Assembly: GCF_000003815.2 (NCBI RefSeq)
Contig: NC_049993.1
Span: 14,606,449 to 14,670,448 of the forward strand
DNA from: Branchiostoma floridae
Lineage: Eukaryota > Chordata > Leptocardii > Amphioxiformes > Branchiostomatidae
Reading direction: 5' to 3'
Length of the DNA: 64,000 nt
Part shown: positions 1 to 64,000 of the stretch, one piece after another
How positions within the stretch are numbered: position 1 is the first letter of the stretch
Layout of the letters: each line of letters opens with the position of its first letter
The notes under the pieces: model-generated
Told to the model about the DNA's origin: nothing
The model's input: the letters and a program-made list of their open reading frames with translations, nothing else
Database searches by the model: none
Translations under genes and position numbers: made by a program

Positions 1-726
1 ACATAGAGGTCGCAAATAATCACAGAAAGAACTTGTTTTATTTGTTTTGGACTAACAAATACAGTGATTTATAGTTTGCAGTAATTTGTCAGTCAAGCGG
101 GAACGCGGGACAAAGACTACTGATCTCAAATGTATGTGATTCGTGTATTCGAAGAAACAGCATAAATAGAACGGACAAAGCTTTAACAAATGATCAATGG
201 CAATGTATCTGCTCCCCAGCCAACTTGGAAGGAGGCTTTAAACTCGACGCCTATCAATACATAGATTGGAAGTGTTGTTCTTTGGTCGGTCGGCGCGGCT
301 TTGTTTATAATAACGCCGCATTATTCCGGCGCCATGTTGGATTTGCATTATATTGACTCCTTGTTTGTCGTAAAAATCGATTCAAAATATTACAAAGCTA
401 ATAATGTTATGGAGAACTTCAATCTTCGCATATTTCACTTTTACAAACAGTGTAGTTTTTGTTTGATATCGATAGGGAGATTGTCTGCCTGGCTTGAGTT
501 TTGTCGAATATTGAGCCGATCGCGAATACGTGTGCTAGTAACATTTCTCAGATATCTCATAGCAATTGTACAGAAGCTCTAAGTTGCATGAGCTAATCAA
601 ATTTCTGTTACTAATGGGAAATACGGTCCGTTAGAGGTAAATAAGCAAGTTAAAAAGCAGGAAAGTTAACTACTGGACTGCCACAAGCTCCCCTCCCCCA
701 ATACACATCTCAGTGTTTTGTCTAAG

Positions 727-757
727 CAAGGAGGTTAAAAAACCTTTAACCTCCTTG
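727..757. repeat. perfect 13-bp inverted repeat (hairpin)
   Basis: CAAGGAGGTTAAA at 727-739 is followed by a 5-base loop and its exact reverse complement at 745-757. The word 'acctccttggtct' next to it recurs at 16665-16680, suggesting a small interspersed foldback family. Confidence 0.7.
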
Positions 758-2510
758 GTCTAAGCTTGAAAACACGGTATTCCGACGCGCGTGTCCTATA
801 GCCTCCTTCGCGATTCTCAACGTTGACTAAGGTTTGCCGGGTGAGGAAATTTGCTTTGGAAGGAGTTTGCCGTATACACACAAATAGTATATACAACGAC
901 TTATTGTGTCTGTATTCAAAATACCCATCCGATGTAGCCAATCACATTTCACACACGAGATGGGTGTTTGGGAATGAGGACCAATCAGCACACGTGTCTC
1001 CATTTTCAAACCTCACAGTTGTCATTTCGGATCTTGACTCATTTCATTCAGAGTGCTTTCACGCTGCTCCTAAGTATTTGATCGCACGAATGACAGCGCA
1101 GTGAACTTTATGAAAGCTTGCAAATGATTCTACGTCAAGACTGGACACTATCTCGCCATGGAATTGAATTTTACTGCCGACGCCGTGGGACCAAATTCTG
1201 CTTTATAGAGCAACATCTGGCCTCCCGACCACCGAGGGTCGGGTTGGCCCTTTGTCGGTGCGATGTTTCTCGCCGCCCGGGCCGGGTCGGCTGACGCACC
1301 CTGTTAGCTCTCCATCGTAGCTGCCGGTTAGGCTTAGGTGACTTGGAGCTCCTTCGTCTCCGTGGAGGCCCCACATGTTTCACGATGGATTGGATACCAC
1401 CGTTACGAACTTGCCTGTTTACCTTAGAAAATCTGCTGAGGCTGTGTAAATGTATAGGCTCTGGACTAGCAACTTTTTGTGTAAAAGGCCAGCTGGAGGT
1501 GTACGGATGAGAGCAGGAATGCTGAAATCCAGAGACCTACGGGAGTTTTATGTCATCAACCAGCACAGTAGAGTGAACTCAAAATGTTGCAACTGCGAAT
1601 AAAACCCAAAAGTACTGGTGTCGGACCGACAAACCTATGGGAGCCAAAGGATCGACAGCCAGTACTCAGTACATATGGAGGAACGCATCAGGAGCAGTCA
1701 ACTCTCAAATAATACTTAAAACTGCAAAAACAAGGAAAGTTAATTCACATCTAGAAAGAATAAAAGCAAACACACTATAATTTATATACAGGGGAAGGGG
1801 GAAGCTGGGAGGGTAATTTTTGGGCTGGGAAGGGCCGGGGCAGTGAAAATGACGCTGCTATCAATAACAAAGGGTAATTGTGGCGCAGTCGAGGCCCGGG
1901 GAGATAATTAGGTGATAATTAACCGCTAATTTATGCATCCGTCATTCTCACACAGAAGCAAACGTCGCTAGTTTCCACACGTACGCACACGTGTACTAAT
2001 ATTGCACGGTTCGCGCGCACAGGTTTCCTCATAGAGGGCACGTTATGCACACGCGAGTGGTCCGTTTCCACGGGTTTGCACAGGTGCCCCATGTAGGGGC
2101 ACGTCACGTTCGCACAGTGGGCACCAGTTGAAACCCGTGGAAACTCTGGATTTACTTGCATGTGTACACGGATTTGCACAGCGGAAATCTGCGTTTTTGT
2201 GCAGTGTAATACTAGTACTGTAATTTGTAAATGGTTTATGTTTGCGGTTTTCGCGATGGCCACTTCACCACAAATTTAAAACCAGGTCGCAAACATTTTT
2301 TCCATGGCAGTAAGAGACTACAGACTACACCGCAAACTTAAAACCTTAATGCATTTACAGTATATGAGGAATGTTTTGTGTAATTGCGATGATATCTGGT
2401 ACAATGGTTCGATTGTGGGGCTTCCTCGTGGTTGATCTTGTTACTACAGTTGGACTTTGTTTGAGTACCTTTGGCCCCGGACATACTGTGGCTTGAAATA
2501 CTTTTTTCTG

Positions 2511-2812
2511 CATACCTGCACTGGTGCAGGTAACATTGAAAATTACCTACACCAGACAAATTCTACCTGCACCACTCTGAACTTAAGAATTATGAATCAT
2601 ACTAAAACTGTTCAGGAACCATGCATTGCTAATTTTTCTTTCATACTTTATCAATGCAGCTAATAACAATCCATACACACCTACATCATAGGACATATAT
2701 GTATAAAACCCAGTACATGACCAGTGCAGGTTAGGTGCAGGTAGACAGAAGAAATACCTGCACAGCTCCAATTTCACCTACACTAACCTGCATGTGCAGG
2801 TGGTATTTCCAG
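2511..2812. repeat. ACCTGCAC/GTGCAGGT repeat cluster
   Basis: The octamer ACCTGCAC and its complement occur many times within 300 bases, several as near palindromes. A related segment with 'gctgtgcaggtatttctttg' and 'ttaggtgcaag' lies at about 39717-39860, so this is probably an interspersed repeat. It ends near BUD13 exon 3 (2950-3046). Confidence 0.4.
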
Positions 2813-2949
2813 CCCTATGTGGTCTTGTTCATTAATGTTTCACTCAGAGTCCTGCCTTCCCGTTTCCCATTGCCTGATCTCTGGAACACTCACCAGGCAC
2901 TGTTTGCAACAATTAGAGACAGAAAAAAAACTTTTTACAAAAAAATTAC

Positions 2950-5900
2950 CTTTAATATCTTTTCCCATGAGCCTCCACTTGTCGCTCTGCCTGAAGGCCT
3001 CCAGCTGTACTTCCTCGTCTGGTCTCTCATCAATCACCCCGGCAACCTGTAAACAATAAACAACCTTAGTTTACTGGGTCCTGTCTAATAATGGTGCTGT
3101 ATAGTAGATGTTTGTAACATTTGTTAAAGAGTTTTGGAGACTGTAAGTGCAGTGGCGTGTTAATCTACTGGAACTTTTGGGCATAGTATTCAAAGGCAGA
3201 GAGCATCCCTCATCAATTCATATCATCAATAATTGCATTATGAAGATATAAATATTAATAGGGACAAACTATTTGACATTGATCATCAATACCTCCAGCA
3301 CCCGAAACCCAAACGCCCTCTAATCTTATTTCACTACATTTGGCACTCAAAATGCAGTTAATACCATTTTTCAGGTTACAAATTTATAAACTTTCAGAGG
3401 AAGGAATCCCCGACACCCCCTACAAATGTACAATGCTCACTCCTGCATCACTAAGATGCGCCGACACTGTGCAGAAATCCTGGTGAGAACGCTGGAAGGT
3501 ACAAACTATTATGTCATACCTGTGACGCGAAAACGTTCAATACGGGTGTTCCGGACCGGGCCGTACGCTTCCGTATCGCACAGGTTCGAAAGGCGTATCA
3601 CACAGGCTCCATTCGAATAAATCGAACTGTTTCGAGCGGGCCGGTTGGCAATTCGAATACCTGATTCGGATGTTGGAACATTGCTGTTGCAACACTTTTT
3701 TTTCGAGGGCACCAAATTTGTTCAATTTCTGGCGCATATCGCATCAAAACATGGGTTTTCTCAGGTGGGTATGACATAAATAAAATACAACACGGTGTAT
3801 TCTGCATCACCCTCAGTCTCAGCCCTCCCGCGGGTCGGGCTGATACCTTGGATGATACGGAATACACCGTGTTGTATGCTATATGTACTCACCGATGGTT
3901 TCTCCTCTTCTATATCCAAAGCCTCTGGTTCATCATTCACATCTGGGGCAATGGCACGCCAGTCTACGTCATCATCTACAATACGGATACTGGGGAGAAA
4001 CAAACATCATCAGAATAGTTAACATCATTATAAACAATATGGAACCTCAATAATTTCAACGTCCTACTACTCAGTATCCTAGGACTGTCCCTAACCAGGG
4101 CTTGGCACTCATTTCACCTGAGTGAAGAGCTGAAAATTATGTAAAGTTCCTTTCCCAAGGACCAAAGAACAGGACCTTTGTCTATGTTCTGTGCCAAAAG
4201 TATGCCTTGCCATTATGCCACATGATCTCAAGACTGTACACCCAAGGGATTGGGAGTATTCTTGATCACAGTCAGGTAATACATTACACAGCTATGAGTA
4301 GAGTAGAGTAGAGTAGAGTTCTTCAGGCTCAGGTAGGAACTGAAGTTCCAGTTTAGGCCGCTCTTTCCTTTCTAAGTCACTGACATCCCAGGCAATTGCG
4401 GATCGTCCAGGGCTCTAAAGTTGTAATACACGCTGTGCTTCTTCATGTGGTTGTCTAGTCTTTCCTTAAAGCAGTTTACACTTGGGGATGTCACCACCGG
4501 CTCTGGTAGATTGTTCCACCATGAGACAACTCTGATGCAGAAGAAGTGTGATCTTCTGTTACTTTTCGACGCTTGTCTCTTAATCCGGAGGCAGTGACCC
4601 CTTGTTCTTGTGCTCGTATTTAACTCAAACGGACATGAAGTGTCGTATATCCCATGTAGGAACTTGTAGGTGTTTATCAGGTCCCCCCTAAGTCTCCTAT
4701 AGACCAGTGTAGGTAAGTTTAGAGCCTTCAGTCTCTCTTCATAGGGTAGACTTCTAAGGCCGGGAACTCTCTTCGTTGCTCTCTTCTGTACCCTTTCTAG
4801 ATCCAGGGCCAGCTTCCATGTGTAGGGGGACCATGCAGGAGCCCCATACTCCAGCTGGGGACGAATGAGCGACTTATATAGGAGTAGGAACACCTCCTTA
4901 TCTACATAGGCAAAAGTCCTCCATATGAGACCTGCGATCTGATTTGCCTTATTACAAATGTTGGATATATGTTTGCTGAAACTCAGCTCCTTGTCAACAG
5001 TTATACCCAAGTCCTTTTCCTGTTGTGTAAATTCCAGTAGGGTACGAGTCTCATTATCCAACATTGAGTATGTGTAGTCAGGGTGTCCTTTTCCCAGTCT
5101 TATTACTGTACATTTCATGGGATGAAAGCTCAACTGCCATTTTATTGCCCAGTCCTGAAGTACTTGAAGGTCCCTCTGCAATTTGTTGCATTCTTCCCTT
5201 TGTACTACTGATCTATATAACTTAGTGTCGTCTGCAAAGAGCTTCAGCTTACTCTGCACAATTTCCGGCATGTCGTTGACAAATATAGTGAAGAGCACCG
5301 GACCCAGGACGCTCCCCTGGGGAACTCCGCTTGTTACTTCGGCCCATTCTGATTTTTCCCCATTGACACAGACTCTCTGTCTCCGTCCTGACAAAAAAGA
5401 TTCAATCCAATTTAAAAGGTTTCCCGTGATCCCGTAGCTTTGTATTTTGGCTAATAGTCTCTTAATTGGTACTGAATCAAAAGCCTTGCGAAAGTCGAGA
5501 TAGACCGCGTCAACGGGTGTTCCTCGGTCAAGCCACTCTGTCCACTCGTCTAAGCACTCCAACATCTGAGTGGTAGTAGATCTTCCTGGCAAGAAGCCAT
5601 GTTGGTGTGGTGTAAAGAGATTGTTTACCTTCATATGCTTGACAATGGCGTCTCTAATCAACCCTTCCAGAATTTTTCCTACTACTGACGTCAGGCTAAC
5701 CGGGCGGTAGTTACCGGGTGATTTCTTACAACCTTTTTTGTAAATTGGCGTGACATTAGCGGTTTTCCAGGCATCGGGGAGTTTGCCTTCTTGTACAGTC
5801 TTGACGTAGAGAATCTGCAGTGGAACCGCCAGGGTGTCCGCCAATTCCTTTAACACTCTAGGGTGTACGTTGTCGGGCCCCATTGCCTTGTTTGGGTTGA

Positions 5901-7221
5901 GGTTTTTCAATCTTTGTTGGACCTCCTCGAAACAAATGTCAATGTCTGTTATCTCTTCATTGTAGTGTCTTTCAGTTGGTATTGGGATGTGTTGTAGGTC
6001 TTCCTTAGTAAAGGTGCTTACAAAAAACTTGTTGAGTAACTCAGCTTTTTCTGTATCAGATTGTGCCACTGAGGATCCATCTTCCAAGTCTGGAATGCCT
6101 TGGCGCACTTTGGATTTCGAGTTTACATATTTCCAGAAGATTTTGGCATTGCCTTTGATGTTTCTCGCTTTCTCCTTTTCATATGTTTTGACCGCTTTTC
6201 TTGTGGCCCATCTGACCTGGTTTCTCGCCCTCGTGTATTTAATGTAGTCTTCCTTTGTCCTAGATTCACAGTATTTCTTCCAAAGTTTCTGCTTTTTGTT
6301 CACTTTTTTATTAACTTCCCTGTCTCTCCAAGATAGTTTCCTCTTCTTTTTTCTTGAGGAGACTTTGGGTACATTTCTGTTCGCACTTTCAGCTACTTTA
6401 NNNNNNNNNNNNNNNNNNNNNNNNNNNNNNNNNNNNNNNNNNNNNNNNNNNNNNNNNNNNNNNNNNNNNNNNNNNNNNNNNNNNNNNNNNNNNNNNNNNN
6501 CAGCAATCTTCAACATTCAATTTGCCTAGAATTTCCTGCCAGTCCAGTGACAGTTCCTCCCTCATTTTATCATAGTCCCCCTTGTTGTACTGGCATGTCT
6601 CATTTTTGTATTGTGTTCTGTTTTCATAACAGTTGATCTTAAAGTTTAATACCACATGGTCACTCTTGCCGATGGGGGGTCTCATGATTAGGTCACTTAT
6701 CATGTCACTATGTTTAATCTATTTCAGTTGGTCATTGTTTGCATTGTGATACATATTGTTGTGATTCGAGATATGGAGTCTTTGTCTGTCTATAGACATA
6801 TTAAATATATTATATAACTTGCTTAAAAAAGTTAGATATAGCACCACAACTTGAAAAGAAGATATTATACATACAAGCAGGGAGGACTTAAAAAGGTGTG
6901 ATCATCACCCTTGTAGATTCTCTGTATCAAAGAACTAGAAAACCCTGGGTTTGAGGCCACAGATAGCTCTAGGAACGTATGTTTTAGGAAAGCGATCGAC
7001 ATGGTGCCCCCCTCCCACAAGATGAGCTCTTGCACGCGACCAAATTTTAGGGGCTCGTATCAACGGTGAAAAAGCTTATGAGGCCCCAATATTCTCACAA
7101 AATGATCTTATTCTTACCTGGTCTTAGATTTCACTTTTGCTTTCTTCTTCTTCTTCTTCGTTTCTTCGCTTGGACCCGATAAATAGCGTTTCAGATATTC
7201 TTCTTTGCTCATCGACGCCAT
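2950..7221 (-). CDS. BUD13: BUD13 homolog, N-terminal three exons (partial)
   Basis: BUD13 is a spliceosomal protein of the RES (pre-mRNA retention and splicing) complex in the nucleus. Exons on the minus strand are 7118-7221 (ATG at 7221), 3893-3989 and 2950-3046. All have GT-AG borders, and phases 2, 0 and 1 join cleanly. Exon 1 encodes MASMSKEEYLKRYLSG followed by a Lys-rich stretch. Exon 2 carries the conserved IRIVDDDVDWRAI block. Exon 3 encodes VIDERPDEEVQLEAF followed by KWRLMG, which is the conserved 'DERPEE..QMEAFR' block of animal BUD13. The frame is open at the exon 3 donor (2949), so the RS-rich middle and C-terminal Bud13 domain must lie further along the minus strand. I could not find them between 1 and 2949. 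Intron 1 holds a LINE and the assembly gap; intron 2 holds a short foldback repeat about 15 bases from exon 2. The family assignment is secure; the rest of the gene is missing. Confidence 0.9.
3517..3880. repeat. interspersed repeat with internal foldback, copy 1
   Basis: The words 'tacgggtgttccggaccgg', 'cgtatcacacaggct' and 'atgacataaataaaatac' recur in the same order at about 46798-47090, so two copies of one family lie in the window. Copy 1 includes arms atacaacacggtgtattc (about 3785-3802) and gaatacaccgtgttgtat (about 3860-3877), which are exact reverse complements. It ends just before the donor of BUD13 exon 2. Confidence 0.6.
4088..4290 (+). repeat. tRNA-derived SINE fragment
   Basis: 'cacctgagtgaa' followed by 'gtaaagttcctttcccaagga' resembles, in the complementary orientation, the tail of the SINE at 42490-42803. 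No tRNA-like head is visible here, so it looks like a fragment in BUD13 intron 1. Confidence 0.4.
4301..6715 (-). mobile_element. Rex1/CR1-like non-LTR retrotransposon, 5'-truncated
   Basis: Reading on the minus strand, the end of an endonuclease domain (RPPIGKSDHVVLNF, about 6650-6700) leads through a linker into a reverse transcriptase ending at a stop at 4372. RT landmarks are NYRPVSLTSVVGKILE, AVYLDFRKAFDSVP, SGVPQGSVLGP and the catalytic box FADDTKL, followed by the usual thumb and C-terminal region. The 3' end is a pentanucleotide array (gagta on the plus strand, 4296-4318), a tail type seen in Rex1/CR1-like elements. The 5' part of the endonuclease is missing: an in-frame stop lies just beyond 6715. 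One hundred Ns (6401-6500) interrupt the ORF. The RT frame is otherwise open, so the copy looks fairly young. It lies in BUD13 intron 1 in the same orientation as BUD13. Confidence 0.88.
6401..6500. other. assembly gap (100 Ns)
   Basis: Exactly 100 consecutive Ns interrupt the LINE. The round number suggests a placeholder of unknown true length. The RT frame resumes on both sides only if the real gap length is compatible. Confidence 0.97.
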
Positions 7222-8940
7222 GTTTACGAAAACCGGATACGGATGTAGACAAGGACCAAACCATTGAAATATGGGGAAGTAACTAAACCTGGCCGCAATC
7301 CACCTGTTACTCATTGTGTGAATCGTACAGTTGACTTGTTTTCTGTCTCTTTGTTTGTTTGTTTGTCTGTTTGCTTTGTTTGTTAGTTGTTTCATTATTA
7401 TCTACAGATGTTTGACTAGATTCCAGTCTTTTCCAGAGTTCCAAATAAAGAAAAGCTTTTGTTTCTATGGACATGAGTCATCGAAATTGCGTGGGTGGAC
7501 TAATCCTATGTTCACGCCCATTCATTCGGGGAAAATCGGCCCAAAGCAATATACCGTTCATTTTTAGGTATTCTATTTTTGCAAATAGCAAAACTGCATT
7601 TCTCCAGCATTCTGCTAAACTCGAAGATGAAATTATAAAGTACGTAGTTTCTAAAACCAAATGTATGGATTTCCAATAGTTAACACATGGCAGTTCATTT
7701 ACCTACGGTAAATTTATAAACATGCACTCAAATAATCATTATTGGTTCAGAAAATCCCCCATTGCTTTCCCAACCAACAAAACACTTGTTCAACCTGTAA
7801 CAGGACAATCTTAAGTCAATTATCACCTACTTGTCTCCTCGTCATCCAGGGACTTTCCAATGCTAGGGGAATCCCCATGTGTCTTGTGACCGTCGCAGAG
7901 TCAATTGATGTAAACAGACCAGTACTACTAGTGTAGCTAGCACTGCACTGTATACGCTGCAGCAGTGACGTGTCTAGGGTGTCAGTTTTGTACGTAGAAT
8001 GTTCGTTTTCCGTCTATTTTGTCCTATTAAGTTGTTTTAGTTGCATTGCAGTACTGGGGAGGGTGTAACACTGCCATTTGCTGTACATCTTGCCAAGAAA
8101 CTTTCTTTTTCGCCGGAACATTCTACATGTACCAGGGCCCCAAGCTAAAATCGCACGGTGAGTAAGCAAAATGTTTGTTTGGATTCATGCCAGGCAATGC
8201 TACCAAAATTTTTTTAGAGTTCTCGATAAAATGCGTGGCATTGTTGAGGTCTAAAAGCTATACTTGATTAGTAGTACCTGATTTAAATGCAGTGCCTACA
8301 TCAACAGTTGAGGTTAAACATTTACTCAGATCAGGAAGTCCATGTAGTAAGGGATGGATTGAGTTTGTTTGTTTTTGTATGACGTCAAAAGCACCACCCG
8401 GCTAATATTTAAGCAAACCTTAGCTACCTTGCTTCTTATTCAAGAAAAATCGCTATCAGAAATGCAGGTAGAGTTTACCTTGGCTTATTGTAAAGTAATT
8501 ACCATACAATTTAGTTGTATAGGTACCTTCTTGGGCAATTATATTGTGCCCTACATACCACGATCACCCGTGGATGAGTCATACGTACCATCCGAGTGAA
8601 GCTACCGTGGCCGACATGTACAATGCGCAACATATCTTTTGGCTTGCCCAACACACGTAATTTGTCTCGGACAAAGTACATATTTCGCCTTTCAACACAC
8701 CCATTATTTCTGCTCAACATGCCTATAAATTTGCCTGTATTCTCAAAGCCGAGTTTCGGCTCCGAATCTTTTTGACGTGTTTTTATCAGACGTTTTATTT
8801 TGTGATGATATTTTTTTTGTGTTAGAATGTGCTGAAAATTTACTGCTCTAGTTTCCTGTTGCACTTTTATTGTTTCCAAGCAGATCCTGTGAGGACATTT
8901 TGTGGCTGACCAGATATGATTGCACCTGTATTTTAATCAG

Positions 8941-9104
8941 CGGGGTAGCCTATATCCGTTGTTTGAAAAGTCGGAGTATCTAGGGATATCAAGTGAAATT
9001 ATTGCAGTTTGGAAACACCGTTTGGCAACTTGACATTCCTAATTACCCTGTTTTCAAAAACAACGGATATAGGTAAGCCCCGCGGATAAAGGAGAACTAG
9101 CGTT
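8941..9104. mobile_element. MITE-like foldback element, copy 1 (partial)
   Basis: 'cctatatccgttgttt' at the left and 'aaacaacggatatagg' at the right are inverted repeats, continued on the right by 'ccccgcggataaaggagaac' and 'tagcgtta'. The same terminal sequences frame 41748-41987, so this is a non-autonomous, non-coding element family. The outer left arm is missing in this copy. Confidence 0.65.
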
Positions 9105-9521
9105 AGATATATGGTGGATTCTCAGAATTTTCAGAAGTCAGTTTAGGTTTTTTTGGTCAAAATTTCCAGTTGTGTTTCATTACAGACTTCCTGGTATACA
9201 GTGTATACCGTGTACTTGACACCGTAGTAATGAGGCTGTCACAGAGTCTTTAGTTTATTAGGCTATAGGTCGCAAGGACAAGGTACAATGTAATGTTTAA
9301 CTTGAAACATGCCCCCAAATTGTGAGTCACGTTGCCTTGCTCCATAGCAACCGGATATTCCATTCCAACTTTTTGCTAGGGGTAAGAGATCTGCTTCGCG
9401 ATGAAAACCAGTATCATATTAGTATGGCATAAAGGACATTTCCAAGCGGGAGCGCAGTGATTTAATGGCGTCTTGAATATTTTTCAAATTTGAGAGGGAA
9501 GGGGTAGAAAAAAAATTACAT

Positions 9522-9592
9522 GGGGGGGGGGGGGGGGGGGGGCAAAGAAAAAATTATTGACCCCACCCTGTGAAGAAAAACCCCCCCCCCCC
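9522..9592. repeat. poly-G / poly-C low-complexity pair
   Basis: A run of about 20 G is followed 40 bases later by a run of about 11 C. It is simple sequence that could fold back or form a quadruplex, and it is also a common place for assembly error. Confidence 0.8.
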
Positions 9593-10180
9593 AAAACTAA
9601 ATATCGACCGGTCCCTAAGAGGTGTGTCCACACACTTATTTTGACCTGATATGATTTATTCGGCTGTATGAAACGACATATTACAGTCAGGGCTACTAGC
9701 GGAAGGCTGTTACAAGGACCTATCCCTACAATGCACAGTATGTGTTCTTCGTTTTGCTTTGATACAATGATAGAAATATTCAGGACTAGAAAATATTTTT
9801 AAAAGCATAAGCATATGAATTAGATATCTTTTTTATCCGGATATCAGATTACGTTTTTTATGGTATAATGATTTCATTAGAAAGAACTTTGGACAAGGAA
9901 TAATACAAAATGGATTATCTGTTAGAAGGAGGAGTTATTAATATTGACAAAAACTTCTAGATGTAAGCCATGTTTTACTTCTGCTTTTATCTTATCCTTT
10001 ATCTTATATATCGTTAACACTTTGATGACATGTTTATATAAATAAAATGAAAATGCTACGCGAGGATTTCAGATTTGTGTAGGTCTGAAGTTTTGGTATG
10101 TCTTTCCGGTTGCATACGGCTGTGTAAACAAAGGCGCCCCGTTTTTACTAGTAGAACTATGATCACAATGTACATTGAAG

Positions 10181-10284
10181 ACTCTCCAAGCAGAGGTTGG
10201 TGGTGAAGATTTTGACAGATATAGACAGTATATAATACAAAAGTCATGATCACAGTCCTCCGCGCTAACCTCTGCTTGGAGAGT
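10181..10284. repeat. 18-bp inverted repeat, 68-base loop
   Basis: ACTCTCCAAGCAGAGGTT (10181-10198) and its exact reverse complement (10267-10284) flank a short loop that itself contains matching TGATCA words. This is a foldback of unknown origin. Confidence 0.7.
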
Positions 10285-10869
10285 GATAGAGAGAAACAAT
10301 TTCCTTACCGATTCCTGAAATTATGCGGATATATACGAACTATTCGGAACGTGTTTTGTCTCCAAAGAGTCCGGAAACGTTCCATTACTGGAAATCCGGA
10401 TATGAGGTATGGTACATGTAATATGGTCCCAATCCGGACTCCTGAAATTATCCGAAAACGTAGGGGAGTCATATTAGATTTTGTCCGGATATTGTCTGGA
10501 TATTTTCGGAAACATTCCTAATCCGGATGTATACACACATAGCTAGAAACGTCCGGAAATCACACCATTTCGCACAGTGGACCTGTAGGAAGAGTACACT
10601 TAAGTGCCTAAAATTAAAAGGGAAAGATTGTGAGTCACCTGAACTTTTGTGTAAACATGGGACACCCATTGTAAACATACCACCCACTTCACTGCAAGGA
10701 GTGGTACGGTCGGATGACGTACACACTATAGACTGTTCCATTATTCCAAAGACTGAGCATCAGGGAGTAAGGTGGACATTTTTCTTGGATTCGAAATCAT
10801 ATTTTTCAATGACAGTGTCAACATCAGTATTCTTCAAATTATGTTTTTTAATCATCTATATTATTGTTG

Positions 10870-11475
10870 TCATTTTGTAAGGCTGTGTTCGACCCAATGA
10901 ACAAGAACTGTTCTATTTAAAAAAAAAAGAATTATGTTTTTGGCCGAAGGCCATTTCCTGGTCAGTATGAAAAGAGCACTGCATATTAAATGACTGATAT
11001 TAAGATAAGATAGGTCACTGGTTTTAGAAACAGGATATGTGCAACGTGTAAGTTCTTGAGAACCTTTGTCTGTAAATATTTGTGTCGTCACGCAGGTTTG
11101 TGTTGTGAAGCATATGAATGAGGTTATTTGTTTGACCGTATAAGTCACTGACGACGAATTAATGGCATTCAGTGTACCATATGCAAGGGTCTGCATGGTC
11201 TTTTCCTCAAGGCATAGGTAACCTATATATGTATATGTATTGATTTTAAGTAGTTCTTTGAGAACGCCGTTATTCGTAGCTAGGTGATGAAATTTTCTGT
11301 AATTGCCTTTCTTTATTTTAGGGTAATACGTAAACTCTGAATCCAGCGTTAAGAGTCGTTGGTACCCCCATGTAAAATACTCAGTGCTTTCAAGGACGTT
11401 ATATGAGATTTTGTGGCCTTCATTTTGGAACCGCAGGGAAGGTTTAGTGTCAGATTTTGAAAGGGAATAACTCAA
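10870..11475 (-). CDS. uncharacterised 201-aa ORF
   Basis: A long uninterrupted ORF for AT-rich DNA. I recognise no family. The translation is not low-complexity and contains a stretch such as SEFTYYPKIKKGNYRKFHH. There is no signal peptide, no intron signal I can defend, and no obvious neighbouring exon. It may be a real single-exon gene, a decayed element ORF, or chance. Confidence 0.22.
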   Translation of the reverse strand: MSYSLSKSDTKPSLRFQNEGHKISYNVLESTEYFTWGYQRLLTLDSEFTYYPKIKKGNYRKFHHLATNNGVLKELLKINTYTYIGYLCLEEKTMQTLAYGTLNAINSSSVTYTVKQITSFICFTTQTCVTTQIFTDKGSQELTRCTYPVSKTSDLSYLNISHLICSALFILTRKWPSAKNIILFFLNRTVLVHWVEHSLTK

Positions 11476-11529
11476 GGAGCAGTTGACGGATTGTCATGAT
11501 ATTTGGTATGTAGATAGCTTATATGATGC

Positions 11530-11860
11530 TACATATAATTACGTATTAATTATGCAAATAGGAATCTAATTTGCATAATTATGCAAATAGGAATCTAATT
11601 TGCATAATTCTTTTGGAAATCATCTAAACACACTCAGTTCCATTGTAGGACCTTTGCAACATGTGACATTGGTAACTGAGAAAGAGAAGGATATTGATAG
11701 ATATGTTATGCAAAATAAAGACCTAATTTGCATGATAAATGAGCGAATACTATAATGTCGTTGTGGCAAATGACAGGATGTTTTTACTTGTGGCATTTGG
11801 AAGTTATGTGCAGGTGAACATCGTTGAACATTAATTATGCAAATGTAACCTCATTTGCAT
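11530..11860. repeat. repeated ATGCAAAT/ATTTGCAT octamer block
   Basis: 'taattatgcaaataggaat' plus 'ctaatttgcataatt' occurs twice in direct tandem at about 11549-11607. Further ATGCAAA/TTTGCAT pairs follow near 11708-11735 and 11830-11860. The octamer is a POU-factor site in vertebrates, but here the arrangement looks like an interspersed palindromic repeat. It lies about 0.5-0.8 kb upstream of the plus-strand gene's start. Confidence 0.5.
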
Positions 11861-12375
11861 GAATGCGATAAAAACCTTTTTTAACATAGAATGTGTATGT
11901 ATGTTTTCTTTATGGTTTCGCATGAGTTTGTTCCATGTTCTATCACATTTTATACATTAAGAGCTTTTTACAGATAACGCAGTGTATTTCTAATATATAT
12001 TACACTCCAGATGAGTCAGTATAGTCACCATTTGCTATTGTTGTATTAATATTGATCCAACAAAATTATTCATTCTTTCAATTATTCATTACGTTGCAGG
12101 TTTTAATCACATGCGAGCAACAAAGTACAAAGTATGAGAACGTCATAAGCAAAACATGTGACTGCCAAAGTTCAGTCTAAAAAATTCTACTGCCAAGTAA
12201 ACACCGTGATGGGACTGTACCTCGAAATCAAGACAAACAAACTACCAAGCGTATTGTTTGCATGACTTTTATTACATCAGAAGAATTGAAGGTAAAAAAA
12301 AACACATTAGATAATATCTCAAAATCCTCATAACGAACAATTCGAGTGCCAAGAAGTGTAGTAAAAGATTCAATT

Positions 12376-15300
12376 ATGACCGGATATCCGGTGGAACTTT
12401 TGACAAATACAGAAAATGGAACTATCAAAAACAAAGGCAGAGGGAGGTCCTTTTCAATGTCAGCAATCCAGTCAAAAAGCTTCGACGAAAACGACAACGC
12501 CATACCATATTCAACCAAGAAGCTACAAAGAAGCCAATCTCTTAAGGTTTTGGACGTTAGGTCAATGTCATGGCAAAGTCGCATTGCCCGTGCCCGGTCA
12601 GAGGACAACATCCACCGAAAGTCATCGGAAGGAATTTCGGAAGAAGTACAGAACAACAACACAGAAAATGTTGATGTGAAGAAGTCTACTGTTACTAAAA
12701 GTACGACCAAGTCGAATTCACAGACGCAAAACAAGTTTAAAACGGAAGACGTGTTCAAAAAGACACCGAAGATATTGGTGAATCCTACAAGCAACCAAGC
12801 TCAATTACGGAGACACATTAAAAAATCTGAAGTCCGTGGCTCCGTCGATAATCGCTGGGAAGACATAGAGGAGGAGACTTTCGAAATCGTAGAAACAGCA
12901 CGCAGAATGGATGGTGTACAAAGTGTGCCGTCGTTGTCTCACGGGGTAGGAACTGTTCAAAATGAAGAAACTAGGACCGCAAATCGTGCTTTTCCTGACG
13001 GGGCCGACAGCTACGATCGCGGGGATAAGGGTGGCGATTGTGCCGTTGTTGCTCAGGATTCCGAAACCCCAATTGTTCAAGAGTGTACGCTGGCATCAGC
13101 CAATGCTTCTGCATCAACATCTGCACCACAGGTTCCTCCACAGCCACAAACAGCCGGATCCGTCCCGTTTGCGTCTGCACCGCAGGTCCCTCCACAGTCA
13201 CAAACAGCTGGATCCGTCCCGTTTGTGTCTGCACCACAGGTTCCTCCACAGCCACAAACAGCCGGATACGTCCCGTTTGCATCTGCACCACAGGTCCCTC
13301 CACAGTCACAGACAACCGGATTCGTCCCGTTTGCGTCTGCACCACAGGTCCCTCCACAGCCGCAAACAGCCGGATACGTCCCGTTCATGCCTGCGATCGG
13401 TTTTCCCCCGGGCTCCTTTCCGCAAGGAGGGTTCCAGTTTCCGCCAGGTAACGTCTACATCTTCAACGGCTGCAGCAACATGCAGTTTGGGAACCAGAAC
13501 ACTATCAACTCCACGCAGCATCATGAACACCAGTCTCCTGGAGAAAAATTTGACAATCTGAACGAAGGTATTTCTCACGATTAGTTTTGCATCACCAGTA
13601 AACCGTCTTTAGCCGCAACACACCAGTTTTGTACAAAATGTGGTACGTTTTGCATAAGGCCGGACTGTAAGATTTGATCCAGTCAGACTTAGGAAATTTT
13701 AGACTACTAATTTTTCATCATCATCATCATCATCATCATTTTATTATTAATTTTTATTGACAACTAACAACTTAAACGAGTATCTTTTATATACATATTT
13801 CAGTACTGTTCAATTGGAACAATGGAATGATTCAAGATCTTCAATAATTATTCAAATTTAAAATATTTCACATCATATATTCAGGAATCATGCGGATGCT
13901 GATGAACCTGGCGGACGACCCACAAAAAGAACGGGAGATGGTCAACGACCTACAGGACGAAGACAAGCGTAAAGATTTTGTCAGTGGTCTTAAGGAGTTT
14001 GGCACGCAGGTAAAGAACCTTTTTATACACTGTTATGGTTAAAAGATGGAACATGTAATTGGAATTTAATTCTTTTTGTTTTGTTTACATTTTGTTAAAA
14101 TGCATGTATAACAGTTTTCCTTTTGTTCCTCCTACGTAGTTGAAGAGTGCTAGAGAAGGCTGCGTCCTCCTCGACTTTGAGATGTCCAAAGACCCAGAAG
14201 AACGTTTGCGCTTTCTGCGTTCCTGCCAAAGCGGGGAGTTTCAAAGGTTTATCCAGGTATGGTCATATATAGGATAACATACAAGAAAAGTGACTTACTG
14301 TGATCTTTTCTTCCAGACCTTCGTTATACATGTAAGTATACATCGATATAAAGACTCCGCGTTAATTAACGCTGACCAGCTATCAACCGAGTAAATAACC
14401 ACCCTCCTGGATTCTGTTATTGGAGAGAAACCTACTTACCAATCAAATTGCCCCTTGACCGCAGTTACCGACGTGATCGGCCGGTAGCTTTCCCTTGGTT
14501 TCGTCATACAAAACATTTTGAAGAAAGGCAGTGTGCATCATTCTATGCAGAGCGAAATACATACATACATGTGCACGCACTAACGTTTATCATCATTTCT
14601 TTGTTACAATTTCAGGACCATTTGCTGTCCCGGTACGTCGAGGACCCAAAGAAGATATCGATGGTCCTGTGCTTCAGCATCGCGTCCATCACAGACACGG
14701 AGTGTGGAGAAATGGCGTTCAACTTCAACTGTAAGTCGCTTTTTGTTTGTCTGTTTGTTTGTTTGTTTGTTGTTATCATGATTTTACCATGTTCGCGGCA
14801 TATACCTACGGACCTGCTTGCTTGCTTAAGTCGAGTCCATATATCCTACGGACCTAACACACCCAAACTACTGAGCAAGTCTGGATATGAGATACATGAT
14901 GTAGGAACACGACATGTCATTAATGTACGTATTTTGATTTATTTGTGATTTCATCTAGTGCTTCAAAGTGGCCCAGGTGTCACCATGTCCGGAGGTTTCT
15001 CTCCTATGCTAAGTCCTGGCAAAGCTGTCCCTGCCAGGAACTCATTATAATATTGAAATGACATTGAAATGAGCCAGGGTGCGACTGGAGAGGCTGTAAT
15101 TGGGTGATAATTAGTCTGGTTTCCCCTCCCACTTCTCCTCCTCTATTTTACATTTCTATATGCTCTAATTACACACCCTGCTAGGAGCCTATGAGTTCAC
15201 AAATAGTTTCAAACACCGACTTATCAATACATGTATGTTTTGATTTACCGGACATACCTGTTTACCGGAAAAAAAACTTATCTGTATATACCTGTAATAT

Positions 15301-18300
15301 ATTTTCCACTCCAAGCTTGAGATCACTTGTCTAAAAAAGCAACTGTACAGTAGTGCCGATCCAATAATAACCCATACAAAACTTAACTTTATTTAACTGG
15401 AAAGGCCAACTCCAAAATCATTAAACAGGCTCGTTCCTGTTTATAGCCCCCAAACAGGCTTTCCTAAAGATAATTTGGCAAAAAGAGGAATGATTGCAGG
15501 TCGCGGGGAGTTACATTCCCCCGCCTGAGGCCAAGACAAATATTATAATGATTGGTGTTGATTGCTTTGTTATTGTTTCACATTACCATACATTACACCG
15601 TCAACAACTGTCTAGTTAGAAGGCTTGCTCATTCAGTAAACCCTTATGTGGCCAAACTCCCGTAGTGAAAATTATTATCTCTACAGCTAGCCGGCGTAGT
15701 TAGTCCAAGGACGTTATATCAAACGTCCTTGATATAACGTCCTTGGTTAGTCTGGAAGAAACTCCTTTCTGTGGTGATCTGGATGTTTTGCCGCAGACTC
15801 TCTGAGTTCGGATCCTGAGAATTTCCATGTTGGCCCTGGAGCTGAGGAGCTAGGCAGTGTGGCCTCTGGGTCTGACTTCCAAGCTAATTTCACTGATTTC
15901 TGACGTAACTTTAGGTCAGTTTTTGTCTGTGACCAAGGACGTTGCTGTGACCCACTAGAATCGGATCAAAAACAGACAATCTGCGCTATTGTACACAAAT
16001 CTTGCCGAGCATGAATAACAAAGAACCACAGACTCTTTGCCTTGTGGCTTGTTGTGACAAGTTTCCTAGAAATGGTCTTGAAAAGCCTTTTTGGTTAAGC
16101 ACATGTTAGCTGATCAGCTGGGTAACATATACTGTCATATAGAAGGTTTGTTCAATATCCTTTGTCACAAGGCTAGGCGCATATGTGACATACTAGTAGT
16201 AGAACCACCTTTGTGTGTCCAAACATATATGGAAAAGCCGACTTTTTGACGTTCATGAAGTCGCATAATGCGTTGAAATTGAAACCGTTCTTGAAGACAG
16301 CCACACCTAAAGTACACGTAAAGAACCCATCATACTTCTAAAAAATACGGGTCCTTCCCGTACGCCCAAGTAAGTTGAAATAACCTCTTGGTTACGCCAT
16401 GGACAGTTTACCGGGTATGTAATACAAACAAAAACAAAAAACAAATGCCACATAACGCGTGTAAAACAAGCTAGACCGTACATGTGCCCGGAGATTGTAT
16501 TTTCTGTGCAACCAAGTAGGTTATCCTTGGTGCAACCTATCGTAACCTATATCCGATGCATCTTCTATTCAGACTTCGACTTACTTCAAAACTCTATGTA
16601 TCGGGTTGTAGTGGTAAAGATTCACTATTCTGAACGATTGTTTCTGTTAACCTCCTTGTTCTGTCAACCTCCTTGGTCTATTCTAGCAAATGTGTATTGC
16701 ATAAGAAATTATGCAATGTTTTGTGACGGGAGTCATTGCATGACCTGTGCTGAACTATATTATCAATCGACGGCTCTTAGCAAGTTTTCCATGCCCTGAA
16801 TATTCTTTCTGGTAGAATTTCCACCCTAAACGTTTTCTTCCCACAAAGTTTACTCTAGCAATGAATTAATTCTTTACAAAATCTCACTGACTGTGGCCCG
16901 ACTACATGTCAATCAGGACTTGAATGAATGCCATGGCCTCCCTGCATGCTATTGTCTGTCTCTTATGCATAATTAAAGATAATTGTAGGTAATCAGTTTC
17001 GTGAGGAGGTGTTAAAACAACAAATCCATTGAAAAATAAGCAGCTGTCAGATTGATTGATTAGCAAGATAACCAAAATCTACACAATTGGGAGTTTTAAA
17101 CTTAAAATCCCTAGCCAAGTTCGAAGCTACTTCTTACAAAGTTACGATTGGGTGTAAACAATGCTCAAGTAGTTAGTCTATTCCAATCCCTTGTTTGAAA
17201 ATTGATTTCACCTTAGAATACTGAGATATTGGCTGATAAAGTTATGGTCACCCCTCAAAAATCATAAGAATTTAGAATTATTTGGTATTTATAAAAGTCT
17301 AAGGTGTATTCTTATTTCTAGGGAAACGATTCCAATAGTACATGACTTAGGCAACATCGTGTAAAAATATCACTGCTCCAGGCCCACGACATGAAGTTGG
17401 CTGGGCCAATTATTATAAAATGACATAGTTTTTATATTTGTAAATTATGGAAATGCTATGTGTCTATTTCCAATATCTTATACATAGTTGGAAGAAGTAG
17501 TACCTAGGCAAAGTTCTTACCAAATTTCAAACTTTTGGAATATACGGAATTGCAGATAAAGCGATTTGTATCTACCCCACCCGTTCACTCTGTTTCTGGG
17601 CCTGCTGAGCCCTTGCCAGGACTTAGCAAACCAGAGTTGGAGGGTCTGCGGCAGTATGCAGCTTTGTCCGGTCTTAAGTGTAACGGTAGCGATGTGTCAA
17701 ACCAGTGCGGTCCCCAGTGGGTTATTGACGACAACTTGGACCCAGCCCAGCGCGATGCACTACGGCTGCATTTATCAAACGCACAGGTAATGCTCTTTCT
17801 GCATACTTAGTGTGTGTGCCTTGAGGCGGAAAGGTTTCACTGTAAATCCTTGTTCTATGGCTCTGTCGTGGCCTTTGCTGAAAATCGCATTGTGTAACAA
17901 AACATACATACAAAAAACTGTAGAAACAAAATCGGCCTCTGAATTTTTTCGTAAACTTGTACGAAACCCAAACTTACACCACTTACTCTCTGCTCAAAAA
18001 ATATTTACCACTCAAAAATCACAGCTTAAGCCAAGTCCAGAACGCGAAATTTCAAAAGTTGAAGTACTATTTATCTTGACCATTCTATTTTAGATCTCCT
18101 ATTTACTTACCAAATTTTATCAGAATCCATCTACGTCTTCAGGACTTATGCTGTTAACAAGCACACACAAAATTCTCCCGAAAAGAAAGCAACCTTCTTG
18201 GCGATTGTATGAGTTACTGTGCGACCTAAGCTAAAATGTTTTGCATGTATTCAGCTTCGGTTAAGCTCACTGTGATGAAAGATATTGTTGACATTGGAAA

Positions 18301-21300
18301 ATGCACCTCTAACGGGTTGTCTCTGCGTTTTCTTAACTTAGACCTCAACAGGAGAAGTGTCTACTATCGGAGGCCAGTCGACGATGTCCGCGATCGCAGA
18401 TGTTTTACAGCGACCCGTGCGACTGATCACTGCCCTCGAGAACAGCTTCGTGGACATCCTCATCCTCCCATCGCAGAACCTCAGCTCTTCCGGTCCCGAG
18501 GTCCCTGTAGTGATCGGAGTGTACGATAAAGACCACTACGTCCGGATCGACTACGTCACACCAGGTGAGAGAACGCACGGCTATCAAATAACAAGTAACA
18601 GACATTCTCTTATGTCAGGCTCGATGCTTGTTTATATGAAGCGAAGACCCCCGTGTACCTATCTTCGATCCGTCCTTCTCGCTAAATCAGCACTGTCGAG
18701 CCGTCAGCCAATCAGTCGGCTATACAATATACTCTCCTGTTGTTGAAGGGAAAACTTCTAGCCAATCATGTCGCTGCCTACCGTCAATATGCAACATGAT
18801 TGGTTGGTAGCTTTCCCTATAACTACTGGAGATTAAGTTTCGGACCCTGGCATAAAAGAATGCTAATATGTAGAAATTATTTTTGTTTAAATGAAATAAT
18901 TAAATCTATTAATTCTTTTTTTTTTTTTTTTTTTTTATTCAAACATTTAAACAGAAATACAGAGTGACAAAAGGGGGCGCACTCAAGTGCAAGACTTATT
19001 TTGACGCTACCCCTTACATAAAAAAGCATACATATTTTACAGAGAGAAGACAAGTACAAATGAAAAGCAAAGGAAAATCACTTCAGACAGAAAATAATAC
19101 ATTGTACTTAATATAACAAGAAAGGATAAGCGCAAGTCCAGTTTCCCACCCACTGATGAAAAAATTGGTCACATTACAAAAAATGCCAGGACAACTGTGT
19201 TTTAAAAACGCTTAGTTGTAGTGATGAAGTTTTGGGTTGTTAATAGAATATTGGAGTTGACAACAGATGAATGTAAAGGACTACCACGGAGTAAAATGGA
19301 AACTTTAGCGTTGTCCGATAGTGATGAGAGGTTAAGGGTGTGTCCTAAGAGCCTGGAGAGTTTGCCGAGGAGGGTTGAGCGTTGGGCATTGTACATAGGG
19401 CAGTAGAGTAAATAATGTAGTACTGTTTCGCGTTGGCACCCGCAGTTACATGCTGGGCTGTTTAGCAATCCTCGAGTAAAGAGACTGTGGTTTAAACTAC
19501 AGGTGCCAATACGAAGGCGTAATAGGTGAACACAGGAAAGGCGAGGGCCATGACTAAAATAGTTGAGCTTAACAGGTCGTATGGTTTTTAGGAGAACAGT
19601 TCGAAATTGACAGTAGTTTAAAGAGCGAGTTGACAAATCGAGGTTGTTCCAGTGGTGCGTCGAGTACGGAACAAAGGACCTGGCAAAACGATTAGTTGAA
19701 TAATTTGGAGGTTTTAAGTTCATCCTATTACGCAATTCATATGAACATGATGAGAGGATAGGTTTGGGTGCTAGTTGAGACAGGTAGTTTCGGGTTTGAC
19801 CATTTACAATTTTATAGAACAAACATAATCTATGAAGGTGTCTTCTGTCTGACAGTGTTTCCCAACCAAGTTCATTCCTAGTTGCCAAGTAAGAAGACCC
19901 CTTGATGGCGCCTGTTACAACAAGGGCACAGTGATATTGTATGCGTTCAATTTCCTCGGCTGTTGTACCGTGCCAGATGACGTCGCCGTACTCAAGACAG
20001 GGGCGGATGTATGATTTATATAAAGTTTCGAGGATATAACGAGGTAATTTGAATTTTAGGCCGCTAAAGAGGTCAATACTTTTGGATACCTTAGTTATAA
20101 TGTAATTAGTGTGGGAATTCCAGGACATGTTGGAGCTCAGTATAACTCCAATATGTTTATGGATATCGACTGACTTTATCACACTGTTGTTAAGAAAAAG
20201 GGGTGGGTGAACAAGGGGATCTCTCTTGGTTGAGAAGCACATTTCTTCTGATTTTTTTGGATTTAGCTCCATGAGCCACTGGGTGGCCCAAGCATGAATT
20301 CTGGACAGGTCAGCGTTTAAACAGGCAGCAGAATCAAAAGGGTTGTCTACAATTTGAAGAAGGGAGCTGTCGTCGGCAAATAGGAATGGGAGGGAAATAA
20401 GGTCATTTACAATGTCATTTATATAAACAAGAAAGAATAATGGGCCTAATATTGACCCCTGTGGAACACCAGCGTTAGTCATGTCCCAGGCAGAAGACTG
20501 GCCGTCAATGACTACACGCTGTGACCTATTTCTTAGATAACTGTCCATCCAATTAATGAGTGGTCCTTCTATACCATTTCTTTGTAGCTTAAAGATAAGT
20601 CCTGAATGCCACACCTTATCGAAGGCGCGCGAAAAGTCAAGAAATACTGCTCGAACGTCTTTACCTGACTCTAAAGATTTTAGTATGGTGTGTGTAAAGT
20701 ACACCAGCTGGCAGACTGTGGAGTCTCCTTTGATAAAACCTGACTGAAGACGATATAAAAGATCATTACAGATCAAGTGATTGTAAAGGTGTTTGTAAGC
20801 TATTTTTTCGAGTACTTTGGACAGGGTGGGGAGAAGTGATATGGGACGGTAGTTGGATTTGTCTTGTGGGTCACCTTTTTTAAAAATAGGTATAACGTTT
20901 GCGTATTTCCAAATTTCAGGAAATATGCCATGACAGAGTGAAAGATTAAAAACGAAAGATATTTTATCAGCAATGAAAGGCGTGATGATTTTGAGAAAAT
21001 GGTTATCGATGTTGTCATACCCGTGGGCCTTGCCGGTATCCAGGTTTTTAACAAACAATAAAACTTCTTCAGGGGAAGTTGTAATGTGTAGGAGCCGACT
21101 GGATGTGAGATATTGAAAAGCTGGGAGAGAGGCATGGGAATCGTCAATGGTTGATTGAGATGTAAAATATTTATTTAAAATTGTTGCCTTTTCGTGCTCG
21201 TCGAAAATATAGGAACTACCCTCTTTGAGAGGGGGGATGGAAGAAGTAACTTTAGGTCTATAAAAATACTTGACGACATGCCACCATTTTTTACTAGAAG

Positions 21301-24300
21301 TAGATGGGTCATTAAGCGAATGTATAAGGCGTTCGTAGTAGTTGGATTTGTTTTGTGAAATGAGATTGGTGAGCCTGTTGCGCACCTTTCGGTATGCAGC
21401 CCAATTTGCATTTGTGTTAAGACGCCGAGCCTGTTTGTGAAATTTATCCCGTGAACGCATGAGTTTGCGAACTTCAGAAGTAATCCAGGGTTTGTCTTTG
21501 GGTCTGATTAATATTGTTTTGCTGGGGACGCACTGATGTTTAGCCTCTAGGATAAGCTCAGATAATTTTGTCGCGGCTGAGTCGACTGAATCACAGAGAA
21601 AGATATCATTCCACTTGGAGGAAGAGCAAAAAGTCGCGAGATTGTTTTGGTTTATTTGTGAGAAGTCCCAGACGGTCCGATGATAAGGTTTTGGTATGTG
21701 GACAGACAGGGACATAGAACAAATAGTCGGACAGTGGTGACAACCTGACAGGGGGGCTTGAACTGATATGGAATCTACGTAGTTTGTGGCATCGGTAAAA
21801 ATTAGGTCAAGAAGAGAAGGATTTTGAGACAAATCGCAGGTTGGTTGATTAACAATTTGGGCGAGATTCAAAAACTGTGTCGACTGATACAGTTTGTTGC
21901 CAACAGACGAGGTAGAGTCCCGGTGCCACCACTGATCATGTTTTGCATTAAAAATCGCCCAGAATGACGATTGCGTCAGGATTGGACATCTTGGCCACCT
22001 GGACTGAGTCAGTGAGGGAATTTATGAATTCATCAACAGTAGACGCATCTTGATTGGGTGGCCTATAATAGACGGATAACAAGATTTTGAAAGATTTGAG
22101 TTTCAGTTCGACCCAGATAGCTTCAAAAAGTTGAGACTCGAGATCAGTGCGCCTTATGAAGGCGATGTTTGTTGATATGTATAAGAGCACCCCACCACCG
22201 TGTCTGTTTCGATCACGTCTTGTGGGTGGTTGAAAGCCCTGAATTGCAAGGTTGTCGGAAGAAATCTCACTACTTAACCAGGTCTCGGTGATAGCAATAA
22301 TGTCAAGTTTGAAATTTTGGGATAAAAAGGATAACTCATCCAGCTTAGTTCCGGCGGATATACTGTTAACGTTAGCGTGTAGTATGTTGAGGTACTTGGA
22401 TGTTCCGGGATACTTAGCGGGCCCAGGGTTGGGATGCACATCGTAACATAAACTGATCAATAGCAAAATCAAGAGGAAATAAAATATAAACGAAATTATG
22501 CAAGAACAACATTTAAGCTTAAACAGTCTGCGCAGAGTCCCAATGATGCCGTATTTTGTGATGTAAAACAAACCTATAGCTGCCCTATACAGATCAAGGT
22601 CAACAGGCATTAGCCCTCGGGTCCTCCCGGCAAACGGATCTCAGGACGTAAATCATGGGGGGAAAGGGTGGACGTGCGCTTCAAATAATTCATGAACAAC
22701 ATAACAATAAATAAAACATTGAACATAATATCAAACATAAGCAAGCTGTCACGAAATGGCATTTCATTCATTCCCGACAGACAAACTTGAAATGATAGAT
22801 CGTCTGTTTCTGAAATAGGCGATCCCGTGTGTACATACTTAAACAGAAAAGAAAAGACAGAATATATACAAGGACACAATACAAATAGAGATATACACTT
22901 ATAATCACAAGTACGCATAGGCGTAAGGGTCAATGTTGGACCGCGTGTCCGCAAAAAAAAAAAAAAAAAAAAAAAAAAAGAAGCATAGATCCTAATCAAG
23001 TTATAATAGATCATGAAGGCGTAGCCCTCAGACAAACAGATCGTCTTGAGTCAGGTTGTTTAGGGAACAAACAAACTATTAGCGAGAACTTGGCCACAGT
23101 TACAGACAGTAAGTCATAGAGTTATGTCTCGCCTGCTGAGGAAGTTGAGGTGATGGAGTCTAGGTCCTCAAGACAGCTAATCTTCTTCTTCACACCGTCG
23201 ACGAGGCAGAAGATCCGGCCGTCGAAGGACCAGGCCGTCCCCAGCTTCGCCCGTGTCTCTCGGAGTAACTGGGCATTCTCGCGTGTAAGGTGCTCGGTGA
23301 TGTACATGCCCGATCCCTTCAGCTTAGACTTGGCCGTGAAGATTTTATTACGGGTGTTGTAGGACACAAACTTGATAACAATCGGTGGTTTCCTTCCGCT
23401 GTTGGATTCCTTGCGTCCTGGGAGAGGATGAGCACGGTCAATCTCACTCTCAGAAAGGGTGACGCCCAGCTTGTTCTTGGCTAAGTCGAGGACGACGCTG
23501 ACTGAGTCGGAATCAGATGTAGTAGCTCCGTGCAGTAGAAGACAGTTGCGCCGCGAGTATTGCTCCAGCTCATTGAGACGCCTGGAATGTTGATGGATTG
23601 AAACAGCTGCCTCCTCTACTTTGTTCTCCAGGTGTGCGACCGTCGACTTAATTACCGCTTGCTCCTCGGCGAATTTTCCAAACTGTTGCTTTAAACCTTG
23701 AATCTCTGATTTCAGCGGATCCAAGAGGGTTGCTTCAATTGCGTCAAGCAGTAGTTTGTGCTCGGAGGAAAGTTTACCTCGGAGTTCGGCAGACCGCACC
23801 TCGTTGCTTGAAGACGAGCGAGTAGACCGCTGGTGATGCGACATGACGAACTGAAAAATGGCGTAGCTCGATTCGGAGGACAGAAATAGACGCGAAAACA
23901 GTATTCACCTCCCAGCACAGTTGAAAACCGTAAACAGCAAGTGAACAGCCTCACGAGGAGGTTGCTGAATTGAATAAATCCGGCTATAGAACGCAGAAAA
24001 ACTTGAAGTTAAATGAGGCAGACAGCGGAGCAACAGAATTCAGCTACCAGTCACCATGGTGACCTTTGACCATTACCAGTCACCATGGTGACCTTTGAAA
24101 GTTGAAGTTAAATGAGGCAGACAGCGGAGCAACAGAATTCAGCTACCAGTCACCATGGTGACCTTTGACCAGCTACCAGTCACCATGGTGACCTTTGACC
24201 ATTAATTCTTTCACATGATAGTAATAAAAATCTACATATAGATGCTAGGTATGTATATGAACATACATGCCATTTCATATAGTATTAACATTTTCATTGG

Positions 24301-27300
24301 AATCACCTTATCCCAGTACCATTTTTCATTCATATTCACGGTGTGTCATACACTGAGCTGAACAGACGTAGAGGTTTCTCACAATGACATCATCTCCATT
24401 ACAGAGGTACCTCTACAAGTGACAACATCTAGCGGTGCGGACCTCCACTCTGACGGCCACACAGACCGTGCACCGCAAGAAGAAGAAGGAACTACATGGG
24501 AAAAGACAGACAATGGACACGCTCTCCGATTCAATACGACCATCAACGATCTTACAAGACAGACGCGCGTCCCAGACAAGACAGACTCGCGATGGGCCTC
24601 CCTAACCACTACGACCTTCTCCGACTGCACGGTGAGTCTCAAGAACACAGAAGACCCGCTGTGTCTTGAAGTGCGCACTCAAAACATGAAGCAAGATCTA
24701 ACATCTCTTGAGAGAGTCCTTACCCTATTCCCTCAACGCTATAAAGTGGCAAAGGTATGCCTTAGTGGGAACAACCTACGGCAAATACCGGACGGAATGG
24801 CCCTCATGCCGATGCTAAAATGCCTGGCAGCACAGAAGAACAAGTTGACGAAAATCCCGGCCAGTATTCCAGACCTTACCAACCTCACCGTGGTAGACTT
24901 CAACCGCAACCATTTCACAAAGTTTCCCGAAGGTCTCCAGTTCCTTCCGCTGTTGAAGAAGGTCTACCTCTGCTTTAACAAGATCAAATCCATCCCAGTC
25001 GGTGTTCTGTCTAAGATGCAGAACCTCAAGGTGCTGGCCGTTGATAAGAATCGTCTTAAAGGTATGCCCAAAGACATCGTCGAATGCAACAACCTTGCGG
25101 AGTTGCACATCAAAGGAAACCCTCTTAGCAGCTTGCCCAGAATGGTGTTCAGTATGCCCAGTCTAAACCTACTAGGGGTTGACAGAAATGTGTGGGAAGG
25201 ATTTCTAAAACACAACGACGATACGAGGTACCGTCCATCCTTTAACGTATGCTTCGGCAGATGCCAACACATGAACTATGACAGGGAAGAGGACCTAGCC
25301 GAAGCAACAGACAACGCCATTCAAAAGGCAGTGGACAAGGAAAGGAGCCTAGTACAAGAGAAAAATCTACCGGAAAAGCGATCCCTAAAAGAGGAGGAAG
25401 AGAAACCTAAACAGGGATGCACGGAACAGGATCAAGAAGAGACGCCTATCTCCCCATCAGCTGACATCAGCCTTACAACACACGTTTCCAGCATGGACGA
25501 CTACAACAGCACTTACCGAAGGTCCATCGAAGACCCGGCGGAGTTCTGGCGAGAGATCTCCGAAGAGTTCCACTGGGAGACCGGTCCGAAAGGAAAATTC
25601 GTCGAGCACAACTTCGACCCCAACGTTGGTGAGGTTTTCGTAAGATGGATGTCGGGAGCGACAACTAACATCACCTACAATCTCCTAGAGAAGAACATTC
25701 GAGAGAAGGGTCTTCGGTCTACCATAGCGTTACAGTGGCAAGGGGACGACGACAAAGAAACAAGACAAGTGACGTACGGCCAGTTGAAGAGCCTAGTTTG
25801 TCGCGCAGCTAACATGCTGAAGGCCAAGGGAATCAAACGAGGCCATAGAGTGATGATCTACATGCCGCAGACGATAGAACAGGTTGTAGCCATGCTAGCG
25901 TGTGCACGTATCGGCGCCGTCCACTGCGTTGTCTATGGAGGGGCTACGGCAGAGTACCTTGCCGACCGGGTGAAGGATTCGAAGTGTACCGCCATCATCA
26001 CCGCTGACGTTGCCCGTAAAGACGGCGGTAGCCAGCCCGTGAAGACTGAGGTAGACAGAGCGTTGAAAATCTGCGATAAACAACACTTCGTGAAGTCTTG
26101 TATAGTCGTGAGGCGTTCTGGAGACGGGGAGCGGGACGGTGGGACGAAGTCGGCCGGGACGCAAGAGAGGAACGTCCCGTGGTGTGACGGAAGGGACTAC
26201 TGGTGGGATGAAGAGATGGAGGGGGTGGAGGACGAGTGTGAACCGGAGTGGATGGATGCTGAGGATCCCCTGCTCATCCTCTACACAAGTGGTTCTACAG
26301 GTGAGTAAAATTATGAATTCAATCTAACAGTGTGTGGAATGGGGAAACAGTTGCAATTTTCTCTTATTCCAGACATGTCGCGGTCAGCTCTTTTTTTTTT
26401 CTTTGCGTTTAGCGCTGGCCAGTCGTCAGCCAATCAACTATTACCTTTGTTTGTTTCCAGCCAATCACGTTGTTGTTTGACTGCAGGCTTTGATATGATT
26501 GGCTGGAAACTTTTTACCCCGAACAAAAGTAACGTGAGAATCTGATTGGCTAACGGCTAGCTAGCTCTGACACAGCAGAAAGGTTGTTATCAGCCAATCA
26601 CGTTGCGTCTTGACCGAAGGAGGTGGCGTGATTGGTTGATGAGCTTTCCTCCAACAACAATAGGGAGAGTATTTGATTGACTGACCGCTTGACAACACTG
26701 ACACCGCGGGAAGGACAAATCACAGGTCGCTACGTATACTCCAAGATCATTGCTTGGTAAATAAAATCAAGCAGGGGCCTGGCAACGAAATTGAGTGTTT
26801 GTAAACGTTGTGTCTTTTCTTATTACATAGGCTCACCAAAAGGAGTCATCCACACCGTCGGCGGCTACATGATGTACACGGCAACCACCTTCAAGTACGT
26901 ATTCGACTGTGGAAACGTGAGAGACAAAGTCCACTTCTGTACCGCAGACCTGGGCTGGGTGACCGGGCAGAGTTACGTCATCTACGGCCCGCTCCTGAAC
27001 GGCGTCACCACGGTCCTACTCGAGGGCGATCCCCTCAAAGACAACAGGATCGTAACCATGGTGACGAAGTACCACGTCACCAGCCTCTACACCACGCCCA
27101 CCGCCATACGTCATATGAAGGCGACTAGCGATCCTGGTAAGAACTACAAGCTGGATACACTCCGTGTCGTCGGTACCGTTGGTGAACCGATCGCGAAATC
27201 AACATGGCGGTGGTACCGGAGTACGATCGGAAGCGACCACTGCTCCGTAGTCGATACGTACTGGCAAACGGAAACCGGCGGGCACGTCATGACACCCCTC

Positions 27301-28634
27301 CCGGGAGCAACCCCGATGAAGCCCGGGTCAGCTACGCTTCCGTTCTTCGGGGTTGAACCGGCCGTTCTCTCCGACGACGGGACGGAGATGGTTGGACCTT
27401 GCGAGGGACACCTGGTCTTCAAGTCACCATGGCCGGGGATGATGCGAGGAATCAACGGGAAGCCGGAAAAGTTCGCCTCCTATTTTGAACAGTTTCCCGG
27501 CTACTACTACACAGGGGATCGGTGTCGCCGTGACGGAGACGGGTACTACCGGATCCTCGGGCGGCGGGAGGATAGAGTCAGCATCCCAAGCGCCATGGGG
27601 CAGGTCTTCAACCAACTGGACGTGGAGGCAACACTTCTCCAGGTTAGTATCATTTCATATTTTAAGATATCCGTTATAACACGTTTGTTCAGGGTTTCAA
27701 GTGCGCATACGCGGTATGGTGTATTGTGGGTAATGTCAACGTTGATGGCCATTTCAGTGTGACTTTAAACTCATTTTACCTACAATATATCACGCCGTTC
27801 ATACGGAATTCTAACCCTTATCTAGCTTATTGATATCAACAAGAAGGCTTTCGGTGCAGAGTGCTGAATCAGAAAATGTCTTTCAATGTGGGGTGATGTG
27901 TTCACACCAAAAAGATGTAAGGACAACCGACAACTAAAGTGTCTAAAATAATGCAATTTTTGTCTACTAGAAATACATCTGAACTAAAAATTACCATTTT
28001 TACGTATCTCAATAAAATCGTTTGGTTTAAATTGTACATGTAATAAACTTCTACATTAATTGTTAACGCTATCACGGTTTGCTATCTGTTGATTGTTACG
28101 AAAAACGATGTTAAATTCCTCGATTCCAATATGGCGAATCAAAGATGGCGGATCTCTGTATGTATGACGTCATTTTGTGACATCACTTTGTTCTATTTGT
28201 CCACACAGCATCCAGACGTGGAAGAAGTTGCAGTAGTCACAACAGACCCTGCAGACGACAGTGGAGGCGGCTCCAGCGGTACCAGCAGCGCCGGATACGA
28301 CAACTGGTACATTTTCGTCAAACTCCGCCAGACGGCGTGCGTGAGCTTGACCGAAACGATCTTCAGCACCCTTCGCGACATGCTGGCTACAACGTTACAC
28401 ATCTTTACCCCACCCAGCCATATGCACTGCGCGAGCGAGTTACCCAGAACTTGGTCGGACAAGGTGCTCAGGCGACTGTTGCGTAAGGTTGTGCTCAATG
28501 ACCATGACCTTGGTGACTTTCACGTCGTGGCCAATCTGAAATCACTCACCACGCTTTTCAGGCAGTGCCGTGATATGCAGAGTTCATGTGAGTCTATCGA
28601 TATGTTTACAAAGCCAAGATCCATGCCATCATAA
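12376..28634 (+). CDS. RHIM / TRADD-N-like / OTU-like / LRR / acetyl-CoA-synthetase fusion protein (gene model)
   Basis: Exons: 12376-13567, 13885-14009, 14140-14256, 14616-14730, (unresolved region), about 17618-17786, 18342-18564, 24366 (or 24405)-26300, 26831-27642 and 28209-28634 (stop TAA). Excluding the unresolved join, borders are GT-AG and phases agree: 1, 0, 0, 1 ... 0, 1, 1, 0. Domains in order are a disordered N-terminus, five 18-aa repeats, a RHIM-like motif, a TRADD-N-like fold, an A20-like OTU C-terminal half, about six LRRs, ACAS_N, and an AMP-binding domain with its C-terminal subdomain. The estimate is about 1,700 residues, probably cytosolic: no signal peptide or membrane segment is seen. 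The 5' and 3' halves are linked because the 18342 exon ends at a strong donor (cag|gtgaga) with no stop, while the 24366 exon has no in-frame ATG before the LRRs and its acceptor needs exactly the phase supplied. Start chosen: first ATG after an in-frame stop (12331), with A at -3. Two adjacent genes remain possible. Confidence 0.6.
13120..13389 (+). repeat. five in-frame 54-bp tandem repeats (SAPQVPPQPQTAGSVPFA)
   Basis: Five consecutive 54-base units start at residue 249 of the model, each encoding SAPQVPPQ(P/S)QTxG(S/Y/F)VPF(A/V/M). The period is exactly 18 codons, so copy-number change preserves frame. It is Pro/Gln-rich and probably unstructured. It forms a flexible spacer directly before the RHIM-like motif. 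Confidence 0.95.
13450..13509 (+). other. RHIM-like amyloid motif (model residues 359-378)
   Basis: The sequence NVYIFNGCSNMQFGNQNTIN contains the core tetrad M-Q-F-G, which fits the RHIM pattern (I/V/L/M)-Q-(hydrophobic)-G. Flanking N-x-C-S and N-x-N-x-I positions resemble vertebrate RIPK3-type RHIMs, with one extra residue before the Cys. RHIMs assemble hetero-amyloids in necroptosis and inflammatory signalling. The placement after a disordered linker and before a folded adaptor domain is typical. The match is by eye; the amyloid function is inferred. Confidence 0.7.
13726..13742 (+). repeat. (ATC)n microsatellite
   Basis: A short run of cat/atc trinucleotides in the first intron of the RHIM gene. 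Confidence 0.8.
13885..14730 (+). other. TRADD-N-like domain (three exons)
   Basis: Exons 13885-14009, 14140-14256 and 14616-14730 encode a helix-rich lead-in (RMLMNLADDP ... FVSGLKEFGTQ), then LKSAREGCVLLDFEMSKD, RFLRSCQSGEFQRFIQDHLL and KKISMVLCFSIASI. The order 'REG-C-V-hydrophobic strand / FLR-S-C-SGEFQ helix / strand' follows the second half of the TRADD N-terminal alpha-beta fold, which in TRADD binds TRAF2. Related TRADD-like N-terminal domains are common in invertebrate immune proteins. This is recognised by pattern only, and an unrelated alpha-beta domain is possible. Confidence 0.55.
15705..15746. repeat. perfect 18-bp inverted repeat, 6-base loop
   Basis: CCAAGGACGTTATATCAA at 15705-15722, then the loop ACGTCC, then the exact reverse complement at 15729-15746. 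It is a strong hairpin in either strand's transcript. 'gaccaaggacgttg' recurs at about 15940. It may be a small MITE or the foldback end of one. Confidence 0.85.
15799..15903 (+). CDS. possible alternative terminal exon of the RHIM gene
   Basis: After the acceptor-like 'ttttgccgcag', the sequence reads in the phase left by the 14730 exon as Y-SLSSDPENFHVGPGAEEL and so on, to FQANFTDF and a TGA stop. If used, it would give a short isoform ending after the TRADD-N-like domain, without OTU, LRR or synthetase. The phase match alone has a one-in-three chance, and I recognise no homology. Confidence 0.25.
   Translation, partial: SLSSDPENFHVGPGAEELGSVASGSDFQANFTDF
17618..18564 (+). other. OTU-like C-terminal half (A20-type), two exons
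   Basis: Exons 17618-17786 and 18342-18564 join in phase 0. The second encodes STIGGQSTMSAIADVLQRPV, then VDILILPSQ, then PEVPVVIGVYDKDHYVRIDY. This follows the OTU deubiquitinase order: a GG-plus-helix segment, 'L-x-R-P-I' strand, 'YLP' segment, then 'P-hydrophobic-G-Y...HH/HY-hydrophobic' with the catalytic His (here in DKDHYVRI). It looks closest to the A20 (TNFAIP3) arrangement. The N-terminal half with the catalytic Asp/Cys (DGNCL-type) was not found, so the domain may be catalytically dead, or that exon is unrecognised. Confidence 0.5.
19202..21871 (-). CDS. LINE ORF2, reverse transcriptase part
   Basis: An open frame of 889 codons from the first Met after the frameshift. RT motifs in order: KYANVIPIFKKGD, NYRPISLLPTLSKVLEKI, VRAVFLDFSRAFDKVWH, AGVPQGSILGPLFF, and FADDSSLL (catalytic). 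Then the thumb region and a Cys/His C-terminal knuckle (CNCGCQRETVLHYLLYCP), typical of CR1/L2-type elements. It ends TTKRF-stop. The same C-terminus is present in the fragment at 37945-38510. Confidence 0.92.
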   Translation of the reverse strand: MNLAQIVNQPTCDLSQNPSLLDLIFTDATNYVDSISVQAPLSGCHHCPTICSMSLSVHIPKPYHRTVWDFSQINQNNLATFCSSSKWNDIFLCDSVDSAATKLSELILEAKHQCVPSKTILIRPKDKPWITSEVRKLMRSRDKFHKQARRLNTNANWAAYRKVRNRLTNLISQNKSNYYERLIHSLNDPSTSSKKWWHVVKYFYRPKVTSSIPPLKEGSSYIFDEHEKATILNKYFTSQSTIDDSHASLPAFQYLTSSRLLHITTSPEEVLLFVKNLDTGKAHGYDNIDNHFLKIITPFIADKISFVFNLSLCHGIFPEIWKYANVIPIFKKGDPQDKSNYRPISLLPTLSKVLEKIAYKHLYNHLICNDLLYRLQSGFIKGDSTVCQLVYFTHTILKSLESGKDVRAVFLDFSRAFDKVWHSGLIFKLQRNGIEGPLINWMDSYLRNRSQRVVIDGQSSAWDMTNAGVPQGSILGPLFFLVYINDIVNDLISLPFLFADDSSLLQIVDNPFDSAACLNADLSRIHAWATQWLMELNPKKSEEMCFSTKRDPLVHPPLFLNNSVIKSVDIHKHIGVILSSNMSWNSHTNYIITKVSKSIDLFSGLKFKLPRYILETLYKSYIRPCLEYGDVIWHGTTAEEIERIQYHCALVVTGAIKGSSYLATRNELGWETLSDRRHLHRLCLFYKIVNGQTRNYLSQLAPKPILSSCSYELRNRMNLKPPNYSTNRFARSFVPYSTHHWNNLDLSTRSLNYCQFRTVLLKTIRPVKLNYFSHGPRLSCVHLLRLRIGTCSLNHSLFTRGLLNSPACNCGCQRETVLHYLLYCPMYNAQRSTLLGKLSRLLGHTLNLSSLSDNAKVSILLRGSPLHSSVVNSNILLTTQNFITTTKRF
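21948..22610 (-). pseudogene. LINE ORF2, N-terminal part: hydrophobic leader, 2A-like motif, APE endonuclease
   Basis: From M at 22610 the protein has a hydrophobic stretch (residues about 38-55), then YDVHPNPGP, then an apurinic-type endonuclease (ILHANVNSI, ITETWLS, RHGGGVLLYI, YRPPN, ending VILGDF). A stop directly after GDF results from one extra base in a run of five (21950-21954). The downstream frame resumes as NAKHDQWWH... into the RT segment. In an intact element this would be one continuous ORF2 nicking target DNA. Confidence 0.85.
22419..22442 (-). other. 2A-like motif in LINE ORF2 (DVHPNPGP)
   Basis: Residues 57-64 of the ORF2 leader read DVHPNPGP, directly after a Leu-rich stretch. 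Canonical ribosome-skipping 2A peptides read D(V/I)ExNPGP; here His replaces Glu. 2A-like sequences near the N-terminus of non-LTR retrotransposon ORFs are known. Activity of this variant is uncertain. Confidence 0.6.
23122..23844 (-). CDS. LINE ORF1 protein (coiled coil plus nucleic-acid-binding region)
   Basis: A 240-residue ORF starting MSHHQRSTRSSSSNE. Residues about 25-100 look like a coiled coil (GLKQQFGKFAEEQAV, HLENKVEEAA). The following region (RRNCLLLHGATTSDSD ... SEIDRAHPLPG ... PPIVIKFVSYNTRNKI) resembles the RRM-like/trans-domain of LINE ORF1 proteins, which bind element RNA and form trimers. The ORF is complete. It is expressed with ORF2 from the element's own transcript, if at all. 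Confidence 0.8.
   Translation of the reverse strand: MSHHQRSTRSSSSNEVRSAELRGKLSSEHKLLLDAIEATLLDPLKSEIQGLKQQFGKFAEEQAVIKSTVAHLENKVEEAAVSIHQHSRRLNELEQYSRRNCLLLHGATTSDSDSVSVVLDLAKNKLGVTLSESEIDRAHPLPGRKESNSGRKPPIVIKFVSYNTRNKIFTAKSKLKGSGMYITEHLTRENAQLLRETRAKLGTAWSFDGRIFCLVDGVKKKISCLEDLDSITSTSSAGET
24002..24200. repeat. tandem repeat with palindromic GTCACCATGGTGAC units (LINE 5' region)
   Basis: A unit starting 'gttaaatgaggcagacagcg' and ending 'accatggtgacctttgacc' occurs twice (about 24008 and 24107). Each carries one or two copies of the 14-bp palindrome GTCACCATGGTGAC, four in all. The repeat ends at the target-site duplication, so it is the element's 5' end, possibly monomer-type promoter repeats. 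Confidence 0.75.
24366..26300 (+). other. LRR array plus N-terminal two thirds of the ACS module (exon)
   Basis: About 24730-25190 encodes six or seven leucine-rich repeats of the 'plant/SHOC2-like' type (KVCLSGNNLRQIPDGM, VDFNRNHFTKFPEGL, VLAVDKNRLKGMPKDI, ELHIKGNPLSSLP). A charged linker follows (about 25280-25470). Then comes an ACAS_N segment (STYRRSIEDPAEFWREISEE) and the AMP-binding domain (VMIYMPQTIEQVVAMLACAR, GAVHCVVYGG), ending at LLILYTSGSTG. The exon has no ATG before the LRRs in its frame, so it needs upstream coding sequence. It ends tctacag|gtgagt in phase 1. Confidence 0.9.
26380..26710. repeat. CCAAT-rich repeat copies in the ACS intron
   Basis: 'cagccaatcacgttg' and its inverse 'tgattggctgg/gtgattggttg' occur several times in facing pairs. 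Related sequence occurs at 14390-14480 and 18690-18820. It looks like a short interspersed repeat family with inverted CCAAT words rather than a functional promoter array. Confidence 0.5.
26831..28634 (+). other. ACS module, central and C-terminal exons
   Basis: Exon 26831-27642 continues the P-loop (SGSTGSPKGVIHTVGGY) and contains SYVIYGPLLNG, GTVGEPI and the A5 motif YWQTETGG with the Trp that in acetyl-CoA synthetases restricts the pocket to acetate. It also has LPGATPMKPGSAT and the A7 motif YYYTGD. The hinge/A8 segment reads GRREDRVSIPSAMGQVFNQL, where family members have GR(x)DD...SGHR...; it is longer by about three residues and lacks the SGH. Exon 28209-28634 holds the C-terminal subdomain with A10-like ELPRTWSDKVLRRLLRKV, keeping the catalytic Lys (28461-28463), with SGK changed to SDK, and a Gly/Ser-rich insert. 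Closest to ACSS1/2-type ligases (acetate + ATP + CoA). The half-reaction may be kept while CoA ligation is altered. Confidence 0.88.
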
Positions 28635-31354
28635 ACAAAACGTGAAAAAAATGTTTTATTGTGTATTGATCTGTGGAAAAGGCATGCCATTAAAAGAAAA
28701 TGAAGAAATACCAAGACATGAAAATTCCATGTCACGGAAAGTTTAATCTTATGCCAAAACCATGTTATCTTTCAAACAAATACTTGGGTTAAACAAATTA
28801 CATTTCAATGCATAGCTGACCAATTCAAAACCACGCCACCATGAAAGAAGTACAGAGGCATGGATTTTCGTTTCATGTCAGACGCGATTTGTTTGCAAAA
28901 GCGAAAATTGTGTCATCATAAAAAACAACAACTTATAGTTGTGATTTTGATCCAGTGTCAATGTTTTTCATGCTAGCTACAGATAGGAAAATATTATCAG
29001 AAAAAAGTACTCAATTGCAACATTTTGTACATGTAAATGCATGTTTTATAAAATGGCTCGTTTTTTTTTGTAGAACGTACAACTTTTGTTTATCTACAAA
29101 TGCTGTACTTTGATTTACCAGTACGACTGATATCGATTCTCTAGAACTGAGTTGAAGCAACACTAAGTGCCTGTACTGGATGTACAAACTATCTTAACTG
29201 CCATTTTCATAATTTGTAATAGACCCTGGATTGTTGTTACTGCTGCCATTTTGACAAAATTCTCTCGCGAGAGCACAGTGTAGGAAAGACTTGCGTGACC
29301 TTCTGCGAAAACTAATTCCTGTGTAGAGGTAGTTTGTTCCGTTGCTAAATATGTCATTTGATCGTGACTGAAAATGAAGAGGGAATATTGGGAAAAGCAA
29401 GGCTTGTAAAACTATTTTGAAAAAGCCAAAAGTCATCTTGCCATCTATTGTGATGAAGTTTTAACTCTTCTTTTGACATACCTCAGGAACTGTCAATCTT
29501 GTAAAGCGGATATAGCATCATGTTGTCATAGATATGATGAATAGGAAAATGCTGAATACTACAACAACTTCTCTAAGAAACTATGTCTGTATTTGCAATT
29601 AATCTCACAGGTTGTTTTTTTAGTATATCATTTTCTGTAACGTTTTGCATAGGAAACTGATCATTATGAGACGTTCGATATAATATGGATCTTAAAAAAA
29701 ATTCTGTTTTGTCAATCATGTGTCTAGAATAATGGAATGTGAATATTGTAGGATGGGTTTCATGTATAACGATTGCAATGGGCCTTCGTATTCTCCGAGC
29801 AGAGATTTCGGTGTGTGTGTTGGGGAGGGGCAGGGGGTAAGGGAGACAGTATTGGCCGGTATTTCTTACGGCTGAAAACCAAAACGTCTACTTGGAGAAT
29901 AGTATATCAGTGGTCAGCCTTTGGTTGTGGAACATTTAGAATTTAAAGACAAATATGTAATATGTATTCATATACTACACAATTGTGGTAAAGCTTCCTG
30001 TGTGAAATGTCAAATATACATAATGTATATATTAGTAAATGTATTAATGCATGTAAAGTTGTATCACATTTTTCTGACCATTTACAGCAATGTTGACAAC
30101 TAGAAATTGTTTCCCTTGCTAGATTTGAAATGTTTTTTTTAAAAGCGCAATACTTTTAAAATTTTCTGTTTTGCTTTTTTCCGCAACGAAGCAACAAGCA
30201 ACTATTTTCTAAGCGTTTTAGATTTTTATGAGCAATTTTGAAGTAATGTCAGATGAGCAGAAACACTTTGTTGAATAAGAGCCTGGTGTAATACATTAAA
30301 GAAATGAAATTTTTCTTAGAAGCTTCATTCTTGCTTCTGTCATTCATAATCAGGGATTACTAATTGACTAAACCGGTACTGTATCCAACCAAAAAGTGGC
30401 TTATTTCTTTAGGTGTCAAATGGTTTATAATAAGTGGCAAGGCTAACAAACGTGGAACCAAGAGGTCATGGAGGTTTGATTCCTAAGTGATTGAGATTAG
30501 TAATTTCATAGCTCTTCTAACGATCGCCATCACCCTTGCCACAAGTCAAGAGCTAGCCCTGGCTGTTTATCATACCATCATAACTATACATATAAACAGA
30601 TGCAAAGGCTTTATGCTTGTACCTTTACAATGCAACATATTATGGACATGAGCTTGCTACTTGACCTTGTCACCGAAGGTCATGGGTCATCCAAAGATTT
30701 TGGCTGGACGTTGTGATCCGTCGGGAAGGCACTACGTCATTGCCCCTTTGGCCTCAAAAAAGATTATAGGAATATCGTTATATTTACCCTTTTTATTATG
30801 GCTTGAATGACTTGTTATCTAAATGATCTACATTTATGCGTTATACAACTTGCACGTGCTGTTACTAATAATGTAAGTATCTTAACCGCAAATAGAAAAA
30901 AAAACATAGAGTAATTTATTTGGCAGCTGTAACAACGTAGTCCTATGCCACAGTCAATCTCTATTTATTCATGTACCAAAATGTAAACAAACACAGTATA
31001 AAATGGTTGTTAGAATGTTGTTCCTCTAAACAGCTTACAACCCATTCCGGCTTGTCACGTCCCAAATGTCCGTCCTTTTGCGTACTTGGCGTGACTCAGA
31101 CGACATGCATGTCACCCCCCATCAAAATCAACACGCGATCAGATGGCATTCTATATACAGATACCGTGGAGTCATTTAGCGTTATATCTTGTTTTGTAAC
31201 CATGCACTTGGGCGATAGGAAAGTTATAACTCTAATGTTTGTTGTTTCTTCTTCTTCTTGAATTCCTGGAGTTCGCTACCTGCATATACTTTTAACAAAA
31301 CATTGTAATTGTTTCTAGACAATTTGTAAACTTATTTATATCGCATTTCTCAAA

Positions 31355-31610
31355 TAGTGAGTGAGTGAGTGATTGAATGTAATATGGATAGTGAGTGTTT
31401 GAGCTAGTATGTGTGTGAGAAAGAGAGGGAGGGAGGGAGTAACCACGTGAGCGAGACAGTGAGCAAGTAAATGTGAATGTGAGTGAGTGAGCTAGTGAGT
31501 GTGAGTGAGAGTGCTTGTGAGTGTGACTGAGTGAGCGAAAGAGTGACTGTGCTAGTGATTTAGCTAGAGAATGGGTGTGTTAACATTACTGTGAGTGAGT
31601 AAGCAAGTAA
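31355..31610. repeat. GAGT/GTGA-rich simple sequence
   Basis: Irregular gagt, gtga and agtg tetramers persist for about 250 bases on the plus strand, an imperfect decayed microsatellite. Confidence 0.75.
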
Positions 31611-32814
31611 TGTATTTCTATATCTTCTAGTTTCCACTCGTAACATCTGTTTTGAGATTGATAGCTATAACGTTACATTGCTCTTTGAGGAATCGTCGTC
31701 ACTCCTTACTATATAAGCCACCATCACTTGTGTTTTATGCTGCATGTCAAGCTAAAACAAATGAAAGCCTTTAAGCTTGCATTTTAAAACAGTACAGCAT
31801 GTTATGGATATGACCTTGCTACTTGACCTTGGCACCCAAGTTCATGGGTCAACCGAAGATTCCAGCTGTGAATACACAAACGATTCGTTTGAAGTATGCG
31901 ACTTGGAACGTACCATTGACATTGTAGGCGCTTGCATTTTACACCTAAATATAGCTATTGCCAGCGACACACAGAAATTGAGTGAAATTAATGATTTATC
32001 AGCATATCAATGTGAAATAGACAGTTAACAGTGTTTTCGCTAGAAATACTGTATAAGCTAGAAATTTGGAACTGCTGAAAATAACTGTCTGTAGCCTCCA
32101 CGCATCAACTAATGATGCATGTGAACGATTGAAAAGCCACGAAAGTATTGGGCAAAATCATTTGTCTATATCACTGCAAAAAAACACATAAAACAAGTCA
32201 ACGCGTTAGCAATATTTTATCAGATGCAGAAACCATCTCTTACATCTCTTTAACAGAAATCTGTTTGTTTCTAGTATTACAGCCTCTCCGATTTTGTTTA
32301 GGGTAACATCTTGATAGTTCTGTACAGTCCCCCAGCACGGATATAATCCGGGACATTCACAGCAGGCAAATGTAAGCAAATACATAACATTCTCTGCATT
32401 GTAGAAGGCAGACAGAAACATGTCATACAAAAAGACCTAACGTTATGTTATCCTAGACAAACTGAATGTAACACTACCAAAGTCAAAACAGACATTTACA
32501 ATTTCTAAAGTCATAATCAGTATTATCTAACAATCATTCCAATATTTTATCACTTTATATTTTAACTGCACATAATGATAACATACTTTCTTATTCGATC
32601 CTAAGTACTAAGCTTGTCAGTATAATAAACTTGAACCTTGTCGTTTTTCTTAGTTTGTGGAATTGAAAAATATAATAACAGTTAATATATTGAGTTAAAC
32701 TAAAATTTGGTCACGAAAAAAACTTGTGCCAGACCAGAAAGGTTTGTAAATAAGGTCAATGTAAATATAGAACTGTGAAATATGTGATACTCTGTAACTC
32801 TGTTTGGTGATATC

Positions 32815-33305
32815 GTTTAACGGCGATTAACCAGTTTAAGCCATAACACATTCATTGGATGCCTTCCATGACTGTTGATTGGCTATTTGCTTTAATCTAA
32901 TCAGTGCATTTATCAAACCCTACGCCTGAAATAGCAATACTCCCAGCTTAATTCTCCATCAAAGTCAACGCTCGAAATATGAATAGTATATAACGCTGTT
33001 TGACGATATCAAGTAACCAGTTTAAGCTGCACTGCGTTCATTGGATACCTTTCACGACTGCTGATTGGCTATCAGCTTTAATCTAATCACCAGTTTAAGC
33101 TATAGCACGTTGTTTGGATACCATTCATGGTTGCTGATTGGCTTTTTGCTTTAATCTAATTAGTGCTCAATCAAACTCAACGCCTGAAATGTGCAACACT
33201 CTACAAGACTGTTTAGTGAGACCTTGTAATCAGTTTAAGCTGTAGCACGCTCATTGGCTACCATTCATGGTTGCTGATTTGCTATTCGCTCTAATCTAAT
33301 TAGTA
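32815..33305. repeat. degenerate tandem repeat with 'ccagtttaagc ... attggctat ... tctaat' units
   Basis: Four diverged units contain 'a(a/t)cagtttaagc', 'cattggata/gctacc(a/t)ttcat', 'ttgctgattggct' and 'gctttaatctaat' in the same order. The spacing is uneven (roughly 85-180 bases). The origin is unknown. Confidence 0.65.
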
Positions 33306-33535
33306 CATCTATAAAGACCAAAGAAATCTACGTCTACTTTAAGTCAATTAGTCACAATACAAAGCGTGCATTTTATGAAAAGCTTTCTCTGATTCTATCA
33401 ACACCTGTCGAAATATATACGAAGAAAATGCCATATATACACGACTGTCGTCTCATACAACTAGTATCATTTTACTTACATGTAAAAATAGGAGGGCTAG
33501 GTTTTAGGGGTATGTTGTTCAAGGTCATGTGATAT

Positions 33536-36231
33536 TTAGAGGTCAATATCATGGCTGTAGAAGCTACACTGTCCTCCCATATCCATTTGTTCATCCATTG
33601 AGAAACTTCCTCCTCGCTTGATGTATGTCTTCCTGGTCGTTCCTCCTCCTTGTTGGCTGCTGATTTTCTTCATCATATCTTCCATGGCGCCGTTTCCTTG
33701 CCTCTTCATCTTCTTGGCACCTCCGATTGTCATTCTCGCCATCTCTTCCTCCATCTCTTTCATCCTGTCGTCGCTCTCTTGTTCAAAGCTCGCTCCAAAC
33801 TTTCTACGTCCACTTTGTGGCTTTCTGCTTGCCGCATTTCCAGGAAGCTCCATTCCCCAATCCTCGTCGCCAAAATCAGCCATTCCCATGGTGATGTTTC
33901 CTCCCTCGTAACTCTCTTCTCTTCTCTCACTCTTTGATTCCCGACTGCTAGATGTGCTGGTCTCCATGAAGCCCCCGTTGAAGGATTCCACCTTGCTTTC
34001 TTCCTTGTGTTCTTCTTCTTTCTGAGATTCCTCGAGCTCCATTCTTCTACCGTCTTCGGTTTCTTCGGTTGTCTGTTGGACCTTCTTGCTCTTTTCTTGC
34101 GATTTTGTCTTGTGGCCTCCTTCGAACTCCTGCCTTTGTTTCTCCTTCATTCCTTCTTCTTCGAGCTCGAAACTTTTACCCTTTTCTTTGACGGCAAGCC
34201 TCTTCCCTCTTTCTTCGAGTTCCATGGATTTTCCTCTGGATTTGTCGTCTAGTTGCATCTTTCTCTCTCGTTCTTGCAGCGCGGTTTTTCTGCCATTTTC
34301 CTCCAGCGCCATTTTCTTTTGGCTGTCCTGTGAAGCAATCTTCCTCCCCGAGAACAAATCTTCTGCCTCCATCTTTTTATGCTTCTCTTCTAGCTCTAGA
34401 TCTTTCCCCTCCTCTTGCAGTGCCATGGATTTCGATTTTTCGTCTAGCATGATCTTCTTTCCTTCCTTTGCCATGGCCAATCTCTTTTCGTCTTCTTTTA
34501 GGCCCATCTTTCTCCCCTTTTCTTTGATAGACAATTTCCTGCAAGTCAAAAGTTGAAAACATCATATTTATGATGGTACACACAATGATAATGATAACCG
34601 AACTTCAATAACAGTTTTAGAATGTCTCTGAAATAGATCATCGACAAAGTAGTTGATAGCATTATCTAATCATGATTATTTTCCTGAATAATCCGAAAAT
34701 AATCCTTTCATAAACTTTGGCTGTTTACATAAGTTGCTAATCGCTAGACTATGTTACACAACCTCTCAGCTGTCGGGGGCTGCCCCCCCCCCCCTCCCCC
34801 TAGCTACTACCCAAGCAGATACGTATACTCATCTCATCATCTCATATATATATACGTATACTAGTACATTTTTATATAGCCTGGTTCACATATGAATACT
34901 TTTTACATACGATCCTTGAGTGTTATTGACTTTGGCACACTCAACCAGTTTTATTTTTCAGTTACATGATACACAATGTTTGTACAAGTATTGGATTGTT
35001 CTGCTCGTTCCTAGTGAAGCTAAAGAAGATAGATGGATGTCACTCAAAACGTCTTGTAGTAATCTCTGAATCTTATCCAGTGGAGAGATTGGTATGTCTT
35101 CAGCTATTGTCTTTAAGTATTTTGGATGGATGTCTAACCTTCATAAACGTATAGCTTGGACATATTTTTACGACATTGAATATGCTTCCCCCCTTGTACT
35201 GGCAATAAAGAAATACATCAACAATAAGGAAGACAAAAATAAACCATACATCTGCTTACAATTTAGTGGCACATATATGGAGGCATAGGGAAATGTAGTG
35301 TTTCCGATTACGTCACTGAAAGAATTAGTCAGTAGGTATTGACTTTTCTTTTTAGGTTTGTGCCGAAGTGATTCTACAAGGACGTTGGCATTTTCAATAA
35401 TATCGTATTCTAATTATACAGATATACATTGTACAATCCCAATTGTCTATTTCTACAGAAATGAGAACATTCTACAACATTTTCATCGCCCAGATATTGA
35501 TGTCAGGTCGAATTTTTATGCCCCTTGTCAGAATCAGCGGTTGACTAAAAAGGCCAGGGTCAACAGGTTTTACAAGGGTCGGTCGGGCAACCGGAAACGC
35601 AACATTTTTCCCTAGGCCTTATCAATCTTATTTTGCTATGTTTAGACAACTGTGACAGAATCATATCTACATCGAAATTCGATATGGAGAGGAGATTTTA
35701 CCTTGTGTCTTCTTCCATCGCCATCATCCTGTCATCCTCGTCCATTTCCATCCGGCTCCCCTTCTCCTCCAGCTGCATCAGTTTGTCACGATCCTGCAGC
35801 GCCACCCTGCGACCTTCCTCCTGCATTGCAAGGTTCTTTCCGCCTAGATTCAACTGCGTCTTTGTCCCCCTCTCTTCGACCCCAATTAGTCGGCCATCTT
35901 CCTCCATTTCTAGAACTTTCCCCACTTCTTCCGTTGTCATCTCCTTTCCCTTTTCACTCACCGTCATTTTTCTTCCCTTTTCCTTCATTTTGGCCCTCCT
36001 ATCTCCATCGTCCATGTCTATATTCCTCACCTTTTCGTCCAGTTTTCCTTTCCGTCCCTTTTCGGTGTCTTCGATCTCTATCTCCCTCCCTTCTTGATGC
36101 ACGTCGCATTTCTTACCGTCGTCTGCAAGCTCCATTTCTTTCTTCTCTTGTTGTTTCTTAAGTCCGGGGAGGTTTCCTAACTTCAAGCCGAGGTTTCTTT
36201 TTGCCATGTCTTTCTGTGCTTGGGAATACAT
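33536..36231 (-). CDS. nonapeptide-repeat charged protein (hypothetical)
   Basis: Two exons, 35702-36231 (ATG at 36231) and 33536-34538 (TAA), join in phase 2 with GT-AG borders to give 510 residues. The core consists of about 29 repeats of nine residues, consensus (E/D/Q)E(K/E/D)G(R/K)(K/R)M-x-(L/M/V), for example KEKGRKMTV, QEEGRRVAL, EERGKRLAV. The intron falls inside one repeat. The pattern alternates an acidic-Gly turn with a short strand-like K-x-M-x-L, which could form a beta-meander or solenoid, although the composition could also support helix. A Ser/Gly/Glu-rich C-terminal third contains MADFGDEDWGMEL and a Met/Lys/Gly-rich tail. No signal peptide or membrane segment is seen. I recognise no family. 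Confidence 0.8.
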
Positions 36232-39200
36232 AGATGTCCTTTCCTGTGGTAGATATTTACGAATGTTTGCCGTCCAAAAATCCTGTCACGTACACAGTAT
36301 CCCAGTCAGCGAGGGCTCGTTCCAAAACTTCAGCCCTAGAAAATCTTTTCTTGCCAAGAAGAAGACACACGCTCTCTCTTGTCTCTTCTGTGATCTAGTC
36401 CTCAGTACCCCAGACGCTTGCTCCCAATGACGAAATTATTCCAGGGTTCTTCGAGGTTACGGAGAACACTGAGAGAAAAACGCGCAGGGTGTATCGTCTC
36501 TATAGGGTCCCCACTAATTACTTTGCAGCTGTTCTCTCCGTAGACCCACTTATAACGCCGCTGGCAGAGGAAACGAGTCACCAGTCCTATCATTGGTTAC
36601 TGTACAGGGCGTTGTACATATTTGACTGTTGAGTTCAAATTCCTCTGGCACAGCATCCCATCACCCCCGTTTCGTAATGCTGCCTTTCTGGGAATCTTTT
36701 GCTTTTACAGCTGTGGAAAAATGTTTTGTATGATACAAAATCTACATTCTTTACAATACAGATGTAAAGAAATAAGTCCCACTGGGAGTTGAGAAAATGC
36801 GAAATGAGATAACGATTTCAAAATCACTATGACATCAATTTGGGTCTTTAGTTTCAAGGTTGGGGAGGGGGGTACAGTATACCATATTTGGATGATGTAA
36901 CGGACACCCTTCGCATCGCTGTTAGGGCGACAGTACCAACTATTAATAGACAGCCAGGGTGATTTCTGGTCAAAAGGGACAAACCAATAACACATCGAAG
37001 GATGCAGAAGATTCGAGAACGCATAACTAGTAAATATGAAAGAAAACAAGAAGATTATTCGTTGTCTCTGTCTTGATCTATTTTATCACATATCATATGA
37101 ACGATGATAAGATCGGTTACATCAATACAAAAGTATCAAATAAAGGTCTAGAAAGTGCTATATTGAGAAGGCCTAGGGATTTGAGCTTATTTCAAGGGCG
37201 CTATTTAGGACAATTCTTTTGAGATGACTGTAGAAGATTAATTGCTTCCTGGATATCAAATTTGCCGATAACTTAATTGACATATCATCAAAAGGGTGCG
37301 GAGAAATTTACCCCCAGATATTTGTGTGGTCTAAAGTCATTATTGGGTCGAACGGAAAATCGCTCTTGTAAATGTTTGTCTTTACGTCATATTACGTCAT
37401 ATCGAATTATCACACCTTGGTGTGTGATGTTATGATGCAATTGAGGCACGGCTGTGAAAAAAAAAAACCTTTTCGATTTCTCTCTTGTCTTAGAAGGACA
37501 TTCAACAGCTTAAATACTGAACCAAGGAGAATGGAGCAATCACAGTATACAAGGCGAACATAGGCTTACGTCACAATTCCAAACCGGGGCCCGGCCGGTC
37601 AGCTTTTAAGACTAAGGGAACGAAAAGTATGATATAAAAGACATCAAACTACACAAGACGTTAAGAGAATATTCGTGAGTATTGTTTGTGTATGTCTTTA
37701 TGCATACATTCACTATTTTTCGTTTCCAGAGCCCGGCCGGACCCCGGTTTGGAAATGTGACGTTAGCGTAACGCTAGGATCATATTTTCAAACCAGTGCC
37801 AAGGTTGGCAATTTGCGGGATATGATAGAAAAGGTATCGTTACACTCAAAATGTCCATGTGCCACAAGCTCTTTCATAGATGAAGGTCTGTATGAATATG
37901 CACTTTTCCGCAAGGCTTTTGCAGCCTATGTTCATATTCCGTAACTCTCTCTTTTCCCGAGGGCTACGTAACAGCCCAGCATGTAGCTGCGGGTGCCGAT
38001 CCGAAACAGTCTCCCATTACCTACTTCACTGCCCAAATTACACTAACCAAAGGTTACTTCTCCTCGGCAAACTTTCTCGGCTTTTAGGACAGTCATTTAA
38101 CTTATTTACACATTCCGAAAATATGCATATTTCCTTATTACTTAATGGAAGTCCTTCTTTCTCATATTCCTTAAATTCCAAAATTCTTACTTTAACCCAA
38201 AACTTTATTACAATATCTAAACGTTTTATATCCTGATTTATACTTTTTAGTTCTCTGCAAATCTGATCTTTTGTTACTGGGGTAGGGGAACCGGCATGCG
38301 CTTATACCAACTTTTGTTACACATCATTTAATTTTTACTTGATGTTAGTATTATTTATATCTTTCTTAATTTTGTATTTCGCTTAGTTCAGTTATGTCTA
38401 AGTCTTTGTATATATGTATAGTGGTGGCGTGAATATAAGTTCCCAACTTGAGTGCGTCACCACTATGTCTGTCTTCTATGTCTTATATGTCCGAATAAAA
38501 AAATAAAAAAATTCCGTAATTCGCAGGGAAAATCGTGTTACGTAAATTGTAGTGAAGCGACCACATTTTGCGTAATACGTAAGATTTTTCTTATAAATTC
38601 AGGACCCATTCAGCGTAAAATGTAGTTTGTCCCCCATGCAGGCCCTCTTTAGTATTTATTGTTGAAATATCTAGTTACCTAGTCATTTTTACATAATTGA
38701 TTTCACGCATGTATCCCAAAAATGTAGTGCAGGAATGTCTTGCATGGTGTGATAAAAATGTCGATGGAGTCACAGCGGCGCCTATCATATTTAGTCAAAA
38801 CTGCAGTGTACGATTTACTTGTATTGCGCTCTACCAAGGTAGCGGATACTGGTGCCTGTTTGATGTATTCGTATCCGCTGTAAAACAAAACGTTTCTTTT
38901 CTTGTAAAAATAATAATCAGGGTCTTGGATTGCATTTTAATCTACATCACTTGCGCTACTGACAAAACTGAAATCTAAAAGATTCCTAATTTTGCAAAAT
39001 AAACTGGCAGATAAATAGGCACATTGAACAGCTAAACAGGATTGGGGCCTCACAAATCCAAGAAATTCGCGAAAAGACGCATTTTTACAGCTTTCTTCTG
39101 AATAATGTTGATTATTGTGTATAATCTATAAACAATCCAACATTTATGAAGATGGGATGATCTCTAAGAATCTGCAGAAAACGCACAGGTGAGTGAATGT

Positions 39201-41128
39201 ATCGTACAAAGGAAAATTTTAGTACAATGGACCAAGCGCATTTGTGATGGATTATTATTCCATCCATTCCGTACCGTTATGCTTATGATATTTGTGTAGG
39301 AATATTGCAGGGGCGCATATTGAAAATATTAAAACTTTATCATGGTAGCCTGCGATGGTGCAGTCTTGTATTTCTTGTAAGGATACATACAGTACTGACA
39401 TACCTTGTGACTCAAAATCATGCGCGAAATATGATATAACCGTTATTGTTTTCCATTTAAAACAAATCGTAAAGTCCACTACAGGCACATATGTTTGAAG
39501 ATATAATAACCAATGTGGTATGTTCTCACAAAGCTAAAATCATTTATTTTAGATAAAGAGTTTTGCATAAAATTGTGTTTTCTTTCTTAAAAGGTAAAAT
39601 GTCCCTGAATTAAGGACAAGGACCTGGTTTCTTACTACTAGTAGTTGGACAGGTTGAACAAAGGGATGTTGACATTTATGTAAACAGCACTAATGTATCT
39701 AGGGGCCAAAATGTCATCCGGGTATGAAGGCTAGTGCAGGCAAAATTAGAGCTGTGCAGGTATTTCTTTGTTTTTAAATTATCATTCTTAGGGCACATCT
39801 GTACCAACACGTACATACACTTAATACAGTTTTTAGGTGCAAGTATTTGAATTTCTAATGTCTTTTGTTTATTCAACATAACCATCTTTGTGCATACACA
39901 CCAAAACAAATGGAGGTCCTTTGTTTGAAGGGAGTCACATGAATCACATTTTTATCAAGATTAACACACCGAAAAGAGTAGGGTTCCTTCCCGGTTTGAG
40001 TGGATCTAACCTTCACCAAGGTAATGAGTAACACTATCCATTATTTGATTGATTGTACTGCTGCTGGGTTCTCTGACTCAGGGGTGGGCAGCAGTTGGAT
40101 ACTCGGGTAAATCTCAATTGTAGATTAGATTAACACTAGTTTTGTACAGTAACAAGTACAAGGCGTGTTATGCCAGACTGTAAGGTTTGATCCAGTCACA
40201 CCTGGATGGACTTTATCTTGTTTCAATAAGTGTGGTGGGGTCTAATTACATTTGTACATGGTACTAGTATGGCTCTTTTCAAAAACAGGACGTCCGACTT
40301 TATGTCTCATCCAAGAGGGCGCCCCTAGCCAAAGCCAATGCAAAGTTCACATTTTCTTTGTTTCAAGTCCATCGAGGAAATAGATGTAGGTGACTTTCCC
40401 AATGTCCAAACATCATTGAAAATGCTAGATGCCCTTACACTGGGGCAGGTCAAATCTTCTGAGTCTGACAATCTTTTTAAATTGATGAGGGATGAAACTG
40501 GGTCATCTGTTTCACAACCTCTTCTACTAGTACTGTGACAGTGTGACCTCTCTGACAGTAATTTTGCCTCTCAGAATACCTTACAATGTACCATTTTAGA
40601 TTTAAACTCAGCACCATGGAAGGTGGATACCCCCTGACCCCCCTTCAATACTTGCGCCTATATCACTTGCTGCAACTTGGCAAGAAATTTGGGTCCCCTA
40701 TAGTAAAATCCTAGCAAAAAACCTGTCTAAACCTTTCAATTTTCACAATGATCCTAACCATAAGGTAACCTTATTACCACTATTTCACACAGGTGGACAG
40801 AAATGACCACTGGTGACTGATTCGTCCATCATACCTGTACCCATGAGAAGATTCCCCCACTATCTACCCCTGAACCAGAACAGCGAGGACTCTCCCACCA
40901 TGTCCACCCTGATAACTTATTACAATTTCACACAGGTGGACAGAAATGACGACTGGTGACTGATTTGTCCATCGTACCTGTACCCATGAGAAGATTCCCC
41001 CACTATCTCCCCTTGAACCAGAACAGCGAGGACTCTCCCACCATGTCCACCCTGATAACTTATTACAATTTCACACAGGTGGACAGAAATGACGACTGGT
41101 GACTGATTTGTCCATCATACCTGTACCC
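36232..41128. other. intergenic region with a LINE fragment and repeats
   Basis: Upstream flank of the nonapeptide-repeat gene, then a 5'-truncated LINE (37945-38510), a gtgcagg-type repeat (about 39717-39860), a SINE-like segment (40140-40400: 'ctgtaaggtttgatccagtc', also near 13665) and the 143-bp tandem repeat (40793-41197). No convincing gene is seen, though 5' UTR exons of the sialyltransferase could lie here. Confidence 0.45.
37945..38510 (+). mobile_element. 5'-truncated LINE 3' fragment with 9-bp target-site duplication
   Basis: It encodes only the ORF2 C-terminus (SLFSRGLRNSPACSCGCRSE ... TLTQNFITISKRF), the same family as the 18918-24200 element, followed by a 3' UTR containing 'gagtgcgtcaccact' and an A-rich tail (38494-38510). 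The 9-mer attccgtaa flanks it at 37936-37944 and 38511-38519. This is a typical dead-on-arrival insertion. Confidence 0.9.
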
Positions 41129-41197
41129 ATGAGAAGATTCCCCCACTATCTCCCCTTGAACCAGAACAGCGAGGACACGCCCACCATGTCCACCCTC
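40793..41197 (+). repeat. 143-bp tandem repeat (2.8 copies) including the first coding exon start
   Basis: 'gtggacagaaatgac' starts at 40793, 40936 and 41079, and the units are nearly identical. Each contains the same ATG context (cccatgagaagattccccc) and 'gtccaccct'. Only the third unit continues into the membrane-anchor codons; in units 1 and 2 the frame runs into 'gataacttattacaatttc' and stops soon after. Confidence 0.9.
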
Positions 41198-44100
41198 ACG
41201 CGCACGTATCTCGTCATCATCATCATCGGATTCTCCGTGGTGCTGTCGCTGCTGTACTACGTCAGTAGTCACATGATGACACCTCAGCACAGAAGGGAGC
41301 ATCTTCATGACTCACCTGGTAGGCAATTCAGGGTTCTCCCCAGAATTTTTTAGTATAGTGGAGGGGCTGGCAAAAATAACCCGAACCAACTCGCTGCGCT
41401 TTTCATGAAAATGGGTTCATTTTGTAATGCCAGACTAGAGGGTGTCAAATACTACAAGTACAATATATTATAATGATTTCTTTGTTGTGAAGTGGCAAAA
41501 CGACTTGTTTTGATCATCGCCCATTCACAAGTTTGTGCAGACAATGCCGACTGGAAAAGTGATGCCACTTGACACAAAATCTGTGAATTTTCATCAATTT
41601 TAGCAAAACTAACCAAGAAAATAGGGAAGAAACAACACAATAAATTTCAAAAGTAGTATAGTGGAGCTGGGCTAGGAGTATAGTGGAGGGCCTCCGTTAT
41701 TCCATCCTCTTGGGAGGACTCTGCAACTTAGGGTTAGCACTGGTAGCTTTAGCGCTAGATCACCTTTATCTGTGGGGTAACCTATATCCATCTGTACCCA
41801 TATACATCCATATTTTGGGCAATGATGTTGATGTATAGTGGTTTCAAACTTAAACTGCAATGTTTTGAAAATGTGGCAATTTGAAGCCACAGGTCATTAA
41901 CTTGATATCCTTTGTTGCCCTGTTTTTTTGTCAACGGATAAAAAAAATCATATAGGTTACCCGGTGGATAAAGGTGAACTAGCGTTACAGGTCCAGGGTC
42001 CTATCTAGTGTATTTTGGCGTATTGGACCAACACGCTATTATTTGCAACAACCATACCAAATTGAGAACCATTGTGCTTTAATTTTTTAACTATCTTAAG
42101 GTAAGATTCTTTAAAAATCCACACCCTTTTGGGGAGGAACCTGCTCCTTTCACACCCCTATAGCTGTTCCAAAGGATATGCCAAATTTATTTTCTTCCTT
42201 GTATGTATTTTTGTAATAACATGCATAAGGATATATTTGTGTAGGGATATATGCTACTATACACAAGCAAAACACAATAATTATCTATTGATTATTCTGG
42301 TTTCATGTACATTTGTACTAGTATGAGTTCATAGACGTATCAAGCCTTCGATGATGTAATCTGTATGTGTTGTTGTTATTGTTAGTGGGTGGGCCGACTA
42401 CTCACTCTTTCCAGCCAGGGGCTGAATTGCGAGGAGCTTACAATAGGCGGGGCTAAATCGCAAGTGTCTGGAGCAAGCTGCCATTCGGCGCCACTCAGGT
42501 GACCTCAATACGACGGTAATTGCCCCAGATGCGGCCAAGGGACTGTAGGTTTTGAACCACTCACACCGCACCATCGCACATGTGATGCGTTCTTTAACGG
42601 GCCCGGGGTGTGGCTCTCCCCAGACACGGGACCTCCATTTAATGTCCTATCCGAGGGATGACTCATTTTCACTTGAGTAAAGTGAGGAAAGTCGTGTAAA
42701 GTGCCTTTCCCAAGGGCACAAGATCGGCAACACGGCAGGCGGATTCGATCCCGCGACCTCTCGGTCACGAGGCAAACACAATAGCACTATGCTATGCGGC
42801 CCCACGTATGTGTGGTATATTGTCTGGCACTTACTTCCTCAGTATTTATTGTTGCATACAATGCAGTACCTGGCCAGTGACCTATACATGTATAAACCAC
42901 CGTGTGAGTGAACCGGAGTTGGTTATTGGCACTTAATTGTACTCTTGCTTCTGTCTTCGCAGGACTCTTAAGAAAGCACACAGGTAGCCAACCCTCTCTG
43001 TATGAAGAACCTGGGCTCAGGTATCTAAACCTTTACTAGTACAATTACTCTTTAGAAATTTCTAGCGAAATCTTAAGGTGGGATCTCACTGCACTTGGGG
43101 CACAGGTGCAGTACTGCAGGGTTCGTTCACTGCGGTACTGTTTAGTTGTTTTTGCTAATTTTTTATAATTTAGATATTGCTTGGTGCATAAAGCATGACT
43201 TAGGAGACAACAAAATACACAAAATGTAAGAAAATTTGTTCTTTATCTCTGAAATTTGTCTACGAACTACGAACCCCACAGTGCCGCACGGGTGCCCCAG
43301 TGCAGTGAGACCTTTAATCTGTGATAGACAATTGCTTTTTGAAGATTGTTTTAAGCTATGGTCTAGTTTACTATTTCTAGTAGAATTTTTGTTAGAAATT
43401 TCCAAAAATTTCTCTTACCAGAACTAAATAATGATAATAAAAACCTTTAGTGTTATGGAATTCTTGTTTCCCTTTTATGATAATTCAAAATGTTATTATT
43501 CCTTGCTCCCTAAATAGAAAGATAGATAACGTTATGATTATTATTTTTTTGTCATCTACTTTTAGCAATGCTACAGAAAACCCCTCAACTTCTAAAGATG
43601 ACAACCAAAGCCACCAGATTAGAGTTTTGGAAGAGACAACAGACAACAAAACATATAGTAGAACAACCCTTCCTTTGAAACAGACTACAAAAACTGTGAA
43701 ACAGACGGCAAAAACTGTGAAACAGACAGCAAAAACTGTGTCAAATGGCGGTGCACCAAAACCAGAAACCAGACCAATCTTTGTGCAGAAAGTAGAGGAG
43801 AAAGAGACAGTTAAAGATGCGGTTGCCATGGAAATGGGTGATGAGAATGGCGTGGCAGATGAGGAGGAAGTTTGTCGGCCACACCACGCCTCCAGCACTA
43901 TTGTCAACACACATCCAAAGTAAGTCATACCTATCCCTATTCAGCTACACACATACCAGTTTTATGACTAGGTTCAAGGTTTTCACCAGCACAATTCAGC
44001 ATGTTTTATTAAGGAGCCCTATATTTTGTCTTTACTAGTATACATACTGTTTTGAAACAAAAGTTTATACGGCCCTAAGAATGTAGGAAAATCTAAGAGT

Positions 44101-47100
44101 TATAGATTGATAAAATTCTAATTAAGACTGTCTACACCACAGAAGTAAGCACTGCTTGCTTCGTGACTCGTTAGGCTAGGATGCCCCCTACGCTTTAAAG
44201 AATTCCTGATGTCAGATTTTTTGCTGGAAAATACAGCAGAAACTACAAGATTCTATATCTATTTATTATGGCTTGTAAACAATGTGTAATCATGCCATTT
44301 TGCATAACACACCAACATAACAGGCTTGCAATGTGGCAGCAGCTGGTTATATTACCCTGAACGACCTGTAACACTTAACATCTAGTTGTAGGGGTTTTTT
44401 TAATGATAGTTATAATAAGTAAAATGTATCATACATGTACGTGGTAGTTAGAATGGATGTTTAGCTGAGTTAACTTTTTCACCTTTTTTCCTCTTAGGTT
44501 CAGAAAGGACATTCCCCTGTTTGTGACCAATGACTACAAATCCTACAGCTCTGTTATGAACTACTCGCCTCCATTTGGTTTAAGAGGAACAGGTAAGGGA
44601 AAAACAAAGTCCACAAAATCTTATACATCTCTTCAGAAGAAATAATTATTATATAATAATCAGATGTTTCAGTTATGTGGATACCGCTACATGTTCATAA
44701 ACCTATTAGGATTTTAATCATGTAATCTGTATCTCTATATCTGTATCTCTGTTATATTTTCACTTACTGACGTTGAACGTCACTTACTGAATCAGATGTA
44801 TTTCTTCCCTCATAATCATAATAAAAATTAGCTTGAAGTTTTGTTAAGCCTTTAAAGAATTTTAGTTTCAAAGAAACAATTTCTTCAAGAACATTTCTGC
44901 TTTTCCAGCAAAATCTGCTACATACCTACCATGCAAAGACTATGAGCAAAGAATTTTCTTAAGTCCTGCTGCTGCAGTATGTAATAAATCAGCTAGGGGG
45001 CACTTATTTGAGCTTATCTTTTGGTTTTTTGACACCAGTACCAACATACCAAATAACAATCCTTCCAAGGCTCCATAAGTAATACTGTACAGAAGCAAAC
45101 AAGCAAACAATCTCACAATGTTATAACATTGTAAATAGGGTAGTTATTTCTGTTTTTTCTTGTGTTATACTTATGTGTATGTGTTTGTTCTTATTTTTCA
45201 GATAAAGACTTGATGAATGTGTTGAAGATTCTCCCACAGGCATCCACTATGCCAGAGAACATTGAAAGGTAGCAAAAAATATTTGATGTTACCAGCTTTT
45301 AATGTATACTCTTTAGTTTGAGGTGTACATTGAAAGCACACTCCTGATAGTGTTTTATCATTCTTTTAAGTATTTATGACAACAGTGACACCAAAGTGCT
45401 ACATTTCCAAATAATTTTCTTTTTGATATCATTCATTGAAGTTGAAAAGACATCTTCTTATGTGATTGAACATGAAACTAGAAGGTTACGTGCAGGGTTC
45501 TAGCTAGTGCATTTTATCGTAGTGGGCCACTACACTATAATTTGTGGCCACAATATCTAACTAGTGTAGTGGTGCTTTGCTACCATTTGCTTGTTCAACA
45601 ATGTCTAATCAATGTCTAAACAATGAAAAATGATGATATGCCACTCAAAACTGACCCAAAAATCCTTCAAATTACATGTGATGTTAACAGAGTGCCAATT
45701 TTTAACTCTGCATTTTCAAAATCTCACTGTAGAAGGGCCAAGACCCCCCTTCCACACAGATCTCCTTATTCAGTGATTGGTTGTTTCATTAACATGTCAT
45801 TGCAATTGAACTATGCTAAAATGAAATCCTGGCTAGAACCCTGCAGCCTCCTTAGTGTTTTTGAGTCACCTTAAGGGCAGTGGGTTGTTATCCACTGTGT
45901 CTAGGGCAGGGTATTGGAAGGTGGATGTGTGAAGTGCATTTTTCAAAGACACAATGTTGATGGCATGTCATCAGGGAATTTAAATGAATTACTTCTAAAA
46001 GTGATTGAAAATTGAAAGAAAATGAATCGCAAATTCTATATGATTTGTATTTTGAAATGCCCATTTCATTCTGATGCTATGTTCATATTCCTGTACAGAA
46101 TACCGTGTAAGCGCTGTATAGTGGTGGGCAGTGGTGGCATTTTGCTGGGAAAGAAGCTGGGACCTCAGATAGACGACTTTGATATAGTCATAAGGTAAGA
46201 AAGTGTTGTATTTATAGCTGTGTCTTGTATTTTTATATTCTAAGGTATTTGCGACTCTTAAAAAATAAAGTTTTAAAGAGACAGTACCAATTGGGAGTTT
46301 TTTTTTTTTTACGAATTCAAGCAAGCACGCACTTCAATGCATAGCAGTCCTGTATTTAACAACTACAAAGTGAAAAAAAGTTTAAGACTGTAATCCAGTG
46401 GAAAGTACAAGATTAGAGGAGAATGCTGGAGTGTTTTTTTTTCATTTTGTGATTTAGTCCCACAGATTTTGTGCAAGACGTGCCCAAATTGGGAATGCAT
46501 ATTTTAATTGGGTGACATACTTAAATCAAGAAAATATGATGAATAATCATTTATGTTTTGATATTCGTAGAATGAACAACGGTCCCGTGAAAGGTTACGA
46601 GGAGGACGTCGGTCACAAGACCACGATCAGAATGTCGTACCCGGAGGGCGCGCTACAGGACCCCGGCGGTTACCACCAGGACTCACTGTTCCTCATGGTT
46701 CCCTTCAAGTCTTTAGACTTCCTCTGGCTCCAGAGAATCATTGGAAAACAATCAGTGGTAAGAACTGTTTTTTATTTCATACCTGGGCCGCAACAATCTT
46801 TGATACGGGCATTCCGGACCAGGTGATAATTTTCCGTATCACACAGGTTTCTTACTCTAAGTCGTATCACACAGGCTTCCGTCGATTAAATAGAACACAC
46901 TCCACGCCCGCCAATGCAAGCAAACAGAGTTATTTTGTTAAACCCTCTCTCAAATTGATGTTCTTAAAGAATAAAGTTGTTGATGAAGGTTAAAACAAGG
47001 TGTTGAATTTTATCCATTTCATGAGTAGTTTGTCAATTAAATCAGACTTTTCCGACAAGATTATGACATAGATAAAATACAGCATGGTGTATTCTATATG

Positions 47101-48410
47101 TATATAACATCAATTTTCATAATTGTGCTATACCACCCCTTATGATCATGAGATACTCTTGTTTAATCAGGATTTAATATGTTGCATGCCAACCTTATGC
47201 CAGAGTATGCCAGAAAAGCAGCTAAGCCCTAAGAATTCAATGTTAGTTGCAGTTGCTGAATTTGTTACTCCATAATGTGCCCCTTCCTTCAAATACAATA
47301 CAGTATGTCAGATATTTTCTTACATGTAGTGTGCATAATTTCTCAACCATTTAAAGTATAAAAAGCATTTTAACATTTTTGCATGATTTCATATTTTACC
47401 ATAAGCCAAGGTCATTGGTTTTCCAAATTCAAGTTTATTTGTTTTCTTTCCAGGGTGATATAGCGTCAAGGTTCTGGAAGTCCATCGCCCATGCGATACC
47501 GAAGAACGCAGACAAGTTCCGTATCGTGAACCCCGCCCTACTCCAGGAGACGTCCTTCGATCTGATTGGCTTCCCCACCATGGGTGGGAAGATGGGGAAG
47601 GTGGGCAAAGCCTTTCTACTTTAACCATATAATGAATCATGTGTAACAGGATGCCCTCAGCACTACGTTGTAGCATACCGACATTCCAAATTCCAGAATA
47701 CTGTGACAGTATTAGTCACTAATGCCACTGTTTTGAGAAAGAATCATGGGCGTCCTAATGACAGCCTGAAGTAATGAGTCTTGAAGAGACGTAATAACAT
47801 TTCTACCCAGGAGGGCTTCCAGTGGACATCAGTATATTTGGGCAACATCTTGGAAATTGCCAAGGATGTTAGTCCTGATGACTCGATAGTGAAACAGCAA
47901 ACTTTGGTATGAGAAAGAGATACAAAGAAGATTAGACAATATGCAAGGTAAGACTATAAGAACCCACATAGGCAGTCGACTTCAGAGTCTGAGACTGAGA
48001 GAGGAAGAATGCAGGTCTATGTCTTCAAAATGTGGCACATTTTTTTTTGTTTTTCATTTCATGGGTCAAACTTACAATCCAACATACTGATACTTATACA
48101 TGTACATGTATAAGTCTGCGTGCCAAGCAAATAGGAACACTATTACTTCAATATATTCCAGAATGTACCTACAATTGGCTCTTTGGCAATCATCTGGGCC
48201 ATCAACTACTGTGATGAGGTAACTGTTGCCGGGTTTGGTTATGATCTATCGCAGCCTACCGTTTGGCTGCACTACTACAAGGACGCCAAGATGTCGTCCA
48301 TCGCAAAATCCTGGACACACGACATCAACAAGGAGAAGGAATTTCTCAAGACGCTCGTAAGGAATGGCGTTATTACGGACTTGACTGGCGGAATCATTGG
48401 ACACGTTTGA
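41129..48410 (+). CDS. ST3GAL5-like: ST3GAL5-like alpha-2,3-sialyltransferase (GT29)
   Basis: Nine coding exons: 41129-41318, 42963-43020, 43566-43919, 44498-44592, 45202-45268, 46099-46194, 46571-46757, 47454-47600 and 48162-48410 (TGA). All junctions are in phase; total 480 aa. It is a type II Golgi protein: short tail, membrane anchor [20 protein letters not shown], and a long stem with a 7-residue repeat (KQTAKTV, about 43678-43743). In the catalytic domain, sialylmotif L is [16 protein letters not shown] ... [16 protein letters not shown], and motif S is [20 protein letters not shown] with [14 protein letters not shown] and the HDINKEKEF His follow. The string [14 protein letters not shown] and the C-terminus DLTGGI match GM3 synthase (CMP-Neu5Ac to lactosylceramide), so a glycolipid acceptor is likely but unproven. 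An alternative start is ATG at 41186. Confidence 0.9.
41748..41987. mobile_element. MITE-like foldback element, copy 2
   Basis: The left end 'tagcgctagatcacctttatc...ggggtaacctatatcc' and right end 'ataggttacccggtggataaaggtgaactagcgtta' are imperfect inverted repeats of about 40 bases. The interior is non-coding. It lies in the first intron of the sialyltransferase gene and matches the element at 8941-9104. Confidence 0.75.
42490..42803 (-). mobile_element. tRNA-derived SINE
   Basis: On the minus strand it starts 'ggggccgcatagcatagtgc' (A-box-like) with 'gggatcgaatccgcctg' (B-box-like) about 50 bases on. It continues 'cccttgggaaaggcacttta' and 'ttactcaagtgaaaatgagt' and ends near 42490. The pol III boxes and tRNA-like head support a SINE rather than a functional tRNA: no clean cloverleaf or terminator is seen. 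It lies in the first sialyltransferase intron. Confidence 0.65.
46798..47100. repeat. interspersed repeat, copy 2 (related to 3517-3880)
   Basis: The copy starts 'gatacgggcattccggacc', continues through two 'gtatcacacaggctt'-type words, and ends with 'acatagataaaatacagcatggtgtattc'. It lies in the intron between exons 7 and 8 of the sialyltransferase gene and lacks the second foldback arm. Confidence 0.5.
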
Positions 48411-49072
48411 GAAACGCGTCTCGGAGTTTATGCTAGGGTGGAGTATCAACAAACATTGTTCAATGCACACATGTTGTACGTACTAACTTAAAGGTATATG
48501 AGGGGTGATCAATAAGTTCTCGGCCTAGTATGAAGTACTAGTAGTACTACTAGTATGAAGGCTTTTATCAATATCCTGCACCAACTTTGAAATCATTGCA
48601 GTTATTACTTTCCAGGCAACGTCTTTTTGAAAATCAGTAGGAAAGTAGGCGAGAAAAGCAAGGTGAACTGTAATCAGACGTATGGGTCTAGTTCCCCATG
48701 CCTGAAATTCTTTGAAGACATTGTCAAAATGTTTCATAATGGTTCTCTTCCTTTTTCAAGTAGAAAGGAGCAGGTATCTGACTTCCAGCAGAGCAAGTTG
48801 ACGCGCACACCTCAGGTTGCAGCTCAATTGTCCACATTTTTTTTCCTTGTCTTAGGTAATGTTACTGGATGTTGACTGCAAAGTAATGATTACAATGATT
48901 TGAATTTTGGTACACAGTCATATAAGACTTTATACTTGACATCTATGCTTCGAAATCTGAGTTGTGCTTATTATTTCTGGGTGAGACCTAGAACTTATTG
49001 ATTGATCACCCCTTGTGACTGCTTTCGATTTGGTGTGCTAGATATTTTACTCTAGACATAGAAGTCCACAGC

Positions 49073-49078
49073 AATAAA
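49073..49078 (+). terminator. possible polyadenylation signal of the sialyltransferase gene
   Basis: An AATAAA hexamer about 660 bases after the stop codon, with no other gene between. Weak evidence by itself. Confidence 0.3.
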
Positions 49079-49432
49079 TTACTCTAGGTCGAAATTTCTA
49101 AAGCAGATAAAATGTGAGAAAAGTGACAACATTTAAAAAGATTTATTCTTTGCCATGTAGCTAAGAAATTTTACCTATCAATTTTATTTATGTTTTAGTG
49201 TAAAGTAATTTATAAATTTGGTTTTATTTTCTGGTAAAGTTACATGTAATCATATTTTTTAAATCATATTTATTCAGTTAACATAGACAGCTACTGTATT
49301 GCTTATATGTATAACAAAGCTGTACATATTTATATTCAGTATACCTCTTTTAGATACCAATCAAGGGTAGTGTCAACATGATGTAAATCACTGTATATTG
49401 TGGGAGAAAAGTGCATTATATTTGTCACTGGT

Positions 49433-49580
49433 AGGTCAGCGTGGCATAAATGGTAGCGCTACCCTACTGCGTGGCTATCTGGATCAAATTGCATGGATCT
49501 GGGAGCCACGGATCCATGCAATTCAGATGGCCATGGACTGTGGGCCTGAGTTCGATCCTACTAGGATCAACCTCAGCTTT
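49433..49580 (+). mobile_element. tRNA-like SINE with internal palindrome
   Basis: 'gtcagcgtggcataaatggtag' (A-box-like) and 'gagttcgatcc' (B-box-like) suggest a tRNA-derived head. Between them lies an inverted repeat, attgcatggatc / gatccatgcaat, which lengthens the box spacing. The element is non-coding. Confidence 0.45.
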
Positions 49581-49769
49581 GACAATGTAAAGGATTTCAT
49601 TTGTCTTTTCGAATTGTGACATTTAGCGAACGGCCCTATATATGAGGGCAAAAGCTTCAAGAGTCAAACCACTGTAATACTATGTAGAAGAAACCCAACA
49701 CACTTATCAAGAAGAGCAGGGGGTTACCTGATGCGTAATTGCGAAGAGGAGAGAAGAGACTCGGGAGCT

Positions 49770-49945
49770 ACTGTAGATGCATTTAAGTTCGCGGGATTTA
49801 ATTTCGCAGTAGCGGGAAAAAGGACTTTTCACGGTGGTTTTAAGTCCGCGGTAGCGCCATGCACTGTAGTGTCTTACTGTCATGGAAAAAATGTTTGCGA
49901 TAGTTTTGATTTCGCGGTGAAGCGGCCCCCGCAAAAACCGCAAAC
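49770..49945. repeat. 'ttcgcggt..ttttaagt' interspersed repeat
   Basis: It contains 'aagttcgcgggatttaatttc', 'cacggtggttttaagtccgcgg' and 'gtttgcgatagttttgatttcgcggtgaa'. An inverted relative is at about 2235-2345. Repetitive, no coding. Confidence 0.5.
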
Positions 49946-50162
49946 ATTAATCCACCGCGAACGTTTCTGCATTTACATTTTATTAAGGCTGGATACCAGG
50001 CTATACCCGATGTGCAATCAAAGCCGTAATGCAAAAAAACAACATGCAATGAATGATAACTGCTTGAACTTACATCACTTTAGATGGTTACATATTGAGA
50101 CTCTTAATTCAAAACTACACGTAGAGGCTAAGTATCTATTATATGCTAGTATCATTGGAATG

Positions 50163-50760
50163 ATGATAGTGCAGTTTGTGGTAGCTTGCTGATGATGTAA
50201 TGGTTGTGCAAATCTTAGTATTACTGAATGTTTATGGTGCAATGTAATTGAGCAATTTCTTCTGGGGAAATGCATGAGTAGTGCTTATGATGCAACATTT
50301 TTGCACTATTTTATCCTAGTGCCGAAATAATGCTTATAGTGCCATAGTAGTGCATATTTCTTAAGTATTGTGCTTATAGTGAAATATTTGCACAACGTGT
50401 TAGAAAGCATCCCAATGCACTTATGATGCCATATTTGTTCAAAAACTTGCCACATGCTTGTAGTGCCATATTTGTGCAAATTTCTCGTAGTAATGGCTAA
50501 AGCCATTATAATGCCATATTTAGTGCAAATCTCTTAGTGCATCTCATAATTATATGCGCTTATGATGCCATAATACTGCACCTTTTTTACAAGGCTTACA
50601 ATGTGCAATTGCAAATTTCTAATACATGTATTGCAATGTGTATATGATGCCATTTTAGAAATTTCTTCCTATCGCATTGTGTCGATAACACATTTTGCAT
50701 GTAAGTGCAAATTTCTTGTAGTTATTTCAGGGTGCTTTTGATGCAATGGTGGTGCAATGA
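50163..50760. repeat. degenerate tandem repeat ('gtgcttatgatgccatatttgtgcaaatttctt')
   Basis: The phrase and its variants recur roughly every 55-65 bases for nearly 600 bases, a diverged minisatellite. Confidence 0.6.
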
Positions 50761-52477
50761 AAGCTCCTTGGTTGGTGCAAATCGCATTTAGTAATGTAAA
50801 GTAAATACTAGTATATTTATGCTAGTAGGTCTTGAACAGTAGTCAAAAGTAGTTAAATTTCTTCTCTTTTCTGCAATATGTAGTTGCCATAGTGGTACAA
50901 ACAATATTGGATAAAGAAAGACTTTACATTACATGTTACAACAATATTGCAGTAGTACTAGTAATATAGTGGTAGACATTGGACACCTTTTGTTTTTGAG
51001 ATTTCATAGAATAATGAAACAGATCACTGTTGATGTCAATGTTGCTTGATTTTACAGATGCTACCACTAAATACACGAACACAATTATAAAATTTGTTCC
51101 AAATGATTTTGCATTGTTGTAACAATTTAAAATTACCCAAGATGTAGTAAAAGGTACTTTTATTTTATGTTTTAAGTTAGTGTTCAAAGAATTAGTCCAA
51201 CACAAGTGTATTGAAAGAGAAATGATTTTATGCAAGCTTTTATTCACAACATTTTGACAAGTTTCGGAATGCAATGGTCGACTTGAAATTATATTCAAAT
51301 TGATATGTAGCACGCACATGACCATGTGATATTGTTGTAGCCTCTTTTAGGCTCCACAGGTTGTTGAAAAAATAGTAAAATTTACCAAATAAACAAATAT
51401 GAAGCCAAAGGAGTTGTACAATCATGCACTCCTTGGCCAGCTAATTCCTTTGGCTTGATATCTGTTTATATCGTGGTAAATTCCTTCTATTTTTCTAGTG
51501 ACCCGTGGAGCCTGATACAGTCTACTATTCTCATTAACAAAGAACTCATGTTCGATAATTGCATTACATGTATATTCCAAAACCTACAGTTGTAATTGAT
51601 TATACACTCGTAATTAAGAAAACCACTTCTCTGTAAGAACAAAACTTAGCTAGTAGCTTGTATGGGGTGGTATATGACGTGTAAAAAGAAATGCTATTTA
51701 TTTGTTGTTTTAGACCACAGTGAATCTGTATGTAACAAACTTAAACAACTTGTAACTTTAGGTTATTGACCAAGCAGATAATAAATTGGACAATAACTAT
51801 GAATTGTCCAGATAATGATCATGGCAGGCTTTTAGATTGCCAGTCTGATTATTTACATTTCTATAATGCCTGTACAAAAATGCATTCAATTTGTTTAAAT
51901 GGCCATATTTAAAAAGATGGTATAGTATTGTAGGGTATTGAGTTAGCAAAAAGAGCAAAACCATTTCATTATCATGTGGTCCTCATTATCTTGTGCCGCT
52001 CACATTAAGCTATAGACCTTTGGAAATCAAGCGGGCCTTTTGCAAGATCTTTGATTTTTGGTGGCTGTTTTGATTATTGTACAAAAAATACTCAAATTGT
52101 AAGAAGAATTCTGTTTTCACCCTATGATGAAGCCTTAACGATGATAGGCGGCAAGATCCCTGGTCAAATTAGATAAGACAAATATGTAATTTATCACTCC
52201 AGAAAACATCACTGTGTTAAACTGTCATTTCATACTGGGCCCTAACCCTTCTAATAATATCACTATTTTTTTTACCAAATCACTAATTTTTTTACCAAAA
52301 ATTATTTTTTTCACCGAAAATATGAAGGATCTACAAATTTCTTGTCATCACCTTTTCAACAATTGTGTGTATTACGTCAACTTGCCAAATTGTGTTTGTT
52401 GAAAATAGAGTATTACACGAAGAGTAATAACTGCTCGACTGTCCAATCCGAATGTGTAACAATTGGCTTAAACTGCT

Positions 52478-55400
52478 TTATGTATTTGTTTCTTCCATGT
52501 TAACGAGAAGCCCGTACAAAATTGTGCTCCCTCGTTCTTTGGTAAAACACTCAATCTTGTCGTTATCAACGTGTGGGTCAATCTTGATGTTCTTTCTGGT
52601 AGCTCCGATGGTTTCAGGTCCGATCTTGTAACTTTCTGGGCGAACGCAGACCTGAAACGCCACTCTTGCGTCATAAACTTTACCGGCCGATGTCGCAAAG
52701 CTAGATTGGGGGAAAACAGTGGTGTGGTACATGTCACAGCAGTCGTACGATGTTTGATGTACGGTTTTTGTTGTAAGCTGAAATTCGTGCGACACATCTG
52801 AGACTTACCCAATAATGCCAACAATTTGCTGTCGTACGTCCATCGCACGACCGCGACGTGTGCCTCTACTCCTTCTGTTCATAAAACTTTATACTGTTAC
52901 TACAACATAATAATTCATTTGCACTTTTATTCTATTATCAAATTAATCTCTAGAAAGGTCACCGTATCGCATTGAGTACAAAAAGCACGTTTGAAAGGGT
53001 TGGGTACAGGTACAAAAAAATTCAGGTCCAGATCTGGTTCAGCTCCAAAGGATCAGGTCCCTGTCCGGATCTGAAAACTTTTGAATGGGCAATACTCAAA
53101 AGAATGGTCCATTTCGCCACAAAGAAATTGGTTTTGTGGAATATTCAACTCCCACTGGCGTTTTAAAAATCCTAGAAGGCTGACTGCCTTTGTACATTGA
53201 CTGTAAATCTTGGTAGAAATGACTATATACTCTAAGGTTACCCTGCTTCCCTTTTGTTATTTTCCCCGGCCGGTAAGCCCCAAAACGCTTGAATGCCGGA
53301 TCATATAATCTGTTCATTTCCAATAGGTCCAACATCCGGTCCACCGAATTTTCCAGGTCCGGTTTTTATTTTTTTTTTCGTTTTTTTTACCGGTACACCG
53401 TACCGGGACCCACCGCTAACGTTCACCGTTTCGAATATGCGAGTGCATCGACAGTTATTATGGGTAATATGTCAAAGGTGAAGGCCTCAAAGACATCAAA
53501 GAATCACGTTTGGACATTATTCTGCAAATCGTTCTGTAAGGGGCCCTCACTTTTGACATGTTACCCATAATCCCAGTCGCTCCGCATGCGTAATCTGAAC
53601 GGCGAAGTTGATTATACTGCAATGATTTTGAATGATAAGTCCAGAAACGAAAATATTCTTACGTCTTTGGTTTGGCGTACACATCGCACCCCGAATATTT
53701 GATGCTTGGCGAGAGGAAGATTTGCTTCGTGTCAAATCCTTCTGGTTTCCTTTCATCCGTAAAGTGCCCCTCCTTTTCAGACAGCTTCCTCCCACCGACC
53801 GCATAGTCACCTGTGATTTCGTACAATTTTGCGTCCAAATGTTTCTTTTACATGTATCATATTTCGAGAATCTAATTCATCATACTTTTCAGATTCATTT
53901 TTTCAGATGCCCCCGTAGAGTCTGTACGAATAACACTTCACGCAGAGCTATTACTAGTAGTTCTAAGCTGTATCGTTTTCGTCAAGTTGCATGGGCGCCG
54001 CCATGTTGAAATTTGATAGTCTGTCATTACCATATTTACCTTGTATGTAGAGGTGCCCTCCTCACCAGAACAGATATATATTTAATATGTTAACTATTAC
54101 CTGGCATGAGGAGGTCGCCACACCCCAAGATGCTGTCCACAGCTGTTGAATCTGTCCCGTGAAAACAGACGTGCCATTTCTTGAAGACGTTCTGGGCCTT
54201 GGCTTTTGGAGGAACTCTGTGTTGAGGTTGTAGAAAGAATTAGTTTCAGTATCAATCCATGTATACTGGAGACCACACTCCACACTTCTTGTTATTAATT
54301 ATAAACATATCTGGAAACATAGTGCTTATAATGTGATCAAAGATTAATTATGTAACAGGTCAGCTTGATTCCTTGTAGTGTCAATACCTTTTTTTGTCGC
54401 TAGATGGTGCTGTAGTATATAAATGCGGTCCCCTAACGTGACAGGGTCCGTATCCCCTCTTGTCTATTTTCATGACTGGTTCATGTCGCGCTTGGGACCG
54501 CATCAGTTGCCAACATTTTTCCATCACATTTTTTAATGAACGTCAACATTACAAAACATTAACAGCTGTAGGATGATCTCTAAAATATCATTAAAAATAA
54601 AAATAAAAAACATATAATAAAAAAGGTGCTATCTATCGTCTTCCACTGTCTTCGAAAAAGGAGTCGAACCCAATGACCCATGAGTTCAAGAGTTAGCCTT
54701 TACTAGTTTTAGACTACAGTAGACACCTGTGATATTGTTTTTACACTATTTGAATCTCTCATGTTACCAGCCCACGGGTAAGAATTTGCAATAAAATTTA
54801 CTTATTATTAAAAAGTTAAGAAAAATTACTTGCTTGAGGCTGAATCTGCACCAGCCAATAGGAAGAACGTATTTCATCGGCGGGTCACCTCTGGTGTACA
54901 CATCCTTCTCTCCTCGTTTGTTGTGACATTTGGTACAGTAACACATGTCGTAACTAGGTTCAAAATACTCATCTGCAGAAAACATTTATATAGATTAGTC
55001 CAGTATTGTAAGGAGAAGTCAAGGGGCTGCTCCCTCCAGGGTGCCACCCCACCCCCTGGTGGCCCTCAGCAAATACTTTCTCCACCCCATGCCATGACGT
55101 ATCATTGCCGTACAGAGTCTCTACCCTAAGGAGTCTGCCAAATACAGAGTAGATCGCTGGAAAGCTTCCGACACTCACTCCTCAACTAAATGAAGCTCTC
55201 CAGACCCCTTGTGAGTCCCTTCCTCATGGCACTCACCTACCCAGAAGGGAAATTCAATGGGTGGACTTGAACAGAGCTACGCACGTACATGTAGGTAATT
55301 TATACAAATACACATTTCTAACAAATTTAGACACAAAATTAGATTGTGTTTTTGCATGTTCACCATCTCAGAAAAGCGAGGGGAAGTTGGACTCAGCAAA

Positions 55401-58400
55401 ATTAAATTTTACCAGCTTCACATTTTATATGATATGTGTATCTGCTAAATATTCATATACTTAACCTGGTGGATATAGATAAACATTAAATGTCTCATTT
55501 ATGTTGCAATTGATTATTCGAAATGACGACCCTGGCCAACTGTATTAGCCGTAATACCATATAGTTTGAGAGAATCCTTGTACTCCTTGCAAAGCTTCCA
55601 ATACGGGCAGGTTGTCTTGAAAGAAGCACCACTGGCTGTAGGAAAGAAAGAGAGAGTTTTATTTTCCACATTTCTTTTTAAAAAGCGATCAACATAATCA
55701 ATAAACCTCGGCCCATTAATATGCATAACAGAGACTGGGGCATATATCAACTTCAAACAACCGTCTCACTTCTGTAAAGTGAATTGTATTGGTGCTCCGT
55801 ATAGTGAAGAAGACCTGAAGAGGACTGTTTTTGTGAGTCTTAGCAATATTCCAGAGGATTTAACTTGATTCCAATATTAATATAAGACATGTAATATGAT
55901 ATTACATGTCTTATATTGGAATCAAGTTAAATCCTCCGGAGTATTGCTGTCTTCTAAAACAGATGGATTTTCATAGTAACTTATATGCAAATAATGTAAA
56001 ACACAAACGCACACATACACAAGCACACAGCTACTTGCATGTACCTTTTTCATTTGCAATGAGTGGGTTTCCTTTGACTACTTCGACTCTGGATAAGTAA
56101 TCCAAGACCTGCGTTTGCTAAAAAGAAAAAAAAAATTGAAGAAAAAATTGATATGCAAATTTTTGATGATCCCATTCCTTCATCTAGTGATATACTCGTA
56201 GTTAGTAACTATGGAAACTCATGTGCATAAAATCCATAATATATGGCTTGCATTTCTCCTTTTTTACACAACGTTTATATGTCAAATATGAAATTTTCAC
56301 TAGCATTTGTGTGTGTGTGTGTCTGTCTGTCTGTGAATAAGACAAGTAACTCAAGAACGGCTGGGTGAATTGGTTTCATACTTAGTTAGTCCATAGTTAT
56401 TTGTTTAATAAACCTATAAACATACATCAATACAGATACTTGGTGCAAAACACATAATTAATCGAGTCAAATCTGGTCTAAGGTTTGTGTCCGTTCATTT
56501 GGGTCACTTCTTTTACTGTAACTGTAAAAGTCTTTCAAGGTTATTATATAACATATGTAACATATTATTCATCATCAGAAGGAAAATAATTTCTTATAAA
56601 TCTCATTTTGAGGCATCTTCATCATTTTACAGTGAATTTTCATAAAATGACATCGCTGCGATTTCCGATAACAAGTTCATTTAGTCTAGAAACGCAACAG
56701 TGACGCAAGTAAGTGGGAGCGCAACAGAAAATCGGCGAAAAGAACACAACAGTGACACAGTGGGCGGACCCCGCACGTGACGCGAGTCTAGTGGGAGCGC
56801 ACCTTAAAGAAGACAAGGGTCGAATATCGCGTTTATCAAGACTCTCCTAATATATATGCAAATGACGGAGCAGGGCCTGCCATGGGGTGTCGGGTTTTAC
56901 TACTCGATAGCAACGCATTTCCATTAGATCTCATTCTGATTCAATTCTAACAGTTTCTTCATCATACTTGGTTACATTTATGATATTGATAATGAAGTAG
57001 CAGTTGTTTAAAAGTGTAAGATCGTCTTTATTTCTTCTAAATGAGATAGTATACAATGCGTGACACCAAAGCATGGCTTTTAGCGTCCAGATCTAACAGA
57101 TATGCCTGTGCGTGACTTCTTCAACACTGATAATGATCTGTTAAACAAACATTCATGCCATGAATATTTGTGCACAGGCTGTTCCTGACACGACAATGGT
57201 ATGGTCATGGGACAAAAAGTAACCATTTGCGACCTGCATACCGCTCGGTTCTGCTTTTGTATCTTGTAATGTTTACATAAATAAGCATAGTACGGACCAT
57301 GCTGGGGTGACGGTAAAGAAGGGAAGGGTCAAATACCTTGTTTATCAAGACTCTCCTAATATATATGCAAATGGTGTCCTGCCATGGGGTGTCGGGTTTT
57401 TCTACGCGATAACAACACCTTTCGATTAGATCTCCTTCTGATTCAATTCTGACAGTTTCTTCATCATACTTGGTTACATTTATGATACTGATAATGAATT
57501 AGAAGCTATCTAAAGGGGTAATATCGTCTTTATTTGTTATAAATGAGATACTATGCGTAGCACTGAATGAACTTGCATGATAATTGGCTCCTTGCCTTGT
57601 TTTGAATGATCCAACAGATATGCCTGTAGGTGACTTCTCCTGCACTGATAATGATCTCTGAAACAAACGGCCGTGCCATGAATATGAGTGCATCGGCCGT
57701 AACTGCCACGGACCATAGCCTGTATGAATTGCCATGCAGCTCACTTGTCATCTGTACACAAAGTAAAGTACAGAATACTTCTTGTGCTGTAGTACTATAC
57801 AGCGTAATTCTGTTCAAGCATCTTATGTTCGTATCTTCAGCAGATCTATGAGGGTAGCCATCGCAATTTCAGTAATTTTCGGCCATAACTTGATTTTAAT
57901 TTCGAGGGCCTCTTAGGGCGGCCCCAAACCTCAATAACGAAGAAAATTCTAGGGTTTTAATCATATGGCTGTTCATAGTTCCACACACATAATCACACAT
58001 ACAAAGAATGACCCAATTTGGCCTACCCCAACCTTCCGACCTCAGCATAGTTTGCCTGGTTTTCTCGTGCAATATTTTTTGAAGATTACACTCATCTGTA
58101 CGAACTGATGAGTGTAATCTTCAAAGACTGTCACATTTTTATCAAGATGACAGGAGCGACATTACGTGTCAGAGAACTTAGTCAAGAAAATTACAATGTA
58201 CTTGTATTCATCCCAGAGTAGCCTTGTAGCTTTGTTATGGTCTTGTTTCTAGATAAATTTTCAATATGCATGACGTAGTACTGCATCCACGTATTAAATG
58301 GTGTCACATAGTTGGAGTCCTGGTAAGCCCCATAAGGAACCTTTTTCATTGTGTACGATATAATAGACATACGCAGTGATTTAGTTAGGTATCTATTAAA

Positions 58401-61400
58401 AGACGTTAAAGAGCAAAAATAAAATGTGTAAAATCAAGGTAATTCATTTTCAGGTATCCTCATATCCCCCATGTAGAGCCCAAATTAACAATTCCAATCA
58501 ATTATGATATTTTTCACAGTTAAGTGTGATTTACAAGATGACAGGAGCAAAATCACGTGTCAGAAAATTAAACTCCCTGCTTTTCTTTGCTTAAAACATA
58601 ACTGAGTACATCCTTAGCAACGGCCTCATCAACAGTTTTGCTAATGATTCTGAAAGAAAATAACGTACAACATATTTCTGCATCTGTTAAACGTTGAACA
58701 TTACAACACTATTCCTCATAGTTCTACTGAGGTAATCAGAGCAAAATACTACAGAAAAGTTAGTTCTTTGTATCAGTTTTGTTGTGGAGTACGATCTGAA
58801 ACCTCCTTAGCAACAGCCTTAGCAACGGCCTTAGCAACGATATTGTCACTACAAGCTGGTAGGTGTGTCATTGTTCACACATTCATATCTCCGTATTTTG
58901 TTGACGGATTTCGATCATTTAAAGTTTGATATGCAGTACATGATACGGACGGTAAGTCTAACTCATCAGGCAAGGCCCCATAGGTAATGTGAATAAATGC
59001 ATGATATTGGAAAGTAAAGTATTTATTTTTGACGAGAAAATCTCTAAAAAAATCCGATTTTAGGTTGTCATAATTTTGTGTTGAATCATCATATCGAAAA
59101 TCAATTGATATTTGTATGATCCTCTTATATTATAGCGGGTTTTAGTAGCCTGTGAATTGTCATGGAAAAATATTGATGTTTAATTTTTTGCCCCTCCCCA
59201 CTGTTTAAAAATTTCCGGATCATTTAGGTGGTGATAGGTTTGAAGGCTGATAGCCGGTAGAAAGCTACCATACCAGAATGGCTATCACGTCAAAATATAT
59301 GCCACAGGCCTTCTATTATTAAAAAATAACAATGAGAATTTGCCACCATAGAGGGTACCGATATTTGAAATTTGGGGGCCTGGCCCATGGACTAAGTGTG
59401 TTGGTGGGGTGTGACAAAAGCTGGAAATAATTAGATTTTGGGCTTCCTACCGGTTTCATTTGGTACGGCAGCGCAACTTCAGGTTTTTCTAATGATCGTT
59501 TCTTTGAAAAGTCAAACCTATGTCACCTACATGTAAACCATTTTATGAAGTTGGTCTTTTCTGATTCCTAATTATACCAACTTGTATTAGAATTACATAC
59601 CTGTTCAGAAGTCCAAAGGCCATCTGAAGAGATAGATATTTCTGAAAAATGGACGAATCCACGCTTGAGACTGTAAAACAAATTCTGTGAGTTATATAGA
59701 CATACATTAATAACTTACATAGCGTCGTTGCGGGTCGAATGTTTAAGCTAGCGAACATTATCTGGCGGACATGATTTGAAAAGTCAATGGGTTTCATTTC
59801 TGTTTAGATAGTATTCATGACGCTGGTACATAGTATCACTATATCCTTTGGAAAGGACTTTCCTTCCTAGGCCGAAGTGTAATTGAGCACGATTTCGGTT
59901 GATTGAACGAAATGGGAGAGAAATGCTCTGCCTTCCAATGCCGTGCCTTAGACACATCGATAATTAAAAAGGCTACGTGATATTTTGTTCACATATAAAA
60001 GCTACCGAACTTAAAAATCTCAACTAAGAAAGGCAACCAAAAAGGAATTGAGACAAAAACTATCTCTACAGCTTTGTTTATAAGTGTTTCTTTTTACACA
60101 TTATAGCATGTTGGGTGGCATACTTACTTAGCACTAAGAATAAAGCCTTTCCCTGGTCTTTGGCTTTGTCTGATGAGAAAACTGCCGACTCCCGCTTGCT
60201 TCAGTTTAACTTCTGCGTCTTCTCTCGACATCATTCCGTGATACCATTTTGCCTGAGTTCCCTGCACTGAGATATCGAACAAAACATGATATATTAAGAA
60301 TGAGAGTAGAAGTACATATCTGTCATGTACATGTGAGCTTGCTCAAATCAAAGCTTCGTATACATATACTTCTTAGACATTAGCTATATATGTACGTTCA
60401 ACTGCCGGGTATATTCACCATAAGTTGCACCTGTTACAATTTTCACGCAATGATGTTTCCTCTTATACAGCGTCATATACAGCATTTTCACTCAGGCGTG
60501 TGCCACGTTACAGTGAAACCGACAGGTATAAATATTGACCGCCAAGTTGGTGTTCCTATTTGCATTTCATTGTTTCGTTTTGAATCATGACCAACTAGCA
60601 TGGCCAAGGTGCAGAGATTCTCAAAATATGCTGAAAACGTATGATATAGATCATAGGAAAGACGTTTTTAAATTTGCGCCCACTTAACTGATCTTCATAT
60701 GTCCCCTTACCTGAGCATCGTATAACTCACGGAGTCAAATCTGTATATTTACACACAAAAACTACCCCCCCCCCTCCAAGACCGACTTGCACGTGGTTTC
60801 GAAGTTACTCAAGTCGAGTCCGGGAGAAGGGTACTAGAGTACATGAAACATCCGTTTACACAGATTCTGCTGAGTCGAACTTCGGCGGGATATACTCCAG
60901 GTCGACATCAAAAGCTATGCGTGTGAACTATGGCAGTTGTGCATTACGGAAAACACACATATAACAAAATACGGTGGCGCCCATTTTATCCCGCATGTTG
61001 TTAATGATCAACCCCTGTTTCAACATTGAATACATACCATGGCGATCTTGTGAGAGTTTCAGGCGTACATGTACAGTATCTAAACATTTCGTATGGATTT
61101 CGATTAAATGGCATAAGAAAGGTTTATTGGAACCAAATACGTTTTTGTTCATCCAACCATTCATTTTTATAAATTAATCTATAATTTCTTTTTTTAACAT
61201 GAATTTAGCTTCATTCATGCATCCGTATAGCAGGGATTCCATATCACTCTTGAGATAAAATACATCGCATCGAGGTATGCTGTATTTGAGCTTTAAAATT
61301 TCATATACACGTGCATATTCTCAAAGCTTTTCCGCGTAGATTGTTAACGGCTATAAACACAAATAGTGCGTTTGGCACGTACATGTATACTTTCACTTTT

Positions 61401-61540
61401 GGCAACTTCTCACTGAGTTATGCTTCGTCAGTATTAGACGTCCAAAACGACAAATTTTTCTGACAAAAGGTAGTACTAGTACGCGTACCTTTCGATGCAA
61501 CAGCACTGAAAGATGTATCCACTTTTTCCTTGCTGGCCAT
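52478..61540 (-). CDS. SH2 domain protein with ART-reminiscent C-terminal domain
   Basis: Nine coding exons (minus): 61489-61540, 60128-60266, 59601-59670, 56045-56108, 55558-55635, 54834-54972, 54101-54216, 53663-53810 and 52478-52700. All junctions agree in phase; total 342 aa. ATG is at 61540; the exon itself starts at 61568. An SH2 domain spans exons 2-4: AKWYHGMMSREDAEVKLKQA, FLIRQSQRPG (Arg for phosphotyrosine), FVHFSEISIS. Then come CPYWKLCKEY and a Cys/His cluster (MCYCTKCHNKRG), YVLPIGWCRFSL, KKWHVCFHGTDSTAVDSIL, DTKQIFLSPSIKY, VAFQVCVRPESYKIGPETIG and NDKIECFTKERGSTILYGLL. The order His-Gly-Thr / S-P-S-x-x-Y / late Glu recalls the H-Y-E ADP-ribosyltransferase fold (an inference). 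Probably a cytosolic signalling protein that binds phosphotyrosine. I cannot name an ortholog. The 54834 intron appears to be GC-AG. Confidence 0.8.
54217..54833 (-). other. GC-AG intron in the SH2 gene
   Basis: The upstream exon ends CTC AA at 54834 and is followed by GCAAGT, a strong match to the GC-type donor. The acceptor is AACACAG at 54217. Only this join keeps the conserved frame (FSL-K-VPPKAKAQNVF). The nearby GT donor, three bases on (CAA|GTAATT), would shift the next exon into a different frame. Confidence 0.65.
55843..55947. repeat. long near-perfect inverted repeat (about 50-bp arms)
   Basis: 'gcaatattccagaggatttaac' through 'acatgtaatat' on the left is mirrored by 'atattacatgt' through 'gttaaatcctccggagtattgc' on the right, with a loop of a few bases. 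Mismatches are few. It lies in an intron of the SH2 gene. It may be a foldback MITE or the stem of a structured transcript. Confidence 0.8.
56815..57712. repeat. direct duplication of about 400-500 bp
   Basis: Copy A (about 56815-57190) and copy B (about 57316-57712) share long strings such as 'tatcaagactctcctaatat', 'gccatggggtgtcgggtttt' and 'tcttcatcatacttggttac', in the same order and orientation. Both lie in the intron between exons 56045-56108 and 59601-59670 of the SH2 gene. No ORF is conserved between the copies. Confidence 0.8.
58130..58870. repeat. diverged repeats ('agatgacaggagc', 'gcaacggcct')
   Basis: 'aagatgacaggagc(g/a)a(c/a)at.acgtgtcagagaa' occurs at 58144 and 58537, and 'gcaac(a/g)gcct(t/c)a' words occur at about 58619 and 58807-58845. 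It is further duplicated intronic sequence in the SH2 gene. Confidence 0.5.
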
Positions 61541-61568
61541 ATTGTCCTCGTCATAGCCGTTGAACGTG

Positions 61569-62830
61569 CTGTAACAAAATGGCTACTAGCATGCTGACGG
61601 CATATTGCTGAAGTGTCAAAGTCCAGGTAACACAGGTTTCACTTCGTGTAGAATACGTAGGTAGCAGATAGAGGTCAAGTATGTCAGTTAAGGGTTATGC
61701 ATACAGGTAAGCTGCAGTCTTTTGATATAGACTGGTTTACTGAAAACACGATAGAAGAGTGATAAATCATTGTAGTATATAGCGTGTGAAGTATAGTGTA
61801 TAAAAGCAACGTAACGACTCTACAATATGACCGTATGGGACGGCCCCGCATGGCATACGGGTGGCACTAATATTGTATCTTATCCCTTGCACGTTGACAC
61901 TTTTGCTCTTGTATGTTGCCAAGGGACCCCTAGATGTCCGAAACTTTAGAATATGTAAAGGGCGAGTCGCTAGAATAGCTCTCGGTCTGTCGTTTGGTTT
62001 GACCGCAAACTTAGCCTGGACTCCAGCCTTCTTCGCTTTAGTCCGCCCCCCGAAGGTCGCTACCCGCGAACAAGCTGGAGTTTATGCTACCGCAAACTGC
62101 CATCAATGACGATTTTTCCTCTGCGTGTCAGGGGCGTCACACAGCGGATTGGGGGAGCATGGCATACTAGTAATATTTTCAGTACGGTTTTACACTTGCT
62201 GTTTAAGAGCGACCCCTAGTAGCAAATAAATGCTGCAACCCGAGTTCAACACAATGATAACTGTGCATTCATTGGCCAGTTAATGTTTACGCTGGCCAAC
62301 ATATAGCAATGAACAGTAGTATATTCACTTGTATGCCAATTATTAATCATTAAACAATGACTGGACAGAGGCAATGGGAGAATTTACAAATCAGAAAAAA
62401 AAACACTAGAAATCAAATAATGATGATAAGAAATCCATTGCACATGCCCTTTAGTTATTTGGCGACAAATCAATTCTTAGTATATATAGCACATTCTTGT
62501 TACTCAATGTAATATTCTCTCAGAGGAAGCATTTGTTTACCATTATTGGTCAATTTTTTTTGGACCAATCAGCATCCACATCAAGTAAACACCACATGGT
62601 GCAGTACTTGTACATATCGATAAGTACTAGTGGCGTCCTTGTACCACAGCGAGTTGGAATATAGTCGAACCTTAGACGTGTTAGCCATCCAAAAACGAAA
62701 TTACAAGGAATTTTGCTGACTTTGCCTTTCCACAGATAAAATAATCAGATCAAGTTTTTAGAATGATTAATACCTTAATTTACAATGAAGGAGGACAAAC
62801 ACGATGCTAATTCAGAGTGTTCATAAAACA
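61569..62830. other. intergenic region between SH2 and fucosyltransferase genes
   Basis: The 5' flank of the SH2 gene and the 3' flank of the fucosyltransferase, both on the minus strand. No ORF, RNA gene or clear repeat is recognised. An uncapped 5' UTR exon of the SH2 gene could lie here. Confidence 0.4.
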
Positions 62831-64000
62831 TTAGTTCGTCTGATGAGCAAGTTCGAAGTGATTTTCGACAAACCGAAGTTCCTGATATTTTACATTTTCC
62901 TTGGGGTCACACATTGAAAGGTTCTCGCCTTCAAACCAAGTCCTCAAGTCTGTGTAAACTTTCCTTTTAGTTGGACATCTCTCAAGAAGCTCTCTACACA
63001 GATTACACCACCTGCCTTCATCTAAGGGCATGTTCTTAGGAGGAGTAGTCTTCCACTTGAAGTACGCGTTATATTTATCTTTATCTTGATCAAGCATCTT
63101 TAAGTAATTAGCTAGTTCCTTGGGTGACGTGAAGTCGTCCACGTGTATGAAGGAGTGCGGTGGTGCCAGTCTCTCGTAGTCGGATCTGTTGGCTCCCAAA
63201 ACTACCGGAACGACGTCGTTTTCCAGAGCATTCCTCCAGAACTTCTCGGTGATGTACTCTTTACATTTCATGTTCTCAAAGGCTAGATAGAACTTGTATT
63301 GTCTGATGACTTTCGGCATGCATTTGATCTTCCATTTTGCGCATACGTCGTTCTTGCCACATCCGCCGTAAACATCAACATGCATATGCTTGACCAGTTC
63401 AGTAGCATATGCGATGCGGTTTGCTTGGGTGTTGCATTTACTTATGAACCAGACGGCAAGTTTCTTCTTCCCTTCTGTGTAGTCCTTCATTGGATCAACA
63501 CCTTCATCTTTGAGTCTCTGGTAAGTCTCATATAACGAACCCCATCCACCTAAAGAATCAGAATCAGCTCTGTATGTTATAGTCCAGTTAAAAACACCCC
63601 TGTACGTTTCAAAGTTTATAGACGGGTAGTTCGGACATTCAGTGCTAAGCCATACCGAATGCTGGTGAGGGTAGCGAACTGTTGGCATCAGAGAGGAATT
63701 ATAATCCTTCGGCAAGTTGCTGTTTTCAAAGATGACGGCATCAGCTTCGTGAATTTCGTCCCGGTATTTAGAAAAGATGCAATTAGGAAATCGTGGACAC
63801 AATGAGCGATTCCCTTTGGGTAGTTTCTTTCTCAGGTGGTTGTTCCATAGGTCCGTCCAAAAGACAATCTTTACTTTCTCCGGTTTGGTCAATGTCTTTT
63901 CAGTAGGTGGATCGTACCATACAGAATAAAACTTTGATAACGGATTAACAAGTGGGTCATCTTGCGGATCACTGCTACAGATTGAAAGTGTTTCTTTGGG
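62831..64000 (-). CDS. alpha-1,3-fucosyltransferase (GT10), 5' end beyond window
   Basis: The frame is open from the window edge (64000) to a stop at 62831, giving 389 residues with no intron. GT10 hallmarks are present. The N-terminal acceptor-side domain has VWLSTECPNYPSINF and FNWTITYRADSD. The GDP-fucose-binding domain has ISKCNTQANRIAYATELVKH, VDVYGGCGK, YKFYLAFENMKCKEYITEKF, WRNALENDVVPVVLG and SFIHVDDFTSPKELANYL. These place it with Golgi enzymes that transfer fucose from GDP-fucose to GlcNAc (Lewis-type) or related acceptors. Which alpha-1,3/4 specificity applies cannot be read here. The membrane anchor and start codon should lie just to the right of the window. Conserved Cys residues near the end (WCNLCRELLERC) fit the family's C-terminal disulfides. 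Confidence 0.92.
   Translation of the reverse strand, partial: PKETLSICSSDPQDDPLVNPLSKFYSVWYDPPTEKTLTKPEKVKIVFWTDLWNNHLRKKLPKGNRSLCPRFPNCIFSKYRDEIHEADAVIFENSNLPKDYNSSLMPTVRYPHQHSVWLSTECPNYPSINFETYRGVFNWTITYRADSDSLGGWGSLYETYQRLKDEGVDPMKDYTEGKKKLAVWFISKCNTQANRIAYATELVKHMHVDVYGGCGKNDVCAKWKIKCMPKVIRQYKFYLAFENMKCKEYITEKFWRNALENDVVPVVLGANRSDYERLAPPHSFIHVDDFTSPKELANYLKMLDQDKDKYNAYFKWKTTPPKNMPLDEGRWCNLCRELLERCPTKRKVYTDLRTWFEGENLSMCDPKENVKYQELRFVENHFELAHQTN

What the first reader, a model, noticed from the sequence alone, without database searches (positions are those of the whole stretch)
12376..28634. Candidate new immune-type architecture: RHIM + TRADD-N-like + OTU-like + LRR + acetyl-CoA synthetase in one gene
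Seen: exons with matching phases encode, in order, a RHIM-like motif, a TRADD-N-like fold, an A20-like OTU C-terminal half, LRRs and a whole ACS module. The exon ending at 18564 needs a downstream partner, and the exon starting at 24366 needs an upstream one with exactly that phase. Known: RHIM, TRADD and A20 act in TNF/necroptosis signalling; ACS makes acetyl-adenylate and acetyl-CoA. Inference: a self-assembling sensor or scaffold coupled to metabolic enzyme output, or a receptor using an adenylating domain as effector. I know of no described protein with this order.
Basis: partly seen in the sequence, partly recalled or inferred. Interest (0 to 1): 0.95.

Follow-up and report, generated by a model that had tools for sequence, protein, structure and literature searches.

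The report
Immune adaptor fused to acetate enzyme
A lancelet-type genome carries a gene that appears to join cell-death adaptor parts to leucine-rich repeats and a complete acetyl-CoA synthetase, and its front half belongs to a small family in which the same adaptor parts precede different tails.

Summary
The observation mostly holds; one part is wrong and one open join now has a likely answer. Exons A (RHIM-like), B-D (TRADD-N-like) and G-I (LRR plus a whole acetyl-CoA synthetase, ACS, fused inside one exon) are present. Paralogs in the same genome help. RHIM before TRADD-N recurs at five other loci, two with RHIMs above Pfam's cut-off, and the A|B junction matches a paralog (NEG|IM). The exon after TRADD-N in paralogs begins with a strand (GNEDVVVVEIP) that resembles the start of exon G at 24366 (HNDIISITEVP; first or second of 327 compatible acceptors). 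The likely gene is A-B-C-D-G-H-I: 1573 residues, RHIM - TRADD-N - LRR - ACS. The OTU-like exons E and F lie inside the D-G intron beside a young antisense LINE; D to E makes a stop and no OTU family matches. The ACS keeps its adenylating core (115 of 132 conserved positions) but its C-terminal domain is eroded (17 of 34). TRADD-N proteins with varied tails are known; RHIM-TRADD-N and an ACS tail were not seen in the listings and passages consulted. No transcript, second species or assay was available. New variant of a known kind.

The parts
12376..13567 (+). Exon A: low-complexity N-terminal region with five copies of an 18-residue SAPQVPPQPQTAG-type repeat, then one RHIM-like core; ends in phase 1
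   Evidence: the A|B junction NEG|IM is the same as in the C11 paralog
13456..13509 (+). RHIM-like 18-mer YIFNGCSNMQFGNQNTIN
   Evidence: best solved-structure match is RIPK3, E 0.54, not significant by itself
13885..14009 (+). Exon B: start of the TRADD-N-like domain
14140..14256 (+). Exon C: TRADD-N-like core with the Gly-Cys form of the uS/C motif (EGCVLLDF)
   Evidence: motif described in PMC8195603 (passage); its codon score is low (0.21)
14616..14730 (+). Exon D: TRADD-N-like, ends in phase 1 (left-over T)
24366..26300 (+). Exon G: likely last TRADD-N strand (HNDIISITEVP), linker, LRRs, then ACAS_N and the first part of the AMP-binding domain
26831..27642 (+). Exon H: second part of the ACS AMP-binding domain
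28209..28634 (+). Exon I: ACS C-terminal domain (eroded, Lys of PRTWSDK kept) and stop
17620..17786 (+). Candidate exon E of the OTU-like reading; not supported as part of this gene
18342..18564 (+). Candidate exon F (OTU-like by eye); coding-like but an orphan inside the D-G intron
18916..24000 (-). Non-LTR retrotransposon (LINE) inserted antisense in the D-G intron; poly(T) at 18916-18936, endonuclease and reverse transcriptase reading frames; 5' end approximate

Best explanation
Supported by sequence: the locus most likely holds one gene, exons A-B-C-D-G-H-I, for a 1573-residue protein with the order RHIM - TRADD-N - LRR - ACS. It belongs to a family of RHIM-TRADD-N loci whose downstream parts differ. 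Inferred mechanism: the RHIM makes the protein self-assemble with other RHIM proteins; TRADD-N sits at the junction and holds the tail inactive until assembly; the LRRs bind the trigger or a partner; the ACS-derived tail is the effector or metabolic switch. Because the adenylating core is conserved while the CoA-step domain is eroded, I think it most likely that the tail binds acetate and ATP, and perhaps makes acetyl-AMP or spends ATP, rather than being a housekeeping maker of acetyl-CoA. The tail probably arose as an intron-poor copy of the animal's own acetyl-CoA synthetase gene. I give about 0.75 to the single-gene architecture, 0.5 to an immune or cell-death role, and 0.3 to the adenylating-effector step; the confidence below is for architecture plus family.
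For: Joined exons give 1573 residues without a stop. RHIM-TRADD-N order in the window and in 5 of the 9 places matched by the C135 TRADD-N, C135 included. Pfam RHIM above cut-off in C135 (25.5 bits, 2 stretches) and C11 (23.4 bits, 2 stretches), below it in C148 (17.4). Identical junction NEG|IM in the window and C11; the donor after TRADD-N reads as phase 1 in the window, C135, C148 and C11. The next exon of C135 and C148 starts GNEDVVVVEIP / DKEAVKVIEIP; with these two, HNDIISITEVP at exon G is the only one of 72,674 stop-free 11-mers in the window to reach its score and rank 1 of 327 open phase-1 acceptors. Exon G has no in-frame ATG before 24686, so if its first 100 codons are coding it needs an upstream exon. 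TRADD-N profile match E 5.8e-5. ACS: 115 of 132 core positions kept, 17 of 34 in the C-terminal domain; pairs with the own ACSS-type gene on C2, support 0.909; the C2 and C1 exons run through the site of the window's G|H intron.
Against: No RNA evidence and no second species. With four paralog strands instead of two, the strand match falls: 18 of 72,674 window 11-mers reach it and exon G ranks 2 of 327; in 42 other loci of this genome 51 of 172,697 11-mers reach it. The coding score of the start of G (0.56) is not independent, because G was in the training set. The window RHIM has a deviant core (MQFG), no Pfam hit, and one copy where 3 of 5 paralogs show two by the regex. TRADD-N in the window stays below Pfam's cut-off, and a profile of the family finds no TRADD structure in PDB. 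The D-G intron is 9.6 kb. The ACS tree has 250 columns with gaps for the own genes; the own C1 gene fell among bacterial tips (0.873), the node joining these groups has 0.34, and C4 was left out. Identity to prokaryotic ACS is as high as to the C2 gene, so a bacterial source is not excluded.
Confidence: 0.65

Rival explanations
1. Two neighbouring genes: a RHIM-TRADD-N gene that ends within 14.7-17 kb, and a separate LRR-ACS gene with an unseen first exon.
For: A 9.6-kb gap with a LINE lies between D and G; AATAAA or ATTAAA words occur in the gap; a possible last exon at 15797-15903 that joins D in frame and ends in a stop has a moderate acceptor and the best codon score of the 14731-17620 gap.
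Against: Exon G starts with a strand like that of the exon following TRADD-N in paralogs, in the required phase; no start codon at the front of G; part of the gap is a recent insertion (other copies at 97-99% identity).
Confidence: 0.2
2. The first reader's full chain with an OTU-like piece (exons E, F) between TRADD-N and the LRRs, perhaps as an alternative isoform.
For: F has a good donor and coding-like codon use and ends in the phase that G needs.
Against: D to E at 17620 makes a stop; no OTU match by Pfam, PDB or within the genome; no catalytic Cys half was seen in the gap by eye; E and F would split the TRADD-N domain before its likely last strand.
Confidence: 0.07
3. The ACS tail is a dead passenger: a copy kept in frame by chance, with RHIM-TRADD-N-LRR the working part.
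For: C-terminal domain erosion (17 of 34 conserved positions kept), long branch.
Against: About 660 codons of ACS without a stop, and 115 of 132 core positions kept, speak for selection.
Confidence: 0.15
4. The ACS tail came from a bacterium by horizontal transfer rather than from the animal's own gene.
For: Identity to 80 prokaryotic ACS is as high as to the own C2 gene on the same 187 columns (median 57.0, maximum 62.9, against 62.0 for C2); few introns.
Against: The tree pairs it with C2 (0.909), and C2 itself is closer to the prokaryotes (median 66.7), as expected if the window copy merely evolved faster; but that tree is poorly resolved.
Confidence: 0.15

Closest known systems
Animal TRADD-N multidomain proteins, DEDD2 and NCOA6 clades (Kaur et al. 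2021, PMC8195603; passages seen)
   Same: TRADD-N with the uS/C turn motif at the junction between a recurrent front part and a variable tail; Branchiostoma expansions; LRR, TRIM and TTC28-like TPR partners and retrotransposon association are described there
   Different: The terms RHIM, OTU, acetyl-CoA and ACS do not occur in its main text; its supplements could not be read; here the front part is RHIM and the tail is LRR-ACS
RHIM proteins RIPK1, RIPK3, TRIF, ZBP1 (and lancelet RIPK1, PMC12119088; passages seen)
   Same: RHIM-type core; the best solved-structure match is RIPK3, E 0.54
   Different: No kinase, TIR or Z-alpha domain among the Pfam matches; RHIM is joined to TRADD-N
Acetyl-CoA synthetase (ACSS/Acs family, e.g. 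PDB 2p20)
   Same: Full-length ACS with most core positions kept
   Different: LRR and adaptor domains in front; eroded C-terminal domain; three exons, with a G|H intron that the own C2 and C1 genes lack
TRADD (vertebrate; features recalled)
   Same: TRADD-N-like domain; the C148 paralog has Death-domain exons behind it
   Different: RHIM in front; LRR-ACS instead of a Death domain in the window gene

Membership tests
TRADD-N superfamily | Pfam TRADD-like_N at curated cut-off | tested here: not met
   17.5 bits against 23.7, E 0.0037
TRADD-N superfamily | Profile similarity to clear members | tested here: met
   hhalign of the five-member family with four clear members: E 5.8e-5, probability 66, over 48 columns
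TRADD-N superfamily | tiny residue plus Ser (or Cys) motif at the beta2-beta3 turn | tested here: met
   Gly-Cys invariant in 5 of 5 aligned members; definition from a passage; that it sits at the turn was not checked on a structure
TRADD-N superfamily | RRM-like fold | not tested
   the spliced chain was not handed to structure prediction
RHIM | (I/V)Q(I/V/L)G core (recalled) and Pfam RHIM match | tested here: inconclusive
   window core MQFG, no Pfam hit; paralogs C135 and C11 above cut-off, C148 below
RHIM | amyloid assembly | not testable with these tools
   needs protein
Acetyl-CoA synthetase | ACAS_N and AMP-binding domains, full length | tested here: met
   2p20 E 2e-151
Acetyl-CoA synthetase | intact C-terminal domain for the CoA step | tested here: not met
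   17 of 34 conserved positions kept; AMP-binding_C 17.8 bits against 24.5; the Lys of PRTWSDK is kept
LRR proteins | several LRRs above Pfam cut-off | tested here: met
   LRR_8 4 stretches, 52.5 bits against 27
OTU / A20 | OTU profile match | tested here: not met
NLR | NACHT/NB-ARC domain | tested here: not met
   no such match in the Pfam scan of the exons

The most novel reading that the evidence does not exclude
Lancelets have a family of RHIM-TRADD-N adaptors, each with a different tail, that links amyloid (necrosome-type) assembly to TRADD-type switching in one chain. One member has taken an acetyl-CoA synthetase copy as an assembly-controlled metabolic effector that makes acetyl-AMP or drains ATP, acetate or CoA at the signalling complex.
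Probability: 0.3. Interest if true: 0.9.

Novelty: new variant of a known kind. Interest (0 to 1): 0.72.

Why it matters
If the chain is one protein, it ties a prion-like death-signalling motif to a core metabolic enzyme and gives a direct test of whether metabolic adenylating domains serve as immune effectors. The RHIM-TRADD-N family also bears on how the TNF-receptor adaptor TRADD and the RIP kinases, separate proteins in vertebrates, came to work in one pathway: in this chordate relative the two modules stand side by side, with Death-domain exons behind them at one locus.

Tried and rejected
OTU reading of exons E and F: tried by Pfam, PDB, own-genome protein search and own-genome OTU family search; nothing. 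D to E splice at 17620: rejected for the TGA. A possible small exon 15797-15903 after D: open and in phase, best codon score of the 14731-17620 gap, but no usable donor before its stop; kept only as a rival last exon. TRADD structure by sequence profile: no TRADD hit with the five-member alignment; the best of 2 hits was E 0.54 to an unrelated protein. RHIM in the TRADD-like_N places of the genome at large: 30 of the 69 listed places were scanned, 2 of 30 had a regex hit, one on the other strand and one downstream of the domain. A RHIM family search of the own genome was asked for three times and never answered. LINE target-site duplication: only an 8-base shared word was found, not convincing.

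Full report
What was checked. The window lies in a 513-Mb genome of 431 contigs, at C15:14606449-14670448.

Exons. Exon A (12376-13567) begins with an ATG and is open. Its end carries a RHIM-like core (YIFNGCSNMQFGNQNTIN) after five copies of an 18-residue proline-rich repeat. Exons B, C and D join in phase. G (24366 or 24405 to 26300), H (26831-27642) and I (28209-28634) join in phase and end in a stop. LRRs and the ACS N-terminus lie in the same exon without an intron, so the LRR-ACS fusion does not depend on any splice guess. PDB searching aligns almost the whole ACS part with bacterial acetyl-CoA synthetase (2p20, E 2e-151).

The RHIM-TRADD-N family. Searching the own genome with the window's end of A plus B-D found two more places, on C135 and C148. 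Each has a one-exon TRADD-N-like domain preceded by a reading frame with two RHIM cores. A search with the C135 TRADD-N found 9 places: C135 itself, C148, C11, C235 and five on C19, one of them weak. In the 1.5-kb flanks a RHIM regex hit lies upstream on the same strand in C135, C148, C11 (two each), C235 and one C19 place (one each): 5 of 9; the other four show none in that flank. Pfam puts RHIM above its cut-off in C135 and C11, and below it in C148 (C235 and C19 were not scanned). A search with the C11 RHIM exon finds C11, C135 and C235, not the window. What lies downstream differs: two Death-domain exons behind C148 (one above cut-off), a RING/B-box/NHL reading frame behind C135, and TPRs with a DUF294 nucleotidyltransferase behind C11. 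That these belong to the same genes is likely but was not shown.

Which exon follows D. The A|B junction reads NEG|IM both in the window and in C11 (AACGAAG|gt...ag|GAATCATG and AATGAAG|gt...ag|GAATTATG). After TRADD-N the donor reads as phase 1 in the window, C135, C148 and C11. In C135 and C148 the next exon, by my reading of the acceptors (ACAG and AAAG), starts with GNEDVVVVEIP and DKEAVKVIEIP; similar strings lie just downstream in C11 (GDENVVVIKIR) and C235 (GTRDVVVVEVN), the only hits in the 7 kb scanned of each. The window exon G, if it starts at 24366, reads YVEVS-HNDIISITEVP. Scored against the first two strings, this is the only one of 72,674 stop-free 11-mers in the window to reach 21, and the best of 327 open phase-1 acceptors downstream of D. 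Against all four strings it is less special: second of 327 acceptors, 18 of 72,674 11-mers at or above it, and 51 of 172,697 in 42 other own-genome loci, 30 of which are TRADD-like_N loci themselves. Independently, G has no ATG in frame before 24686. The chain A-B-C-D-G-H-I translates to 1573 residues without a stop. I therefore take D-G as the likely splice.

Exons E and F. The left-over T of D plus the first two bases of E (17620) gives TGA. Other E acceptors are weak, in the wrong phase or run into a stop. In a codon score trained on A, G, H and I, F scores 0.58, B 0.59, D 0.49, C only 0.21 and E 0.18; so E is hardly worse than C, and the score alone does not exclude it. Neither Pfam, PDB nor the own genome offers a relative of E+F, and none of the 75 listed OTU places is here. 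F looks OTU-like by eye in its last half; no catalytic half was seen. They are left as an unexplained orphan.

The intron. Between F and G lies a LINE on the minus strand (RVT_1 1.6e-28, endonuclease) with its poly(A) tail at 18916-18936. A 401-base piece has 40 other match rows in the genome (a lower bound), the best at 97-99% identity, so the insertion is young and the D-G gap was shorter before.

TRADD-N membership. Pfam TRADD-like_N: E 0.0037 for the window, 0.0053, 0.15 and 0.002 for C135, C148 and C11, all below cut-off. A five-member alignment with invariant Gly-Cys compared with four clear TRADD-like_N domains (two of C13, one each of C2 and C1) gives E 5.8e-5, probability 66. Kaur et al. 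describe the small-residue-plus-Ser (sometimes Cys) motif and propose a switch role for the domain at the junction of constant and variable parts (PMC8195603; passages read).

The ACS tail. The role of that domain in the CoA step is recalled from the known enzyme. On 250 columns a tree pairs the window with the own C2 gene (0.909) on a long branch, but it is weak: the own C1 gene falls among bacterial tips (0.873), the next node has 0.34, and C4 (one piece) was left out. Own ACS-like matches are four pieces on C2, three on C1 and one on C4, as expected of multi-exon genes, and the C2 and C1 exons run through the site where the window has its G|H intron. This fits an intron-poor copy with later introns; a bacterial source is less likely, not excluded.

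Mechanism. Architecture and family rest on sequence; assembly by RHIM, switching by TRADD-N, sensing by LRR and output by the ACS core are inference from the families. The selective erosion of the CoA-step domain is the one piece of sequence evidence that the tail is not a plain metabolic enzyme.

Literature. Searches for RHIM with TRADD-N, TRADD, amphioxus or invertebrates, ACS with LRR or TRADD, ACS with RHIM and ACSS2 with LRR or lancelet listed, among the rows shown, no title or abstract start describing this order; beyond listings I saw passages of four papers (PMC8195603, PMC12119088, PMC9573974, PMC2575513) and read none whole. Lancelet RIPK1 with a RHIM is known (PMC12119088), while another paper states that among RIP kinases RHIM was identified only in vertebrates (PMC9573974). 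Supplements of Kaur et al. were not readable, so this locus may be listed there.

Noticed in passing
L014 and L020-L021 (C148:162177-168006, +): Paralog with two RHIM cores, TRADD-N and two Death-domain exons downstream (one above Pfam's cut-off), like TRADD with RHIMs added.
   Followed up: partly
L013, L018 (C135:206369-201204, -): Paralog with two RHIM cores, TRADD-N, then a RING/B-box/NHL reading frame without a Met before the RING.
   Followed up: partly
L055, L062 (C11:2600369-2592740, -): Paralog with two RHIM cores, TRADD-N, then TPRs and a DUF294 nucleotidyltransferase.
   Followed up: partly
L056, L063 (C235:240045-234703, -): Paralog with RHIM and TRADD-N; a reading frame with a very weak PTB-type match (E 0.22) lies downstream.
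   Followed up: no
G000:C17:18.3-18.9 Mb: Large cluster of TRADD-like_N domains, the bulk of the 69 places listed in the genome, with no RHIM upstream in the loci scanned.
   Followed up: partly
G000:C231: Dense cluster of LRR reading frames, the nearest relatives of the window LRRs at 37% identity at best.
   Followed up: no
window 18342-18564: Orphan coding-like exon F with good splice sites and no relative found in the genome.
   Followed up: partly
window 37880-38233 +: Fragment that by eye resembles the tail of the same kind of LINE.
   Followed up: no
window 62834-64000 -: Fucosyltransferase (glycosyltransferase family 10) reading frame reaching the window end.
   Followed up: no
window 24040-24200: Short tandem repeats of a GTCACCATGGTGACCTTTGACC-type unit just upstream of exon G.
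   Followed up: no
window 6401-6500: A 100-base run of N, probably an assembly gap.
   Followed up: no
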